Origin: Lyophyllum atratum
Taxonomy: Eukaryota > Basidiomycota > Agaricomycetes > Agaricales > Lyophyllaceae
DNA length: 64,000 nt
Direction: 5' to 3'
Assembly: GCA_014905825.1 (NCBI GenBank)
Contig: JACGCN010000041.1
Location: 358,511-422,510, forward strand
Shown here: positions 1 to 64,000 of the stretch, one piece after another
Layout of the letters: the number at the start of each line of letters is the position of its first letter
How positions within the stretch are numbered: position 1 is the first letter of the stretch
Program-made: the position numbers and the translations under genes
The notes under the pieces: model-generated
Database searches by the model: none
What the model was told of the DNA's origin: nothing
What the model saw: only the letters and a program-made list of their open reading frames with translations

Positions 1-153
1 TCGAATGACTTCATTCACTTAACTAGGCACGAAACGAGGAAGCGGCAAAGATGAAACGCGAAGAAAAGATTATCAATGGGAGAAGAAATGTCCGGAAGAA
101 GAAAGTGAGGAACAGTTCTAGTTGCAAGAATTAATACTTACTAGTGATGACAG

Positions 154-399
154 GAAGCAAACGACCTTCGCGAAGCTATCAAGCCCTTTCGTGAACAATA
201 CGGTGAAGGAAACACGGTCGGAGTTGAAGATGCGCTTGCTACGGACTTCCTCTTTTCTGAGGTGACCGATGACAAAGCTTTGGCTCCTGCTTCGTCACGA
301 ATTCAACCCAAGGTCCTGAAGGTGACCCCCGTTGGGTGGCATGAAAGGAATAAGCTACCATCTTCATTTGAGTCGTTGAGCTCTTTTGCAAGTGCCTGA
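154..399 (+). pseudogene. C-terminal exon fragment of an unrecognised protein
   Basis: An open frame of 81 codons runs from a plausible 3' splice site (acag ending at 153) to a TGA at 397-399. The frame reads EANDLREAIKPF at its start and SSFESLSSFASA at its end, is acidic then serine-rich, and has no start codon, so it looks like the last exon of a gene whose 5' part lies left of the window or has been lost. Upstream (around 51-120) a lysine/arginine-rich stretch could belong to the preceding exon. I recognise no domain. It is bounded on the right by a stretch without clear genes and then a foldback element, so it may be a relic. Confidence 0.3.
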
Positions 400-824
400 A
401 CCGTACCACGGTCATCAGATGTATGATACATCACTTGAATGATTTGTGGACTTGGGTAACCCAGTCAGGTGCTTCGATGTTGGTGTCATTCCCAGTGTAG
501 CGAGCGAGGATGACAGGCGGGCTCTGCTGATGGTAGATAAGGAATCCAGAGGAGGGCGAGATATGCACAACGAGGCGTAGTATGTATATATGAGGGTCCT
601 GGAAAGGTCCTTCGATCTCACCCTGTGATTGGATCCAAATGAGCATCGCCATTATGTTCGAATAGGTAAAGAATAGGATAGACGGACCTCTTTTCTATGG
701 ACACTGATCGCACATTCCGCAATGTCTGCAATGAAAGGATTTCCGGGGAATGGCGGTGTGCATGGCGTGATCGCCGTCCTGACCGCCGCTCGAGACAGCC
801 CAGTTGCAATCCAGATGTCGACTG
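400..824. other. Stretch without a convincing gene
   Basis: Only short minus-strand frames occur here, for example a 73-codon one at 431-652 with a hydrophobic beta-rich composition (contains IYILRLVVHIS). No splice signals link them convincingly and I recognise no family. It may be the remains of a gene interrupted by the neighbouring foldback element. Confidence 0.3.
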
Positions 825-1338
825 CTGAAGGGAAGCCCAGTATTTTGATGAAACAAAGCCTGAAGATATTGTGAAGGTGCTCTTTGCGCAACACCACTAT
901 GATAAGTGAACATATAGTAAAGCAAATTTTGTATTTTGTTGAAAATCATAGTGTGAACAAATTCAGGATTTATCCCCTAAAGAAATGTAAAAAAACATTC
1001 ACAATATTTTCACAATATAATCAGTGAACACTTCATAATATGTTTACAATATAGTGAGGTATTCCAGACTATGGTGAAGATATGGTGAAAATAGTTTGAC
1101 TACCTGACTATATTGTGAACATATTATAAAATCTTCACTGATTATATTGTAAGACATTGTGAAGGTTTTTTACATATCTTTAGAGAATGAATTCTGAATT
1201 TGTTCACACTATGATTTCGATAAAATACAGAATTGGGCCTATCATATGTTCATTGATCATAGTGTTATCACACACAGAGCACCTTCACAATATTTTCAGG
1301 CTTTGTCTCATCAAAATATTGTCCTGGGCACCTTGTGT
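825..1338. mobile_element. Foldback MITE, copy 1
   Basis: The stretch is AT-rich and folds back on itself over almost its whole length: the left arm (aatattgtgaaggtgctctt near 866) is the reverse complement of the right arm (gagcaccttcacaatatttt near 1278). The right end reads cctgggcaccttgtgt (to 1338), the inverse of the left terminus of copy 2; here the left terminus is decayed. No coding capacity. Copy 2 lies at 3525-4042 and a divergent relative at 29448-29736. This is the structure of a non-autonomous DNA transposon; the parent transposase is not in the window. Confidence 0.75.
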
Positions 1339-2418
1339 CACTCAAGTTCCTAGAATGCCGTGCTCTCGCGGTGGAGATCGTCGCTGTTCATGGGAGGCAG
1401 GAAGAAAACCTCGAGATGTCTGGACGGCTTCTGAATTGGTGTCGGTCAGTTTCGGTACGTTTTTCTTCGTCTCTCCTCTATCTCGTATATCTGATTTGTT
1501 ACAAGCGCGTGTCACATCTCCTCCTAACGGACCCTACTTCCACACCCAAGCAAACTCGGCGTCTTACCAACTCGCGTCACCACAAAACCCGTGCATCGGA
1601 AATCACACCTTTCGATTCCCAAGCGCGTCGTCTCGAATATCAGCAATCGGATTCTCCAGTGGTTAGGGCTGGACATGAAGATCTTGAGATGCGCGTATTT
1701 CTTGAATGACAAGTAGTTCAACAATGTGTAGCTTCCGATGACATCAGTGTGCTGCGCAGTGCGCACCGGTATGGGGAGCAGGAGCATCTGGAGCTGGCTG
1801 ATTGACAGCCCTAGATATCGACGTGTTCTTGTATTCCTCTTTGATGCGGAGCTTGTACAGTGCAAGTGGAGGGTCCACTTCTCCTAAGATCCAAGGTAAG
1901 CCATCCTCTTCCCATACTCCTAGGTGGACGCCAAATGCAAGCAACGGCAGCAGACCATCTATGTGCGCCTCTGTTCCATGCAGGGTATCACCTGGTGCTG
2001 GCGTCATGTTTCATCCCCTTCATATATTCAAAACAAACCCCATTTGCTGCTTCCGGCAAACACGACATTGACCAAGGAGTTCACATGAGGGGAATAAGCA
2101 GACAAGATATCAAGATAATTACTGCCCAGTGTGCGCATTGCGCAAGCCCCTTCCCCTCATTGGGTTCCGCAAATGTTGCAATCCGGGATCCAAACTCCCA
2201 TAAGAATTAACTTATGAACGAGAGTTGCACGTGCTGTTTGTTATAAGATATCTCGTCATGCCATTTAGAAAAAAATCGTACTTGGAACTCGTGGCGAATC
2301 ATGAGTGCGGGATCGAGAATGGCCGCCAGAAATGTAATATAATCAATTTCACGCATCAAGAACTTTTCCTTTTTACATGTACTGATTTGGCCCTTTTCTT
2401 TGCTCCAATGGTCAATTT
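1339..2418. other. Gene-poor stretch with unsupported ORFs
   Basis: Overlapping frames up to 159 codons exist on both strands, but none has a recognisable domain. The most protein-like is a minus-strand 87-codon frame at 1744-2007 (contains GVHLGVWEEDGLPW), which could be an exon of a lineage-specific protein. I see no RNA gene or transposon end here. Confidence 0.3.
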
Positions 2419-3090
2419 CTAGGTCAATTCAGACGAGTATTCCCAGCTAGAAAGTACTTGATCTCTATACTCTGCAGTTGGTGTCTCAACCTGTGCTTGA
2501 CTCAACTGTGGGTAAATGAGCGGGTTACAGTAATAAATGATGCACATGAGACCTACCATCCCTAAGATGTTATAAAATCGCTTTAGGGTGATTTTGTAGT
2601 TCCATCCCGTCACACCTGGTATTCTGTTGGATCTACCTGACATAGCCAGATGCAGGATGAGCGCCTTCATGATTGCCAGGTCTGGAAGGGGGGCTTTGGG
2701 TTGCAAAGTCATCAGGGCAGACTCCTGGGAACCGTGAAGCCATGTAAAGTGTTTAGTCCATATGTAGCGGACAGAATCTTGGTTATGACGTGTCGACGCT
2801 GAGATGAAGGGGGCCCGCCATGTGTTGAAGAGCTTTGTGCTAGCAAGAAGGTTTGCGCGATCTCCTGCTACCTGCTCTAGTTGTTGGTGGACCGCTCTAC
2901 ACCTCCAATTTCTGACAATTACTGGAGCGGTAGCTGCTACTTTCTTCTGGGCTGTGTCCAGACTATCCAGCGTATGTGGAGCAAATTCTGAGGGTGCGGC
3001 TTGAAGCAAGGGTGGTCCTGCACCTGCGGCGGCGGCAGAGACACGTTGAGCAGGGACTTTATCTGGGAGGTTGCTCTTGCGAGGAGGCAT
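2419..3090 (-). CDS. Hypothetical protein, 223 aa
   Basis: A single uninterrupted frame of 223 codons starts MPPRKSNLPDKV, with a basic N-terminus, an alanine/proline-rich region to about residue 45, then a helical region rich in Trp, Arg and Gln (WRCRAVHQQLEQV), and two hydrophobic stretches near residues 180-195 (ILGMVGLMCIIYYC). The latter might be a membrane segment or simply a buried helix. I do not recognise the family. It lies next to the tRNA gene and to a second, broken gene on the same strand, and may be part of a repeat family. It could also be an exon of a longer gene. Confidence 0.4.
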   Translation of the reverse strand: MPPRKSNLPDKVPAQRVSAAAAGAGPPLLQAAPSEFAPHTLDSLDTAQKKVAATAPVIVRNWRCRAVHQQLEQVAGDRANLLASTKLFNTWRAPFISASTRHNQDSVRYIWTKHFTWLHGSQESALMTLQPKAPLPDLAIMKALILHLAMSGRSNRIPGVTGWNYKITLKRFYNILGMVGLMCIIYYCNPLIYPQLSQAQVETPTAEYRDQVLSSWEYSSELT

Positions 3091-3288
3091 GGTGGACGTT
3101 GACGTGTAAGCCTAACAGAGACATTGTCAACGCGCAATTGGGCTTTGGAACTCTGTCAACTTCCATTCTGCTATCATGGAGGGCACCGTAGAGTCATGTT
3201 TCTAAAGCTAACGACATTCAGAGGTGCAAAGATGTAGCCAGCACCTACAGGTATCTTGCAAATATGTAGCTGGGCATACCCAAAAAAG

Positions 3289-3388
3289 AACCATCGATGG
3301 GACTCGAACCCATAACCTTTGCCTATTCTACGCGTTCCCTTGGAGGGCATAGGAAGGCAATGCACTAGACCAGTTGTGCTACAATGGC
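3289..3388 (-). tRNA. tRNA-Arg (anticodon CCU) with intron
   Basis: Read on the minus strand the sequence folds as a complete tRNA: acceptor GCCATTG/CGATGGT (two G-U pairs), D arm GCAC/GTGC, anticodon arm TTGCC/GGCAA, variable loop AGGTT, T arm ATGGG/CCCAT around TTCGAGT, discriminator T. The anticodon loop starts TTCCTA, placing CCU after U33, and is interrupted after position 37 by an intron of about 25 nt, the usual site for nuclear tRNA introns. An oligo-T tract follows the 3' end (complement of 3282-3287), as expected for Pol III termination. It would read AGG codons. The fold was done by eye; the identity is clear from the anticodon. Confidence 0.88.
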
Positions 3389-3524
3389 GGTACTTGTGGC
3401 GACTGGTGGTGGTATTTGTACACAGTATACACATGCATCTGTGGTCAAGGATAAACAAACCATGTTTTGGACGGGTACATTATCGCAAGTTAGCATGCTA
3501 TGGAAAAAAAGAAGCTGAAACCTT

Positions 3525-4042
3525 ACACAAGGTGCCCAGGACACTATTTTGATGAAGCAAAGCCTGAAAATATTGTGAAGGTGCTCTTTGTGAGAAACCA
3601 CTATGATATATGAACATATGATAGAGCAAAACTTGGATTTTGTTGAAAATCATAGTGGGAACAAATTCAGAATTTATTATCTAAAGAAATGTTAAAAAAC
3701 ATTCACAATATTTTCACGATATGATCAGTGAAGATTTTATAATATATTCACAATATAGAGAGGTATTTCAAACTATGTTGAAGATATGGTGAAAATATTC
3801 TGAATAGCTGACCATATTGTAAACATGTCATGAAATCTTCACTGATTATATTGTGAAAATATTGTGAAAATTTCTTGCATATAATTGAAAAATGAATTCT
3901 GGATTTGTTTACACTATGATTGTCAATGAAATACAAGATTTGCTCTATCATATGTTCACTTATCATAGTGGCTCCTCACAAAAAGCACCTTCACATCATT
4001 TTCAGACTGTTTTATCAAAATATCATCCTGGGCGCCTTGTGT
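3525..4042. mobile_element. Foldback MITE, copy 2
   Basis: Both termini are present: left acacaaggtgcccagg at 3525, right cctgggcgccttgtgt ending at 4042. The interior is a long AT-rich inverted repeat, about 75-80 percent similar by eye to copy 1 in the same order. A TA dinucleotide precedes the left end and follows the right end, so a TA target duplication is possible but not certain. It sits at the 3' end of the minus-strand gene to its right, whose coding frame stops making sense at the insertion. Confidence 0.8.
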
Positions 4043-5998
4043 TATTCATGTCAATGTATGCACCACATATCAAGTCCAGTTCAATCATCGTCAGCTCGTC
4101 GTCGAGAAAGACCTCGCCTGTATTGATGTCTGTAGCCGTGAACATCATCTGCAGTTCACTCCAGCCAGATGGACCATCCAACACTGCCCGAAGCTGATGT
4201 TCAGCACAGTCAATCCCCAAACAAATCCACCTCGTATCAGTGCTGCCTGTGCGGAAGGTTGAGAGAACATGGCACTACACTGCAGAACGTAAGCGTCATA
4301 ATCTCTGTCGCTGAAAGAGTACTTCTTTGGACGAGTGAGGAAAACACAGGGAGAGAACAGCTGTTTCTTGGCTCTGAGGATGGTTTTGTCAGACTGCAAG
4401 GTGTGGAAGCGGACTTCATGTCGCAGGAGGTATTGGGCGATCTCGCTCTCGGACCAGATATTTGGCAGCCTACAGATCACCAACGCGTCTCTCACATTTT
4501 GGACTGCAAGGTGCCAGTTGGTGGTTGCTGCGTTGTTGAGGTCGAACATGTACCAAGCCTTGTTCTGTCTTGGACCAGTAAACACTTTTTGCAGATGTCG
4601 CAGCCTATTGGAGGTTGCAAGAGGCACACAGTTTGAGTTGTTGATGTTGCATGAGACCAGTGGTGGAACGCCTCACTTCATGAGCTGCTGCATATACTGT
4701 TGGGCCAGCGGAGCGACCAGCTGATGTTTATAGAAGGACAATGTGTGGGTCAATAATTCTCCGAAAAACTTGAACACCAACTTAGCATCGGCCTGGTTCA
4801 TGATTGGCGCCAGGTACATTGGGTAAGGCAAGGGGGGGATGTACGCGTAATATGTTGGTAATGTTTCCAAGAAGTCTTCCTGCCAGCTGTTGCACATCAG
4901 CGCAAAGTTATTGCTGGAGTACTTCACTTCGTTGAAGTGTCCGAAAGACTTGCCGTCGGTTTGTTTCCCTGGGATTTCTGAAGGACTAAGGCATCTTGGA
5001 TGTTCTATGGGCACTTCATCCAACAATGTATCTGACAGGTCGAAGGGCTCGTCGTCGCTGTATTCATCATCATCGCCTTCGTCGTTGTCACCCAGGTCTA
5101 CGCAGCAATCCCATTCATTCCAGAACATGCCGTATCTCTTCTGACTGCAGCTGAACCACCCAAGGGTCTCTTCTCGTTCTTGCTTCGGCACTGCGCACCT
5201 CACAAATTTGGTGCTGTCTTCTGAGTCCTCCTCCCATACAAAGACACTGGCAGACATGGTGGGTGGTTGTCTCATGCGGTTCAGCCTCCTCTGCCTATCA
5301 TCTGCAGTTTCCCTCTGCACTTTCTGTTCATTGGCCTTGTCATGCATTTTGAAACGGAAGTTGACAACAGCGAGCCGTTCCGCTTTTGTCAGGATCTTGT
5401 AGGATGTAGACAAATCACGGGCAAGTGTCGAGAAACGGGGCAGCATTACTGAGTCATGAGTGGCGATCGAAGGCGTATAGGGAGGAGGGGCAAAGGCCTT
5501 CAACAATGGATGACGTGCGTGATCATCTTTCAACTGGTACCATACCGGGACACCAAGCTCATGGAGCCAGAATACAACCTCGTAATTAGCCACATCCAAG
5601 GATGTTCCCACTCTCCGGATGTAAGGACTGAAGTCACAGATGCAGGATGTGGTGATGGTGTTGATGATGGGAAGATCAAAGCCTTCATGTTCGAGGACTG
5701 ACTGCCATCGAGGCAGCCGCCTGTTTTTCTTTGACATCGCAATCACGTAAGGTGTGGGCCCTCGCATCACGAACAACGGGGAAGAAACGGAGGACGCCCA
5801 CACTTCGAGTATGGCATCGCGACGTCTAGTGGGAGTGGAGGGGTGGGAGACGGACCTGTCATCCTCTGGGTCTAAATCAGATGCCGAACGGAAAGAGAAA
5901 GGGCATGACATCGGCTGGAAAAGTATGGGGGAAGGTGGGTACGCTGGGGACGAGGAGCGAATTGGAGTCGATGGGCATGTAGAAGACGACTGGTGCAC
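4043..5998 (-). pseudogene. Lineage-specific protein gene, interrupted
   Basis: The gene starts MHQSSSTCPSTP at 5998. Exon 1 (5998-4677, 441 codons) has a disordered N-terminus, a central globular part (DFSPYIRRVGTSL, HELGVPVWYQL), an acidic run (DDDEYSDDEPFDL) and a C-terminal helical part. An intron at 4605-4676 (gtgagg...atag) removes an otherwise in-frame TGA, and exon 2 continues to GGFVW. There the frame slips by one base (near 4215) and resumes as GIDCAEHQLRAVLDGPSGW, ending at the MITE at 4042. The frameshift plus the MITE insertion suggest it no longer makes the full protein. The family is unknown to me; proteins of this look occur as multi-copy hypothetical genes in agarics. Confidence 0.55.
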
Positions 5999-6302
5999 AG
6001 GAGACGAAGGGCGATCAGAGAATGATGGCTACACTCCGCGAGCTCGAGTAGCAGTGCGATCACCTTTGATGGGTGAAGATCGTCGATTGGTATACTGATG
6101 TTCTTCCTTGACGGTCATGGTCATAGTCATTGTAACATGCTCATCTTCTACGATTATGACTGTCGTTGCCTTCTTCGCATAATGAACAAGTCCAGCAGCC
6201 TCGACGCCTTAAAAGTATTATTAGCAGAGCTCAGCAAGAAAGAACACGATGCACCACTCTGTCTGGATCACGGTGTTAGAACAGGCAAGCGCAGGGATGT
6301 CA

Positions 6303-6720
6303 AACTCCGAAATTGGTTCAGTGGATCCATCCAAACGTGCAGAGTTGTTGGAGTAAATGGATGCACAGAACAACTTCTTTCCATCTAAACTGAAATGCAT
6401 GGTTTAGAATCAATGTGGATATGATAGCCTTTATTTCGAGTTAAGTATAGACAGGATAGAAGGTTGTTTCGGAGTAAGGGGACATGCAAGGTAAACTCTA
6501 TAGCTCTGAGCTCCTTGCCATTGACTATTGGCTTGAAAACTACAGAACCAACTCCAGCTGAATAAATAATGTTGTCTGCTAACCTGATTGGAATATGACA
6601 GGGGGTATAGTTGCGAACCCAATTTTGGTGGGGCGTCATGTGAGTAGTGGCGCCTGTGTCTGCAATCCAATCAAAGTCAGCATGGAGCTGAAGCGGAGTA
6701 GAGAGATCAGAATGATCTGG
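6303..6720 (-). pseudogene. Copia protease domain, decayed
   Basis: The frame contains DFDWIADTGATTHMT, the retroviral-type aspartic protease active site (DTGA), followed by the usual beta-strand region (IYSAGVGSVVFKP) and LLSCLYLTRNKGYHIHI. After that one base is missing: HFSLDGKKLFCASI continues in another frame to ISEF, then joins the remnant of the 3' LTR. The protease normally cuts the Gag-Pol polyprotein. The reading frame is broken and integrase and RT are gone. Confidence 0.75.
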
Positions 6721-6819
6721 GAGACGAGTACTTGCATTTCCAGCAAATTCCTCGGGGGTGTCCTTGGCTGCATTAGCCTGTTCTGAGCGCTTTTTGGCGT
6801 GGCCTTTGTGCGTTGTCTT

Positions 6820-7293
6820 TAGCCTGCTTCTGTGCCCTTTGGTAAGCGAAGCATTTAGTCACATTATGACCAGGTTTGCCACAGAAGTCACAAATTGCGT
6901 TGACCAGGGCTGCAGCCAGGGCAACTGTGGCAGAAGTGTCTGCAGTGTGACGACGTCGTTGGGTTTCCTCTGTTGCTGAATGGTAGTCTTGTCGAGTTTG
7001 TCAAGAAGGAGGAGAGACGAGGTGAAGTTGGAGAACTCTTCAGGCAGAGATCTAATGAGTGCCATGGCTAGCTCACTGTCCAATTCGTCAATGCTGAAGG
7101 AAGCAGGGCGCAAATCCTTGATGCGACGCAATGCCAGGTCAACTCTGTTCATAAGAGTTTGAAGTGACTCCTCTTCCTCCTTTCTGATAGAGAACATACC
7201 GCGATATTTCTGAGGTAGGTTATAAGCAACACCCACTAAAGGGTAGAGGCCCAACAGTTGGAAGGCAAAGTAACTAAAGGGAGCTGCACACAC
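6820..7293 (-). pseudogene. Copia gag with zinc knuckle, decayed
   Basis: The frame contains a gag-like helical region (ESLQTLMNRVDLALRR, LPEEFSNFTSSL) and, across the end of the tracked frame, CDFCGKPGHNVTKC, a perfect CX2CX4HX4C nucleic-acid-binding knuckle. The normal role is packaging of element RNA. The frame closes at a stop shortly after the knuckle instead of continuing into pol, so frame changes have accumulated. Confidence 0.75.
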
Positions 7294-7354
7294 TATAAAG
7301 GCAAGTGAGAATCAAAAAATCGAACTAAGCTCTTAGAGCGCGGGGCCCATAACC

Positions 7355-7716
7355 TGTTAGAACAGGCAAGCGCAGGGATGTCAGGTTAGACAGCTACAAG
7401 CTGAAGTCCGAAGTTAGAAACTAGTTTATTGAGGAACTGACTGATCTACTCACCTGAAGTCCGAAGTTAGAAACTGGGGACTTCAGGTCAATCTAATCTA
7501 CTATATATACTGTGCACAAGAAGGCTGTGTGCACTGGATAGATGGTAGCTAAGGAAACTGATCTGGTCAACAGGCAATGTAGTAAGTCACCATCAAGATG
7601 GTGATGCAACCAACACAGCCTGCAACACAGGAATGCTGTACAGTAACAACCATCAAGGTGGTTGATGGGAGATAAGTTGGGAACGAGATTTGATAGCCCA
7701 CAGAGCGTTTCTAACA
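7355..7716 (-). repeat. Copia 5' LTR
   Basis: This 362-bp LTR has TG...CA ends with an 8-bp inverted terminus (TGTTAGAA/TTCTAACA). Inside it a 22-bp phrase (ctgaagtccgaagttagaaac) occurs twice at about 7402 and 7452. The adjacent internal bases (minus strand GGTTATGGGCCCC, 7354 downwards) occupy the primer-binding-site position. Confidence 0.75.
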
Positions 7717-7929
7717 GCTGGAGACCGTCGACACAGTGGGTGAACTCGGACGTGTCACGGCTGTACAACCAGGGAATCCGATCAGCCTCCAATCAGACTC
7801 CAATCGGACTTTAAGTGGACTTGCAACATGAATTAGAAAAAGGAATATATTGTTTGACAATCTACTACATTAATATTAACTAGTTAAACAAAAAGAATCC
7901 ATGGCCGCGCACAATTGCATGGCTGCGGG

Positions 7930-8370
7930 GATGCATGACACGGCGGTATGGTGTCATGATGAGTGACGTGGTGGTTGGGCGCGTGTGTGGGCAATGTGGC
8001 GCCACCCGCAGGCGTCGCAGTTGTTTCCGTGTCCGTCGGGCGCCGTCGGGTTGGGTGATGTGGCGGTGCTGGTCTTGTTGTGCGTGTTCCGTGATGTGGC
8101 AGCAGGGAGCGGGGGTGCTCGCAGGGGTGTGGGGGCCGTCGGTGTTGCCTCAGGTATCGGGTGTCCGTTCGTCGGGCCCTTCCGTGTGTCGTGGCCTTCG
8201 GGCGGGGGTGCGTCACGGTGTGTGTCGTGTCATGTCGCCCTGGGTGTTGTGGTGGTTGGGCACGTGGGTGGTGGTGGGCGTGTGGTGTCGCGTCGCGCTG
8301 GTGACGTGGCGGGTGTGGGCTGGTGTGAGCTGTCGGTCACACCGGGTGACGTGGCGGTTGGGAGTCTTTG
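7930..8370. repeat. G/T-rich, strongly strand-biased low-complexity DNA
   Basis: The plus strand is dominated by G and T with irregular gtggtg, gtgacgtgg and gtcgggc phrases. Long open frames on both strands are a by-product of the composition (Val/Gly/Cys/Trp on one strand, His/Pro/Thr on the other) and are not credible genes. A similar tract lies at 9060-9430. Confidence 0.6.
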
Positions 8371-9080
8371 ACTTTCCGCCCCACGCACGTGATTCCCAAA
8401 AAGGAAATTGCTTACGCAAGTAGCTCGAGCTCGTTTTCGAGTTGAGCTGATCATCATGTGCGAGAATATCTACGCGTTTGTTGATCAACGCGTTTTGTTT
8501 CCGCACCACTACATCAACCACCCCTCGGACCCCCTCACCCTCCTCTTTCGCCGCTGCTGCACACCCCCCTCTTCCCTAAATCGCCCACACTGGACCCCTC
8601 CCCCCCGCCACCCAGCGGCAAGAGCAACCTCGGGGAGCCGACCATCGACGCCTCAATCATCAACGCCGCGACCATCAACGCCGCGACTCCCACCCACTGA
8701 CCCCAGCCTCCAACCAAAGCATTCCCACTGCCGTGGACACGCCGTTGTGGCATTCTGTCTGCGCGCACTGGTGATGCCGTCGTGTTATATCTTGCTGGAT
8801 CTCCTGGCCTAGGATACAATGCATTATGTAGTGTATTATATTGACAATAAAATCCTTATTATCATTTCTCAAAGGCTTATGTGAGATCACTTATATGTAG
8901 TGTATCAGATGGACTTATGTGAGATCACGAAGTGTGTGTAAGTAAGTACTTCTGAAATTGTCAAGTTCATCTTGAACAATGGTGGTTTGCCCCGAAAAAT
9001 GGCTCGATTGCTGTTTTGAGAAATTTCCTTTTTTGGAATCACGTGCGTGGGACGGAAAGTCGCCAACTGCGGTTGGGTGG
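8362..9080. repeat. Inverted repeat pair around an AT/CT-rich spacer
   Basis: The phrase ending the left G/T tract (actttccgccccacgcacgt then gattcccaaaaaggaaatt, about 8370-8411) returns inverted at about 9026-9070 (aatttccttttttggaatca then cgtgcgtgggacggaaagt). Arms are about 42 bp with few mismatches and enclose about 615 bp without a recognisable gene. The arms could be the ends of a small transposon or two opposed copies of one repeat; no target duplication is evident. Confidence 0.5.
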
Positions 9081-9430
9081 GTGTCGTGACCCATGTCGGT
9101 CGGGTGCCGTCGGGCGGGGCTGCGTGACGTGGCATCGGGGCGGCCAGCAGGGTGGACCGGGCGCGCTCACAAGTCACAGGGGCGGATGGCCGTGTGTGTG
9201 GCCTCTGGCGGTCATGCTGGGGGTCATGGGGTCAGTGGTGGAGCGGAGGTGGGTGCTACGGCGCGGTTGCCTCCCCTGCTTTCCCTTCCCTTTTCATCAT
9301 CTTCGGGTATCGCGGGGGGGCTTGAGGAGTGTTGTGAGGTGTCCTGCGTGCTGTTGGGTGCGCACCAGCTGGCGGCACCAAGGGGGTGCAGCGGGGGGGG
9401 GGGGGGGTGGAGAGGGCGACAGTGACAGTG
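9060..9430. repeat. Second G/T-rich tract with G15 run
   Basis: Composition matches 7930-8370. A homopolymer of 15 G lies at 9393-9407, followed by more G-rich sequence, giving clear G-quadruplex potential. ORFs here are compositional artefacts. Confidence 0.6.
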
Positions 9431-9639
9431 TTGGTGGTTGAGGAACAGCCAACAAAGAAAATGGTGACGTCTCAACCATCATGTGATGGAGCGCACGGGT
9501 CCGTTGCCGAACATGATCTGTAGCACTTAGTAGTTGGTTTTGTAACAGCCCTATGGCCCAGTGGTTTGAGTTGTCAGATTGGTGTTGATTAGTAATCACC
9601 TCCCCGAGATCAAGTGTTCAACTGTCGACGTTGTTATTA

Positions 9640-9715
9640 TTTTGTTAGTACTACTACTACTACCAATAGTACTAGTACCACCAGTAATACTGGTAATGAC
9701 ATTGGTAGTCCTAAC
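9640..9715. repeat. TAC/TGG-type microsatellite
   Basis: Imperfect trinucleotide repeat (tactactactactacc, then agtactagtaccacc, then aatactggtaatgac). No coding support. Confidence 0.6.
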
Positions 9716-10119
9716 AGGCTGGTGCTGATGCCCCTGACCACCTACCCATGCCCGTCGAGTTTCTGCGGTCCATCAACTCTGGCAGCCTTCCTCCTGGAGA
9801 GCTAAAACTCAAGATTGGGTGCCTACGCAACCTGTCCCCATCTCAAGGTCTTTGCAACATGATTCTCACTCAGATGTCAGGTTGGGTGTTGGAATAGGGT
9901 CTAATCTATGACAGCATTTCTCGCACTTTAATCAGAATGAAGGTTTTTGGAGAAATTCAGTGCTCAGGTATCAGGTTTTTTTATGATTTTAGATTTTCAG
10001 TCGAGGTTTAGCATATTTTGCTTTAGGTTTAAAATTATCAGATTCAAGTTCAGTTTTGAGGCGTGTGGTTTACAACTGCGAGCTTTCTGGTTCAACGTTG
10101 GACGTGACTGTTGAAGTTC
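9716..10119. other. Stretch without genes, AGGTTT-rich to the right
   Basis: No credible ORF. From about 9955 the plus strand carries scattered aggtttag, cagattcaag and caggttt phrases that grade into the tandem repeat starting near 10120. Confidence 0.4.
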
Positions 10120-10290
10120 AAATCAAGTCAAGTTTAGGTTCAGTTTAACGTTAAATGAGCTCCAGGTTTAGTTTTAAGTCAAGTCAAGTTTAGGTTCAGT
10201 TTAACGTTAAATGAGCTCCAGGTTTAGTTTCAAGTCAAGTCAAGTTTAGGTTCAGTCTAATGTTACGTGCGCCTGAGGTTTAGTTTGTTT
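10120..10290. repeat. 56-bp tandem repeat, about 2.8 copies
   Basis: A unit starting tcaagtcaagtttaggttca and ending ccaggtttagttttaag repeats directly with a 56-bp period; the last copy is diverged. A sequence of related flavour but opposite orientation (aacctaaat, ctgaacctga) lies at 27603-27745. Confidence 0.75.
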
Positions 10291-10433
10291 AGTTTTTCAG
10301 TTCCGGGTTTGGTTTTTAATTCAAGTTCAGTTTTCTTGAAATAGGGAGGACTTCGAATGATCCGGCCCGGTTGATCCGGTTGAAGGCTGATCAACTTGTC
10401 CCGACTGCCCATAACATTGCTAGATCTCTTGTG

Positions 10434-12362
10434 ATGTCGCAGCCGCCGGTGTTGCCTGAAGCTGCTGCTGCTGAGCTTCTTGATGAATTCCGACAACGCT
10501 TCCATCGGTTCAGATCAAGCATAGTAGAAGCAGTCAACAATTCTGCTGACACAGTTGTTCTTTGGAGGCTTGGTGACGATTTGCAGCAATATGTTGGTCT
10601 GGTCAATGAAGTGATTTCTTTAACTAGTATTCTATCACTGGAACTCACATTTTTTGCAGTATGCATCAATATTTCCTCCTGAAGAACTGGCTCTGATCCA
10701 GCACAACTTGGCTATAATGCAGAATGACGTCCGACAACAATATGACCAGGCAACTAACGAGTCCCACCATGGGCAACCTGTAATAGTCGAAACAGTTCAC
10801 ACAGGACATCGGGGACGGCCACAAATTCATATCGACCCAGAATTTCTCCGATGGGCATATTCCATGCGCTCTACATCCAGCATTGCTCGATTCTTGGGTG
10901 TGGGCCGTAGACTTGTCCGTGATCACCTTCTCCAATATGGGATTGCTGAAGCAAGAGAGCAGCCATCTGTGCTCTCTGCCCAGTACATTGAGGAGAACAA
11001 TGACTTTCTAGACCCACAAGGTCAGGCTGTTCCCATCGACAATCCGCCTGAAGTTCCACAAGAGTTGGCCGTTCCCTCTCCAAACCTTGAGTCGACAACC
11101 CAGTCTGTCATTTCATCCTACACTGGTCCCCTCTCTAGCATTTCTGTTGAAGACCTAGACGCTCTTCTGCTCCATCTTCGACAACATTTCCGCCGGGCGG
11201 GTATCACCATGCTTGATGGCATGCTTCGCAGACTTGGCCATCGTGTACCACGAGAGCGAATAAAGCAGTCATTGATAAGGATTGATCCTGTGCACCGAGT
11301 CTTTCAGAGGATCAAAATTCGAAGACGTGTTTATAGTGTGCCAGGACCTAACTCTCTGTGGCATCATGACGGCCAGCATGGTACGTTTTATGTAGCATCA
11401 GCCATTAACTCATGAGCTGAAACAATATTCGCATGTAAAGGTTTGATTCGATGGGGTATAGTCATTCATGGCTTTATCGATGGCTATTCACGACTCATCA
11501 CCGCCCTACGAGCACACAACAACAACCTGGCTGACACTGTGTTAGGCTTATTCCTTCTTGCCTCTCAACTGTATGGAGTTCCATCCCGACTTCGTGGTGA
11601 TCACGGTGTTGAAAACCTTCGTGTTGCTGCATGGATGGAAACCAACCTTGGTGAACGTCGTGGGTCATACCTTTGGGGAAGGTGAACAGGGTACATGATG
11701 TCTTGCGCTTCTCAATGACTAACTATGTTCACAGGAGTGTACACAACGTCCGCATTGAACGGCTTTGGGTTGATGTAACTGCCCAAGTTGGTGCGACATG
11801 GGCGGAGCTGTTCACTCTCCTGGAAATCCGGCACGGTCTTGATATTAACAACCCTCAGCATATATGGCTGCTCCACTTCTTGTTCCTGGGCACTATCAAC
11901 CAGCAGCTAGACTTCTTCGCGCAATCATGGAATCAACACCGCATTCAGATTCGAGGCGGCCCTAACCGTTCCCCTGCGGATATGTTTGGCTTTGATATGA
12001 TTGTGCATGGCGTTCGGGGATATCAACTACCTCGTCTTGATGATAGCACCATGACGGAGGAGGAGTTGGAGGTCTTTGGGATGGACTGGGAGGGTCTTCG
12101 TGAAGACAATTTACTGCAGTCACGAGAAGCTAATAACCCAAGAAACGAGGATTCTGGATCGTGGCTGGGGCGGGTGGGCCCACCAGAGCATTTGAATGAG
12201 GTCCCCCTTCACGCACCTCAAGATGTCTTTACACCAGAAGAACTTCGATATATAGATCAAACATTGCTCCCTCGGGCTGGCGCAGTTCAAGATTTGGATG
12301 CCTCGATGCTGTGGACAGAAGGACTTGCCTTGGCTAAAAACATGTATCCAGATCTCTTCTAG
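10434..12362 (+). CDS. Integrase-core (DDE) protein, transposon-derived
   Basis: Four exons join in frame: 10434-10610, 10660-11380, 11441-11681, 11735-12362, separated by introns of 49, 60 and 53 nt with GT-AG ends. The N-terminal half is helical with a helix-turn-helix-like segment (SIARFLGVGRRLVRDHLL). The integrase core follows: first Asp in WHHDGQHG (11368-11370), FIDGYSR, second Asp in RGDHGVEN (11599-11601), Glu in NVRIERLWVDV (11757-11759). These match the DDE triad of retroviral-type integrase folds used by DNA-cutting transposases. The C-terminus is acidic. The frame has no stops, so it may be functional or recently active; a start upstream of 10434 is possible. No terminal repeats of its own were identified. 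Fungal genomes carry many such integrase-core genes of unknown mobility. Confidence 0.8.
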
Positions 12363-12576
12363 CTATTTACCGTTGCCCATGTTCTATAAAGCGGTGTGAA
12401 AAAGCAAAACAAAATTGTCTTTCCAGGTCTACACATATGGCAATAAGAAGTTATTTTAAGGAACAAGCAGAGAGAGAAATGGAGAGGGAAACATCATAGG
12501 TAAATGAGGGAGAAGTGTTTAAGTAAAGTAACCTCTGGTAGACGCCAATCATGGTTTGTCTAGGTATCTGTAACCT

Positions 12577-14582
12577 TTATAATGGATAGACTTCGTCCAA
12601 AAGCTGGAGCCTAAAGATATCGAGATTTGGGACACCTACAGGAATATGAAGTTTAGGATGTAAGGAGGCGTCATTGATGCGTGGCCCCATTTGAAGGTGT
12701 CGTGCAAACATTATAGTGTACACCCCACAATCGTATGTGTTATCTTGGAAAGGGACCTTGGATAATATCAGATCCTTATCCCATGGTATGTGAAGGTAGC
12801 TACCTCAAAATGCGGCAAGCATTCAAAGAGACTTAGATCGACGTTTAATTTGAATTTTTTGGATACCTTGGCAACGAATCCACGGACGCCCTAGTGGTAA
12901 GTTGTACTTAGAGAGATGACATATTCAGATATGGTTGCAGCTCACCTATATGATGGATGCATGGATGCTCTTTTGCCAAGTGGTATCATCAACGTTCTTG
13001 CGGTAATTTGAACGTAAGCTGTCAAGAACGTGAATGGTGTGCTTCTTCAAATCCACATGAGCCAAAACCCAATGCTTTTGTTTAAGATTGACTGGAATAA
13101 GGATGGTGTTAAGCGACTGAACCATCTTAGGAATCTAGAAAAATTTAGCATCGAGTTGAGGGTATGGCAGACGGAGATGCTACTTGCCTGGCCACTCTGC
13201 CACTTCCATGCCTGGTCCCATATTTTTGCATTTGTTGGTGGATTCTGAAGAAATTTGGTGTAAAAGAATGGAGAAAGGCAGAGAACAGAAGAGGGTGGTG
13301 GTGGACGTGATATAAAGTGTTCTAGGAGAGCGTCGTTGAGCCACATCTTGGGTGCCAGCAGCTTGAGGTCATCGCGCGTGAGATTTCCAAACTTCCAGCC
13401 TGCTGGTATATCACCCGCTCTCTGCGGTTTGAACACTGGTTACAAAATGTCGCATATTTATGAAATGAAGAAACTTACGTCTGCAAGGATATTCGTAACG
13501 CCCGCTGAGGGTGTTAAAAGCCACGACCGTATGGAAGCACATATGAGATGATGTTCGGCATCCAGAACGGTGCATAAGTGCAAGAGATTCACAAGATTAA
13601 GCCTCATATTGAGGATGACGCCTTGCGAAACCTCTGGTGCCCAAGTTTGGATTAAGCTCTCGAATCGTGCCCGAATTCCTCTACTGAGGATATTGGCAGA
13701 CTCCGATTGATTTTGCCAGATTTTAATTTCTTGGAAGCGAGCCAGGCTTCCCGTCGCAAGCTTGGACTGTATTGAACGCTCTGTGTCATTCAGACGATGG
13801 TCGAGCTGAGAGCTGTCAAGTAACAGTGCAGACTGTAGCCGGCAGCCCCGAAGCCAGTCATCGATTTCTCCGTGCAAAGCTAACATTTGCTCAATCAATG
13901 CAACGGGTAAGAGCGCTCCCGCAGTAATCCCAAGAGCATCCTTCTCAAGCGATGCAGTAGAAAAAAGTGACGGAGGAAGGTCCTGAGGCCCTTGGGGTAG
14001 TGGAGAGCCTGGAACAGGTACGCCAGGAATTTCACCGGTAATTTCACCGGTAACTGGGGAGCCTTTTGTGAGCATATCAGGAGTTTTGCTCTCTGTTACG
14101 GGCTGAGCAGCCATAGCGATGGTTTCCGTTTCAAGCTCCAGTGGGACGTCGGAAAGAGGCGAGAATAGAGCAGCACTAGTTGTAGCAACTGACTGGGGGA
14201 CTTGGGCAGGAACACTAAGGGCCTGGGTTTCGGGAGTTGCAGTAAGAGGCAAAGGAGGAATAGCCTGAGGCCATTCAATCGTCCGCAAGACCGGTGTTAT
14301 TCCGGCGTCTACATTTCTAGAAGGTACAAGTCATTTAAAGCAGAATAAGTAGGGCTAGAAGTTGTCATACTTCTGCTGCCTCTCCGCCTTTCGCAGATTT
14401 TCCAATCTACGCTTGTTTCTACGAAATTCCTTGCGCGATTCCGGACTAGCCGGCATCGGGTCAACTTGTGGCCATAAGAAACAGGGACAAGCTGACCTCA
14501 TGTTTGCCATTCTTTCACGGTCTCTGAGAGTACTGGAAGGTGTCATTTTACCGTTGACATTGACTTGCTTAGATTTAGCCAT
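12577..14582 (-). CDS. C48 (Ulp1-like) SUMO protease, possibly with premature stop
   Basis: Exons: 14582-14371 (start MAKSKQVNVN), 14316-13479, 13421-13188, 13134 onwards, then smaller exons to a TAA at 12577-12579. The first 350 residues are a basic then proline-rich and helical N-terminus of unknown function. The catalytic domain then shows all Ulp1 hallmarks: MWLNDALLEHFI and FFYTKFL, HWVLAHVD with the catalytic His (13072-13074), the Asp in HVLDS, the Gln in VPFQDN and the Cys in YDCGVYTIMF (12727-12729). Such enzymes mature SUMO or remove it from targets. One intron (13135-13187) has a GC donor (CAG|GCAAGT). At 12946-12948 an in-frame TAG precedes the next strong donor (gtgagc), so either splicing differs or the copy is inactivated before the catalytic Cys. 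It diverges from the dioxygenase gene at 17947. Confidence 0.7.
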
Positions 14583-14659
14583 GAACAACTCAGAGGGGGT
14601 TTGAAGATTTCAGAGGATGGTGGAAGAAAGGAGACGTCCCGCGAGTGTCTGACGACCCA

Positions 14660-14738
14660 CACAGCCACCTTGACGGCCCTCACAGCCACCTTGACGGCCT
14701 TCACAGCCACCTTGACGGCCGTCACAGCCACTGCGGCG
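14660..14738. repeat. 21-bp tandem repeat
   Basis: The unit cacagccaccttgacggcc plus 2 nt repeats at 14660, 14681, 14702 and, partly, 14723. It lies 80-150 bp upstream of the Ulp1-like start codon and so within its likely promoter or 5' UTR. Confidence 0.8.
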
Positions 14739-14870
14739 GCTTGGGAAATTACGACCGAAGCAACATCTTATACTCAAAAGGTATGTTCAACCAAGAGCTT
14801 GTATATTTCATGGGCTATAGAGTAGTATATAAGGTAACGAAAGGATTGAGCAAAAAGCTCTGTAGCAGGT

Positions 14871-14923
14871 ATGATGTCATGGGACCGCGCAATTCGTCGG
14901 AATGCGCGGCGACGTGATGTCAT
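14871..14923. promoter_or_regulatory. 53-bp palindromic CRE-type element, copy A
   Basis: Layout: ATGATGTCAT (14871-14880), gap, CCGCGCA (14885-14891), 11-nt core, TGCGCGG (14903-14909), gap, TGATGTCAT (14915-14923). The outer boxes resemble ATF/CREB-type bZIP sites (TGACGTCA with one change), and the inner arms can pair. Spacing is the same as in the copy at 17830-17881. It lies about 290 bp upstream of the Ulp1-like gene. Function is inferred, not shown. Confidence 0.6.
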
Positions 14924-15389
14924 AATTTTGCTGTTGCCGACTCAGAACACACCAGAAATCTACTTGAGTACGACAGATATATTAGAATGTAATTACTACA
15001 GGTTTTGTAAATTAGATGGCACCAACAGATGCTGCAGTTGATGATGTGAGTGGCGGCAGGGCCGGTCGACGTACATCGTGTTTGGGGGAATGAAATATCA
15101 GAAAATGAATGGATAACCAAAGCTTTGAGTACTTACGAGATTGTTACATCTCCTTGAATGTTGTTCGGAGCCTAGCCGTATGCACCGATGATCAGCGTTT
15201 TCGGGCGTCGATAGGCAAGAGGGAGCGGAGCGTCCACAACGATGATGCCAGCCGCTCGGCCTTTTCTCATGGATGTGTCCGAACTCCAGCATAGACGCAA
15301 ATGGCGCCGCAGGCGGTTCGTTACAAAATCTAGGCGTGAAGGGCGGGATTAAGTCAGTAAGCGATGATCGTGCGGTGCTAGCGCACGCA
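14924..15389. other. Stretch without genes
   Basis: Short shadow ORFs only. No RNA gene, terminal repeat or splice-linked coding sequence seen. Confidence 0.4.
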
Positions 15390-16985
15390 CAGTAGGGGTT
15401 CCCCCCACCAGGGGTCTGCCAATCCTTCCCTGGCTGTCTCGATTCCCTTTTGGAGGGCAGGAAGGAGCCGTGTCGTGATGTTGATCGAAATGATTGGAAA
15501 ATACATCTGTCGACGTAACGAGATGAATTAGTACAATCGAACAACTTAGGACGATGAGAAAACTCCATTGAACAATCACCTTGAGGGTCTAGGCATGGGG
15601 GCGGCGAGCGAACACACGGTCCCCCACCGACGGCGGTGCGAAAGGATGCACAAAGATGGTGGTAAAACTGTGGGTGAAGGGGCGTTGGGGAAGGGGCGAG
15701 AGCTCGTCAGCAAGCTGTGATTATGATCCCATCGACGCACCCGAAATGGCTCCAATAAGCCCCAGCCCACCTCCGAAAGCACGTCCACACCAGGCTGGTG
15801 GTCGTCCGAAAATTCATAAACACTGTCCGCCCAGCCATATACAGCATCACATGGAGCTGGCCGTATGCCGTTGTAGGTCGTACTCCCTCGCAGTAGTTCG
15901 AGCCCGTTCCAAACTTGCAGATGCAAGCGGTCGGACCTCAAAGGTCAAAATCCCCATCGCAGGGGTTGGGCCCCGCGTTGGGTATTCCGATGTCGGCTGT
16001 GCCTACTGTTTCGTCCCTCGAGGCAGACGCGAGCTGGTGAATGCCGAGGTTGTTCAACCATCTCACATCCCTCTTGAAGGGGAGGAGGGCGCTGCTTGAA
16101 AAGAAGGCATCATAATTAGTAAATGACGTGCGGGCAGGGCCTTATGCACGCACCTCAGCGGCTCCCCCCACCAGGGGTCTGCCGTCCCTTCTTCGCCGAC
16201 TCGCATCCGTGTTGGAGGGAAGGAGGGTGCCGTCGCGATGACTGAGCCCTAGATATCCGAATTGATCCTGTAAACATCAACGACACGATCCGTAAGACAG
16301 AAAGACAAGTTAAAACAAAAAGAAACTAAGTAAAACATACCAGGCCCTCTCACATCCCTCTTGGAGGGGAGGGGGCCGCCGATTCGTTGTTGATCGAATC
16401 CAAAAGGAAGTGGATCTGTAGACGTTCAGGAGACCGATTAGTATGCAAGAATCACTTGAAACAAAAAGAAAACACATTTGATAACTCACCTTGGATGCTC
16501 CTGTGCACGCTGGCGGTGGGCGGGCGAGATAACAGGCGAGATAACATGGCGGTGGGCGAGATAACACGGGGACTTAGCACTGCGAGAAATCCATCACATG
16601 ACTTATGTAATCTTTGGTCCAAACAACGCAGCCGTCCGTTGTTATCTCCCATCTCCACCACCACCACGACCGCCGCCACCACCACGACCGCCGCCACCAC
16701 CACACAAGACCATCGCGCCCACGGCTACGCCTTGTTGGCGTGGCCTACTTTCTCACCTCTACCACCGCTCGCCACACGTCAGGATCTTTCAAGGCCAGTT
16801 TAATGTTTTTTTCTTATGTTTTAGATTCTTTTCATCATACTAACGCGCCTCGTTGATGTTTACAGGCCGGTTTTTCGAATCCTACGGCTTAATACACCCC
16901 ACAGCGCCCTCCTCCCCTCCAAAAGGGATGTGAGACGGCGAGGGAAGGGATGGCAGACCCCTGGTGGGGGGAGCCGCCAAGGTGT
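15390..16985. repeat. Dispersed direct and inverted GC-rich repeats
   Basis: The phrase ccccccaccaggggtctgcc occurs directly at about 15400 and 16167 and inverted at about 16943, each time close to a ttggagggnaggaagg-type phrase. At 15895-16020 lies an inverted copy of the 154-bp unit that is tandem at 17175-17740. At 16660-16705 there is a CCACCACGACCGC microsatellite. Open frames (Pro/Arg/His rich) are artefacts of composition. The arrangement suggests nested or rearranged copies of one repeat family. Confidence 0.6.
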
Positions 16986-17174
16986 GTCCCCTAGGCCCTG
17001 CTCCACCGCTCACTACTGACCGTCACACTCTCTATTTCAGGTTATCTTTCGTTCAACCGCCACGCGACCCCCTCCTCCCCTCCAAAAGGGATGTGAGACG
17101 GCTAATCGCCCCCCCGCCAACCGCCAGCACCCGCCTTCGCGCCTCGTATGAGGGTCGAAAAGGTGGGCCCAGCC

Positions 17175-17740
17175 GCCATCGGAACACCCAATGCGGGGCC
17201 CATCCCCCGCGATGGGATTGGTGAAAATGCGAGGTCCAACCCCTCGCATCTTCACATTCCGATTACGCTCGAACCACCACCCTCCTGCCGCTCGCCGCTG
17301 CCTGGAGGGTCGACACGGAGGGCGCACGGACTTCGGAGAACACCAACGCGGGGCTGATCCCCTGCGTAGGTGGTCGTGAAGGTGCGGGGTCCGACCCCTC
17401 GCCTCTTCACGCTCTGATTCGGCTCAAAGAACCGCCCTCACTGGTTAGTGGCTGCCGCGAGGGACGAACGGCCAGGCGGACGGAATCAGAGGATGCGAAC
17501 GCGGGGCCTATGCCCTGCGTCGGCGTTCGTGAACATGCGGGGTCCGACCCCTCGCATCTCCACGTTTCGATCACGCTCGAACCACCGCCCTCTGCCGCTC
17601 ACCGCTGTCTTGAGGGTCGACACGGCGGACGCAGGGAGTACGGAAAACGCCAACGCGGGGCCGATCCCCTGCGTAGGGGTCTGTGAAGGTGCGGGGTCCG
17701 ACCCCTCGCCTCTTCACGTTCCCATTCGGCTCGAACTAAT
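17175..17740. repeat. 154-bp GC-rich tandem repeat, about 4 copies
   Basis: The anchor aacgcgggg recurs at 17190 (as aatgcgggg), 17345, 17498 and 17652, so the unit is 153-155 bp. Each unit contains two short hairpin-like pieces (gcggggcngatcccctgcg and gcggggtccgacccctcgc) and ends gctcgaacc. Copies differ by scattered substitutions. The array ends about 90 bp before regulatory element B. Confidence 0.75.
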
Positions 17741-17829
17741 TTTATATTACCTACATACGCGTAGTTATTATTTATCAATATAAAGAACGTTTAGACCGAG
17801 TTCGCGAGCTAAGAGGCAAACAGCCAAGG

Positions 17830-17881
17830 TGACGTCATAGGCCCGCGCATTTTACAGGATTGCGCGGGCAAGTGACGTCAT
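17830..17881. promoter_or_regulatory. 53-bp palindromic CRE-type element, copy B
   Basis: Perfect TGACGTCAT at 17830-17838 and 17873-17881 flank arms GCCCGCGCA (17841-17849) and TGCGCGGGC (17861-17869) around an 11-nt core. The architecture and spacing equal copy A while the core differs, which argues for selection on boxes and arms. It lies 66 bp upstream of the dioxygenase start codon, so it probably acts as its promoter element. Confidence 0.65.
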
Positions 17882-17946
17882 CGGTTCAACCGCGTCTTAT
17901 CCGTCCATATCATCCACAACGACAATAATCATCCTCTCTGACAATT

Positions 17947-20046
17947 ATGGCTTCACCAGACGGAATTAAGGCATACATGCAGACAACACCCGATGCCCAG
18001 TTCATTGTACCGGGTGGAACCTTGCTCTATGACGCACGCCGCGATGGCCGGTATCAATATTTCTACGAGGTCCTTTCTCACCCCCTGGTTGATCGGGATG
18101 TCTCCGGGCCGGGAAGGACCCTTGTCTACATCCAGGATACCAGAAAGGAAGTCCTGGAGGAGCAATGGGGTTTTGAAGACTCCCTAAAGGTCCCCCTTGG
18201 GCCAGATTCTCATCTGGAAGGGTTAGGCGCGTAGTCTCTCACCCTGTTACCCTTTACAATTTTTAACACGTACGGTCCAGGTCTGTTTGAGATGTTGGAT
18301 GGAGATATTATATTTGGGAGGAATCTTCAAGGCCCGCACAAAGAGGGCGAAGGTCCCGACCCCGAGAATGACGTCATTCTGGCCTGGTGTTGCGACGGGT
18401 ACGTGTTCTCTAACTTTGTTATTTATTTCTACTCATAGAGTCTTATATTTAGGTGTGCTGTCCTATCCCCGGAAATGCTTGCGGACCTAAAGATGGTCCA
18501 AGAGATTGTCTTGGGTGATAGGGATTCCCGTACCCCTGATAAGCCTACAAGAACCCGTGACGGATATCAAGGCGGCGTAGCCTATGAACGTCAAGAAATC
18601 ACCGGCGTGAAAGACACTCGCTGCTATTCTGTAGGCCCCACCCACCAAAGAGCTCGGAACATGACCTCGCCTACCGCCAGTGGCAAGCTCCCAGACGGAG
18701 GCATGACAGAAGACATAGAAAAGAAGAAATTCGTGGTCACGGTAAGTTTAATCCTTCAGGATGCTGCCGGTACAAACTGATCATTTGAACAGACCTCAGC
18801 TGCAGTCGGTGTTGCGTCTATGAATCAATTCGCACCGCTAGAATTTCGGAAACAGCTCAAGCAACACGCGGAGCTCACAAACATGCCAAGGATTGGTAGT
18901 ACCAGCAACGTTTATTTTCCAGCGATACAGTTGAATATTGCTCCAGCTGTGGCAGGAGATGAAAGCCTTAGTAAGTGAATTTACCCATTTCATGGACCAA
19001 CTCTTATTCTCCTGTATCCAGGGAAATCATTGGAGGGTATGGGGGGATTTGGTATAGACCACTTTGACAAGGATGATGATGAAGGAGGTCTCAGCACCAT
19101 GGTCTCCAATTCAGACGTTCCAGAAGAGCAAGCTGGTCAACTGGGGTATGAATATGGCCGGTTTCATCTTTTGGCCTTTGGATTTTACATCAAGCTCACT
19201 CCGTTCCGAATCATGAGTTTCTCGGGACTCTTCAAGCACGGAGGATCCCCTCCTTTGTCACCTGCGGGTATCGCTCCGGTCCCTTGGGCTTATCGTTTCA
19301 TGATTGTTCTCTACCCGCCAGAATCTATGCTATCTGGCGCCGGAAAACAAATCATTGGCCTTGCTGCCTTACCTAAAGGAAAGCTGTTTCAGTTGCCCCC
19401 GGAGATGACAAGTCTTACGTAGATTTCTATTTACGTGCTTGTTCATAATTCTGACTCTGAACTAGCTCTGAATCTGCCGCTTCTCGAGGTATCACCAACG
19501 AGGCTAACTGGGCCAACGACGGCATAGGTCTTACTACCGATGAAAGTCTTTTTCACTTCTACATCAGATCGCTCCTCCAAGTCAACACCTACTTTCTTCA
19601 CCAATTACCTGTTCATATGCAGGCTCGCCTGGATCCGGACGCATTCCTTGCGGCATTCACTATGAAGGATACAACGTCGGACACCAGAGTCAACGCAGGT
19701 ACGTGGGAAACCGCCCCCAATGGTTCTGGCTCTGCTTTCTGGGAACCTGAGGAAGGTGAATCTACACTTGTGGATTTGCCGGAAGGAGAAATTCCTGTCG
19801 CTCCTCTTCGTGAGGTGCATCTGGAGGAATGGCAGAGTCATACTGCTGCCAGTCGCGGCTTTGATGCCATCTCAAAGAAATCGAGACGACAGCCTTCACC
19901 AGGGCGGAGGCCAGCCAGTACGCCGAAAGGCCGTGCAAAATTCAAAAGGTATTTATGCTTGTTCTTGGTCAAAGCATACTCTAATTCTTTGTATTTCTTA
20001 GCCAAAAGAAAAGCTGGAGACACCGCTGAAAGCAGTAAAGCCAAAC
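17947..20046 (+). CDS. TET/JBP-family 2OG-Fe(II) dioxygenase
   Basis: Exons: 17947 to about 18228, about 18281-18398, 18453-18741, 18793-18970, 19022-19418, 19466-19948, 20009-20046. The core has the double-stranded beta-helix dioxygenase motifs: metal ligands in GIDHFDKDDDEGG (HxD, His 19060-19062, Asp 19066-19068), the distal His in LFKHGGSPP (19237-19239) and the 2-oxoglutarate Arg in YRFMIVLYPP (19294-19296). Length, motif spacing and host group fit the fungal TET/JBP enzymes, which oxidise methylated pyrimidines in DNA and are expanded in basidiomycetes, often near transposons. The C-terminus is basic (KAGDTAESSKAKR), suggesting nuclear import or DNA contact. The first intron needs a GC donor (about 18229). 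The exon chain continues in frame beyond 20046, so the protein may be longer (see next entries). Confidence 0.78.
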
Positions 20047-20102
20047 GTGAGCTGCCTTCTTGGCTCTAGTCTATTCAGATCTCATTTGAATGCCAACTAT
20101 AG

Positions 20103-20600
20103 GCTTTTGGGCAAAGAATAAAGGGCCCATATCCATCAACGATCATCCAATGGCAGCGGCGTCGAATCTTCAAGTCCATCTTTTTGAGAAAGAGCTAGCA
20201 AAAGCTAAACTAAGGCGTATGCTTTTTTATTTGAACTACTGGTTCTTACCCTTATACAATTATGTTCAGCTTCAACTTCCTTCCATCAGCCTATTCGATC
20301 CACCACCTGGTACTTCGATGACCTCAGGTACGTGGCTGTTTTACCGCCTAGGCCTATAATTCATTTCTGATACATCTCATTCGAACTCCAGAAGCACCTT
20401 CACAAGACCTTGATCCTCACAACAATACGGCATCCGGTACGTTTTCCCCTTCGTATTTTGAAGGTTTGTTCACCAAATTGCTTCAAAAAGCATCCCCGTC
20501 TTCGATCACCTCGGGTACTGTGCTGTCATTGAAGAAGCTACAACGGTTGAAAGAAAACTTCCTTGGAGTGGACATCAGCCAAGACAAAGGAAAAGGCATT
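20103..20600 (+). CDS. Small exons linking dioxygenase and acidic linker
   Basis: After an intron at 20047-20102 the frame resumes as RFWAKNKGPISIN and HLFEKELAKAKL, then short exons follow (LPSISLFDPPPG; EAPSQDLDPHNN; LFTKLLQKASPS and LSLKKLQRLKENF), each bounded by gtacgt-like donors and AG acceptors. Several donors fall after the first base of a codon, which keeps the phase constant. The text is protein-like but of no known domain. I infer it is a linker of one long transcript that starts at 17947; a separate small gene cannot be excluded. Exact borders are uncertain. Confidence 0.4.
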
Positions 20601-20629
20601 TGATAATTATTCTACTTCTTCTACAGTTG

Positions 20630-21212
20630 CTAAATCAGGATTATCAGCTAGAGAAGTGGTCGAAAATAAGGATAGCGATATTGACCCAGACGATAGTGAA
20701 GACGGTACGGCACTTTACCGGCTAATAAGGTGGATAAAGCTGATTGATCTCGTAATAGAGTACATCTCATCGGACCAGGGACCCCCGGCTCCGATAGAGG
20801 TCATGGAAGATGTATGGACACATCGTGGATCTTCTTTAGATGATAGTGAAGACGGTATGGCACTTTACCCGCTAACGAGGTGGATAAAGCTGATAGATCT
20901 CTTGATAGAGTACCTCTCATCAGACAAGGGAACCCCGGCTCTGATAGAGGTTGATATGGAAGATGTATCGACACATGGCGGATCTTCTTTGGATGATAGT
21001 GAAGACGGTATGGCACTTTACATGCTAACAAGGTGGATAAAGCTAATTGATCTCTTAATAGAGTACGTCCCATCAGACCAGGGAACCCCGGCTCCCATAG
21101 ATGTCGATATGGAAGATATATCGACACATCGTGGATCTCCTCTAGATGAACAAATGAGCAACGTCAGCCCAGGCTCAGAAAATCACACTCTTGCTCAGAT
21201 GGAAGATTAGTG
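20630..21212 (+). CDS. Repeat-bearing acidic segment, three exon-intron-like units
   Basis: Three 144-150-bp units repeat directly. Each contains DDSEDG, then GMALYPLTRWIKLIDLLIE, then EYLSSDKGTPALIEVDMEDV. The middle piece is a perfect intron by signals: gtatgg donor, ctaac branch site, atag acceptor, 54 nt. Because 54 is a multiple of three and contains no stop, the unit is open whether spliced or not. If spliced, the product is a very acidic, disordered repeat; if retained, each repeat gains a hydrophobic helix. The ORF ends at a TAG at 21208-21210, but a donor overlapping it (gtgcgt at 21211) could splice to 21243 in frame. Confidence 0.5.
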
Positions 21213-21242
21213 CGTACATCACATGTTTAAAACTTGTCCAGT

Positions 21243-21500
21243 GAGCTTAAAGTATGGATCCCCCTATGTAGTGAAGATACGGAGGACGATCATACACCAG
21301 GTATCGGCGGCGTTGATCTCACGAGCGACAGTGAAGCAGATACGGATGAGGACCTGGATTCTTCTTATACGCTACCCAGACGTGGACGTGGTGTTGATCT
21401 CACAAGTGAGATCTCAGATGCGAGCAGTGAAGCAGGCAGCATCGATAGCATTGAAGATGATTTTATCACTTCAGAGATTGAGAAGTTGTCTCCCAACAAA
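21243..21500 (+). CDS. Acidic disordered segment
   Basis: The frame reads LKVWIPLCSEDTEDDH, then two GVDLTS motifs in Asp/Ser-rich sequence and EIEKLSPNK. A donor at 21501 (gtaacg) can splice to an acceptor ending near 21562 (ataatag), giving SPNK-TPPLERFLSSLG and joining the next domain in frame. GVDLTS-like hydrophobic-acidic motifs resemble SUMO-interacting motifs; that reading is inference. Confidence 0.45.
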
Positions 21501-21562
21501 AGTAACGTCTACATTTTTTTCAGAAGGATTTTTGCCCCAGCGTCTGATTTGGCCTTATAATA

Positions 21563-23375
21563 GCGCCTCCGCTTGAGCGGTTTCTGTCAAGTCTTGGAAT
21601 GCCAGCCCTTCTAGATGCTATTGATGATTTTACCGCTGGCCTGGTCGCTCTCAGGACATCCAAACCTGAAACCAGCGCTGCAGAAATGGCTTTCTCTGTT
21701 GACACAGCAACCCTGGCACGTCTGAAAAACACCGCAGAAGACTCCGAGTCCGCCGCCTCTCCAGCCACGGCAATTCAGATCTCTCGAATGTGGAAGGATA
21801 TCCAAGGGCTAAATCGTTACACTCAACTCTCTGGTGCTGAAAAGCGTATAACCCACAGCAGCATCATCATCGCTTCACTGCAACCTTACATTTGGCTACA
21901 TGGTCTACTTGACGAAGCCATTTCGCTTGTGCAGAGTCACGTTGAAAATCCTAATTGGATTCTCCGTCTAGTTCGGCTACTCGACACTATTCATAACACC
22001 AAACGTTCTCCCGCCGCTCGTTCTTGGGATTTCCAGCCATCAACTTTGATTCCAGATCTGGAGGCTGAGCCATTTTTCTACACACCGCCTCGGTTTGACC
22101 CTCGACCAGATATGATCCGCAGCTTCACCATCAACGCCGTCAGGGCTATCGCGGAGGAGTGGCTTGGCTTTCCGAAGGATTCGAATGCCCTTCAAAAGTT
22201 TGAGCTAGCCCAAACTCTTCAGACGCATATGTCCTCCTCTGTCTATCTGTTGGACTGCGTATGGGACATGTTTGCAGATCCTATCTCTGTATTGACCGAT
22301 CGGTCCCATCGTCGTGGAGGACCACGAACTCTACTCGAAGCCACCAAGGTTTTCAGCAATGCTGTATCCACGCATCCATTGACGGACCGTTCATCACCTG
22401 AATCAGCCAGCCTCGATCACCTCACCGCCCTTACGCGCGTCTTTTTCAAGGAAAAGATGATTCCCGTTAAACGCTCAAGGATGCCAAATTCTTCTACATC
22501 TCAAGCTCCACCACTTCCTCCTCTTATCTCTCCAGATATTGGCATGAAGAACTTCCTCCTCTATCTTCGGCGACTTCTACCCATCGTGCATGACGGGATC
22601 GAGGCTCATAAAAATTCTCCAGACTGGGCTTTACAGAAGCTAGCAACCGACCCCGATTACTTCATGCCGTTCCGCGATGTTGCTCCAACACGTTCTCACG
22701 CAATTGCCACTCTATTCGCTGATAAAGATTGGCTCCTCACGCCAGAAGGTTTTGGCAGCGCCCTCATACATCGTGCCTTTTTCTATGGGTCACCATTCTC
22801 CCTCAATCACTCCGGAAAATTCAACAGCATCCAAGAGTGGGACACCATCTATGCAGATGCTCTTGCCTCAAACCAGGTATCAGACAAGAAGCAGTCCTAC
22901 TTTGTTCGGAACAACGTCTACGGCTCAGCATCAAAACATCGCCGTTTGGAGCATTTACCCAAACTTTGGGAAGCACGTACGGAATGGCCAGCATTCATCG
23001 AAAAACACGGCGAGCCCACCTTTCTACAATTATTTGATTTTCTTTCCGTCCCTCATCGTTTCTATGGTGTGGGTCCGTTGACAGCGATGCTAATCGCTGG
23101 GGATCTTACGGTGGCTGGTGTTGCCTCAATGCCCACAGCAGAGGAGCTTGGCGGCGTTATTTATGCTGTTAAGAGAGGGGCTTTCAAGGGTCTTCGACGA
23201 CTTGGCCTGATTGGAGAATCAGGCTACTAAGGAAGAAGTTGTCCAGGCCTTTGTTTCCCTTAGACGGGTACCTCACCAATCAGCTGACCGACTCAGAAAG
23301 AGACGCCGTGAGGTATACCGTCTTCACACCAGAACACGGTCTCTGCAAACATACTCGCCTTTAGATATAGACTAG
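21563..23375 (+). CDS. Uncharacterised 540-aa protein or domain, glycosylase-like segment
   Basis: One long exon, mainly alpha-helical, runs from PPLERFLSSLGMPALL to GLIGESGY (stop at 23228-23230). Near its end LFDFLSVPHRFYGVGPLTAMLIAGDL resembles the helix-hairpin-helix GVGP segment of DNA glycosylase-type folds and of the alpha-glutamyl/putrescinyl-thymine pyrophosphorylase families reported in phages and basidiomycetes; this is weak similarity by eye. Beyond the stop, a shifted frame encodes EEVVQAFVSLRRVPHQSADRL and a basic tail to a TAG at 23373-23375, so one base may have been gained near 23226 and the true C-terminus may be there. It may be the C-terminal part of the dioxygenase gene or a separate gene. 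A methionine at 21599 is an alternative start. Confidence 0.5.
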
Positions 23376-23531
23376 CCCGCCCTTACTTGTAGTCGATAGG
23401 CTGCATAAAATCGATAAGTTTTGGTTGTAATAAATGTGAAGCATGGCAGGAATAGTCTATAGGGTATGCTATCCAGAACGGATGGGATATATTGAGCGGG
23501 GTATCGTAGCCGTAGCTAAACCAAAAATTAG

Positions 23532-26500
23532 TTAAATTATTGAGGGGTTTCCTATGGCGCTTAAAAGCTGCACCAGGAGCCAATGTTCAAATGCCTGAAA
23601 GAATGTGGTTGCTTCTCCCAGACTGTGATAATTCCCCGCAAGCCAAGTCAAGTAACTTGCCGGAAAGCGCACGGTCTGAAAGCAGGTTCGAAAACAGATA
23701 GTTCCCGTCTGAGCCATCTGAGCGCGAGCAGTGTGCATGAAATATTGTATGTCGGTATCCTCAACTGCATATAGCTAATCAGATAGTATGAGCGAAGCGA
23801 GAAAGGCATTACGGATGGCACATACCAGAATTGGCCTCTGATTTGCCATATTCAGCATTTGTGAGCCAGTTGCAGCCCAGACCAACATACGGCTGCGAAA
23901 TGCTGGGCTGTCAATGCGACCCAAATCAACAGCACGACTGAAAGTCGACTTGATCTCATCAAACAATCCTGGGCAAGGAATGCCTGAGCCCTTGAGGAAA
24001 TCAATGACGAGAGATCGGTATGTGATGGAGTTGTCCCCAACTGCCGCGCGCAATCGAGCCAGTTCACGCTCCACTTCAACATGCTTTAACTGAGAGGCAA
24101 GCCTCCAAATCCTGGTAGCCAGTGATTTGAGACATACCGCAGAGGCTGAGAAACACCTCTGGCCCCCCTTCAAAACATCGGAGAACCTTTTATACCGTAA
24201 GCGCGCGGATAAAGATAGACAGAAAAAATGCACCTCAGTAAAACGGAAGCCATTCCGACAAGGAAGGTCAAAACCTTCCGCAAAGGCCTTCCACTCAGGA
24301 TGATGGAATATGTCAGCCCCAAGAGTTGCCCGGTATAGCATATCGACAGCAAGAGACTCATGAGTGCTGGCGTCACGATTGACATATGCTGAAACCTATT
24401 CGATGGAAGGTAAGAAATAGATACGGAGAGATTGTAGGCAAAGAGACATAACCTGTGAATCGTGGTAAGCCGCAAAATGGGCTTGAAGTTCAATGCTAGT
24501 ACGAGGATCACCTTCAGGACCCAGATCCTTCCAATCTAGAAGGAGTTTTCGCAGCTCTCCAAACCACTCGCCAACAAACGCAGGAGTGAGGCACCCAAAG
24601 TCAAAGTTGTAGACGATGAAGAGGGTCACAGCGGGGGATAGAAGTTCTGGGGCCTGGCCTCGCACATAAAGCAGGGCACAAACTGCCCCAAACCTCCTCA
24701 TCTGCGCCAGCCGAGAAGGTGAGGCACCGAAGGAGGTCATGCACTTGAGAGTGCAGAAACCGTTCTGCCGCTCAACAAAATACTGGGAGCGACTGGTGAC
24801 AAATCTCTGGAATAAAGTTGACAGCACTTCGTTCTCAATCCCCGTCCCAAAGGAAGCATGAGTATCGGTTTCTCTGGCACAAACTTCGAGTCAGGATCAC
24901 ACACACGCTTGAAAGCAAAAACACCCACACGTTGAAATGCCGGCTCGATGATAAGAGGAGGGTAAAGTCACCATTCCGTGCAGCCTCGTCAATGAGGTCC
25001 CCAAATTTGCTAGCAGCATCATCAAGGGTTTCTCCAGTCACGGTCAATAAAGGGGGTTCGGCCCCTGCAGCCTCTTCATACACAAGAGTCGGAAGGTTGT
25101 CCATGGAATATTTTCCCTCGTATGTCGGAGTAGGAGACACCCAGGGGTGATCTGGATCCCATATAGATGTAGGCAGGGAGTTTACTCCGAGTGTAGCCAG
25201 AGACGCCTCAAGAGGGATTGATCTGTTATTCCGATTCGAGCCCAAAGATGGCTCCAAAAATGTCATTTTATTTTCGAATTTTCAACGCTATGTGCAGAAC
25301 TTACATCGAGGATAGCCGTCCGCCCACTGGAGCTGCTACTGATTGAGGGCTATATATATATCGGGTTAGGGACACACGCTAAGGAAAATGCATTGTGACC
25401 TACCGATGGAGGTGGAGCATTGCCTTGCTCATCTACGTCCTCTTCATCACCAGTACATTCACACCACAAGGAGCTTGGATGGTCTGGTCCAAATTCATTG
25501 TCCAGAGGAAACAGATGATTGAATTTGGCGGTTAGACACGTATGATAGTGACCGTCTTCCAGGTGCGATAGAGGGCTCCGAGCAACGGCTATCACAGACA
25601 ATGTCTTAGCATCAAGCCCTGAGTTGGTCTTAAAGAAAGCTTACCAAGATGGATTATGAAACGCCCACTAGAATCAATGGTCTTTTCGTTTACAAAATTC
25701 CGTCGGTCGCAGGCAAGGTCCTCAAGAGTAAGCTCCTCAGTGACCCGGTAGGGGAGGAGGCGAATTTGGCCATCTTTGCGAGGAATTCCTCGGTTGCGCA
25801 GCCCCAAGAGCGTCAGATTGTGAGGAGCTACTGCTCCTTGTGGGATCGATAAAAAACGGTAATGCAATGGCGAATTCACCATCTGTGTTGTGATGGAACT
25901 GAGGACTGTGGACACCTTGGTGTTGAGAGGTAGATTGAGATCATATAGCAAGGAATGATCTTGAAGTGCTCTGCAGAAGGCGTCGCCTGCGATATGGAAG
26001 AAAAATCGCTCAACGCTCTCCCCAGGCTCCTATTCAAGACAGTTTCTGTTTAAGCCTTAATTATGTTACTTGTGATAAGGAACTCACCGATGGCCCATAC
26101 AGTCGAATTTGGATGCGGATGTCATCTGGGTTTTCGGGGACCAAGCAGTCTTCAATCATTGGCTTAGCTTTGTTGCGAAGCCTGGGCGCTGAAGTAGCAG
26201 GTCCCCTGACTGGACCCTGACCACGACCTCGGCGGCGTACAAGTTGTTGTGTACGAGGCAGAGTATTTGCGGCTGAGGTAAGGCGGGATCGATTTGCTTG
26301 TTGAGCAGAGGATGAACCTGCCATAGGTGTGGCAAGTGAAGAAAACCCCAAAGCGGGCTGAAACGAGCTGGCAAGCGGTGCCGGCAATGCTGGAAGTGCA
26401 CGAGCGCTGGAATAAACTGCCTCAATTGGGAGGGACCGTGGAGGTGGAGCTGGAGGAGCCGGAAGAGCTGAGAGAGCTGGCATGCCGGAATTTGTTGCCT

Positions 26501-26704
26501 GTGTTGAGGATGGAAACTGATCTGACGGCGGGGGCTGACTTTGAGACGATCCTATTGCCACATAAAAGTTAGCAAGACCAATGTGGCAGTATTGAAAAAT
26601 AGCCTACCTCCTTGTGCAGGCTGGGAGGCCGCATTCTGATTTTGCGTCAGCATAAATTGCTGGAATTGAAATTGTTGGAATTGTCTGAACGTCTCTTCGT
26701 TCAT
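23532..26704 (-). CDS. HECT-like E3 ubiquitin ligase
   Basis: Starts MNEETFRQFQQFQF at 26704; the first intron is 26552-26607 and many more short introns follow. The N-terminus is Gln-rich, then Pro/Ala-rich and basic (VRRRGRGQGPVRG). The middle contains EPGESVERFFFH and LLGLRNRGIPRKDG. The C-terminal half resembles a HECT domain: RFGAVCALLYVRGQ and LSPAVTLFIVYNFDF match the HECT N-lobe pattern, and the end has a C-lobe-like ICFRTCFQTVRFPASYL with the candidate catalytic Cys, then WLLVQLLSAIG. HECT enzymes form a thioester with ubiquitin and pass it to substrates. It is convergent with the dioxygenase/540-aa gene, about 150-300 bp from its end. The HECT call rests on motif look only; several internal exon joins are not proven. 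Confidence 0.55.
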
Positions 26705-27602
26705 ATTCTATGCCACAAGCAGCGCACAGAATTCAGGCTACCAGAATAATACAGACCGGAAAAAAATTAACTCACGGAGATAAAAGAGAGTTGTCCTTGG
26801 TCAGATATGTTGACAAACAAGTGTAAGTGCTAGAGACAGAGTCACGATAGAGACAAAAGCTGCCAATATCGGTCAAGGTAGTTAGATGTAGAAGGAAAAA
26901 ACAAGGCGACACGATCCTTACAGAGTGGTGTATTAACGGGTGTCGGTGCCCGTGTAGTCAAAATAGGAGCAGAACGATCCAAGCTGTAGCGACAGTGAAA
27001 ATAGCAGAAAGGAGAAGGGAGAATGAGAATGTTGAAAGTCTGCACATCGATAGGGCCTCTTTTATGCTGGGACGGTTGGAAAAAAGGCACGCGACAATAA
27101 AGTTTAGTTCAATGCTTAGCCTCGCTAGCACATGTGCAAAACAGCTGGGGAAAATTTTCCACATCGCAATGAAAATTACGGTCAAGCGAAGCAGCAGAGG
27201 CAGCCACAAATGACCCAATGAGGAAGATTGAGGCGCTCATCTCACGCCACTAGATTTAAGCATATTTGCAAGACTTCTAGCCGATATAAGAGTCGTCCCA
27301 GGGAGGCGCAGCAAAAGCCACGGGAGTGATTAGTTTTCCTCATATAACGGCCAAGGTCTCAAGAGGCAACTGTTACAGAGAGCTTTCAACAGCTTGCCAG
27401 TCAATGCAAATGTAGCAGAGCCAGAAGGCTGAGGATTGGACCCAACCGCTTGTTTGACCTGAGGCGAAGAACCCAAGAAGAACCCAGACAATAAATCACA
27501 ATCAATAAATATATATGAACCCCGGGAGTAGGGCGCGGACTTGGACAAAAATGGCAACAGCCTGCTGGGGCAGATACGACCCCAACCTGGAAGCGAAATG
27601 TG
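26705..27602. other. Stretch without a convincing gene
   Basis: Only short frames, for example minus-strand 27330-27557 (75 codons, no motif). Probably promoter of the HECT-like gene on the left and repeat-derived DNA on the right. Confidence 0.4.
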
Positions 27603-27745
27603 ATCAAACTAAACCTAAATCAGAATAATTGAAACTTCACCCCAGGCACCTCGACCTGAACCTGATCAAACCAAACCTAAATCAAAATAATTGAAACTCC
27701 GCCCAGGCGCCTCGACCTGAACCTGAAGCCCGAAACCTCGACCCA
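27603..27745. repeat. About 62-bp tandem repeat, two copies
   Basis: The block tcaaactaaacctaaatcag...ctcgacctgaacctga repeats once with few changes, followed by a partial copy (cctgaagcccgaaacctcgac). On the minus strand it reads aggttcaggtcgaggt and tttaggtttag, similar in style to the plus strand near 9955-10290. Confidence 0.7.
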
Positions 27746-27870
27746 AATAAAGGGCGATAAATAATGTCATACTAATCGGTGGCGATCATGATGGAGACAT
27801 CATCATGATTCCGTGAATCTCTCTTACACCAACATCATCATCAGATTTCGCTTTTCAACTTCGCCGCCGC

Positions 27871-28124
27871 CAATTTTCTGTTAATTTGCGTTAACGATCA
27901 ACAAGTCACAGGGACAGTCAGCAAAATATGTTGGCATTGACCTCTGTATTCCCATTTTTGCCCATGGCCAGCTGTACGTTGCGCTTTCACGTGCAACATC
28001 CAGCCGTCGCATACAAATTCTCCTTCGCGACACTGATGTTTCTCTCAGCATACAAATTCTCCTTGGTGACACTGATGTTTCTCTCACGAAAAACATAGTT
28101 TATCCTGAGGTCCTCTTAGACTAG
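27871..28124 (+). pseudogene. Helitron/PIF1-type helicase C-terminal relic
   Basis: After a one-base slip near 27885 the frame reads [10 protein letters not shown], then VGIDL and [15 protein letters not shown], the terminal helicase motifs of PIF1-like proteins as found in Helitron Rep/Hel proteins. A 39-bp segment encoding [13 protein letters not shown] is duplicated in tandem (about 28008-28085). The stop is at 28122-28124. Everything upstream of the last motifs is absent, so this is a truncated relic, perhaps of a Helitron. Confidence 0.8.
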
Positions 28125-28265
28125 ATGTATGATGTTGTGTCGCATTACCTCTCCATCCTAAGTAATGATGACTGTAATAAATAAATGATGAAATGTTCCA
28201 AATTGTTGTCACAACTGATTGATAATAATTCTCACTATACCTCCAATCCCTCCGTCACTTCAACC

Positions 28266-28791
28266 ATGAGTGGCTCCATTACGATTTCTGGCATTGCCGT
28301 TTTGGAAACCTGCCGCGCCCTGGATGCTCAATCAAAGCCAAAATCTCTCACATTCGACACACCTCTATTCTTCAATCATGGTTGTCAGTCATTGGCGTCT
28401 TTGCGCTACTACAATAACAAGGGCCTGATTTTACCAGAGATGTTCATCATTTTACTATTGACGTTGATAAAGTCACATTCCTAGGCCGTGCACCTATTGC
28501 TCCAAAACCCTCTGATAACACAGGGAAGCAACAAGGTACAGTACATCCATTCCGCTTCCAATGACAGACATAGTCACAGTGTAACTTCCACTTCTAGGCT
28601 CTCCGTCTAAACCAGGCCTCAAGTTTAGTTACGGCAGTCCTATGCCTACTACCCCAAGCCCCAGTATCCCGACAAAACGACCGGAGCCAGAAGCATCTAC
28701 GTCCTCCACATCCACTTCCCCTAGCCCTAGCTCCAATGTCCCAAAAAGAGCCAGAACAGATACAAGGGCCTCAAGTTCTCAGAAGCCTTAG
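28266..28791 (+). CDS. Hypothetical protein, possibly transposon-associated
   Basis: Three exons fit in frame: 28266-28380, 28422-28535, 28598-28791. The product starts MSGSITISGIAVLETC, contains FHFTIDVDKVTF-like text (DVHHFTIDVDKVTFLGR) and ends in a Pro/Ser/Thr-rich basic tail with a likely nuclear signal (VPKRARTD). No domain recognised. The first part has alternating hydrophobic residues, suggesting beta strands. It directly follows the helicase relic, so it may be a cargo or accessory gene of the same element; that link is inference. Introns of 41 and 62 nt have weak donors. Confidence 0.4.
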
Positions 28792-28799
28792 TAGAATCT

Positions 28800-29447
28800 A
28801 CAGTTCCTCACATTCCATCACATTCTCCACCTCTCATGAGTAATCTATATACTTAGTCACATAATATTTCTATTCAGTCAACAGCGGCTCAATCTTGCCT
28901 CCGTCGTTATTTCTTATATAGATGTCATTTCAAAGCCTTTGCTTCTTCACCCCACATGCCTGACACACCATTCCTGTCCACCGTCGCGCTACCTGACCTG
29001 CAATCAAGAGGAGGTTCCCACTTCCATTGCTTTGCTTGGTCGAATGCACTCCCACATTATGGACATAACTCATCTCATGCCACTTATCAGCGCCTGACAT
29101 CTGCATTCTACGTCAACCAACCCGCAGCTTTACACATCATACGTGTCAGCAGGGCCACTCATGCAGAAAGCCTGCATTCATCTGCAAGTCTCTTCTCATT
29201 TCAAGTATTCCATCTACTCATGATCTGTAGAAATAAATCATGGTTCACCATAGATGTATATACATAGACGTTGCTGATGAGCGCATTGCAACATTGACTT
29301 GGTATAATATTGACTTCAAGGTATCTAAATCCCGCTCCCGTGTTCGCACGGATCAACTGCTTGTCTTCAGTAAAAAAGCAAGCATTACATGATGAATATA
29401 AGCTATATTCTTCCAAGATAATCGTACGAAGGACAAAGTGAAAATAT
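28800..29447. other. Stretch without genes
   Basis: AT-rich with short shadow ORFs; nothing recognised. Confidence 0.4.
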
Positions 29448-29736
29448 ACTTCATATTTGCAGCATATGTCCCCTGAAGAAATTCAAAATATGATCACACT
29501 ATTTTCACAAGATGATCAGCGGAAAAAATTATAAATATATCTGCAACATAGTGAGATATTCAGAATATCTTCACCATATTGCTAGATATTCAGAATGTTT
29601 TCACCATGCTGCTGTTTGATCCTGAGGTATGATGAAGGTATTTTGAAATCTTCACTAATCATATTGTGAAAATAGTGTGAAGATATTTTGAATTTTATTA
29701 GGGGTTATATGCTACAAATATGAAGTATATTTTCAC
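29448..29736. mobile_element. Foldback MITE relative
   Basis: Left arm gtgaaaatatacttcatatt (29448) is inverted at aatatgaagtatattttcac (ending 29736), and the interior is an imperfect palindrome with the same phrases as copies 1 and 2 (gatcagnngaaaaatt, cttcactaatcatattgtga). It is shorter and lacks the cacaaggtgcccagg ends, so it is either a different subfamily or decayed. Confidence 0.6.
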
Positions 29737-31012
29737 CATGTCTTCTATGAAATTATCTTGGAAAAATATACCTTATGTTTATCATATAATGCCTGCTCTT
29801 TTTCTGAAGATATGATGAATTTATTGATAATATGTTCTATCATAAGATTACAATTTTTCTTACTATATTTTCTTAACTAAAACTAAATATTTGATTTACA
29901 ATATAATGCCCTTGCATAATCTCAGTATATAATGTATTCCTTCACTATTTGTTCAAGATACTTTTTATAAAAATATTGTCGCTCGCACCCTGTGTCAGCT
30001 ATGTCACATATCTTGGAGATATCTTGCATTGTGATATAACATGGAAAACGCAGTGAGTGGTGGGGCCCACATGGATGGTTGGATCAAACACCTAAGGGGA
30101 GGGCCCTCATGGCAAAAAAGTGGTAGCACCCATAGGTTTGGGAGCACCCAAGCAGTATGGTGGGAGGGCCCAGATGAGGGTGGATGGTACCGCTAGTTCT
30201 GCCCTAGTTAGGCTCAATTATTTGGTGGGACAATTGTCCCTAACAACGTACAGGCTACAGCTAGGGGCTGCCTGAAGTGCTTTTTCATGGGTCCAATTTC
30301 AGTGTTACGAAGAGGTAAATCTCTTCATGCCCATTTAGACAACTGATGCCGACTTCTCAAAGTGAAGTGGCCATATACTTAGTGGAGAATTTTTTGATTT
30401 TTGACCAGAGACTTTTTGGTCCATGATGCCCTTAAGCTGTTTTGTTATGTGTTACGAGAATGTGAATCTCGTCTCTTCGCAACCTATATTACATGTTACA
30501 TGAAGACTAGGTTGTAACAGTACATTATCCTCTGCCACGTCAGCCTTGGGCCTTGGCACACCGATTGTGCTAGCTCAAATAATTACCTTTGCTCAGACTG
30601 TTGCGCAGTCCTGCCAAGCTAGTGGTACTTTCTATAGGTAGCTAAGTATTCATAAAATAAAGTGAAGTAAATAACTGTTCTTTTGTAAGTACGCAATGGG
30701 ATTAAAATTCTCTTCTGGTATGGCAGATCGTTCGTCGTGGTGTAGCGGGTACAATCAGTATCGAGCTCCAATCGAGCCCTACACCCGCGTTTGGTTTCAA
30801 CATGGACAGCACGTGGGAGTAAGAAATTGCACATGAGTTCGAATTGTGTGACTCACGGCCGATGTCACCTGCCGGCTATACCTCAAACGCAATTGAGTCA
30901 TCGTGAGGCAAGGCGATGTGCTTTCCATGTGTCATTAAGCTGTGTGCCAGCCTGAAGCTCACATGTACATATACTTTTTCAAACCTGTATGAGATAGAGC
31001 CACTATCTGCTG
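29737..31012. other. Repeat-like, gene-poor stretch
   Basis: Contains two similar phrases tgttacgaagaggtaaatct (about 30303) and tgttacgagaatgtgaatct (about 30450) that may be LTR debris, and a tRNA-like promoter match near 30737 (tggtgtagcggg with aatcgagccc at about 30771). None is strong enough to call. Confidence 0.35.
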
Positions 31013-31847
31013 TCATGTGGGGAAACATGGAGAATAAAAGATATAAGATGAAGTAAAGCCACTCTTGAGTCTCCATGACGTTGTATAATGAAAAGCACAA
31101 GAAAAGCAGGTGGAAATTATCATTATGCACATGCGGTCAACTAAAGGTCTACACAGGTTGATGAAGGGGATAGTGTACTCAGTAATGATGTAGAAGTGCT
31201 GACGAGGTAAATGATATCTAAATTTTAGAGAATGTATTTGATACGAGTTGTACATGGATAGGCGACGGCACAAACAGCCGGTGAATAAGCATGGCTGAAG
31301 GGGGAGAGGGGGTATTGTTGGCCCCAATTGAGAGCGATGTGGCCTTGAAAAGCAATGCTGGATACGAGGGCAGGTCAGTTGCGACCATGCACTATCTGGG
31401 AGTCTGAGTCCAGGCGGCCTGGGTCCGGGTGGAGGCAACGGTGGAATCGCAGGGAGTAGCACAGGATCACGGAAGAGCGGCTTGGAGAACAAGTAAAGTT
31501 CGAGTGTGGCAACGTCCACAATTAATCGGCTCCCGTTTTCGGTGAATAGAAAGACGGCTTGCTGCACATTTGAGAGGTTCAGAACGACACAGCGGAGGTC
31601 CAGCTTGCTGACAGCCACGAGAGGAGGCTCGATGTCTTCAGAGGTGTGGAGGGAAATGCCCAGATGTACAATGGAAGTTGAAAGGAGAGAAGAGTCCCGA
31701 GGGAAGAGAGAAATGTGGGCGATGTTCATCAATAATGTTCGACTTATTTGTATGTTGACGTTTCAGCGGAGTGTGAACTCACTTAGAAGAAAAAAGACCG
31801 TTGGCACGCACGGACCCCAGAACAGTGAGTTGCTTGCTGTCGCTCAT
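31013..31847 (-). CDS. Hypothetical protein, about 250 aa
   Basis: Exon 1 (31847-31783) encodes MSDSKQLTVLGSVRANGL; a 40-nt intron (31743-31782, gtgagt...aag) joins it to exon 2, which continues RTLLMNIAHISLFPRD and DLRCVVLNLSNVQQAVFLF, then a proline-rich part. The N-terminal half has a beta-sandwich-like hydrophobic pattern; I do not recognise the family. The last 60 codons (to 31013) look less protein-like, so another intron or an earlier end is possible. It diverges from CCT2 with about 440 bp between start codons. Confidence 0.45.
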
Positions 31848-32285
31848 GGAAGCGAATGTATGCCTGCCTACATCCGAATTGTTGATTTCGAAGTCACCTG
31901 AACTTACCTCGACAGTTTCGGATGCTTGGTGACGAAAATACTCACTATTTCGATTCGAGGCTCAAAATGTGGCTACCACAAAATTTCGCGACAATCGAGA
32001 TCATGTTGTTCTGCATGTTGCAGGAGGCTTTTTCCGACCCATGTTGTTGCGACGTGCTGTCCACGCCAGAGACAGACCTGCAAAGACGTGGGAACCAGAC
32101 TTTTTTAAAGAGTCTGGGTCGCATGAGACGCATTTGGCGGTGTAGTTGAAGTTCGACAGTGCCTGTCCGGCAGGGTGGCGCGGAGTGTGATTTCTCCAAT
32201 TGGGCTTATGTAATACCCAAAACTCTCTCCTCCACTTGTCAAGCTTCACGCGTTTCGAGCAAATACAGCCTATAGAATCGTCAAG

Positions 32286-34327
32286 ATGTCGATGCAAATC
32301 TTTGGCGAACAGGCAAGTAGTGATCCAATCATGTATTGGTCTACTCTGATCTGCCTAAAAACGACAGGCAACGGAGGAGAAGGCCGAGAACGCGCGTCTC
32401 TCATCCTTCATCGGCGCGTTGGCTCTCGGGGACCTCGTAAAGTCAACGCTCGGACCCAAGGGGATGAACAAAATCCTGCAATCCGCGTCGACGGGCGATA
32501 TCAACGTGACGAACGATGGCGCGACTATCTTGAAAGCGATCCAACTCGATAATGCTGCCGCGAAGATCCTCGTCAACATCTCGAAGGTGCAGGACGATGA
32601 AGTCGGAGATGGGACGACCTCGGTCACCGTATTGGCGGCTGAGCTACTGCGGGAGGCGGAGAAGCTGATTGGACAGAAGATCCATCCCCAGACGATCGTA
32701 GAGGGCTTCCGGATTGCGAGCGCGGCGGCATTGAAGGCTTTGGAGGGCGCAGCAGTCGATCATTTGTATGTCACAGTTCGTCAGAACTCGCTCGCTCGCT
32801 GACCTTCTATGTGCAGCTCAGATCCAGCCGTTTTCCGACAAGATCTGTTCAACATCGCACGGACAACGTTGTCGTCCAAGGTTCTTTCGCAAGACAAAAA
32901 CTACTTTGCAAACCTTGCTGTCGATGCTGTCCTTAGATTGAAGGTATGTCAGACGATTGGATATTTCAACTGATCCTGACCGTTGTTGTTGCAGGGATCG
33001 ATAGATCTGGAGCACATCCAGATCATAAAAAAAGTGGGCGGGAAGCTCACAGATTCTTATCTTGACGAAGGTGAGTCGACCATGTGATATGTGGTCTTGC
33101 TCTAACCGATTGTTCAGGTTTTATTCTCGACAAGACAATCGCCGTGAACTCGCCGAAACGGATGGAAAACGCCAAAATTCTTATCGCTAACACATGTAAG
33201 GCGCATACTGCTTTGAAGTCTACATCCTCATGGTATGCCTGCAGCGATGGACACCGACAAAATCAAGGTCTTTGGTGCCCGTGTCAAAGTCGACGGAACG
33301 GGGAAGCTCGCAGAGCTCGAACGTGCCGAACGGGTGAGTGTCTTCCGACCCCTACGAGATGCGCAATCTGAATGGTCCACTTCAGGAAAAAATGAAATCC
33401 AAGGTCGACGCGATCGCTGCCCACGGGATCAACTGCTTCGTGAACCGGCAGCTGATCTACAACTACCCAGAGTCGCTGTTAGCAGAGAAGGGCATCATGA
33501 CGATCGAGCACGCAGACTTTGAGGGCGTCGAGCGACTCTCGCTCGTCACCGGCGGCGAGATTGCCAGCACATTTGACCGCCCGGATCTCGTGAAGCTTGG
33601 GCACTGCGAGCTCATCGAGGAGATCATGATTGGCGAGGACAAGGTGCGTTGTCGTCTTAGGCTAAGCCGTCATGTGCACGCGTTGAACGCCGTATATGTA
33701 GTTGATCAAGTTCTCGGGAGTTGCTGCCGGCGAAGCGTGCACGGTTGTGCTCCGCGGTTCGACAACCCAGATGGTGGACGAAGCGGAGCGCTCGCTGCAT
33801 GATGCGCTCTCCGTACTTTCCCAGACGGTGAAGGAGACGCGGACGGTGCTCGGAGGCGGGTGTGCAGAGATGCTGATGAGCTGTGCTGTTGAGGAAGAGG
33901 CGCGGAAGATCAAAGGGAAGAAGGCAATTGCGACGGAGGCGTTTGGGCGCGCGCTCAGGCAGATACCGACTATCCTTGCGGACAATGCGGGGTACGATTC
34001 GTCGGACCTGGTCACGAAGCTGCGGGCCGCGCATTATGAAGGTCATGCAGATGCCGGTCTGGGTGAGTTTATGTTTCGCATCTTTGGTCGGTCCTGGTTC
34101 TGACACAAGGGGTAGATATGGAGCAGGGGACGATTGGCTCAATGAGGCAGCTGGGTATCACGGAGAGCTACAAGCTGAAACGGCAGGTGGTGCTAAGCGC
34201 CAGCGAAGCCGCAGAGATGATCATTCGGTATGTCTGTTGTAACTCTTCTGCACCAGGTATTGATATGTCTGTCTCCAGTGTTGACGATATTCTTCGGGCT
34301 GCTCCCCGGAGACGCGAGGCTGTGTAA
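32286..34327 (+). CDS. cct2: CCT2, chaperonin TCP-1 subunit beta
   Basis: Ten exons: 32286-32312, 32368-32765, 32817-32943, 32995-33070, 33118-33195, 33245-33333, 33386-33643, 33702-34062, 34116-34227, 34279-34327. The product begins [17 protein letters not shown] and carries group II chaperonin motifs: [36 protein letters not shown] (ATPase), [17 protein letters not shown] typical of the beta subunit, and [14 protein letters not shown] at the end. Length is close to the usual 525-530 aa. It forms one of eight subunits of the cytosolic TRiC ring that folds actin and tubulin. The first intron has a GC donor (CAG|GCAAGT at 32313). No frame breaks. RPL10 follows 240 bp downstream on the same strand. 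Confidence 0.95.
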
Positions 34328-34569
34328 TAAGGAAAGTAAATTAAGATCGGTGTATACACAATGGCAATTTCGACCATATGAGATGTCGCCTGATGTCGCG
34401 GTACCTTGAAGTTTAGAGGCCGGCTCCGAGATAGTGACGCAGAGAGAGCAATGACAAATCAGTCTTACTCATACATTTTATCTGTAATCAATTTGCAATT
34501 ATAAAAAGGTCGATCGGTTTCTCGGTCATCCACCCACTTTTCCATCAACTTACAGCCGTTCAACTTACA

Positions 34570-35375
34570 ATGGGTCGCCGTCCCGCTCGTTGCTACCGCT
34601 ACTGCAAGAATAAGCCCTACCCCAAGTCCAGGTACAATCGCGGTGTGCCCGACCCCAAGGTAAGCTCCTTGCCCATGATTTTTTTCACGTTTTCTGACGC
34701 GGCAGGACAGATTCGCATCTTTGACCTTGGCCGCAAGCGTGCCAACGTCGATGAATTCCCCTTCTGCGCCCACTTAGTGTCCGACGAGTACGAGCAATTG
34801 TCGAGTGAGGCCCTGGAAGCCGCCCGTATTTGTGCCAACAAATATGTCACCAAGACCTCTGGAAAAGATTCTTTCCATCTCCGTGTCCGGGCCCATCCGT
34901 TCCATGTCATCCGTATCAACAAGATGCTGTCCTGTGCTGGTGCCGATCGGTGCGTTATGTCTTATTTCGTCTATTACATTCATCACTCAATCCTAGTTAG
35001 GCTCCAAACAGGTATGCGTGGTGCATGGGGCAAGCCTTACGGCACAGTCGCCCGTGTAAACATCGGCCAGGTTATCCTCTCCGTCCGGACGAAGGAGAAC
35101 AACGCACCAGTGGTTATGGAGGCTCTTCGCCGCGCTCGCTACAAGTTCCCCGGTCGCCAAAAGATCATCATTTCGAAGAAATGGGGATTCACCAACGTCA
35201 ACAAGGAAGAATACCTCAAGCTCAAGGAGGAGAAGAAGGTGCTACAGTACGTGTTCCAATTTATGTGTAGACGTTCGTTGCCTAATATTTCTTTACTAGG
35301 GATGGTGCCTACCTTCAGTTCATCCGCCCGAAGGGTCCCCTGGAGCAGAACCTCCGCAATCAGCTGAGGGCTTGA
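34570..35375 (+). CDS. rpl10: 60S ribosomal protein L10 (uL16)
   Basis: Four exons: 34570-34659, 34711-34949, 35001-35246, 35300-35375. The product starts [18 protein letters not shown] and contains [34 protein letters not shown] and [14 protein letters not shown], diagnostic of eukaryotic uL16; about 216 aa, the normal length. It joins late in 60S maturation and lies near the peptidyl-transferase centre. Introns are 50-53 nt with GT-AG ends. The gene looks intact. Confidence 0.96.
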
Positions 35376-35604
35376 GTACCTGGGCACTAGATATCATATG
35401 CTTGCTACTTCTTACTGGAATGTGTTTGCACGTAGATTGCCAATACATTTTAGTTTACGCTCCAAACCTAAGTTATATGTGACCTACAACAAAACGCTAC
35501 AACGACAACATGGAAAGCAAGATATAGCAGATGAACGAATAACTAACAGAGATATCAAAAAAGAAACCGAGTGTTCCACACCACGAAGATTGTTCCGCCG
35601 CCCC

Positions 35605-38600
35605 TCAAGGCAGATACTCGTCATCGTCGTCGTCACCCTCCTCTTCGTCATCACCCCCTTCGCGATCGTCGTCGTAGTCATAGTCTCTCCCATCACCATC
35701 TTCCCGATCGTCCTCTGCCCCTTCAACGTATCCAACGCCCATGAACACTGGTGCACCTCCCGCACCCCCATGCGCGAGAAAGCCCCTGTTCTTACTCCGC
35801 GTCCCGACACCGACAAACACCCCGCTTTCCAGACCATCAACATCTTCGTCCTCGTGATGCCCAACGCCTGCATCACGTAACTCCTCATCCAGAGTGAGTC
35901 GGCGCTTCCCCCCTTCGCGCCGTTGAGAGCGTGACTCGCGGTCAGAGTTCCGGCTCTGAGACTGCACGGAGGCAGAGCGAGCAGACGTTCTAGATGCAAC
36001 AGAAGCAACACTATGCTGTCTCGGCTGGGTCCCGTGCGTTTCCTGCGGGGTAGGCTTTGCTGCAGCTTTTGGAATCCTTGACGGCTGTGGCTGCTTCTTG
36101 CTCTGGCTCTTCCGTGATGTCGGCACACTAGTTGTCGACCGCTCCCGCTGCGGCTGCTGCTCCAGTTCCTCAAACGACAGCGACAATGGGTCCACCTCTT
36201 CATCAGAATCCGCGGGCCGTCTCTGTCGTGCAGGAACAGCCCTCGCCCGGGCAGGAGGACGCGGCTTGACCGGTGACCCACGGTTAGGCATCGGCGAGGT
36301 CGGCGGGCGTTTCGCAAACACCTCTGCGCCATGAAGTCTCACAGCGTGCGGTGACACAGGTGGTGGTGGTGGCGGCGGCGGCATCATCGACATGTTCACC
36401 CTTGTCGCATGCGACTCGGGAAGCATGCCACGATCATCATACATGTCGACGTCAATGATCTCCGGCGCCTTCATGTGCCTGCCCAGTATGCGTTGGTCTG
36501 GATCTGGCTTAACAGGGACGCCATTTGCTCGGAATCTGAAAGCGTTGCGGAAGGGCGGGATAGGCGGAGTGGACGGGAGCCGTTCATCGTCAGGGTTATT
36601 GTCGACATCATTATCAGAGCAGAGAGACGGGGTAGCTGCATCCATGGTTGAGGTGGACGACCAGGTTCGGGAAGGGATGCTGAGATGTGGGTAGGGCTGG
36701 GATTGGGATTGAGAGAGAGAAGTGTTTGAGGCAAAACTCGAGTCGGAGGAACCGATCGAACGCCGTTTACCAGTGGCACCTACACTACCGTGAGCAAGGT
36801 TCAACTCATTTTTGAAGATGGAGACTTACGCAAGTCATCACGAAATTCTGCTAGACCATCCTCACCCCGCTTCCTCTTATCGCCAACTCGCGGGTCCCAT
36901 CCGTCCGTCGATCGAGAAATGGAAACTTGAGAAGACATTGACCTCCTGGGGAGATCGCGGATCCTCGAACCGCTTGAGACAGACTCATGGCTGAACGAGG
37001 AATTACCCGAGAACGGCGGGGGGATATTCCCTGGAACTTTTCTTAACCTGACTGTCTTCATTTCAGTTAAAAATGCAGCCATTTTGTCAGGCGCTATCCC
37101 GATTGCAGGCTGACCCTTACGGCGAGTCGGCACTGGAGGATTAATTGGCGCTTCAACAGGTGTCGGGGCATGTTTAAGAGCCGCGCGAGCGGAGGCAAAG
37201 AGGGTGCTGGGATCTCCAGCTGTTGGTATTTGCAGCGATCCAAGATTCATAGGTGGAGGTGGCGGCGGTGGTGGCGGTGGGGGAGGCAGTAGAGTCGTTG
37301 CGTATTGGCGGGGTCGTTTTGATAGCTATATACAAAGTTAGTCACGATCCGGATATATAAATGACAAAACTAACCTCCTCCTTCAACCTCGTTATCTCTT
37401 CCTCGAGCATTCTGATGCGCTCCTTGTCATGGCCCTTCTCCCGTTCTAACTCTTCATCGCTTCCACTTGCCTGCTCTTCATCTCGCGTTTCGCGCCGTTG
37501 TTGGTCTGCCTTCGCGGCAGCCAGCTCCCGCTCCTTCCCCCTTACGCGAATCTCGCCTGACGTATTTGATAGGCCCTCTTCAAACGATAAATCCATCGCC
37601 CGTCCCTTGCCCTTTTCCCGCGCTGAGTACGACTTTTTCATCTTCGCGGGAGAACCAGTCGGACTTGGTAGCAGAATCGACGGGTCCGCATCGTCTTCTC
37701 CGACGTGAAAGCGATCCACGGCCGCCTTGACGGAGGAGTTCAGTCTAGGACGACGAGAGGGCCCAGGCTGCGTATCGTCTTCCTTAACCGCGGGAGTTGC
37801 GGATGATGAGCCCCATGTGTCAGACTCAAACCTAACATGGCGGTTGTTAATCGGGACATCTTCTGGGATTAGCGAGGGCGAACGAGGGAACAGAGACCCA
37901 GGCATGCTGACAGATTGCCGGCGTCGAAGGGCTTTGGGAGGCGGCGGCGGCGGCGAAGGAGATAACGAACGTTCGGAGTCAGATGATTCTGCACGAGCAT
38001 CAGGACACGACTGATATAAGGTAGTAAAATAGTTCCGCGCACCTTCGGTGTCGGACTGACGCCTACTCGTACGTTTAGGTTCGGTATGATTGCGGTCAGG
38101 GCGGGAAGCCCGCCGAGGAGAGGGATATCGCTCCTCGAATCCAGGACTATGTTCGCGCCGGGTTTGCTTGCGAGTGTGCCTCGCTACGTTGGGGGGGTCT
38201 GCTTGAGAGTTATCCGAGGCAGAGAGTTCTGCAGGAAGGCATGTTAGAATAACACCATGTCGATATGAAAAAATAAGTCCCTTACCATCATGGTCCTGCT
38301 GAGGAGGAGTAGGACGCCGAGCGCGTCGTTTAACACTCGGTCTGGCGTGGTGTAGCTCGGGAACACCATGAGATTGCTTGCGACAGTTCAATCGGGGGTC
38401 AGGATCGTCCCGTGAACCACGATTCTTTCGTATTGTATCCCCACGGCGTTTCTTACGTGCTTGGACGCGTGGAGAAGGGGGCGACTGCGTTCAATTAGCG
38501 TATGAAGCGAGATCTAAACTCTGCAGCGCACCTCGGGCTCTTCTGCTTGAGAAAGCGTTCCTCCTGTCGCTGTGGTCACAAATGACTCAATTTCACGAGA

Positions 38601-38663
38601 TACAAAGCTGAAAACGCCTGAAAAAAGGCCAGAACTCGACGGGGGTTGGTGCCCAGACGGCAT
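35605..38663 (-). CDS. Large disordered coiled-coil protein, proline-rich
   Basis: Five exons: 38663-38532, 38484-38286, 38228-37375, 37325-36830, 36779-35605, all phase-consistent, coding for about 950 aa. It starts MPSGHQPPSSSGLFSGVF with an amphipathic segment (FSFVSREIESFVTTATG), then Ser/Arg/Pro-rich disorder, a coiled coil (KERIRMLEEEITRLKEE), a run of 11 prolines, a conserved-looking block (SARAALKHAPTPVEAP, APDKMAAFLTEMKTVRLRKV) and a very acidic C-terminus. The poly-proline followed by MAAFLTEMKTVRLRKV recalls actin-regulator or scaffold proteins, but I cannot name the family. No membrane segments. It is tail-to-tail with RPL10 (230 bp) and tandem with the complex I gene. Confidence 0.75.
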
Positions 38664-38823
38664 AGTTGGGTATTTATGAGGACAAGGCAGCACGCCCACC
38701 TCGGACTAGCAAGGCGGTTGGTAAATATGCACAAACATCATTGTTGATTGCCATTCAATTGCCATTGTGCCTGGCCAGTGAATCGATTTTATTACTACCA
38801 GGTGAACAGTCATAAGGACTAGC

Positions 38824-40665
38824 CTAAGGTGTGGTGAGAGCCTCCGGCAACCGAGCCCCCAAGTTATCCGGGATAGCAAGGTCATCATTCATGTCCTTGG
38901 CCAGCCTTCCACCAAATGTAACAACACCGTTGACCGCCCTGTAGTTGGCGATGCGCTCTTCAACAAGCGGGCGGTAGTGGCGCATGAGGCCCTGGATCGG
39001 CCAGGCAGCTGCATCACCTAGGGCACAAATCGTGCGACCTTCGATTTGTTTGCTGAGCAAGATATAGTAAGTACGAGAGTATTGTATAAGACACAGAGCC
39101 AACGCACCTCAGCTCGAGCAGCATATCGATCTCACGGGTGTGGGCCCGACCTTCCGTGATACGGTCCATCATGTTCATCATCCAGGAGGTACCCTCCCTG
39201 CAGGGAGTGCACTGGCCGCAGGATTCGTGTTTGTAGAACTAGATGCTAATTATGAGACTTGAATGATGATAATCAGATGAATGGGCAAACATGGGCGAAG
39301 CGAGCGATGGCGGCAATAATGTCGGTGCTCTTGTCCATGACGATAACAGCGCCTGTACCGAGACCGGTTTGAGCATCCTTAAGCGAGTCGAAGTCCATCC
39401 TAACATCTCGTTAGAAAATATCTGCGAGAGGGTGGAACAAAATAAAACTTACAAAACCTCAGCGCAGATTTTCGGGGGGATGACAGGCACAGACGAGCCA
39501 CCAGGAACGATCCCCAAGAGGTTATCCCAGCCACCTATGACACCCCCGCAGTGTTTCTCGAGCAGCTCCTTCAGTGGGATACTCATCTCCTCCTCCACGA
39601 CACAGGGGTTGTTAACGTGACCGCTGATACAATATAGCTTGGTACCCTGGTTCCTCTCCCTTCCGAAACCAGCAAACCAGCTCGAGCCGCGCCTACAGAT
39701 TGTCGGAGCAACGGCAACAGTCTCCACGTTCGCAACTGTGGTAGGGCATCCAAACAGCCCGACATCAGCGGGGAAAGGCGGCTTCAGGCGGGGTTTGCCC
39801 TGCTTCCCTTCAAGCGACTCGATGAGCGCGGTTTCCTCACCACAAATGTACGCGCCAGCCCCACGGTGGAGATAGACGTCAAACGTGTAGCCGGATCCGC
39901 AAGCGTCTTTACCGATGAGGCCAGCAGCATAGGCCTCGTTAATGGCCTGCTGGACGTGCGACGCCTCCTGGTAGAACTCTCCACGGATGTAGATATAGGC
40001 AGCGGTGGCGTTCATGGCGCGGCCGGCGACGAGGCAGCCTTCAATGAGCTTGTGGGGGTCGCCGCGAAGAATTTCACGGTCCTTGCAGGTTCCAGGTTCA
40101 CCTTCATCAGCGTTGATAACGAGGTATCGAGGTCTACAAGTAAATGAGTCGCCGAATATTTTCGATGACGACGAAACTCACCGAGGGTCCTTCTCCCAAC
40201 CAGGCTTGTTCATGAAACTCCACTTCAATCCGCTGGGGAAACCAGCTCCACCGCGACCACGAAGGCCAGAGTCCTTGATGGTCTGAATAATCCACGAGTC
40301 TCCCTTGAGTATGATATCTTTTGTACGGTGCCAATCACCCCGCGACTACAACAAAATAATGTGTCAGAAGAGTCTCGTGTTTACAATACCCAAAAGCATA
40401 CTTGAGCACCCTTTAGTCCATGGTCATGTCTGCAGTACACATTCGTAAAGATACGGTCCTGGTCTTTCAGACCACCATATCTCCGTACAGGGGGATCTGC
40501 GGCAGTTGCAAAGGAGCGCGCAAGGCGAAGTTTTGCGCGGAACGGCCGTGAAATGACTGCGAATTTCTGAGTAACAAACAAGTTTACAGAAAAGGTCAAC
40601 ATACCAGTTGCCGAAAGAGACGCCTTGAGCATCGCGCTGGACGATGAGGACGAGGCCCTGAGCAT
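38824..40665 (-). CDS. nuo51: NADH:ubiquinone oxidoreductase 51-kDa subunit (NDUFV1)
   Basis: Seven exons: 40665-40605, 40556-40402, 40345-40182, 40133-39453, 39399-39291, 39238-39108, 39052-38824. The N-terminus ([14 protein letters not shown], then [14 protein letters not shown]) is a mitochondrial presequence. The core has [16 protein letters not shown] (NADH/FMN-binding glycine loop), [30 protein letters not shown] and the iron-sulfur ligands in [12 protein letters not shown] plus the later Cys in TICALGDAA. It is the flavoprotein that accepts electrons from NADH in the matrix arm of complex I. About 500 aa, no frame breaks. It shares a 133-bp divergent intergenic region with VPS26. Confidence 0.96.
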
Positions 40666-40798
40666 CGTGCTCGTCGTTGTAGCCAGAGTTGGGTGACGGT
40701 GAGCGGAGTTTTTCGGGTTACCCGATTCAGCCAACTTTCGTACAAACAAGTCGCTTGACTGCGCGTGACGGCGGACTCAACACTCAGGCTCGTCGTCC

Positions 40799-42044
40799 AT
40801 GGCCGCATATTTCTTTGCCTCACCCATTGATGTCGACGTCAAGTTAGAAGGCGAGGAATCCCGCAAGCAGGTCGAGATCAAATCCGAGAAGGAGAAGCCC
40901 ATCTCTTGTCCAGTGTACTATGACGGCGACTCTGTGGGCGGCCAGGTTATACACTTCTATTCAGAATTTTTGCAGGTTCTGAGCATATCCTCCAGGTCGC
41001 AATACGAGTGCGAGACGGAAAGAAGCTCACGCATGAAGGGATAAAGGTCGAGTTCGTTGGAAGCATCGGTCCGTATACATTCACCCCATTTATTCAGGGT
41101 CTTATGGAAATATACAGAATTATTTTATGACAGAGGACACCACCATGAATTCCTGTCATTATCACAAGAGCTCGCAGCTCCAGGCGAAATGCGGCAAGCC
41201 CAAACCTTCGATTTCCTCTTCAAGAATGTGGAGAAGCAGTTTGAGAGTTATCAAGGTATAAACGTGAAACTGAGGTGAGGCCTTCTCTATGATCGTATCT
41301 CATGTTCCCAATGTCTTACTTATGCTGCATATCAGGTACTTCATTCGCGTATCGATATCGCGGAGAATGGCCGACGTGATGAAAGAGAAGGACTTATGGG
41401 TGCACTCATTCCGCATGCCTCCAGACAGCAACAACTCGATCAAGATGGAGGTTGGAATCGAGGACTGTCTCCACATTGAGTTTGAGTACAACAAATCCAA
41501 GTGCGCACTTCCCACCGCCTGGCCAGGCAGTATACACTGACGTAGACTGCAGATACCACTTGAAGGACGTCATTGTTGGAAAGATCTACTTTCTCCTCGT
41601 GCGCATCAAGATCAAACATATGGAACTCTCCATCATTCGGCGTGAAACGACAGGCTCGCCGCCAAATCAATACAATGAGAGCGAAACCATTACGAAATTC
41701 GAAATCATGGACGGCGCGCCAGTGCGAGGTAGGCTACACTCGTCGCATAATCCAAAATCATCCTTAAAGATTTCTCTCCGCAGGCGAGACGATCCCCATA
41801 CGCCTATTCCTCGGTGGCTTTGATCTGACGCCGACTTTCCGGGACGTCAACAAGAAGTTCAGCACCCGGTATTACCTGAATCTCGTACTAATTGACGAAG
41901 AGAACCGACGATATTTCAAACAGCAGGTGCGCATGACCTTTTCATTTTTCATAATTTTGTACTGAGGCCCCTTTTCAGGAGATTACGATCTTCCGGATAC
42001 CTGAGGCAAGTCGACTTTCATCGTCTTGTTATTCCCTTTGCTGA
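40799..42044 (+). CDS. vps26: VPS26, retromer subunit
   Basis: Exons: 40799-40945, 40996-41068, 41118-41274, 41336-41500, 41553-41728, 41784-41926, 41979-42044. The product has the arrestin-like fold sequence of VPS26: SCPVYYDGDSVGG, IKVEFVGSIELFYDRG, FLSLSQELAAPGE, YFIRVSISRRMADV, IGKIYFLL-type KIYFLLVRIKIKHME, LFLGGFDLTPT and NKKFSTRYYLNLVLIDEE. It works with VPS35 and VPS29 to recycle cargo from endosomes. The end is uncertain: read-through gives a short tail after TIFRIPE and stops at 42042; a GC donor right after GAG (gcaagt) with the acceptor ending at 42054 would end the protein as IPEN. Length about 300 aa is normal. Confidence 0.93.
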
Positions 42045-42059
42045 CCATATACATAGAAC

Positions 42060-43350
42060 TGATTCTTGTTGTACTGTATCTCTATTTATGTTATTTGCAT
42101 GGAGGACCATTGGACGCTTCTCGAGAACACATGCCTGGCATGTCTACTTATATTGAGTCATCCCGGAAAACAAGTCACGGAGACACTTACCTTCTCCCGT
42201 CAAGTAATCCTTGGAAGTTACCTTGGTCACACTCGACCCAAAGAACCCGTGAAATCGGCTGGCCTCGGACATCTGTGTCACCAATACCAACACTTGCGAG
42301 GTTGCGTATCTAACCCAACCTCAGCGCTCGAGAGCCCAGAGCCTTCCTATGACCGCACCGCAGGGGTTAGCTTTACCATTCAAACAATTTCCAAACTGAC
42401 GATTTGCCCAGTTTACTGATTCACGTTGTGTATCGCTAACATCCAGCGGATGCACCCGCATCATCTGCATTCCCTAAACCTGGCCAAATTAACAAACGAA
42501 CCGCTATCCAATGCGAAAACCTGTCAATCAAAAAGCTCCTGTCCGTTGCAGAGGCGGATCTGACGATGATGGATCTCCATATTCTAGGTATCACTTCTAG
42601 AAAGAAATCGCTACATCCAAGCCCTCCAGGAGATGCAGATATCGACCCTCCTCAATCAGCTGTGCGGCATATCGTCGATGGTCAGGTGGCCGGGGTGCAC
42701 GATCATAAAGCAGTGGGCCATCCTCATTGGAACTGTAGCCAGGCTGAGGCCCACATATGACATCGAATGATGATAAAATCACATGGCCTCACTCGTTGGA
42801 AACATTCATCCCGACCCGAAGAGACCGTCGACGACATCTACTTTCGGAGTCAAATGATATGTATCGGAATCGCGACTTTCTATCATGAAGACCTATCGCA
42901 CTCGAGTTAGGTATATCCCTGCACCGATCGTCTCCGCATAGGAGACTAAGGGCTACAACTTTAGGTTAGCTGTACCGGGTTTTGATAAGCAGTTTGAAGT
43001 GGGGTACATTCTCTACGCTCCTTTTTATACCCGGCGGTGTCATATGTAGTAGTATCCACGACTCAAATACTAGTAAAGAGGCATTTAGAAACAGACGCGA
43101 CAGCCACCGAAAGATTCCGGCGCTAATAAAAGGCTAAGGTATAGTGGTATGCGAATCTATCCTAAAAGCCGTAGTGGAGTGTAGTGCGTTTCTCCATCTC
43201 AACCGAATCCGGATGTGGCGTTAAATAATTCCTGCTACTTTAGTAGTAGGTTTTACCCCCCAAAACAGGTCACGTTCGCCATCAATTTTAGTCGCCACGT
43301 TTCTGTTCATCTCGTGACGGGTTTGTTCTAAATTTAATACTTCATCCTCC
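42060..43350. other. Stretch with a protein-like but unassigned exon
   Basis: Plus-strand sequence at about 42448-42600 reads ADAPASSAFPKPGQINK and KLLSVAEADLTMMDL, preceded by a good acceptor (aacatccag), so it may be an exon of an unrecognised gene starting near 42100. The rest (42780-43350) shows no coding or repeat signal. Confidence 0.3.
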
Positions 43351-43364
43351 TATGGTTTTCACAT

Positions 43365-43877
43365 CTACGGAGACGACAGCTCGTTCCTAAAATCTTCCAA
43401 ACACAGCTCATTCGTTGATCGAAGGCGCTCTCCGTGCTCTGATGATTCGTTCCACGCCACACGAACACGTTCCCAGCAATGCAGATGGTCGCCATCGCTT
43501 GCACTGACACCCTTGTCTACGGTATTCAGACGACGGATGTTCACGATACTCCTTGATATTACGATATCGGGAATGACTTGGTTAGACTCTATCAACTGAG
43601 CTCCCTCCAACAATTCCCGTCCTCTTTCGCGCACACCTGTCAAAGGTCAAACAGTAGATATCTATGTCACTACTAGCAGCAGTTGTGTAGTCTCGACAGT
43701 AACAAAATGACAACTTTGTGTGCAAGCTGGTACGAAGAGTGTCAATTGGAAGGGTCCCATATCGACGTGCACGTAAACAGCGAAGAAACGAGAGCCAAAA
43801 AGTAGCAGGTTCTGCGGGCGAGAGCGCGCGTTCACCAACTCGTAAATTTGGCGTCGTGATAGGAGCGTGGGAGTCAT
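43365..43877 (-). CDS. Hypothetical small protein, weak
   Basis: Two frames could be exons: MTPTLLSRRQIYELVNA (from 43877) and GVRERGRELLEGAQLIES (43640-43365). They are amphipathic and protein-like, but no donor/acceptor pair joins them cleanly in phase, so the model is doubtful. The start codon lies only about 105 bp from that of ILV2 on the other strand. Confidence 0.25.
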
Positions 43878-43962
43878 GTGATTAATTTAAAATGATCGGC
43901 CGAGAAACTTTCGGCCGGAATATAGCCATAGCAGGCACTTGAAAAAGTTTTGGACGAGTCAT
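43871..43962 (+). promoter_or_regulatory. Two Gcn4/Cpc1-type sites upstream of ILV2
   Basis: GAGTCAT (reverse complement ATGACTC) occurs at 43871-43877 and 43956-43962, within 115 bp of the ILV2 start. ATGACTC is the core of the general amino-acid control element bound by Gcn4/Cpc1, which commonly controls ILV2. The first copy coincides with the ATG of the weak opposite ORF. Confidence 0.4.
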
Positions 43963-43982
43963 TTGAGAGTCTGCTAGTGACC

Positions 43983-46285
43983 ATGTCGTTCCCCGCTGCC
44001 ACCCTGCGAGCCAAGGTCGCGCCAAACTCTGCGCGGTTTGCTCGATGCCACTCCACCAAGGCTGGCCCTGCCTCGACGTCCATGATTGAGGCCAAATCCC
44101 GTGTGAGAGAACATGCACGCAACATCTCTCGTTCGAGCACACAAAATGCCTCTGTTGCACCACCAATGTAGGTCTCATTCTTGCTCTGGCCATCCGTAGC
44201 TTGCTAACTGTCACCGTCGTAGACGTCCTGTACCCGCCCCAGGATTCCAGCAGGTGCCAACCGCGAACAATGTGAACGTCAACCTCCCAAATCCCATGAC
44301 TGGACCTGGCCCATACCCAAACGCGCCCTTGGACCATACTTTCGTTGGTATGTCCGGAGGACAAATTTTTCACGAGATGATGCTTCGACATGATGTCAAG
44401 CACATCTTCGGCTACCCGGGAGGCGCCATCCTCCCCGTGTTTGATGCCATCTACAAGTCGGAACACTTTGACTTTGTTCTACCCCGGCATGAGCAAGGCG
44501 CAGGCCATATGGCGGAGGGATACGCCCGTATCTCAGGAAAGCCTGGTGTTGTTCTCGTCACCTCGGGTCCCGGCGCCACAAATGTCATTACACCCATGCA
44601 GGACGCCCTGTCCGACGGTATACCTCTGGTAGTCTTCACGGGACAGGTAGCAACTTCCGCGATCGGCTCAGACGCCTTCCAAGAAGCCGACGTTGTTGGC
44701 ATCTCGCGCAGTTGCACAAAATGGAACGTCATGGTCAAAGATATTTCCGAACTCCCACGACGCATCAACGAGGCCTTCAAGATTGCGACCTCTGGACGCC
44801 CTGGGCCCGTCCTCGTTGACCTTCCCAAGGACGTTACAGCCGGCATTCTTCGCACACCTCTCCCCTACCGAGCCACGACCCCTGGCGCCCATCTCGGGCT
44901 TCCCATGAACCCCCTGCAGTCCCTCGAGCCTCCCGTGGAGGCCAAACTCATCGAGCAGGCCGCCGCCCTCATCAATCAGGCACAGCGCCCCGTCATTTAC
45001 GCCGGCAATGGCGTCCTGTCCTCACCCCTCGGCCCCAAACTGCTCAAGCAGCTCGCGGAGAAGGGCAACATACCCGTCTGCACGACCCTCCAGGGCCTCG
45101 GCGCGTTCGACGAGACAGACGATCGCTCCCTCCACATGCTCGGCATGCACGGCAGCGCCTACGCCAACCTCGCGATGCAGCAAGCCGACGTCATCATCGC
45201 CCTCGGTGGCCGCTTCGACGACCGCGTCACGGGCAAGGTCGACACATTCGCACCCGCCGCTCGAGCTGCCGCTGCGCAGGGCAGGGGCGGCATCATCCAT
45301 TTCGAGATCATGCCGAAGAACATCAACAAGGTCGTGGAGGCGTCGATCCCCATCCTCGGCGATGTGGTGGCGAACATGGCCTCGCTGGTGCCTCTGATCC
45401 GGAGTGCGCCGCGTGAGGAGTGGTTCAAAGATATCCAGCATTGGAAGTCGAGCTATCCCTTCACGTACGTGAAGAGTGCGAAGGGCGAGAGGATGAAGCC
45501 GCAGCAGGTGATTGAGGAGCTCGACAAGCAGACTGCGCATAGGAAGGAGGAGATCATCGTTGCTACAGGTGTTGGCCAGCATCAGATGTGGGCCGCTCAG
45601 CACTTCAGGTGGAGGCATCCACAGTCGATGGTCACATCTGGCGGTCTCGGGGTATGTCCTCTACATGTTATCTCTCTCTAATTACGACTGATCGTCTTCT
45701 CGTAGACGATGGGTTTCGGTCTCCCTGCCGCCATCGGCGCCAAGGTTGCCGCTCCTCACAAAACCGTCGTCGACATTGACGGAGACGCCTCCTTCAGCAT
45801 GACCGCAATGGAACTCGCCACCGCCTCACAATACAACATCGGCGTCAAAGTTCTCATCCTGAACAACGAGTTCCAGGGAATGGTCCTGCAATGGCAAGGT
45901 CCGTAGCCAAGATGACATCCATACATGATTGACTCATCCGCACTATAGATCTCTTCTACGAGCACCGTTATTCACACACAGAGATGACGAACCCAGATTT
46001 CGTCCTCCTCGCCAAGGCCATGGGTGTCCACGCCATCCGGTGCCACAGCGCCGGGGAGCTCCCGACGAAGATGAAGGAGTTCTTGGAGTACAACGGCGAC
46101 AAGCCTGTGCTGATGGAGTGCTTGGTTACGAAGAACGAGCATGTGTTCCCCATGGTATGCAGTCTCTCTTGTGCCTCCATAGAATCGTTTGCTCAACATT
46201 TTCGTATGTACAGGTGGCCGCGGGCAAGGCGCTACACGAGCAATTGCTCCACCCGTCGCTGAAAATCAAGTCAAGAGCGGTCTAA
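43983..46285 (+). CDS. ilv2: Acetolactate synthase catalytic subunit (ILV2)
   Basis: Five exons: 43983-44167, 44223-45651, 45706-45898, 45949-46154, 46214-46285. A mitochondrial presequence ([22 protein letters not shown]) precedes the ThDP-enzyme fold: [14 protein letters not shown] with the catalytic Glu in [57 protein letters not shown], and the ThDP/Mg site [18 protein letters not shown] ... [12 protein letters not shown]. It condenses two pyruvates to acetolactate, or pyruvate with 2-oxobutyrate, in branched-chain amino-acid synthesis. The Trp after VLQ and the Pro in AVTAG-like PKDVTAG are the wild-type residues at herbicide-relevant positions. The frame is intact and near 680 aa. Confidence 0.97.
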
Positions 46286-46931
46286 TACCGTGCCTCCGAC
46301 TCTTAGACCATAAGACGATGGCCCTCTCATCTGTTGTCTAACCCTGCTGTTTTCTTGGATAAAAGCACCAGTTACGCAAATGGAACTTCAGCGCAGTTCT
46401 TTTACCACGTAACCAAGGCCTATCTCGCGTTATATATCCCCTCGCTGCATTCACATTCTTAGTACTATATCCTTCCCGCACGGTATCCATTTGTACCACC
46501 ACACTGATTCCTGACCTGTATCCAAAATGCAAAGATATAACAGTCATCCTGTCTTCTCGCATACTGCGAAAATGTAATCCACAATTACAACAAGATTTAT
46601 AGATTGCCGCATGCTCCAGATGTTCTGAACTTCGAGTCTAGCTAGGTCTTACCTGGTGGGAGGCAGGGACGGTTGCAAGTCGACATAATTCTAGAATACA
46701 GTCTACCGGGTACCCATCCTACACGCGAACGAATGCCGTGTAAGCCGCAATACACGGTCAGCACGACTCTGTATACATCTCAGCTAAGTATATGCATCCC
46801 GCTTCCCGCTAACGTTCGATCTGAGCTACGATATGCTAGTTATTAAAACACTCTATACAAATTGACATGATCTATGTAGAACAATACTCGACAATATTAA
46901 CGAATATATACAAACTGTGCATGCACGGCTT
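46286..46931. other. 3' intergenic stretch
   Basis: AT-rich sequence between the convergent ILV2 and PHD-protein genes; no ORF or RNA gene seen. It probably holds both 3' UTRs. Confidence 0.4.
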
Positions 46932-49900
46932 TTATGAAGGCGCGGGCTGGTACGAAGTGCCATGGTACCGGTACTGCCCCGGATGCTGAGGCGCAGCGCC
47001 AACCGCTGGAGGAGCATGCTGATGTGTCTGCTGCCAATGCATCGCGGCTGGCGTTGGGAGAGCCCCTGAATGCCCGTGCCCGTGCTGGACAGGCCCACCA
47101 CGGCCTGCGTTCACATCGCTAGTGCTATTGTATGGGGCAGGGACAGGCACGGCCGCGCTTTGCTCCGAGGTCGATCGTTGAGAGGAAGTATTGCTAGGAT
47201 TCCATCTCGCTTGCGAAGTTTGCTATTATAAGGAACGTCAGCTTGAAAAGGTGCGTGACGAGAGTGAACGTAACCAACCTGGTAGTGCTGGCCGCCACCG
47301 TTCATTACCGGATACTGAGGGTAGTGATTGTGGGTGGCAGGGTGGCCATAGGGTTGCGTATGGCTGGACGGCCCATACAACGGCTCCGTAGTGGATGAAA
47401 ATCCACGCTGCTGAGGTTGGTAATGGCTAAACGAGATTGGAGCCGCGTATGGCTGCTGTTGCTGGTGGGCCTGTATAGGATGAGGCGGTTGATACTGCTG
47501 TGGCATGGCTCGTGGCGAAGGGGCGGAACGAGCATTAGACAACTGGGGTTCGCGAGCATAGGAGGTGCTCCCGTTCGCAGAGATTGGAACAGGCGGAGCG
47601 TAATTCGAGTTCATGTAGTGGCTTCCGTGCGCCAGGTTCGCAGTCATATAAGGATTGTTCATCTGCGGCTGTCCCGTCCCAGCAGTGGGCCGCTGAGGCT
47701 GCGGAGCTGGACGAGGGGGAGCTGACTTTTTGGCGCGACACTGCGAACAAAAGAATTCCACGCGGTCCCAGTTGCGCCTCCTGCGTCCTGCTTGTTGATC
47801 TGCATGATCATGACATGCTATATGTTGCCATTTCGAACACAGGCCGCATGACATCATCGGGGTACCGTCGTCCTAAGAGCAACACTATTAGATTCCGGGC
47901 CAAAGACGAAAATACGGAAATGAAGTTACCAGGTTGATTCCGCGCCGATGGCAAATCTCGCAATCAAGCTCCCAGTCCTCTCCAACAGGCGTCCTGGAGC
48001 CGCTCCCCGCAGTTCTATGTATGCTTCTACCATTCCCATTATGCGAGCTTGATTTGGCTGTATCCTTCCGAGGGTGCTTGACAGGTTGTGTCTTGGTCGT
48101 TGAATCAGCACCATTTTCCACCACGTCGATCTGAATATCAGAACTACAGATGCAACCCTGATCAGCCAAGTGTCTTCAAGCCGGTAACTGAAGAAAACCG
48201 TACCCTTCAGCAGCAACAGTGTCACCAACAACCTCTGCTGCCAGCTCTGCTTGTCGTTCCCTCTCCTCCCTCTCCTCCCTTTCCCTCCTCCTCAATTCTC
48301 TTGCCGTCTCTCTCCGCTCACGGTCAGCCTCCTCCTTCTTAGCTCGCGCTTCCTGGCGCCGGGCACGACTATTCCGTTCCTCCTCCTCCCGACGCTTGCG
48401 TTCAGCAGCCTCCGCCTCCTCTTTCTCAGACTGCCGAAGGAGAAGCCTGGACGAGCGTTTCCGCTGAGTAATCGCTGCAGAGAGCTTCTGTTTTCGTTCA
48501 ATTTCCTGGAGGGAACATAAGGGTACGGAGCAACAACGAGGAAGATGGGACTGACTCTGAGCTCCTCTGTAACAACAGGGACGATGTCGTTGACCAATAC
48601 TTTGTACAACGCCTTTTCAGCGTAATATGTCGCTTTTTCAAAACGTTCCGCGATATGTTCCCATTCTTCAAGTGTCACACATATCTACAAATGAAAATCA
48701 TTGTGATTAGTGAAATAGAACGGGCCACAGGACGGGGTTATCGCAAAAAGAAACATACCGTTTCCCATTCAACGAATCCTTCTGGCAAAACGGGCGGTTC
48801 CTCTAGTCCCCTATCGTCCAGGGGTACGGCAGCAGCCTCAACAACAGGTTTGACCTGCTCTTCCTTCACAGGCTGTTCCTCTGGCTCCGCCTCCACCTCC
48901 GCCTCGCCTTGTTCCTCGCCATCACTGTCTTCATCCTCCTTGCTCCCACTCTCCTCACTCAACTCCGTCAGATCACTGATGTCACTCCCATCGCTCTCCA
49001 GCCCAGTCTTCTTACCACTCTCTTCCCTCTTCCCACCTTTTTTCCTTCCATTCGCTTTCGCGCTACTACCCTCCTTCTCATTCAACCACTCCTCCGGCAC
49101 AGCCTGCCACTCCTCTTCGTCCTCTTGCCCCCTCAGTCGCGCGCTTACCCTAGTGCCCCTTGGCTTGGGCGGCTGTGGCTTGGCTGGACTCGCCCTCGTC
49201 GATGTCCTCAGCCCCGAACCTGACCGCGCCAGCGCTGACGCCTGGCGATTCAGCTCCGCCAGCTCTTTCGCTTGCTGATCTAGCTTCACTTTGGCTTGGG
49301 ACTTCGCGGCCCTCGAGCGCCCTGCACCGGCGCTCGGTGGCTCGTCTGCCTGCAGGCGGGGTCGCTTAGCTGCAGGTTCCGGTGGCGCACGGCCTTTTCC
49401 TTTAGGCGCAGCCTTGGCACTCGCAGCTCCGCCTCGTTTGCGCTTAAGAGACGCCTTGCTGCTGACGGCTTTGGGGCGGGGTGGTCTGGGGATCGGACGC
49501 TGGAGCCAAAGGCGGTCGGCTGGATTGAAGTAAATATAGGTATCGGGCGCATAAAGAAGCCGAGAGCCACGCACCACCTATCAGCCAGTATGCGTTCTTT
49601 TTGCTGTCGTATCCAATGGGTTCTATCCGCTAAAATGCAAGCCATAGGTCAAAATCTCCAACACAGCTCCCATATCGACACGAACGCACCCATGAAGCAG
49701 TCTCATCATCGGTACGCATGAGCGTTCTAAGCCTCATCGGGTTTTGGAACTGCCATTCCGTGAGCATGTGCATGGAGTCGAGTTTGGTGAGCATGGGAAG
49801 GTCAAGCCAGTTCTTTGACTCTTCCTGCTCTGTAGTCTCGTAGTTTATTGAAGATTGTTGGGCTTGTATGGAATCTGGTTCCGATGGTTGGATAGAGAGA

Positions 49901-50582
49901 CCCTGGACGCTCGCTCCGATGCTGAAACCACGTTCGAGAGTGCTCGCACGAGTCGATTCTGGCATTTTGCTAGTAGCATCGTCATCAAGCTCTACGCCCC
50001 GCTCCGCCCTGTTCTCCTCCTCCTTCCCTTCCACTGATTGATCAACGGCGTCTGCTTGAGGCGGGTGTTCTTCTTCCTCGGCAGTAAGGTCCAATGGCTC
50101 CTCGGGTTCGTCGACGCGTGGTTCAGGGCCTATGGGATTGGCAGCGGGGTCGCGCTTGCGATACTGTTTCCTCAGCGCGGTTTGCCAGTTATCCAGCCTG
50201 TTGAACGCGTCAAATACCCTCTTAAGTGGAGATGAGATAGGCACTCACGAGACCTTGCGGTCATAGGAGACGGTGTACAGCAGCCTCTGCATGATGCGAG
50301 GCAGAACGATATTAGACCCATTTATCAAGTCCTCCTCAATTGCCTTTGCGATTTGAGTTATTTCCACACTTTAGAATAGCGAAAGGAGGTACATACATTG
50401 AGCGAGACATCATTCATGGCGAAGAGGTGGTTGAAAGTAAAGAAGAATTGAGAGAATGCAGCCCATTTCCAGTGTGTGCGAAGTTGCCTATGAGAGTCTG
50501 AGAAGGCGACCTGTTGCGATACGGCTCGAGGTGGCGGCGACTCCTCTCGAGGCTGGACGCGAGCGGAAACCCGACGAGGCAT
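46932..50582 (-). CDS. DDT-like and PHD-finger chromatin protein
   Basis: Ten exons: 50582-50397, 50343-50249, 50197-49690, 49629-49578, 49519-48759, 48684-48556, 48505-48204, 48143-47930, 47872-47279, 47222-46932. It starts MPRRVSARVQPREESP. The first domain (HWKWAAFSQFFFTFNHLFA, IEEDLINGSNIVLPRIMQRLL) has the helical pattern of DDT/WHIM-type domains of ISWI-partner proteins; a Trp-containing strand (KNAYWLIADRLWLQR) follows. Then basic and acidic disorder, a long Arg/Glu helix, and a PHD finger (CEICHRRGIN, CGLCSKWQHIACH, FFCSQCR). The C-terminus is Gln/Pro/Tyr-rich. It probably reads histone tails for a remodelling complex, similar to RSF1 or CECR2; the orthology is inferred. Confidence 0.8.
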
Positions 50583-51039
50583 CACGGGCAAACAAGGTTA
50601 ACGGGGCCACACGTGTCCTCTATGTGCGCGGCGCCGGGGGATAGTTCTAAAATGCGATGTAAGATGCGAGAAGTGGCGAGGACGATGGATTGGAGGCGAG
50701 CTGGATGTTACAAACAGCGAGCTCGAGCCGTTTTGGTTTCGGGATCAAGGTGCCACCAATTCTCAATGTTCAATTATGTAATCAATGATGCTCACAATTT
50801 GTTTCACGCCTCCTCCTCCGAGTCCGTGATCCGCTCCTCCTACTCGACGCCCTGACAACGTTCAGCACGACCTTGGAGACATGTAGGACGGGTATCCAAG
50901 TCCTCGATCCATCGTTATCACCATCGATTGTGGCACACTTGCTATGCTAAATTACCCCTTCGCTCTGACTACGCCGCCGATGATCGATGAAGAACAAAGT
51001 AACTGGTTCAGGTCCTGTTGAAACATATCGAGCACTGGT
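50583..51039. other. Promoter-side stretch without genes
   Basis: Upstream of the PHD-protein gene; only short frames. Confidence 0.4.
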
Positions 51040-51290
51040 ACTGTGCTTGCCCTATCCTCGGACTTTCCCATATGTTGCCTCCCCTTGGCGCGGCACCCAA
51101 TGAATAGACCGCATTCGTGCTCCTGCGCATACCCGACTCAATGGTGCATATTGAAAGGGCAGTTCAAGCAGCTCAAAACTTACCCAGATGCCACAGTAAT
51201 TGTAACTGACCTGTCGCCGCTGCCCCGTCGTCCAATCCAAAGACCGTACAGTTCAACAAATTAACGTGACTGAAGGATTACCTTCCGAGC
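51040..51290 (+). pseudogene. Methyltransferase fragment
   Basis: AVQAAQ and, after one extra A, TYPDATVIVTDLSPLPRRP match the SAM-binding beta-2/acidic-loop region of the methyltransferase pseudogene at 52159-53391. The flanking exons are absent, so this is a partial duplicate. Confidence 0.6.
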
Positions 51291-52158
51291 ATCCAAGCTT
51301 CGACATGATATCAACACGCTCATAGAGGATGTTGACCATCTTCTCTTTGCATGATCCATTCCCATCACATCTTGCGATTACGGCAGCGATGTGTTGAGCG
51401 TCACGACTACTTCTTTGGCAACATGATGGTATTGACCATGGATTAGGCATTCAGAATTCCTGGGCATCTATCACGGCTATGGAAGGCGTACAAAAGATCC
51501 AACCTTTCACCGAACCTTGGGCCGGAGGCGGTTGTGGGAGAAAATGGTCAGCACCCTTAGGTTCTCTAGGTTACTTCAGTCTAACGCATGATTGAGTCAG
51601 TTCGGCGACGGGGAAGTCACTGTCATCGACAACGAACAAAATCACCATCATAAGGCTGTGGCTCGATCCAATTAGAACTCTTGACAGATAGACGCTGAAT
51701 AGATGGTCACTTCTGGGTGTTCTTTCGCGAATAGTGACGACCTATTCATATTACGAATTACCAGCCAGCTTGTCCGGAGCCAGAGAAGAAAGCGTCGACT
51801 GGGATTGTTGCGGTCTACTTCGTCCCTCGCTTCAGCGGAGGATTTGACCCAAGATGACGTTTTTGCGGACATCATCCTTTCTATGTTGAGGCCTGATGGA
51901 ACTGGGCTTTCCGAAGACGGCTAAATATGGAGTTGCGGTACGAATTCTTCAGATTCTGATCAGGCCTCAGCACTTCATTGCTATCTCTCCCAGGCGAACA
52001 CCATCAGTTGTTCTGTTGCGTGTCTTGGCCACGCTGCTGGTCGCTGCTTCCATATTTATATTGCTCGGATACATCGTTTGACCGCAGTTGAGTATAAAGT
52101 CTATCGCTAACGTCTTTCTTTAACCAAGTCCGAGGTCAAGCTCACAACCTGCAATATC
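51291..52158. other. Stretch of unresolved fragments
   Basis: Plus-strand text at 51840-51920 (AEDLTQDDVFADIILSMLRP) and 52010-52080 (VLATLLVAASIFILLGYIV, a membrane-like helix) may be remains of a further gene; nothing joins into a full model. Confidence 0.3.
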
Positions 52159-53391
52159 ATGACCGACGTTGATCAGCTCCGCGCCTTCCACGAGGAAGAA
52201 GCCCCATATACACTTCCGCTTCCGGTCAGTCAAATTCATTGCTGTCTCCACTTCGCAGTTCACCATCCGTCAGACTGATGCCATGGAGTGGAAAAGGTGA
52301 GGCACACAAATGTACCCACCAGCCACAACACCTCAGCTTTGACTAGACTTGATGATATGCACGAGGCGATGAACGTCTACTTCGGCCATAAAACTGTCGG
52401 ATGCGCCGATCCCGAACGACATCACGCAGATACTTGAGATCGGGTACGGATTATCTTATGTTCTTGCTTGTTTAGCACCACTGATCATCCAGTAGGTGTG
52501 GTTCTGGTGCCTGGTATGTTGCACTACCTTATTGTGTGCATGTTGTTCAGTGTAGCGCTCCAAAAGGGCAATCCAGGCAGCTCAAACTTACCCCCACGCC
52601 ATCGTAACTGCAGTCGACCTATCGCCTCTGCCAGATCGCCCGATCCCGGATAACATCAAGTTTCAAAAAACTCGACATAACACAGGCGCTTCCATTCCCG
52701 CCTGCGAGTTTTGATGTCGTCCATGCTCGATATCTCTTCCTACATGTCAGTCTAATTACCCCAATCTTCGAATCCTGATACACATCCAAATTAGTTGTCA
52801 AACTGGGAAACGTCCTTCAGCGTGTTAGCTCCCTCTTGAAGCCTGGAGGTTGGCTTCTCCTCGAGGACATCGACCACATGCTGTTTCAGGAAATGGCGAA
52901 AGTCAATGTCGGACCCTAATATACAAGAATTTTACAGGATCTATTACGAAGTATACACTCCAAGTCGCGGCGTCGATTACATCGTGGGCTCCAGAATGGA
53001 AGAGATCTTGAAAAAATGAATCTATTCTCGTGAGTTCTTGTGCTCGTTCACACAATTCAAGTGCTCAAATGGCGGGGTGATAGGGAAGTCAACGGCCGTC
53101 AAAATAAAGTGTCCATTTGATGGGAGGAGCGAAGGTAAACTTCCCCAGAAAACAATACACATCAGATCTGGCATTAATCGCCTTCGCAGATCCCCAGGAT
53201 CCGCGACCTCGGTCTCGCGATGGGAGAGTTTTTCCGGAGGGGGATATCGGGCACTGTCACCCAAGTTTATCGCTTGTGGCATAACACCCGAAATCCACCA
53301 GGGTTTGTTCGACGAGCTCGATGATCCCGAAAGGAGCGTGTACAACAACCTCTTCGTGATCTCGTCGAGAAAAGCGGCCATGACGATATAG
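52159..53391 (+). pseudogene. SAM-dependent methyltransferase, frameshifted
   Basis: Starts MTDVDQLRAFHEEEAPYTLPLP and continues through LDDMHEAMNVYFGHK. One base out of frame follows APIPNDITQILEIG, then after introns CGSGAW (motif I glycines), TYPHAIVTAVDLSPLPDRP, then a run of six A shifts the frame before LDITQALPFPPASFDVVHARYLFLH, then VLQRVSSLLKPGGWLLLEDID. The C-terminal frame ends HQGLFDELDDPERSVYNN and a TAG at 53389-53391. These are class I Rossmann methyltransferase motifs as in LaeA-like or TAM-like fungal enzymes. At least two frameshifts make it a probable pseudogene. Confidence 0.75.
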
Positions 53392-53842
53392 TTGGTAGCT
53401 AATACCACTGATTATCTGTGTCTACCAAGGATTCCTGATGTCCGAGAGATCGGTTCTGCGACTGGACGTCATTGCTAGTGCGTGGAGAGCTTCAGGTTGT
53501 ACCCTCAGGCTCATCATCGCTGCTGGCGTGACTCCAAATTACACTAAGGCTTACAACTCGATGACCCAGTAAGAAAATCTACTTTAGTCTGTTCCCAACT
53601 TGACCACAAAGACTCGAGGGTAGGATGTCTCGCGCGTTTTGCTGGCATAGATATAATAGAACCGATTACGACTCGTGGAGTCGGACTCGGTACAGTAGTA
53701 TCTGCGGCGCCATGAGACCCTACTCTGAAATCCGACATATCTAGTGGTCTTGGTCAAGATCGGTGCCTTAATAGAGCTCACAAAGCACTCCATAATTTGA
53801 TCTCAGTATATTCCTCCAGGCGTTTGTATAACGATACAGCTG
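53392..53842. other. Intergenic stretch
   Basis: No recognisable gene between two pseudogenes with convergent ends. Confidence 0.35.
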
Positions 53843-55006
53843 TTACAAGCAGTGGTCCGCAATAAACCTGGCCATCTCGTTCACCATCTCCGTCGTACAT
53901 TCATGCCCCACACCTGTGCACAAGTTGATTGTCTTCACACCCTGAGGACCAACATCAAGCTTTTCCACGAAGTCCTTGCTTGCCTCCCAGGGAAATACCT
54001 TGTCCGCCTCACCAGACAAAACCAAGACTCGTTACCGAAGAAACGGGTTTACACCTTCCCGAATCAAGAATGGTGGGTCCAGCCTCTCAACGGTCTCTTT
54101 GAAGCTCTTTGGGAAGTATGGCCCCTCTAAAGTTCTGCCCACTTTCTGGGCACGGAGGGCCATTAACTTACTATAGTCTGGGCATCCAATGATCGGGATT
54201 CCCGTTTTTACTCGTTCGTCTACAAAAGAGCAATTATCGGATTCCTGTCCAACCGTGGAAGTAGGCATAATATACATTTACCATGGGCCAGCGTGATCCA
54301 AGTTGCATTGCCCGCCGAGGCTTATTCCAGCTACTCCCATTCCACGATAGGATGTGGATTGTTGTCCGGATAGAGGAAAAGACGGAGAAGAAGTCGATTG
54401 AGCATGCTTTACGTCCCTCGCCGTCCCCCGCTGCAAGATAACAACACATTGGCAACGGTTGTTGAAGATTGAATAATGAAGACACTAGTACTTTTGTATG
54501 GCGCGTACATGTCGACCCTGAAGTATAGTCCGAATATCAATTAGTGGGTTAATTGGCAAGCACAGTATTTAGAACATTTACGCATGTCGTATATTGTGTC
54601 CTTTCCCAAGCTGTGTCGTTTGTGTGTCTTTCCCAAGCTGCAAGCTCGTGTCTTTGGCCGGGAGCCAAGCATCATTGCACTTGGCATCCACCAGTCGCTT
54701 TCCGTGATTCCTCTGATCCTTTATGATCCCGGGTCCTGTCAAGGCAGCCCAGGATAGTTTGACTGAAGTCAGGCTCACGAAGGTCACGATCAAGAGTTCA
54801 CGATTTCGCTCTTTGGTCTGCTCGATGACAGACAGCGCAGCCTCATCTACGTCCTTTGCAGAACCATAGCGGCCATGAAGGAGGAAGAGACCACGACCTC
54901 CTTTCCCTCGCCCTGACGAGTCGTGGTTGGAGCGGCGGAGTAGACGTTGACTTCGAGCCCAGCGATAACTAACGTTTGCATACCGGACGTCGATGTGGTC
55001 GTTCAC
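53843..55006 (-). pseudogene. Alpha/beta-hydrolase, frameshifted
   Basis: N-terminal exon (55006-54779) contains GLFLLHGRYGSAKDVDE, an oxyanion-type HG loop; an intron (54719-54778) joins it to DQRNHGKRLVD. Further on, GVAGISLGG is the nucleophile elbow (GxSxG), but it needs two one-base frame changes around it (near 54340 and 54310), and LNRLLLRLFLYPDNNPHP lies in yet another frame. The end reads VLSGEADKVFPWEASKDF and GVGHECTTEMV, giving the Asp and His of the triad. Order and motifs fit an esterase/thioesterase of the Abhydrolase type. Multiple frameshifts indicate decay. Confidence 0.7.
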
Positions 55007-55422
55007 GTTGAGGATTGTGGAGTCAAAAAGAGGAGCTTAACAATTTTCCCAGCGATGCGAAATAAATATAATGGCATATGGTCAACTATGTGAAGTAGTA
55101 CGAGTAGTGCACAAGACATTGATGTCTGAAATTATGAGCTCGACGGAGCCACCAGGTAAGAAGGAAGAGATGGGAAGAGACGTGACAAAAACGGCCGTTA
55201 GTCCTAAGGCGGGTGGGATGATATCGGTTGGTCTTGTGTCTACAGGTCTACAGATCTAATAGTAAGTGTCGATGTGATCCCTTAAAGACGCAGGCGAGGA
55301 CGACAGATGCGGTGGTGTGTGATGCCGATGACGAATGTATGCTTGGTATGCCCACGAGGGCTGTGAACGAGCAGGTGATGGAGACAAGAAGGCATGGAGG
55401 CGGTGGATCTGAATAGGGCAGA

Positions 55423-58043
<2,621 letters not shown>

Positions 58044-58410
58044 ATTGTGTATGTAAAGGGTGAAGGGAAGGAAAAGATTGGGAATGAGGTGAGCGCAAGG
58101 GAACAGGTGGTGTGACGGAGAAATTTTCTCCAAACAACGCTTACATTCCAAACACTCACAAATACAGCACTGCCACAACCGGTGCACGATAACGTCCGTG
58201 CGATTTGTCGTGTTTTTTTACGAAAGCAATATTACAATAGGCCTAAGTAAAGAGGGTATCTTGTAGATGAGTAATGGGTAAATGAGCGTAGTGTGTGCGT
58301 AGATCGATATAAAGCGAGCGAGATACGAGAGAAAGCAATTTTGGGCTACCTGTATCATCACGAGTCAGAATGCGTCGGAGAAACGTACAGAAATTACCCA
58401 CAGTGAGAGG

Positions 58411-59421
58411 TTACATAACTATACAGATTGAGGGCTTCTTCCTTGGTTTTCTGGCAGTCTCTACCGGATAGCGGACACGCATCTGTTTGACTAAATCCTC
58501 AAACACATCCGTGATGTGCCAGTTCCGCTTAGCTGATGTTTCATAGAATGGGAGCGCCCAGCGGCTCGCGAGTGATTGGATGGTACTTCGCTGCACCTCG
58601 CGTTCGTTCACGAGATCCAGCTTGGTACCAACGACAACAATTGGGATCCCCTGTGGATAAGCGGTCATGAACATCAACATGAGGTGGGTTTAGATCGGCG
58701 GTAGCTCACCGTGTCTCCGCCTTTGATACGGTATATCTGCTTTCGTAGATTATCAACTTCCTTCAGACTTGCTTCTTGTGTCAAGCTGCCATTGAACATG
58801 AGAACGATGCTCTACGAACGATCTGTGAACTCGCCTGAAAACAAGCACGAAACCTCGGCCAGACTGACGAACTATCATTTGCGCGTGTCGACTAAGGCCA
58901 AAAGCAGCTGCATACCTTGATATATACCTCGTTCAAAGACGTGAATTGTTCTGCTCCTGCAGTATCCAATACTTCAAGCTGTTGGAGAATCACATCAGTA
59001 TCTTCATGACGCGGCAGAACAGGTTATCCGGGAATGTGGAGACGACCCGCCGCTCCTCTAATTATGCTAACCATTGCTCGGGAAGGACTCACGGACGACA
59101 GTTCTCCATCGACCATGATGGTCCGCCGATATTCCTCTGTCCAATCCGCTCATAAGTCCACAGTCAATGGCGACAGAAACAGCTGTTAGGGCGAACCTTC
59201 TATTGTCGGGTCATAATTCTCCACAAATACGTCCCTGATGAAGCGAACTGGAGAAGCCTTGGATGTCGGATTCATTTCCCAGAGAAGTCATGAGCGTACC
59301 TGTGAGCGCCGACTTTCCGACGCCTCCAGCTGCGCAGGGTGGAGGGCTTGGTTAGGGCTACATGAAAATAGATGTCCAATGGCGACTCACCCCCAAGGAC
59401 AACGACATTGAACTGACGCAT
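58411..59421 (-). CDS. rsr1: Rap/Rsr1-type small GTPase
   Basis: Eight exons: 59421-59391, 59329-59300, 59247-59197, 59136-59093, 58978-58916, 58863-58835 (29 nt), 58785-58710, 58650-58411. The product starts MRQFNVVVLGAGGVGKSALT (P-loop), then effector loop ENYDPTIEEEYRR, switch II DTAGAEQFTSLNEVY, GTKLD, ETSAKR and a C-terminal polybasic region ending CIVM, a prenylation CAAX box. EQFTSL after DTAG and no Gln at the Ras-61 position place it with Rap/Rsr1 (Krev) rather than Ras. In fungi Rsr1 marks sites of polarised growth. The intron after GFVLVFS has a GC donor (CAG|GCGAGT at 58834). Intact. Confidence 0.88.
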
Positions 59422-59601
59422 AGCTAACAAATACAGAGATAATAGTATCGACGCCCAAGACAGAGAACAGAGGGAACCAAGAAGAGAGAAGAAGAGAATA
59501 ACGAGCCAAATGGGTAGTTGTCGGCCGTGAGAGCCAACACTTTGACGCGAGGAGATGGTCGACCGTGACAACTTCCCGTACAACAGCCGGCCACAACCAT
59601 C

Positions 59602-60845
59602 ATGGTGCGGCCGCGAACATTTCTCGACTTTTCCGTCAACAACGAACCACTGGGCAGGTAAGTGCTGTTCTATGTCTTCTTGATTCGTACTCAGGCCCAA
59701 GCTAGAGTTATATTTGAGCTCTACAATGACACGGCCCCCAAAACAACCGAAAAGTACGATCGCCAGCCAGCCTCAAGCTAGCTACTCACCGTCTTCTCTA
59801 GCTTTCGTGTGCTTTCTACAGGAGAACAAGGGATTTCCCCACTCAGCCAGCAGCCCCTGTACTACAAAAACAGCACGATTCACAGGTCAATTAAAGACTT
59901 CATGATTCAAGGTGGAGGTACGTTTGCGGCACCTGCCATTCTTTTCCGATAATAACTTCTCCGCTCTGCTAGATTTCACGAAATTCAATGGCACGGGCGG
60001 CGAATCCATCTATGGCGGCTCATTTTCTGATGAAGACCTTACAAGGCCGCTGGACGCCGAAGGACTTCTCTGCATGGCAAATAAGGGACCCAATACGAAC
60101 AATTCTCAATTCTTCATCACTCTACGCGAATGTCCCCATCTCAATGGTACCGTGGCCCACTGGAATACCGTTACACTTGCTAATTCCTTCCTCACACAGG
60201 CAAACACGTTGTGTTCGGCCGCGTTATCCGAGGCTACCAGGTCGTGCAGAAAATTGCGGCATTGCCCGTCGACGCGAAAGACCGTCCTCTCTCACCCGTC
60301 GTCATCTCAAATAGTGGGGAGCTCGAGCTGCGCAAAGCACCAGGTCCGTTCATATCATATTTTTGATCTACCGTCCTGATACCTTCTTCAGCCAAACCAA
60401 GCGAGCCGACCTCCGACAAACGCACTACTCCCGAGAAGCGACGCACCAGACGGTCTCGCTCATCCTCAGGATCTCGCTCCCGGTCAAAGTCTCGCAGTCC
60501 CGATCGCGAGCGACGCCGCCGCAAGAAGAAGAAGTCCAAGCGCAAAGAAGACACAACACCTCCGCCTGATGAGCCCAAATATACTACGAAGGCCCCGACG
60601 GAGGAGACGGAAGAGGAATACGATGCGCGACTGGAGCGCGAGGAGAATGAACGGTTGGCTGCAGAACGAAAGCGGGAGTTGGCGCGGATAAAGGAAAAGT
60701 ATGATGCTGAGCTGAGGAGCAACAATGGGGTGCGATTTAAAGGTGTGTTGGGCTTGCAACCTGGTGTCTACCCCTGCTCACAATATTCGCATTAGGTCGA
60801 GGCCGAATGAAATTCTTGGATCCTGAACTGAGCCAGTCTCGGTGA
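59602..60845 (+). CDS. Cyclophilin-type peptidyl-prolyl isomerase with RS-like tail
   Basis: Seven exons: 59602-59657, 59706-59753, 59802-59917, 59973-60146, 60200-60343, 60392-60742, 60796-60845. The domain runs [30 protein letters not shown], catalytic Arg in [27 protein letters not shown] and GKHVVFGRV. The position of the CypA Trp121 is His (ECPHLNGKH), which usually lowers cyclosporin binding. The C-terminal 130 residues are Arg/Ser/Lys-rich then a charged coiled coil, like spliceosomal or nuclear cyclophilins. It likely assists folding in RNP complexes. It shares only about 180 bp with RSR1, head to head. Confidence 0.9.
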
Positions 60846-61760
60846 TATAATGATATAACCAGCCATGTAGGTGTACATGCCATGGCACGGGCTTAGTGTT
60901 CCGAGATACCTATTCGCGATCTGCCATGCTGCATACATATATCATGGAACCGCCTACGCTGATCCGCCCACTACCCTCTCACATCACTTTCATCGGTCAC
61001 CTAATTATGTATCCCGTACACAGAAAACGGTGCATCGAACGGTACTCACTTCACGCTACCATGAACTTAGTTCCAACTTTCAGCTAAGTATATGTGGTAG
61101 AACTTTTCGTTGTTGCGGAATTACCAGCATGGTATCAGACCCATTGCCGCTTGCCACGCAGTGGAGTGGCTCGAGGATGTATAGGCGGTCATGGTAAGTG
61201 AGGTGTTGTTTCAGTTTCTTGACGTTCGACACTTCGAGAAGAGCATGGACGCCAGCCGTTGTACATGTATATTGTTCTGGCCACGCGGACGTTATAACGT
61301 TAATCGGACACTGCAACTTGAATGCGCCATAGCAAGAGACTTCCACACAATAGCCTCACACTGGCCTTGCACACTTGTGAGGTCATGAAGTGGCGAACAA
61401 CGTCTTGTAGAGGGACTCTTACGAGCACAAACGGTGCATGAGCAGCCTTTTTTTTACATCCATACAATATTTCATGACCTGCGGGCGCATCGTGATGACT
61501 AAAGCTGAGTCCGGCGATCTGTCTTACGAAAGGCCAGCCAGATATTACCCCGCAATTGCGTTCGCGGCCTGCAAATGCCCCAAAGATAAGCGTATTCCGC
61601 AGGTCGAGGATATGACGGGAGAATAGGTTGAATGAGGAACCTTATTTGCTTGGACGGACGACTGAGTTGTGATCCATGTCAATTTCGATAACTTGTTATG
61701 TCTACTTGTGATATAGATCATATAGGGTATGCAAAACCAGGACCCGGCTAGCGCCCCTCC
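60846..61760. other. Intergenic stretch between convergent genes
   Basis: Several short frames, none with motifs or splice support. No RNA gene recognised. Confidence 0.4.
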
Positions 61761-63432
61761 CTATTCGACATCGCGGAGCCATTGATCCTGTAACAAGTCC
61801 GAGGCACTTGGGCGCGCAGCGGGATCAATGGTCAAACAGCGTCGGATGAAGGCTGCAGCTGGAGTGATAATATTTTTGTCGACATGTTTATATGTCGCGA
61901 GACAATCCTCAATGGGCTGTGGGATCAGCCGCTCGTTCTTAACGCGGAGAAGCTCGCCTGTGAGAGACTGATCAGTCATTGGCTCTCACCCACGGAGAAT
62001 TCTCAAATGCCTCACCGTGCTCATCGAAATATTCGCCTCGCCGGCTGCAACGTGCAAGGAAGCTTGGCGGGAAAGGGCCGACATGCTCGGTGATGCGCTG
62101 CAGATGAGAGTCAGTCACCGAGACAGAGGGAGATTCATATAACCGGAACATGGGGGCGCCCGTGAGATACTCGAATACCTTTGAAGGTATATTTTCGGTC
62201 AGCTAGTCGAAATAGCGAGGTTACCACGACTTACGATACATCCAACAGACCATATATCAATGGGTGTCGACCAGGTATGGCCGAGAATGACTTCCGGAGC
62301 GCGCAGCATCACAGGCTGACACAACTCCCCGGGCACGATCTTGTCCAAGGGGATAGCTATGCGAGGCAAATCTGAATTCAATATGCCGGGTACCAAGATT
62401 GCCACATAATCTCACTTTCACCGTAGTCCGCCAACTTAACGATAATATTATCCAAGCTTGGATCCAGACCGAAGTCGGGAGGGGCTGCGATCTGACGGTA
62501 ATGATGGGATCGGGTGAGAGGTCAGGCTCATATCGCGGCTCGTAAAGGGTGGCAGGGTTTTCGTCCAGATATTTGGCAATCGTTGCGTCAGATGCATTCA
62601 TGCAGACCATAACATTCTGCGGTTTCAGGTCTATCACACAAATTAGGCGCCTGGTAAATGATCAGGATGAAGCGAGCTGACCTCTGTGAACCAAGCCGCA
62701 GTCACGGTGAAGATAGTCAAGGGCAAGGAGAATCTGCTTGATAATCCGTTTGGTGACGTGCACAGAGAACGTGCTATTCGGTTGTCTTAGTTGAAGGTTC
62801 ATGGTATCTGAGCCGAGGACATCGGTAGCGATTGTGAGATGAGGGCCGTGATAACTCATGGACACGAAGCCGTCACGCATGGCGAGACAATGCTCGTAGC
62901 CTGGATGCTTCGGATTTGCGCGGGTAATCCGTTGCATGGAGTCAATTTCGAAAACCTGGCCGTAAATGCATCCCGTGGTGAAGTTGACAGTGAGCACTTT
63001 GATAGCCATGAATCTTGTCTTCGTCGTTGAGTCACTGAGAAGTCTGAGTAGAATTCCAACGCAAAAATAGCTCAAAACGACTCACGGACTATACTTCGCC
63101 AGCCAGACCGTAGAATGACCGCCAAAGCCAAGCTTGCGAACGATTTCATACGTGCCGACCATTTGTTCTGCTGAAATTCGCTGCCCGAGACTGAGAGGAT
63201 TATAGCCGTATCCTAGCTCGGGTTTCAGAAAGTGCGCTTCTTCGTCGCAATGAAAGACTTCTTCCGTCTCGCCATCTTGAACCTCCTTGAGTTTCACTTT
63301 CAGTTGGTCCTTGAACGGGTGGGTGATGCGTTCGGTGCTCATGGATAGTCTCTGCCCTCTGAAAGGTGGACGGATAGTAAAGCGCCGAGAGGATGAGAAG
63401 AGGGAGAAGGTTGAACGCACTCGTCCAAACAT
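61761..63432 (-). CDS. SRPK-type protein kinase
   Basis: Six exons: 63432-63086, 63034-62682, 62630-62416, 62371-62235, 62178-62016, 61957-61761. It starts MFGRVRSTFSLFSSSRRF (a presequence-like, optional stretch; MSTERITHPF at 63342 is an alternative start). Kinase motifs: KLGFGGHSTVWLAKY (Gly loop), MAIKVL (Lys), HRDLKPQNVMV (catalytic loop), LADYGE (the DFG equivalent of SRPKs, DYG), LRAPEVILG, DIWSVGCIVFEYLTG and TIDPAARPSASDLL. The insert EPDLSPDPIITV between lobes is typical of fungal SRPK-like kinases, which phosphorylate SR proteins. One base is missing near 62477 (QPLP to DFGLDPSLDN), which would break the frame. Confidence 0.9.
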
Positions 63433-63608
63433 GAGGAAGACTTATGGGCCCTTGTGGATCCATCATTGCTTTCAAGTTCAAACCTGTGACACGATGTGAC
63501 AACGGGAGGAGTTGTTGTTTGCTCAGGGCGGTGCTCGCTGACTCGTTTAGACGAGTCGATAAGAATAACTTGGCAAATAACTCCAAAGATAACTTATGTG
63601 TGCGTGAC

Positions 63609-63717
63609 GCCTCGCGTTCAGGACAAAAAGACATGCGTTAAATCGCGATCTTGAGCTGTGGGTCAAAGGAATCGCGATTCAGCGCATATCTTTTTGCCCC
63701 GAACGTGCACGCGAGGC
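63609..63717. repeat. Imperfect inverted repeat (hairpin)
   Basis: Left arm 63609-63649 (gcctcgcg...aaaaagacatgcg...atcgcgat) matches the reverse of 63671-63717 (atcgcgat...cgcatatcttttt...cgcgaggc), arms about 41-47 bp with a few mismatches and a 21-bp loop. It lies 180 bp upstream of the kinase gene start. Confidence 0.7.
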
Positions 63718-64000
63718 CTCACCCAACACGATCAAATTTGAATAACACAATCTGGATAGGTTCTGGATCATTTCTTCCACAGGACTCGGACACGAGGCCT
63801 TCTGTAGGGTTAGAGCGCTCATCTTCCATGCTAGATCACCATTGCCAGCATCTGTGTTCCTGTGATATTCTCTAGTGACCATTTTCGACATGAGGTCTGA
63901 CTCGTCGAATGACATATATGTGTCCATAGTCACCTGGAACAAGATATCGCCCTCATACGGCGGGCATTCAAGATCTCTACTTCCGCCGTGATATCTACCA
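63718..64000. other. Right-edge stretch without a call
   Basis: A minus-strand frame (63942-63679, containing MDTYMSFDESDLMSKMV) is open but short and runs into the hairpin; no family recognised. Confidence 0.3.

Follow-up and report, generated by a model that had tools for sequence, protein, structure and literature searches.

TET-carrying transposons of the IS3EU superfamily have been described from seven Pucciniales species and from Tuber indicum (Kojima 2025, PMC12730594); no mushroom case appears in the text available, and no protease or HECT gene in its main part. The second gene of the rust elements encodes an alpha-kinase, and their ends read TAYGG..CCRTA (PMC12730594). TET-carrying transposons of Agaricomycetes, as far as that source lists them, are KDZ elements and others (Kyakuja, Zisupton, EnSpm, Plavaka, Helitron2; PMC12730594). 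Proteases of the Ulp1 type are found in transposons as well, namely in Ginger1 elements, where Ulp1 or OTU domains occur (Bao et al. 2010, PMC2836005), and in plant and animal Mutator-like elements with ULP genes (PMC2836005). No combination of TET, Ulp1 and HECT in one transposon was found in the literature by title or abstract start.

In this study, a 64,000-nucleotide stretch of the Lyophyllum atratum assembly (the window, on contig C88) was analyzed. A 14-kb block and the integrase gene next to it were found to be the inside of one DNA transposon. As the preliminary description had placed it, the block spans exactly 12577..26704, from the end of the stop codon of a protease model (position 12577) to the first base of a HECT-like model (position 26704).

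With the IS3EU elements of Kojima (PMC12730594) the window element shares IS3EU-type ends, the 6-bp duplication, and a dioxygenase gene between the transposase and an oppositely oriented second gene. It differs from them, as described in the text available, in residing in a mushroom, in a second gene that is HECT-like (without a Pfam match) instead of alpha-kinase, in an additional separate C48 protease and a 540-aa domain, in a dioxygenase with HxD that is unmatched by the Tet_JBP HMM, and in ends with TATGA rather than TAYGG. Like the KDZ and other elements of Agaricomycetes (PMC12730594), it is a mushroom transposon with a dioxygenase passenger, and on contigs C64 and C63 a KDZ fragment is found close to a related dioxygenase-540-protease set. 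However, its transposase belongs to another superfamily, and its dioxygenase gave no profile alignment with the AG-type enzymes of those transposons, in a comparison of thin profiles run without positive control. Ginger1 is likewise an integrase-type DNA transposon with a C48 protease, but its protease is the C-terminal domain of the transposase, whereas that of the window is a separate gene beside the dioxygenase and HECT-like genes; the duplication is 4 bp in Ginger1 and 6 bp here (PMC2836005). The Mutator-like elements share a ULP-type protease as a transposon gene, but have a MULE transposase, and no dioxygenase or HECT-like partner is mentioned for them in the text available (PMC2836005).

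Ends, copies and insertion sites

The structural features of the element are as follows.
9907..27771, no strand: whole transposon, putatively of IS3EU type, 17,865 bp, delimited by a collinear copy on contig C69, inverted ends, the 6-bp duplication and an empty-site counterpart
9901..9906, no strand: left target-site duplication CTAATC, an exact 6-bp repeat, from the mapped ends and the empty-site comparison
27772..27777, no strand: right target-site duplication CTAATC, an exact 6-bp repeat, from the mapped ends and the empty-site comparison
9907..9930, plus strand: left terminal inverted repeat TATGACAGCATTTCTCGCACTTTA, common to 8 short derivatives
27748..27771, minus strand: right terminal inverted repeat TATGACATTATTTATCGCCCTTTA (minus-strand reading), common to 8 short derivatives
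10115..10286, no strand: left subterminal tandem repeats, 56-bp unit, 3 copies
27601..27726, no strand: right subterminal tandem repeats, 62-bp unit, 2 copies

The termini read TATGACA..TGTCATA and match each other in inverted orientation at 16 of 20 bases. Repeats lie near both edges of the block, which had been described as repeat-rich. A second complete copy on contig C69 is 98.5% identical, collinear and has the same end points. Both full copies are flanked by a 6-bp duplication, CTAATC in the window and GAACAC on C69, and an empty counterpart locus was found for each insertion site. The element is discrete: it has inverted ends and occurs at two unrelated sites, flanked at each by a 6-bp duplication. 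Eight short deleted derivatives have the same ends; a perfect 6-bp duplication was present at five of them and none was found at the other three. The possibility that the C69 copy is an allele of the window copy was rejected, because the two differ in flanks and duplications and an empty counterpart exists for the C69 site separately. The C69 site is empty on what seems to be the other haplotype.

The genes had been proposed to form an epigenetic or mobile-element control module. That they belong together holds in the sense that they move as one constrained transposon, but they are no host module, and the integrase is the element's own transposase. A host module adjoining an unrelated integrase gene would agree with enzyme types that suit chromatin regulation and with the confirmed C48 protease. 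It is nevertheless extremely improbable and was rejected on the mapped ends, the second insertion and the empty counterpart on C69: the integrase and all the other genes are enclosed by one pair of inverted ends with a duplication, and this unit was copied whole to C69, where the site matches an element-free locus.

Transposase and superfamily

10434..12362, plus strand (exons 10434-10592, 10660-11380, 11441-11681 and 11735-12362): transposase, 582 aa, 4 exons, integrase core, open in both copies

The integrase-core gene noted beside the block was borne out by Pfam search of its product (PF24764 rva_4, 1.4e-65; rve, 7.8e-5). The pN/pS of the transposase between the window and C69 copies is 0.09, and its DDE residues were assigned by eye. 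The TA..TA inverted termini, the 6-bp duplication and the integrase/IS3-like DDE transposase fit the IS3EU superfamily, for which TA..TA ends and usually a 6-bp duplication are given in print under IS3EU/GingerRoot, as far as the sources available state. The duplication lengths published there for the others are different: 4 bp in Ginger1, 4-5 bp in Ginger2, and about 4, 15 or 25 bp in IS481EU. That the element instead belongs to Ginger, IS481EU or an undescribed superfamily of the integrase type is therefore very unlikely, even though the placement is drawn from ends, duplication and integrase core, and the ends TATGA..TCATA depart from the TAYGG..CCRTA of the rust TET-carrying elements.

Coding regions beside the transposase

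12577..14582, minus strand: protease of Ulp1/C48 type in 6 exons, interrupted in the window copy by one in-frame stop, identified by the Peptidase_C48 match of the open C69 copy
17947..19932, plus strand: putative TET/JBP-like dioxygenase of the 2OG-Fe(II) type, of which the first six modelled exons encode at least 579 aa, with an H-x-D/H/R pattern found in relatives; part annotated as P0002
20551..21207, plus strand: probable linker coding region, an open frame with three 51-codon tandem repeats (153-bp repeat), splicing uncertain
21548..23230, plus strand: 540-aa domain without a known fold, which probably forms the C-terminal part of the dioxygenase, found downstream at 6 of 7 dioxygenase loci
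23532..26704, minus strand: putative HECT-like gene modelled with 10 exons, with a frameshift in the window copy and open over 894 aa in the C69 copy, called from motif order and proximity to transposase loci

Of the earlier domain calls, HMM searches upheld the C48 protease and the integrase, but not TET/JBP or HECT. The protease of the C69 copy matches PF02902 Peptidase_C48 at 5.8e-22, scoring 79.0 bits where the cut-off is 20.7. For the dioxygenase, HECT-like and 540-aa proteins nothing informative was obtained from Pfam, PHROGs and PDB sequence searches; the 540-aa domain, listed as unknown from the start, is an open exon of about that length with no Pfam match at E<=1. Protein database searches, which scored the 8000 candidates sharing most words within a limited length range, gave 1, 2 and 4 matches for the queried proteins, all from Lyophyllum except one Termitomyces protein.

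An H-x-D motif followed by a distal H and an R characterizes 2OG-Fe(II) oxygenases. The dioxygenase possesses these residues in this order, and they are invariant in the alignments of its relatives (4, 3 and 5 sequences), one of which is from Termitomyces; the five relatives display HFD, HMD, HMD, HID and HAD. The TET/JBP call is suggested by this pattern. Pfam Tet_JBP gave no match to the protein of the window (E<=1) or to any of four relatives (E<=10), and the 18 places listed in a genome-wide Tet_JBP search include none on C88 or C69. Profile comparison with five Tet_JBP proteins of the same genome gave no match, with thin profiles and no positive control, and unrelated protein pairs were equally null. 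The divergent PE type, as described in the text available, has HxE instead of HxD (Kojima, PMC12730594), a trait absent from all five relatives. These results would agree with a 2OG-Fe(II) enzyme acting on another substrate than DNA bases (protein, histone or RNA), or an inactive relative. Such an identity is rather unlikely, given that H-x-D, H and R are kept in 5 of 5 aligned relatives, including the one from Termitomyces, and that the carrier is of the same kind as that of published TET genes. At six of the seven dioxygenase loci the 540-aa domain follows the dioxygenase exon on the same strand at a distance of 1.6-6.9 kb, and it probably belongs to the same gene.

In HECT E3 ligases, a TCF-type motif close to the C-terminus contains the catalytic Cys. 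For the HECT-like protein, WAATGS and then FRTC are kept in two relatives that are 38% identical; its candidate HECT identity is drawn from motif order. Neither of the two relatives matched Pfam at E<=10, the PDB sequence search matched no chain, and a genome-wide HECT search listed none on C88, C69 or C72 and one on C75 only at 1.417 Mb. Each of the four HECT-like loci has a transposase locus at a distance of 2.3-12.7 kb.

Between the two copies, protein-level constraint is seen in all five coding regions, the transposase and the four cargo regions, with raw pN/pS of 0.03-0.38 (0.11 for the 540-aa domain); these values include only codons from stretches with 75% identity or more, a filter by which frameshifted parts are dropped. 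The p values for the dioxygenase (0.017) and the protease (0.027) are marginal and uncorrected. Biopython dN/dS was saturated in 7 of 8 pairs, and raw pN/pS was used. Comparisons with diverged relatives gave 0.27-0.61 in 10 of 10 cases, with synonymous sites mostly saturated. Each full copy has two broken regions among the four of its cargo: the protease (in-frame stop) and the HECT-like gene (frameshift) in the window, both intact on C69, and the dioxygenase and 540-aa frames on C69. This breakage, and relatives on C75 and C72 that manage without dioxygenase and protease, would suit captured passengers that are useless to the element and decaying. We regard such decay as improbable in view of pN/pS below 0.4 in all five regions between copies and of the values against the diverged relatives.

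Partial relatives and interpretation

In this one genome, the search for recurrence found the complete gene set at two loci, the window and C69 copies, and parts of it on four further contigs; the remaining homologues stand without any other gene of the set, as far as the matches listed show. C75 and C72 carry the transposase and HECT-like gene without dioxygenase and protease, from which the latter two appear dispensable for the core. Dioxygenase, 540-aa domain and protease occur together on C64, and C63 has the 540-aa domain and protease with the catalytic exon of the dioxygenase missing; both sets lie near a KDZ transposase fragment (a weak match on C64). C75/C72 and C64/C63 each represent a pair of alleles or duplicates. 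Ends and duplication were found neither at C64/C63 nor at C75/C72, apart from one candidate on C72 that matches at 15 of 20 terminal positions and has a single mismatch in the duplication.

It had been stated that no KDZ transposase is visible, and none of the 109 listed PF18758 matches is on C88; the list lacks the weak C64 match and is thus not exhaustive. KDZ as the carrier of the block was rejected, with no KDZ transposase match listed for the window contig or in the block's Pfam results.

We consider it likely that the block represents cargo of a DNA transposon of IS3EU type and encodes predicted chromatin enzymes. Against this reading stand the broken cargo genes in each copy, the TET/JBP and HECT calls that HMM, PDB and profile searches did not confirm, the related transposase and HECT-like locus that lacks dioxygenase and protease, and the marginal p values for these two genes. 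The element is probably an anti-silencing transposon, judged from its predicted proteins; this reading is supported by published work, seen in part, in which transposon TET genes are read as anti-silencing factors. The transposase would cut and paste the element, and the dioxygenase may oxidise 5mC, and perhaps 6mA, in the DNA of the element, by which silencing would be undone. The Ulp1-type protease might strip SUMO from silencing or repair factors, and the HECT-like protein, partner of the transposase in the related element, could ubiquitinate host or element proteins. More tentatively, the transposon may be modular, with a transposase and HECT-like core plus an acquired, detachable kit (a new-subtype HxD dioxygenase joined to the 540-aa domain, and the SUMO protease) that an unrelated KDZ transposon of this genome would use as well; DNA demethylation, deSUMOylation and ubiquitination would then jointly disarm the host.

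With one copy at a site empty on the apparent other haplotype, methylation, chromatin and mobility could be compared within a strain. If the cargo reading is right, dioxygenase passengers would extend to IS3EU elements of mushrooms, an extra dioxygenase subtype would have been missed by current HMMs, and a dioxygenase would be coupled with SUMO and ubiquitin enzymes in one mobile unit.

Ends, copies and insertion sites of the element

The gene block of the window is one transposon. Its likeness to the second whole copy, on contig C69, spans window positions 9906 to 27771 and ends on either side, and the relatives of the dioxygenase, 540-aa, HECT-like, protease and transposase exons on C69 are 98-100% identical and lie in mirror-image order. 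The termini of the element are the inverted repeats TATGACAGCATTTCTCGCACTTTA and TATGACATTATTTATCGCCCTTTA. Target duplications are present in two copies around each element, CTAATC in the window and GAACAC on C69. The window copy is 17,865 bp long and the C69 copy 18,510 bp, with 98.5% identity over 17,815 aligned bases.

The window host site is Helitron (PIF1-like) helicase sequence, as read by eye at window 9307-9906 and 27778-28670. When the flanks were joined minus one CTAATC, two uninterrupted relatives were matched without a gap at the joint.

Uninterrupted relatives of the window insertion site
C119 (locus L062), 73% alike
C111 (locus L058), 73% alike

For the C69 flanks joined likewise, one match spans the joint, C87:41446-41968 (query 373-900, joint at 450, 93%); its 528 versus 523 bases denote small gaps, the location of which is not given by the search output. 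In further matches from the same search, C69 and C87 coordinates differ by a fixed amount on either side (375,229 and 393,844); these two amounts are 18,615 apart, which is about the element length. The window occupies C88:358511-422510 of an assembly of 64.76 Mb, which probably represents two haplotypes, since one insertion site has an insertion-free counterpart and the conventional HECT genes pair up, their matches being similar in pairs in a genome-wide HECT search.

A total of eight short elements with the element's ends were found (L066-L073). Their left ends are 81-85% alike over 112-115 bases in seven of them and in two pieces in the eighth, and the right ends are 84-87% alike over 80-84 bases. 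One internal stretch, 88-92% alike, is retained near 21-bp repeats (element 4742-5018). Perfect 6-bp duplications border five of the eight, which measure 631-665 bp; such a duplication was looked for and not found at the other three. The short elements are deleted derivatives of the element family, and their retention of the internal stretch hints at some purpose or at shared ancestry.

Elsewhere in the window, core genes for ribosomal protein L10, the NADH dehydrogenase 51-kDa subunit and acetolactate synthase were recognized by eye from ORFs at 34438-45678, and a 0.5-kb sequence at 838-1338 matches 3525-4042 both directly and inverted (82-84%).

Coding regions and enzyme identities

The gene models are our own predictions from sequence, made without transcripts.

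Coding regions of the element, with pN/pS between the window and C69 copies (p uncorrected)
Transposase: 582 aa, four exons, open in both copies; Pfam rva_4 1.4e-65 and rve 7.8e-5; pN/pS 0.09, p 2e-6
Protease: Pfam Peptidase_C48 5.8e-22; in-frame stop in the window, none on C69; pN/pS 0.38, p 0.027
Dioxygenase-like: at least 579 aa, open in the window, exon 6 frame shifted on C69; pN/pS 0.26, p 0.017
540-aa exon: open in the window, split over two frames on C69; pN/pS 0.11, p 3e-5
HECT-like: frameshifted in the window, open on C69 (894 aa); pN/pS 0.03, p 2e-15

Against diverged relatives, pN/pS was 0.27-0.61 in all ten comparisons, in which synonymous sites are mostly saturated. The constraint seen in five of five coding regions speaks for their use to the element, and the damage in both the window and the C69 copies speaks against either being fully intact at present. 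Three 51-codon repeats are arrayed head-to-tail between the dioxygenase and the 540-aa domain (window 20688-21149).

The Pfam matches bear out the C48 protease and integrase-core genes of the preliminary description. Its TET/JBP assignment was confirmed by none of the family comparisons, and what supports it is a catalytic pattern. H-x-D, H and R are invariant across the aligned dioxygenase relatives, one of them from Termitomyces, in the order typical of 2OG-Fe(II) oxygenases. All four relatives lack a relevant Pfam match even at E<=10, PDB sequence searches returned nothing relevant, and no match emerged when its profile was set against those of five Tet_JBP proteins encoded in this genome, the profiles being thin and without a positive control. 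PE-type enzymes, as described in PMC12730594, were recognized by structure-based comparison only (HHpred E 1.4) and possess HxE, whereas the element's dioxygenase possesses HxD. The latter may work like a TET/JBP enzyme, with no claim of family membership. Genome-wide, at least 18 Tet_JBP (AG-like) and at least 109 KDZ exon matches were found, none of them listed on the window's contig, C88. Support for the HECT call likewise comes from motif order, and Pfam and PDB searches with the HECT-like protein gave no match; two relatives, 38% identical, have WAATGS and then FRTC in common near the C-terminus, presumably the arrangement of HECT C-lobes.

Recurrence of the gene set within the genome

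Genome-wide searches for gene relatives give lower bounds. The whole gene set was found on C88 and C69. C75 and C72 carry the transposase and HECT-like genes in convergent orientation; the protease and dioxygenase were sought in the 17 kb read there, with no match. Dioxygenase, 540-aa domain and protease occur together on C64, and C63 (loci L015, L074) keeps the latter two and is missing the stretch with the dioxygenase catalytic exon. At six of seven dioxygenase loci, the 540-aa domain shares the strand of the dioxygenase exon and lies 1.6-6.9 kb downstream of it. Each of the four HECT-like loci found has a transposase locus at a distance of 2.3-12.7 kb; of the seven transposase loci, four have a HECT-like locus nearby. 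Protease relatives on C13, C2 and C67 and transposase relatives on C66, C24 and C102 have no nearby partner gene in the search lists.

Recurrence in conserved order had been named as a check; within this genome the linkage is seen again at C64, but the order is not: the protease there follows the 540-aa domain in the same orientation, whereas in the window it is divergent and upstream of the dioxygenase. C64 and C63 share a block of about 18 kb at 98-99%; on C64 this block gives matches to the domains CxC4 (1.2e-44) and KDZ (4e-5, under its curated cut-off). Because transposon ends were sought in this block and none found, we infer rather than observe that a KDZ element carries these genes. 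Short matches of 75-100%, in both orientations, connect the window spacer to the C64 and C63 spacers of the same genes, and this spacer may be a dispersed repeat.

Spacer between the protease and dioxygenase-540 genes
Window 15954-17101
C64 10333-11464 (L014/L035)

Putative mechanism and relation to known elements

Mobility of the element most likely depends on the integrase-type transposase that it encodes. The dioxygenase would reverse the base methylation by which the element is silenced, the same anti-silencing idea as Kojima's for TET passengers of transposons (PMC12730594). The protease and ligase would change SUMO and ubiquitin marks; a role of such enzymes in transposition and repair was suggested by Bao et al. 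(PMC2836005).

Published features of IS3EU elements include TA..TA ends and duplications of usually 6 bp. PMC12730594 describes TET-carrying IS3EU elements in seven species of rust fungi and in Tuber indicum; for Agaricomycotina it names Kyakuja, Zisupton, EnSpm, Plavaka and Helitron2 as TET carriers. Measured against that paper, the host group is new for the combination of a TET-like gene with IS3EU. Its main text contains none of the terms Ulp1, HECT, protease, ubiquitin and SUMO, and relative to that text the element's gene set is new. The dioxygenase is unlike the AG type by profile, with thin profiles and no positive control, and unlike the PE type, as described there, by the HxE of the latter. 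With its new host group, gene set and dioxygenase, the element is therefore a new form of an already described kind of element.
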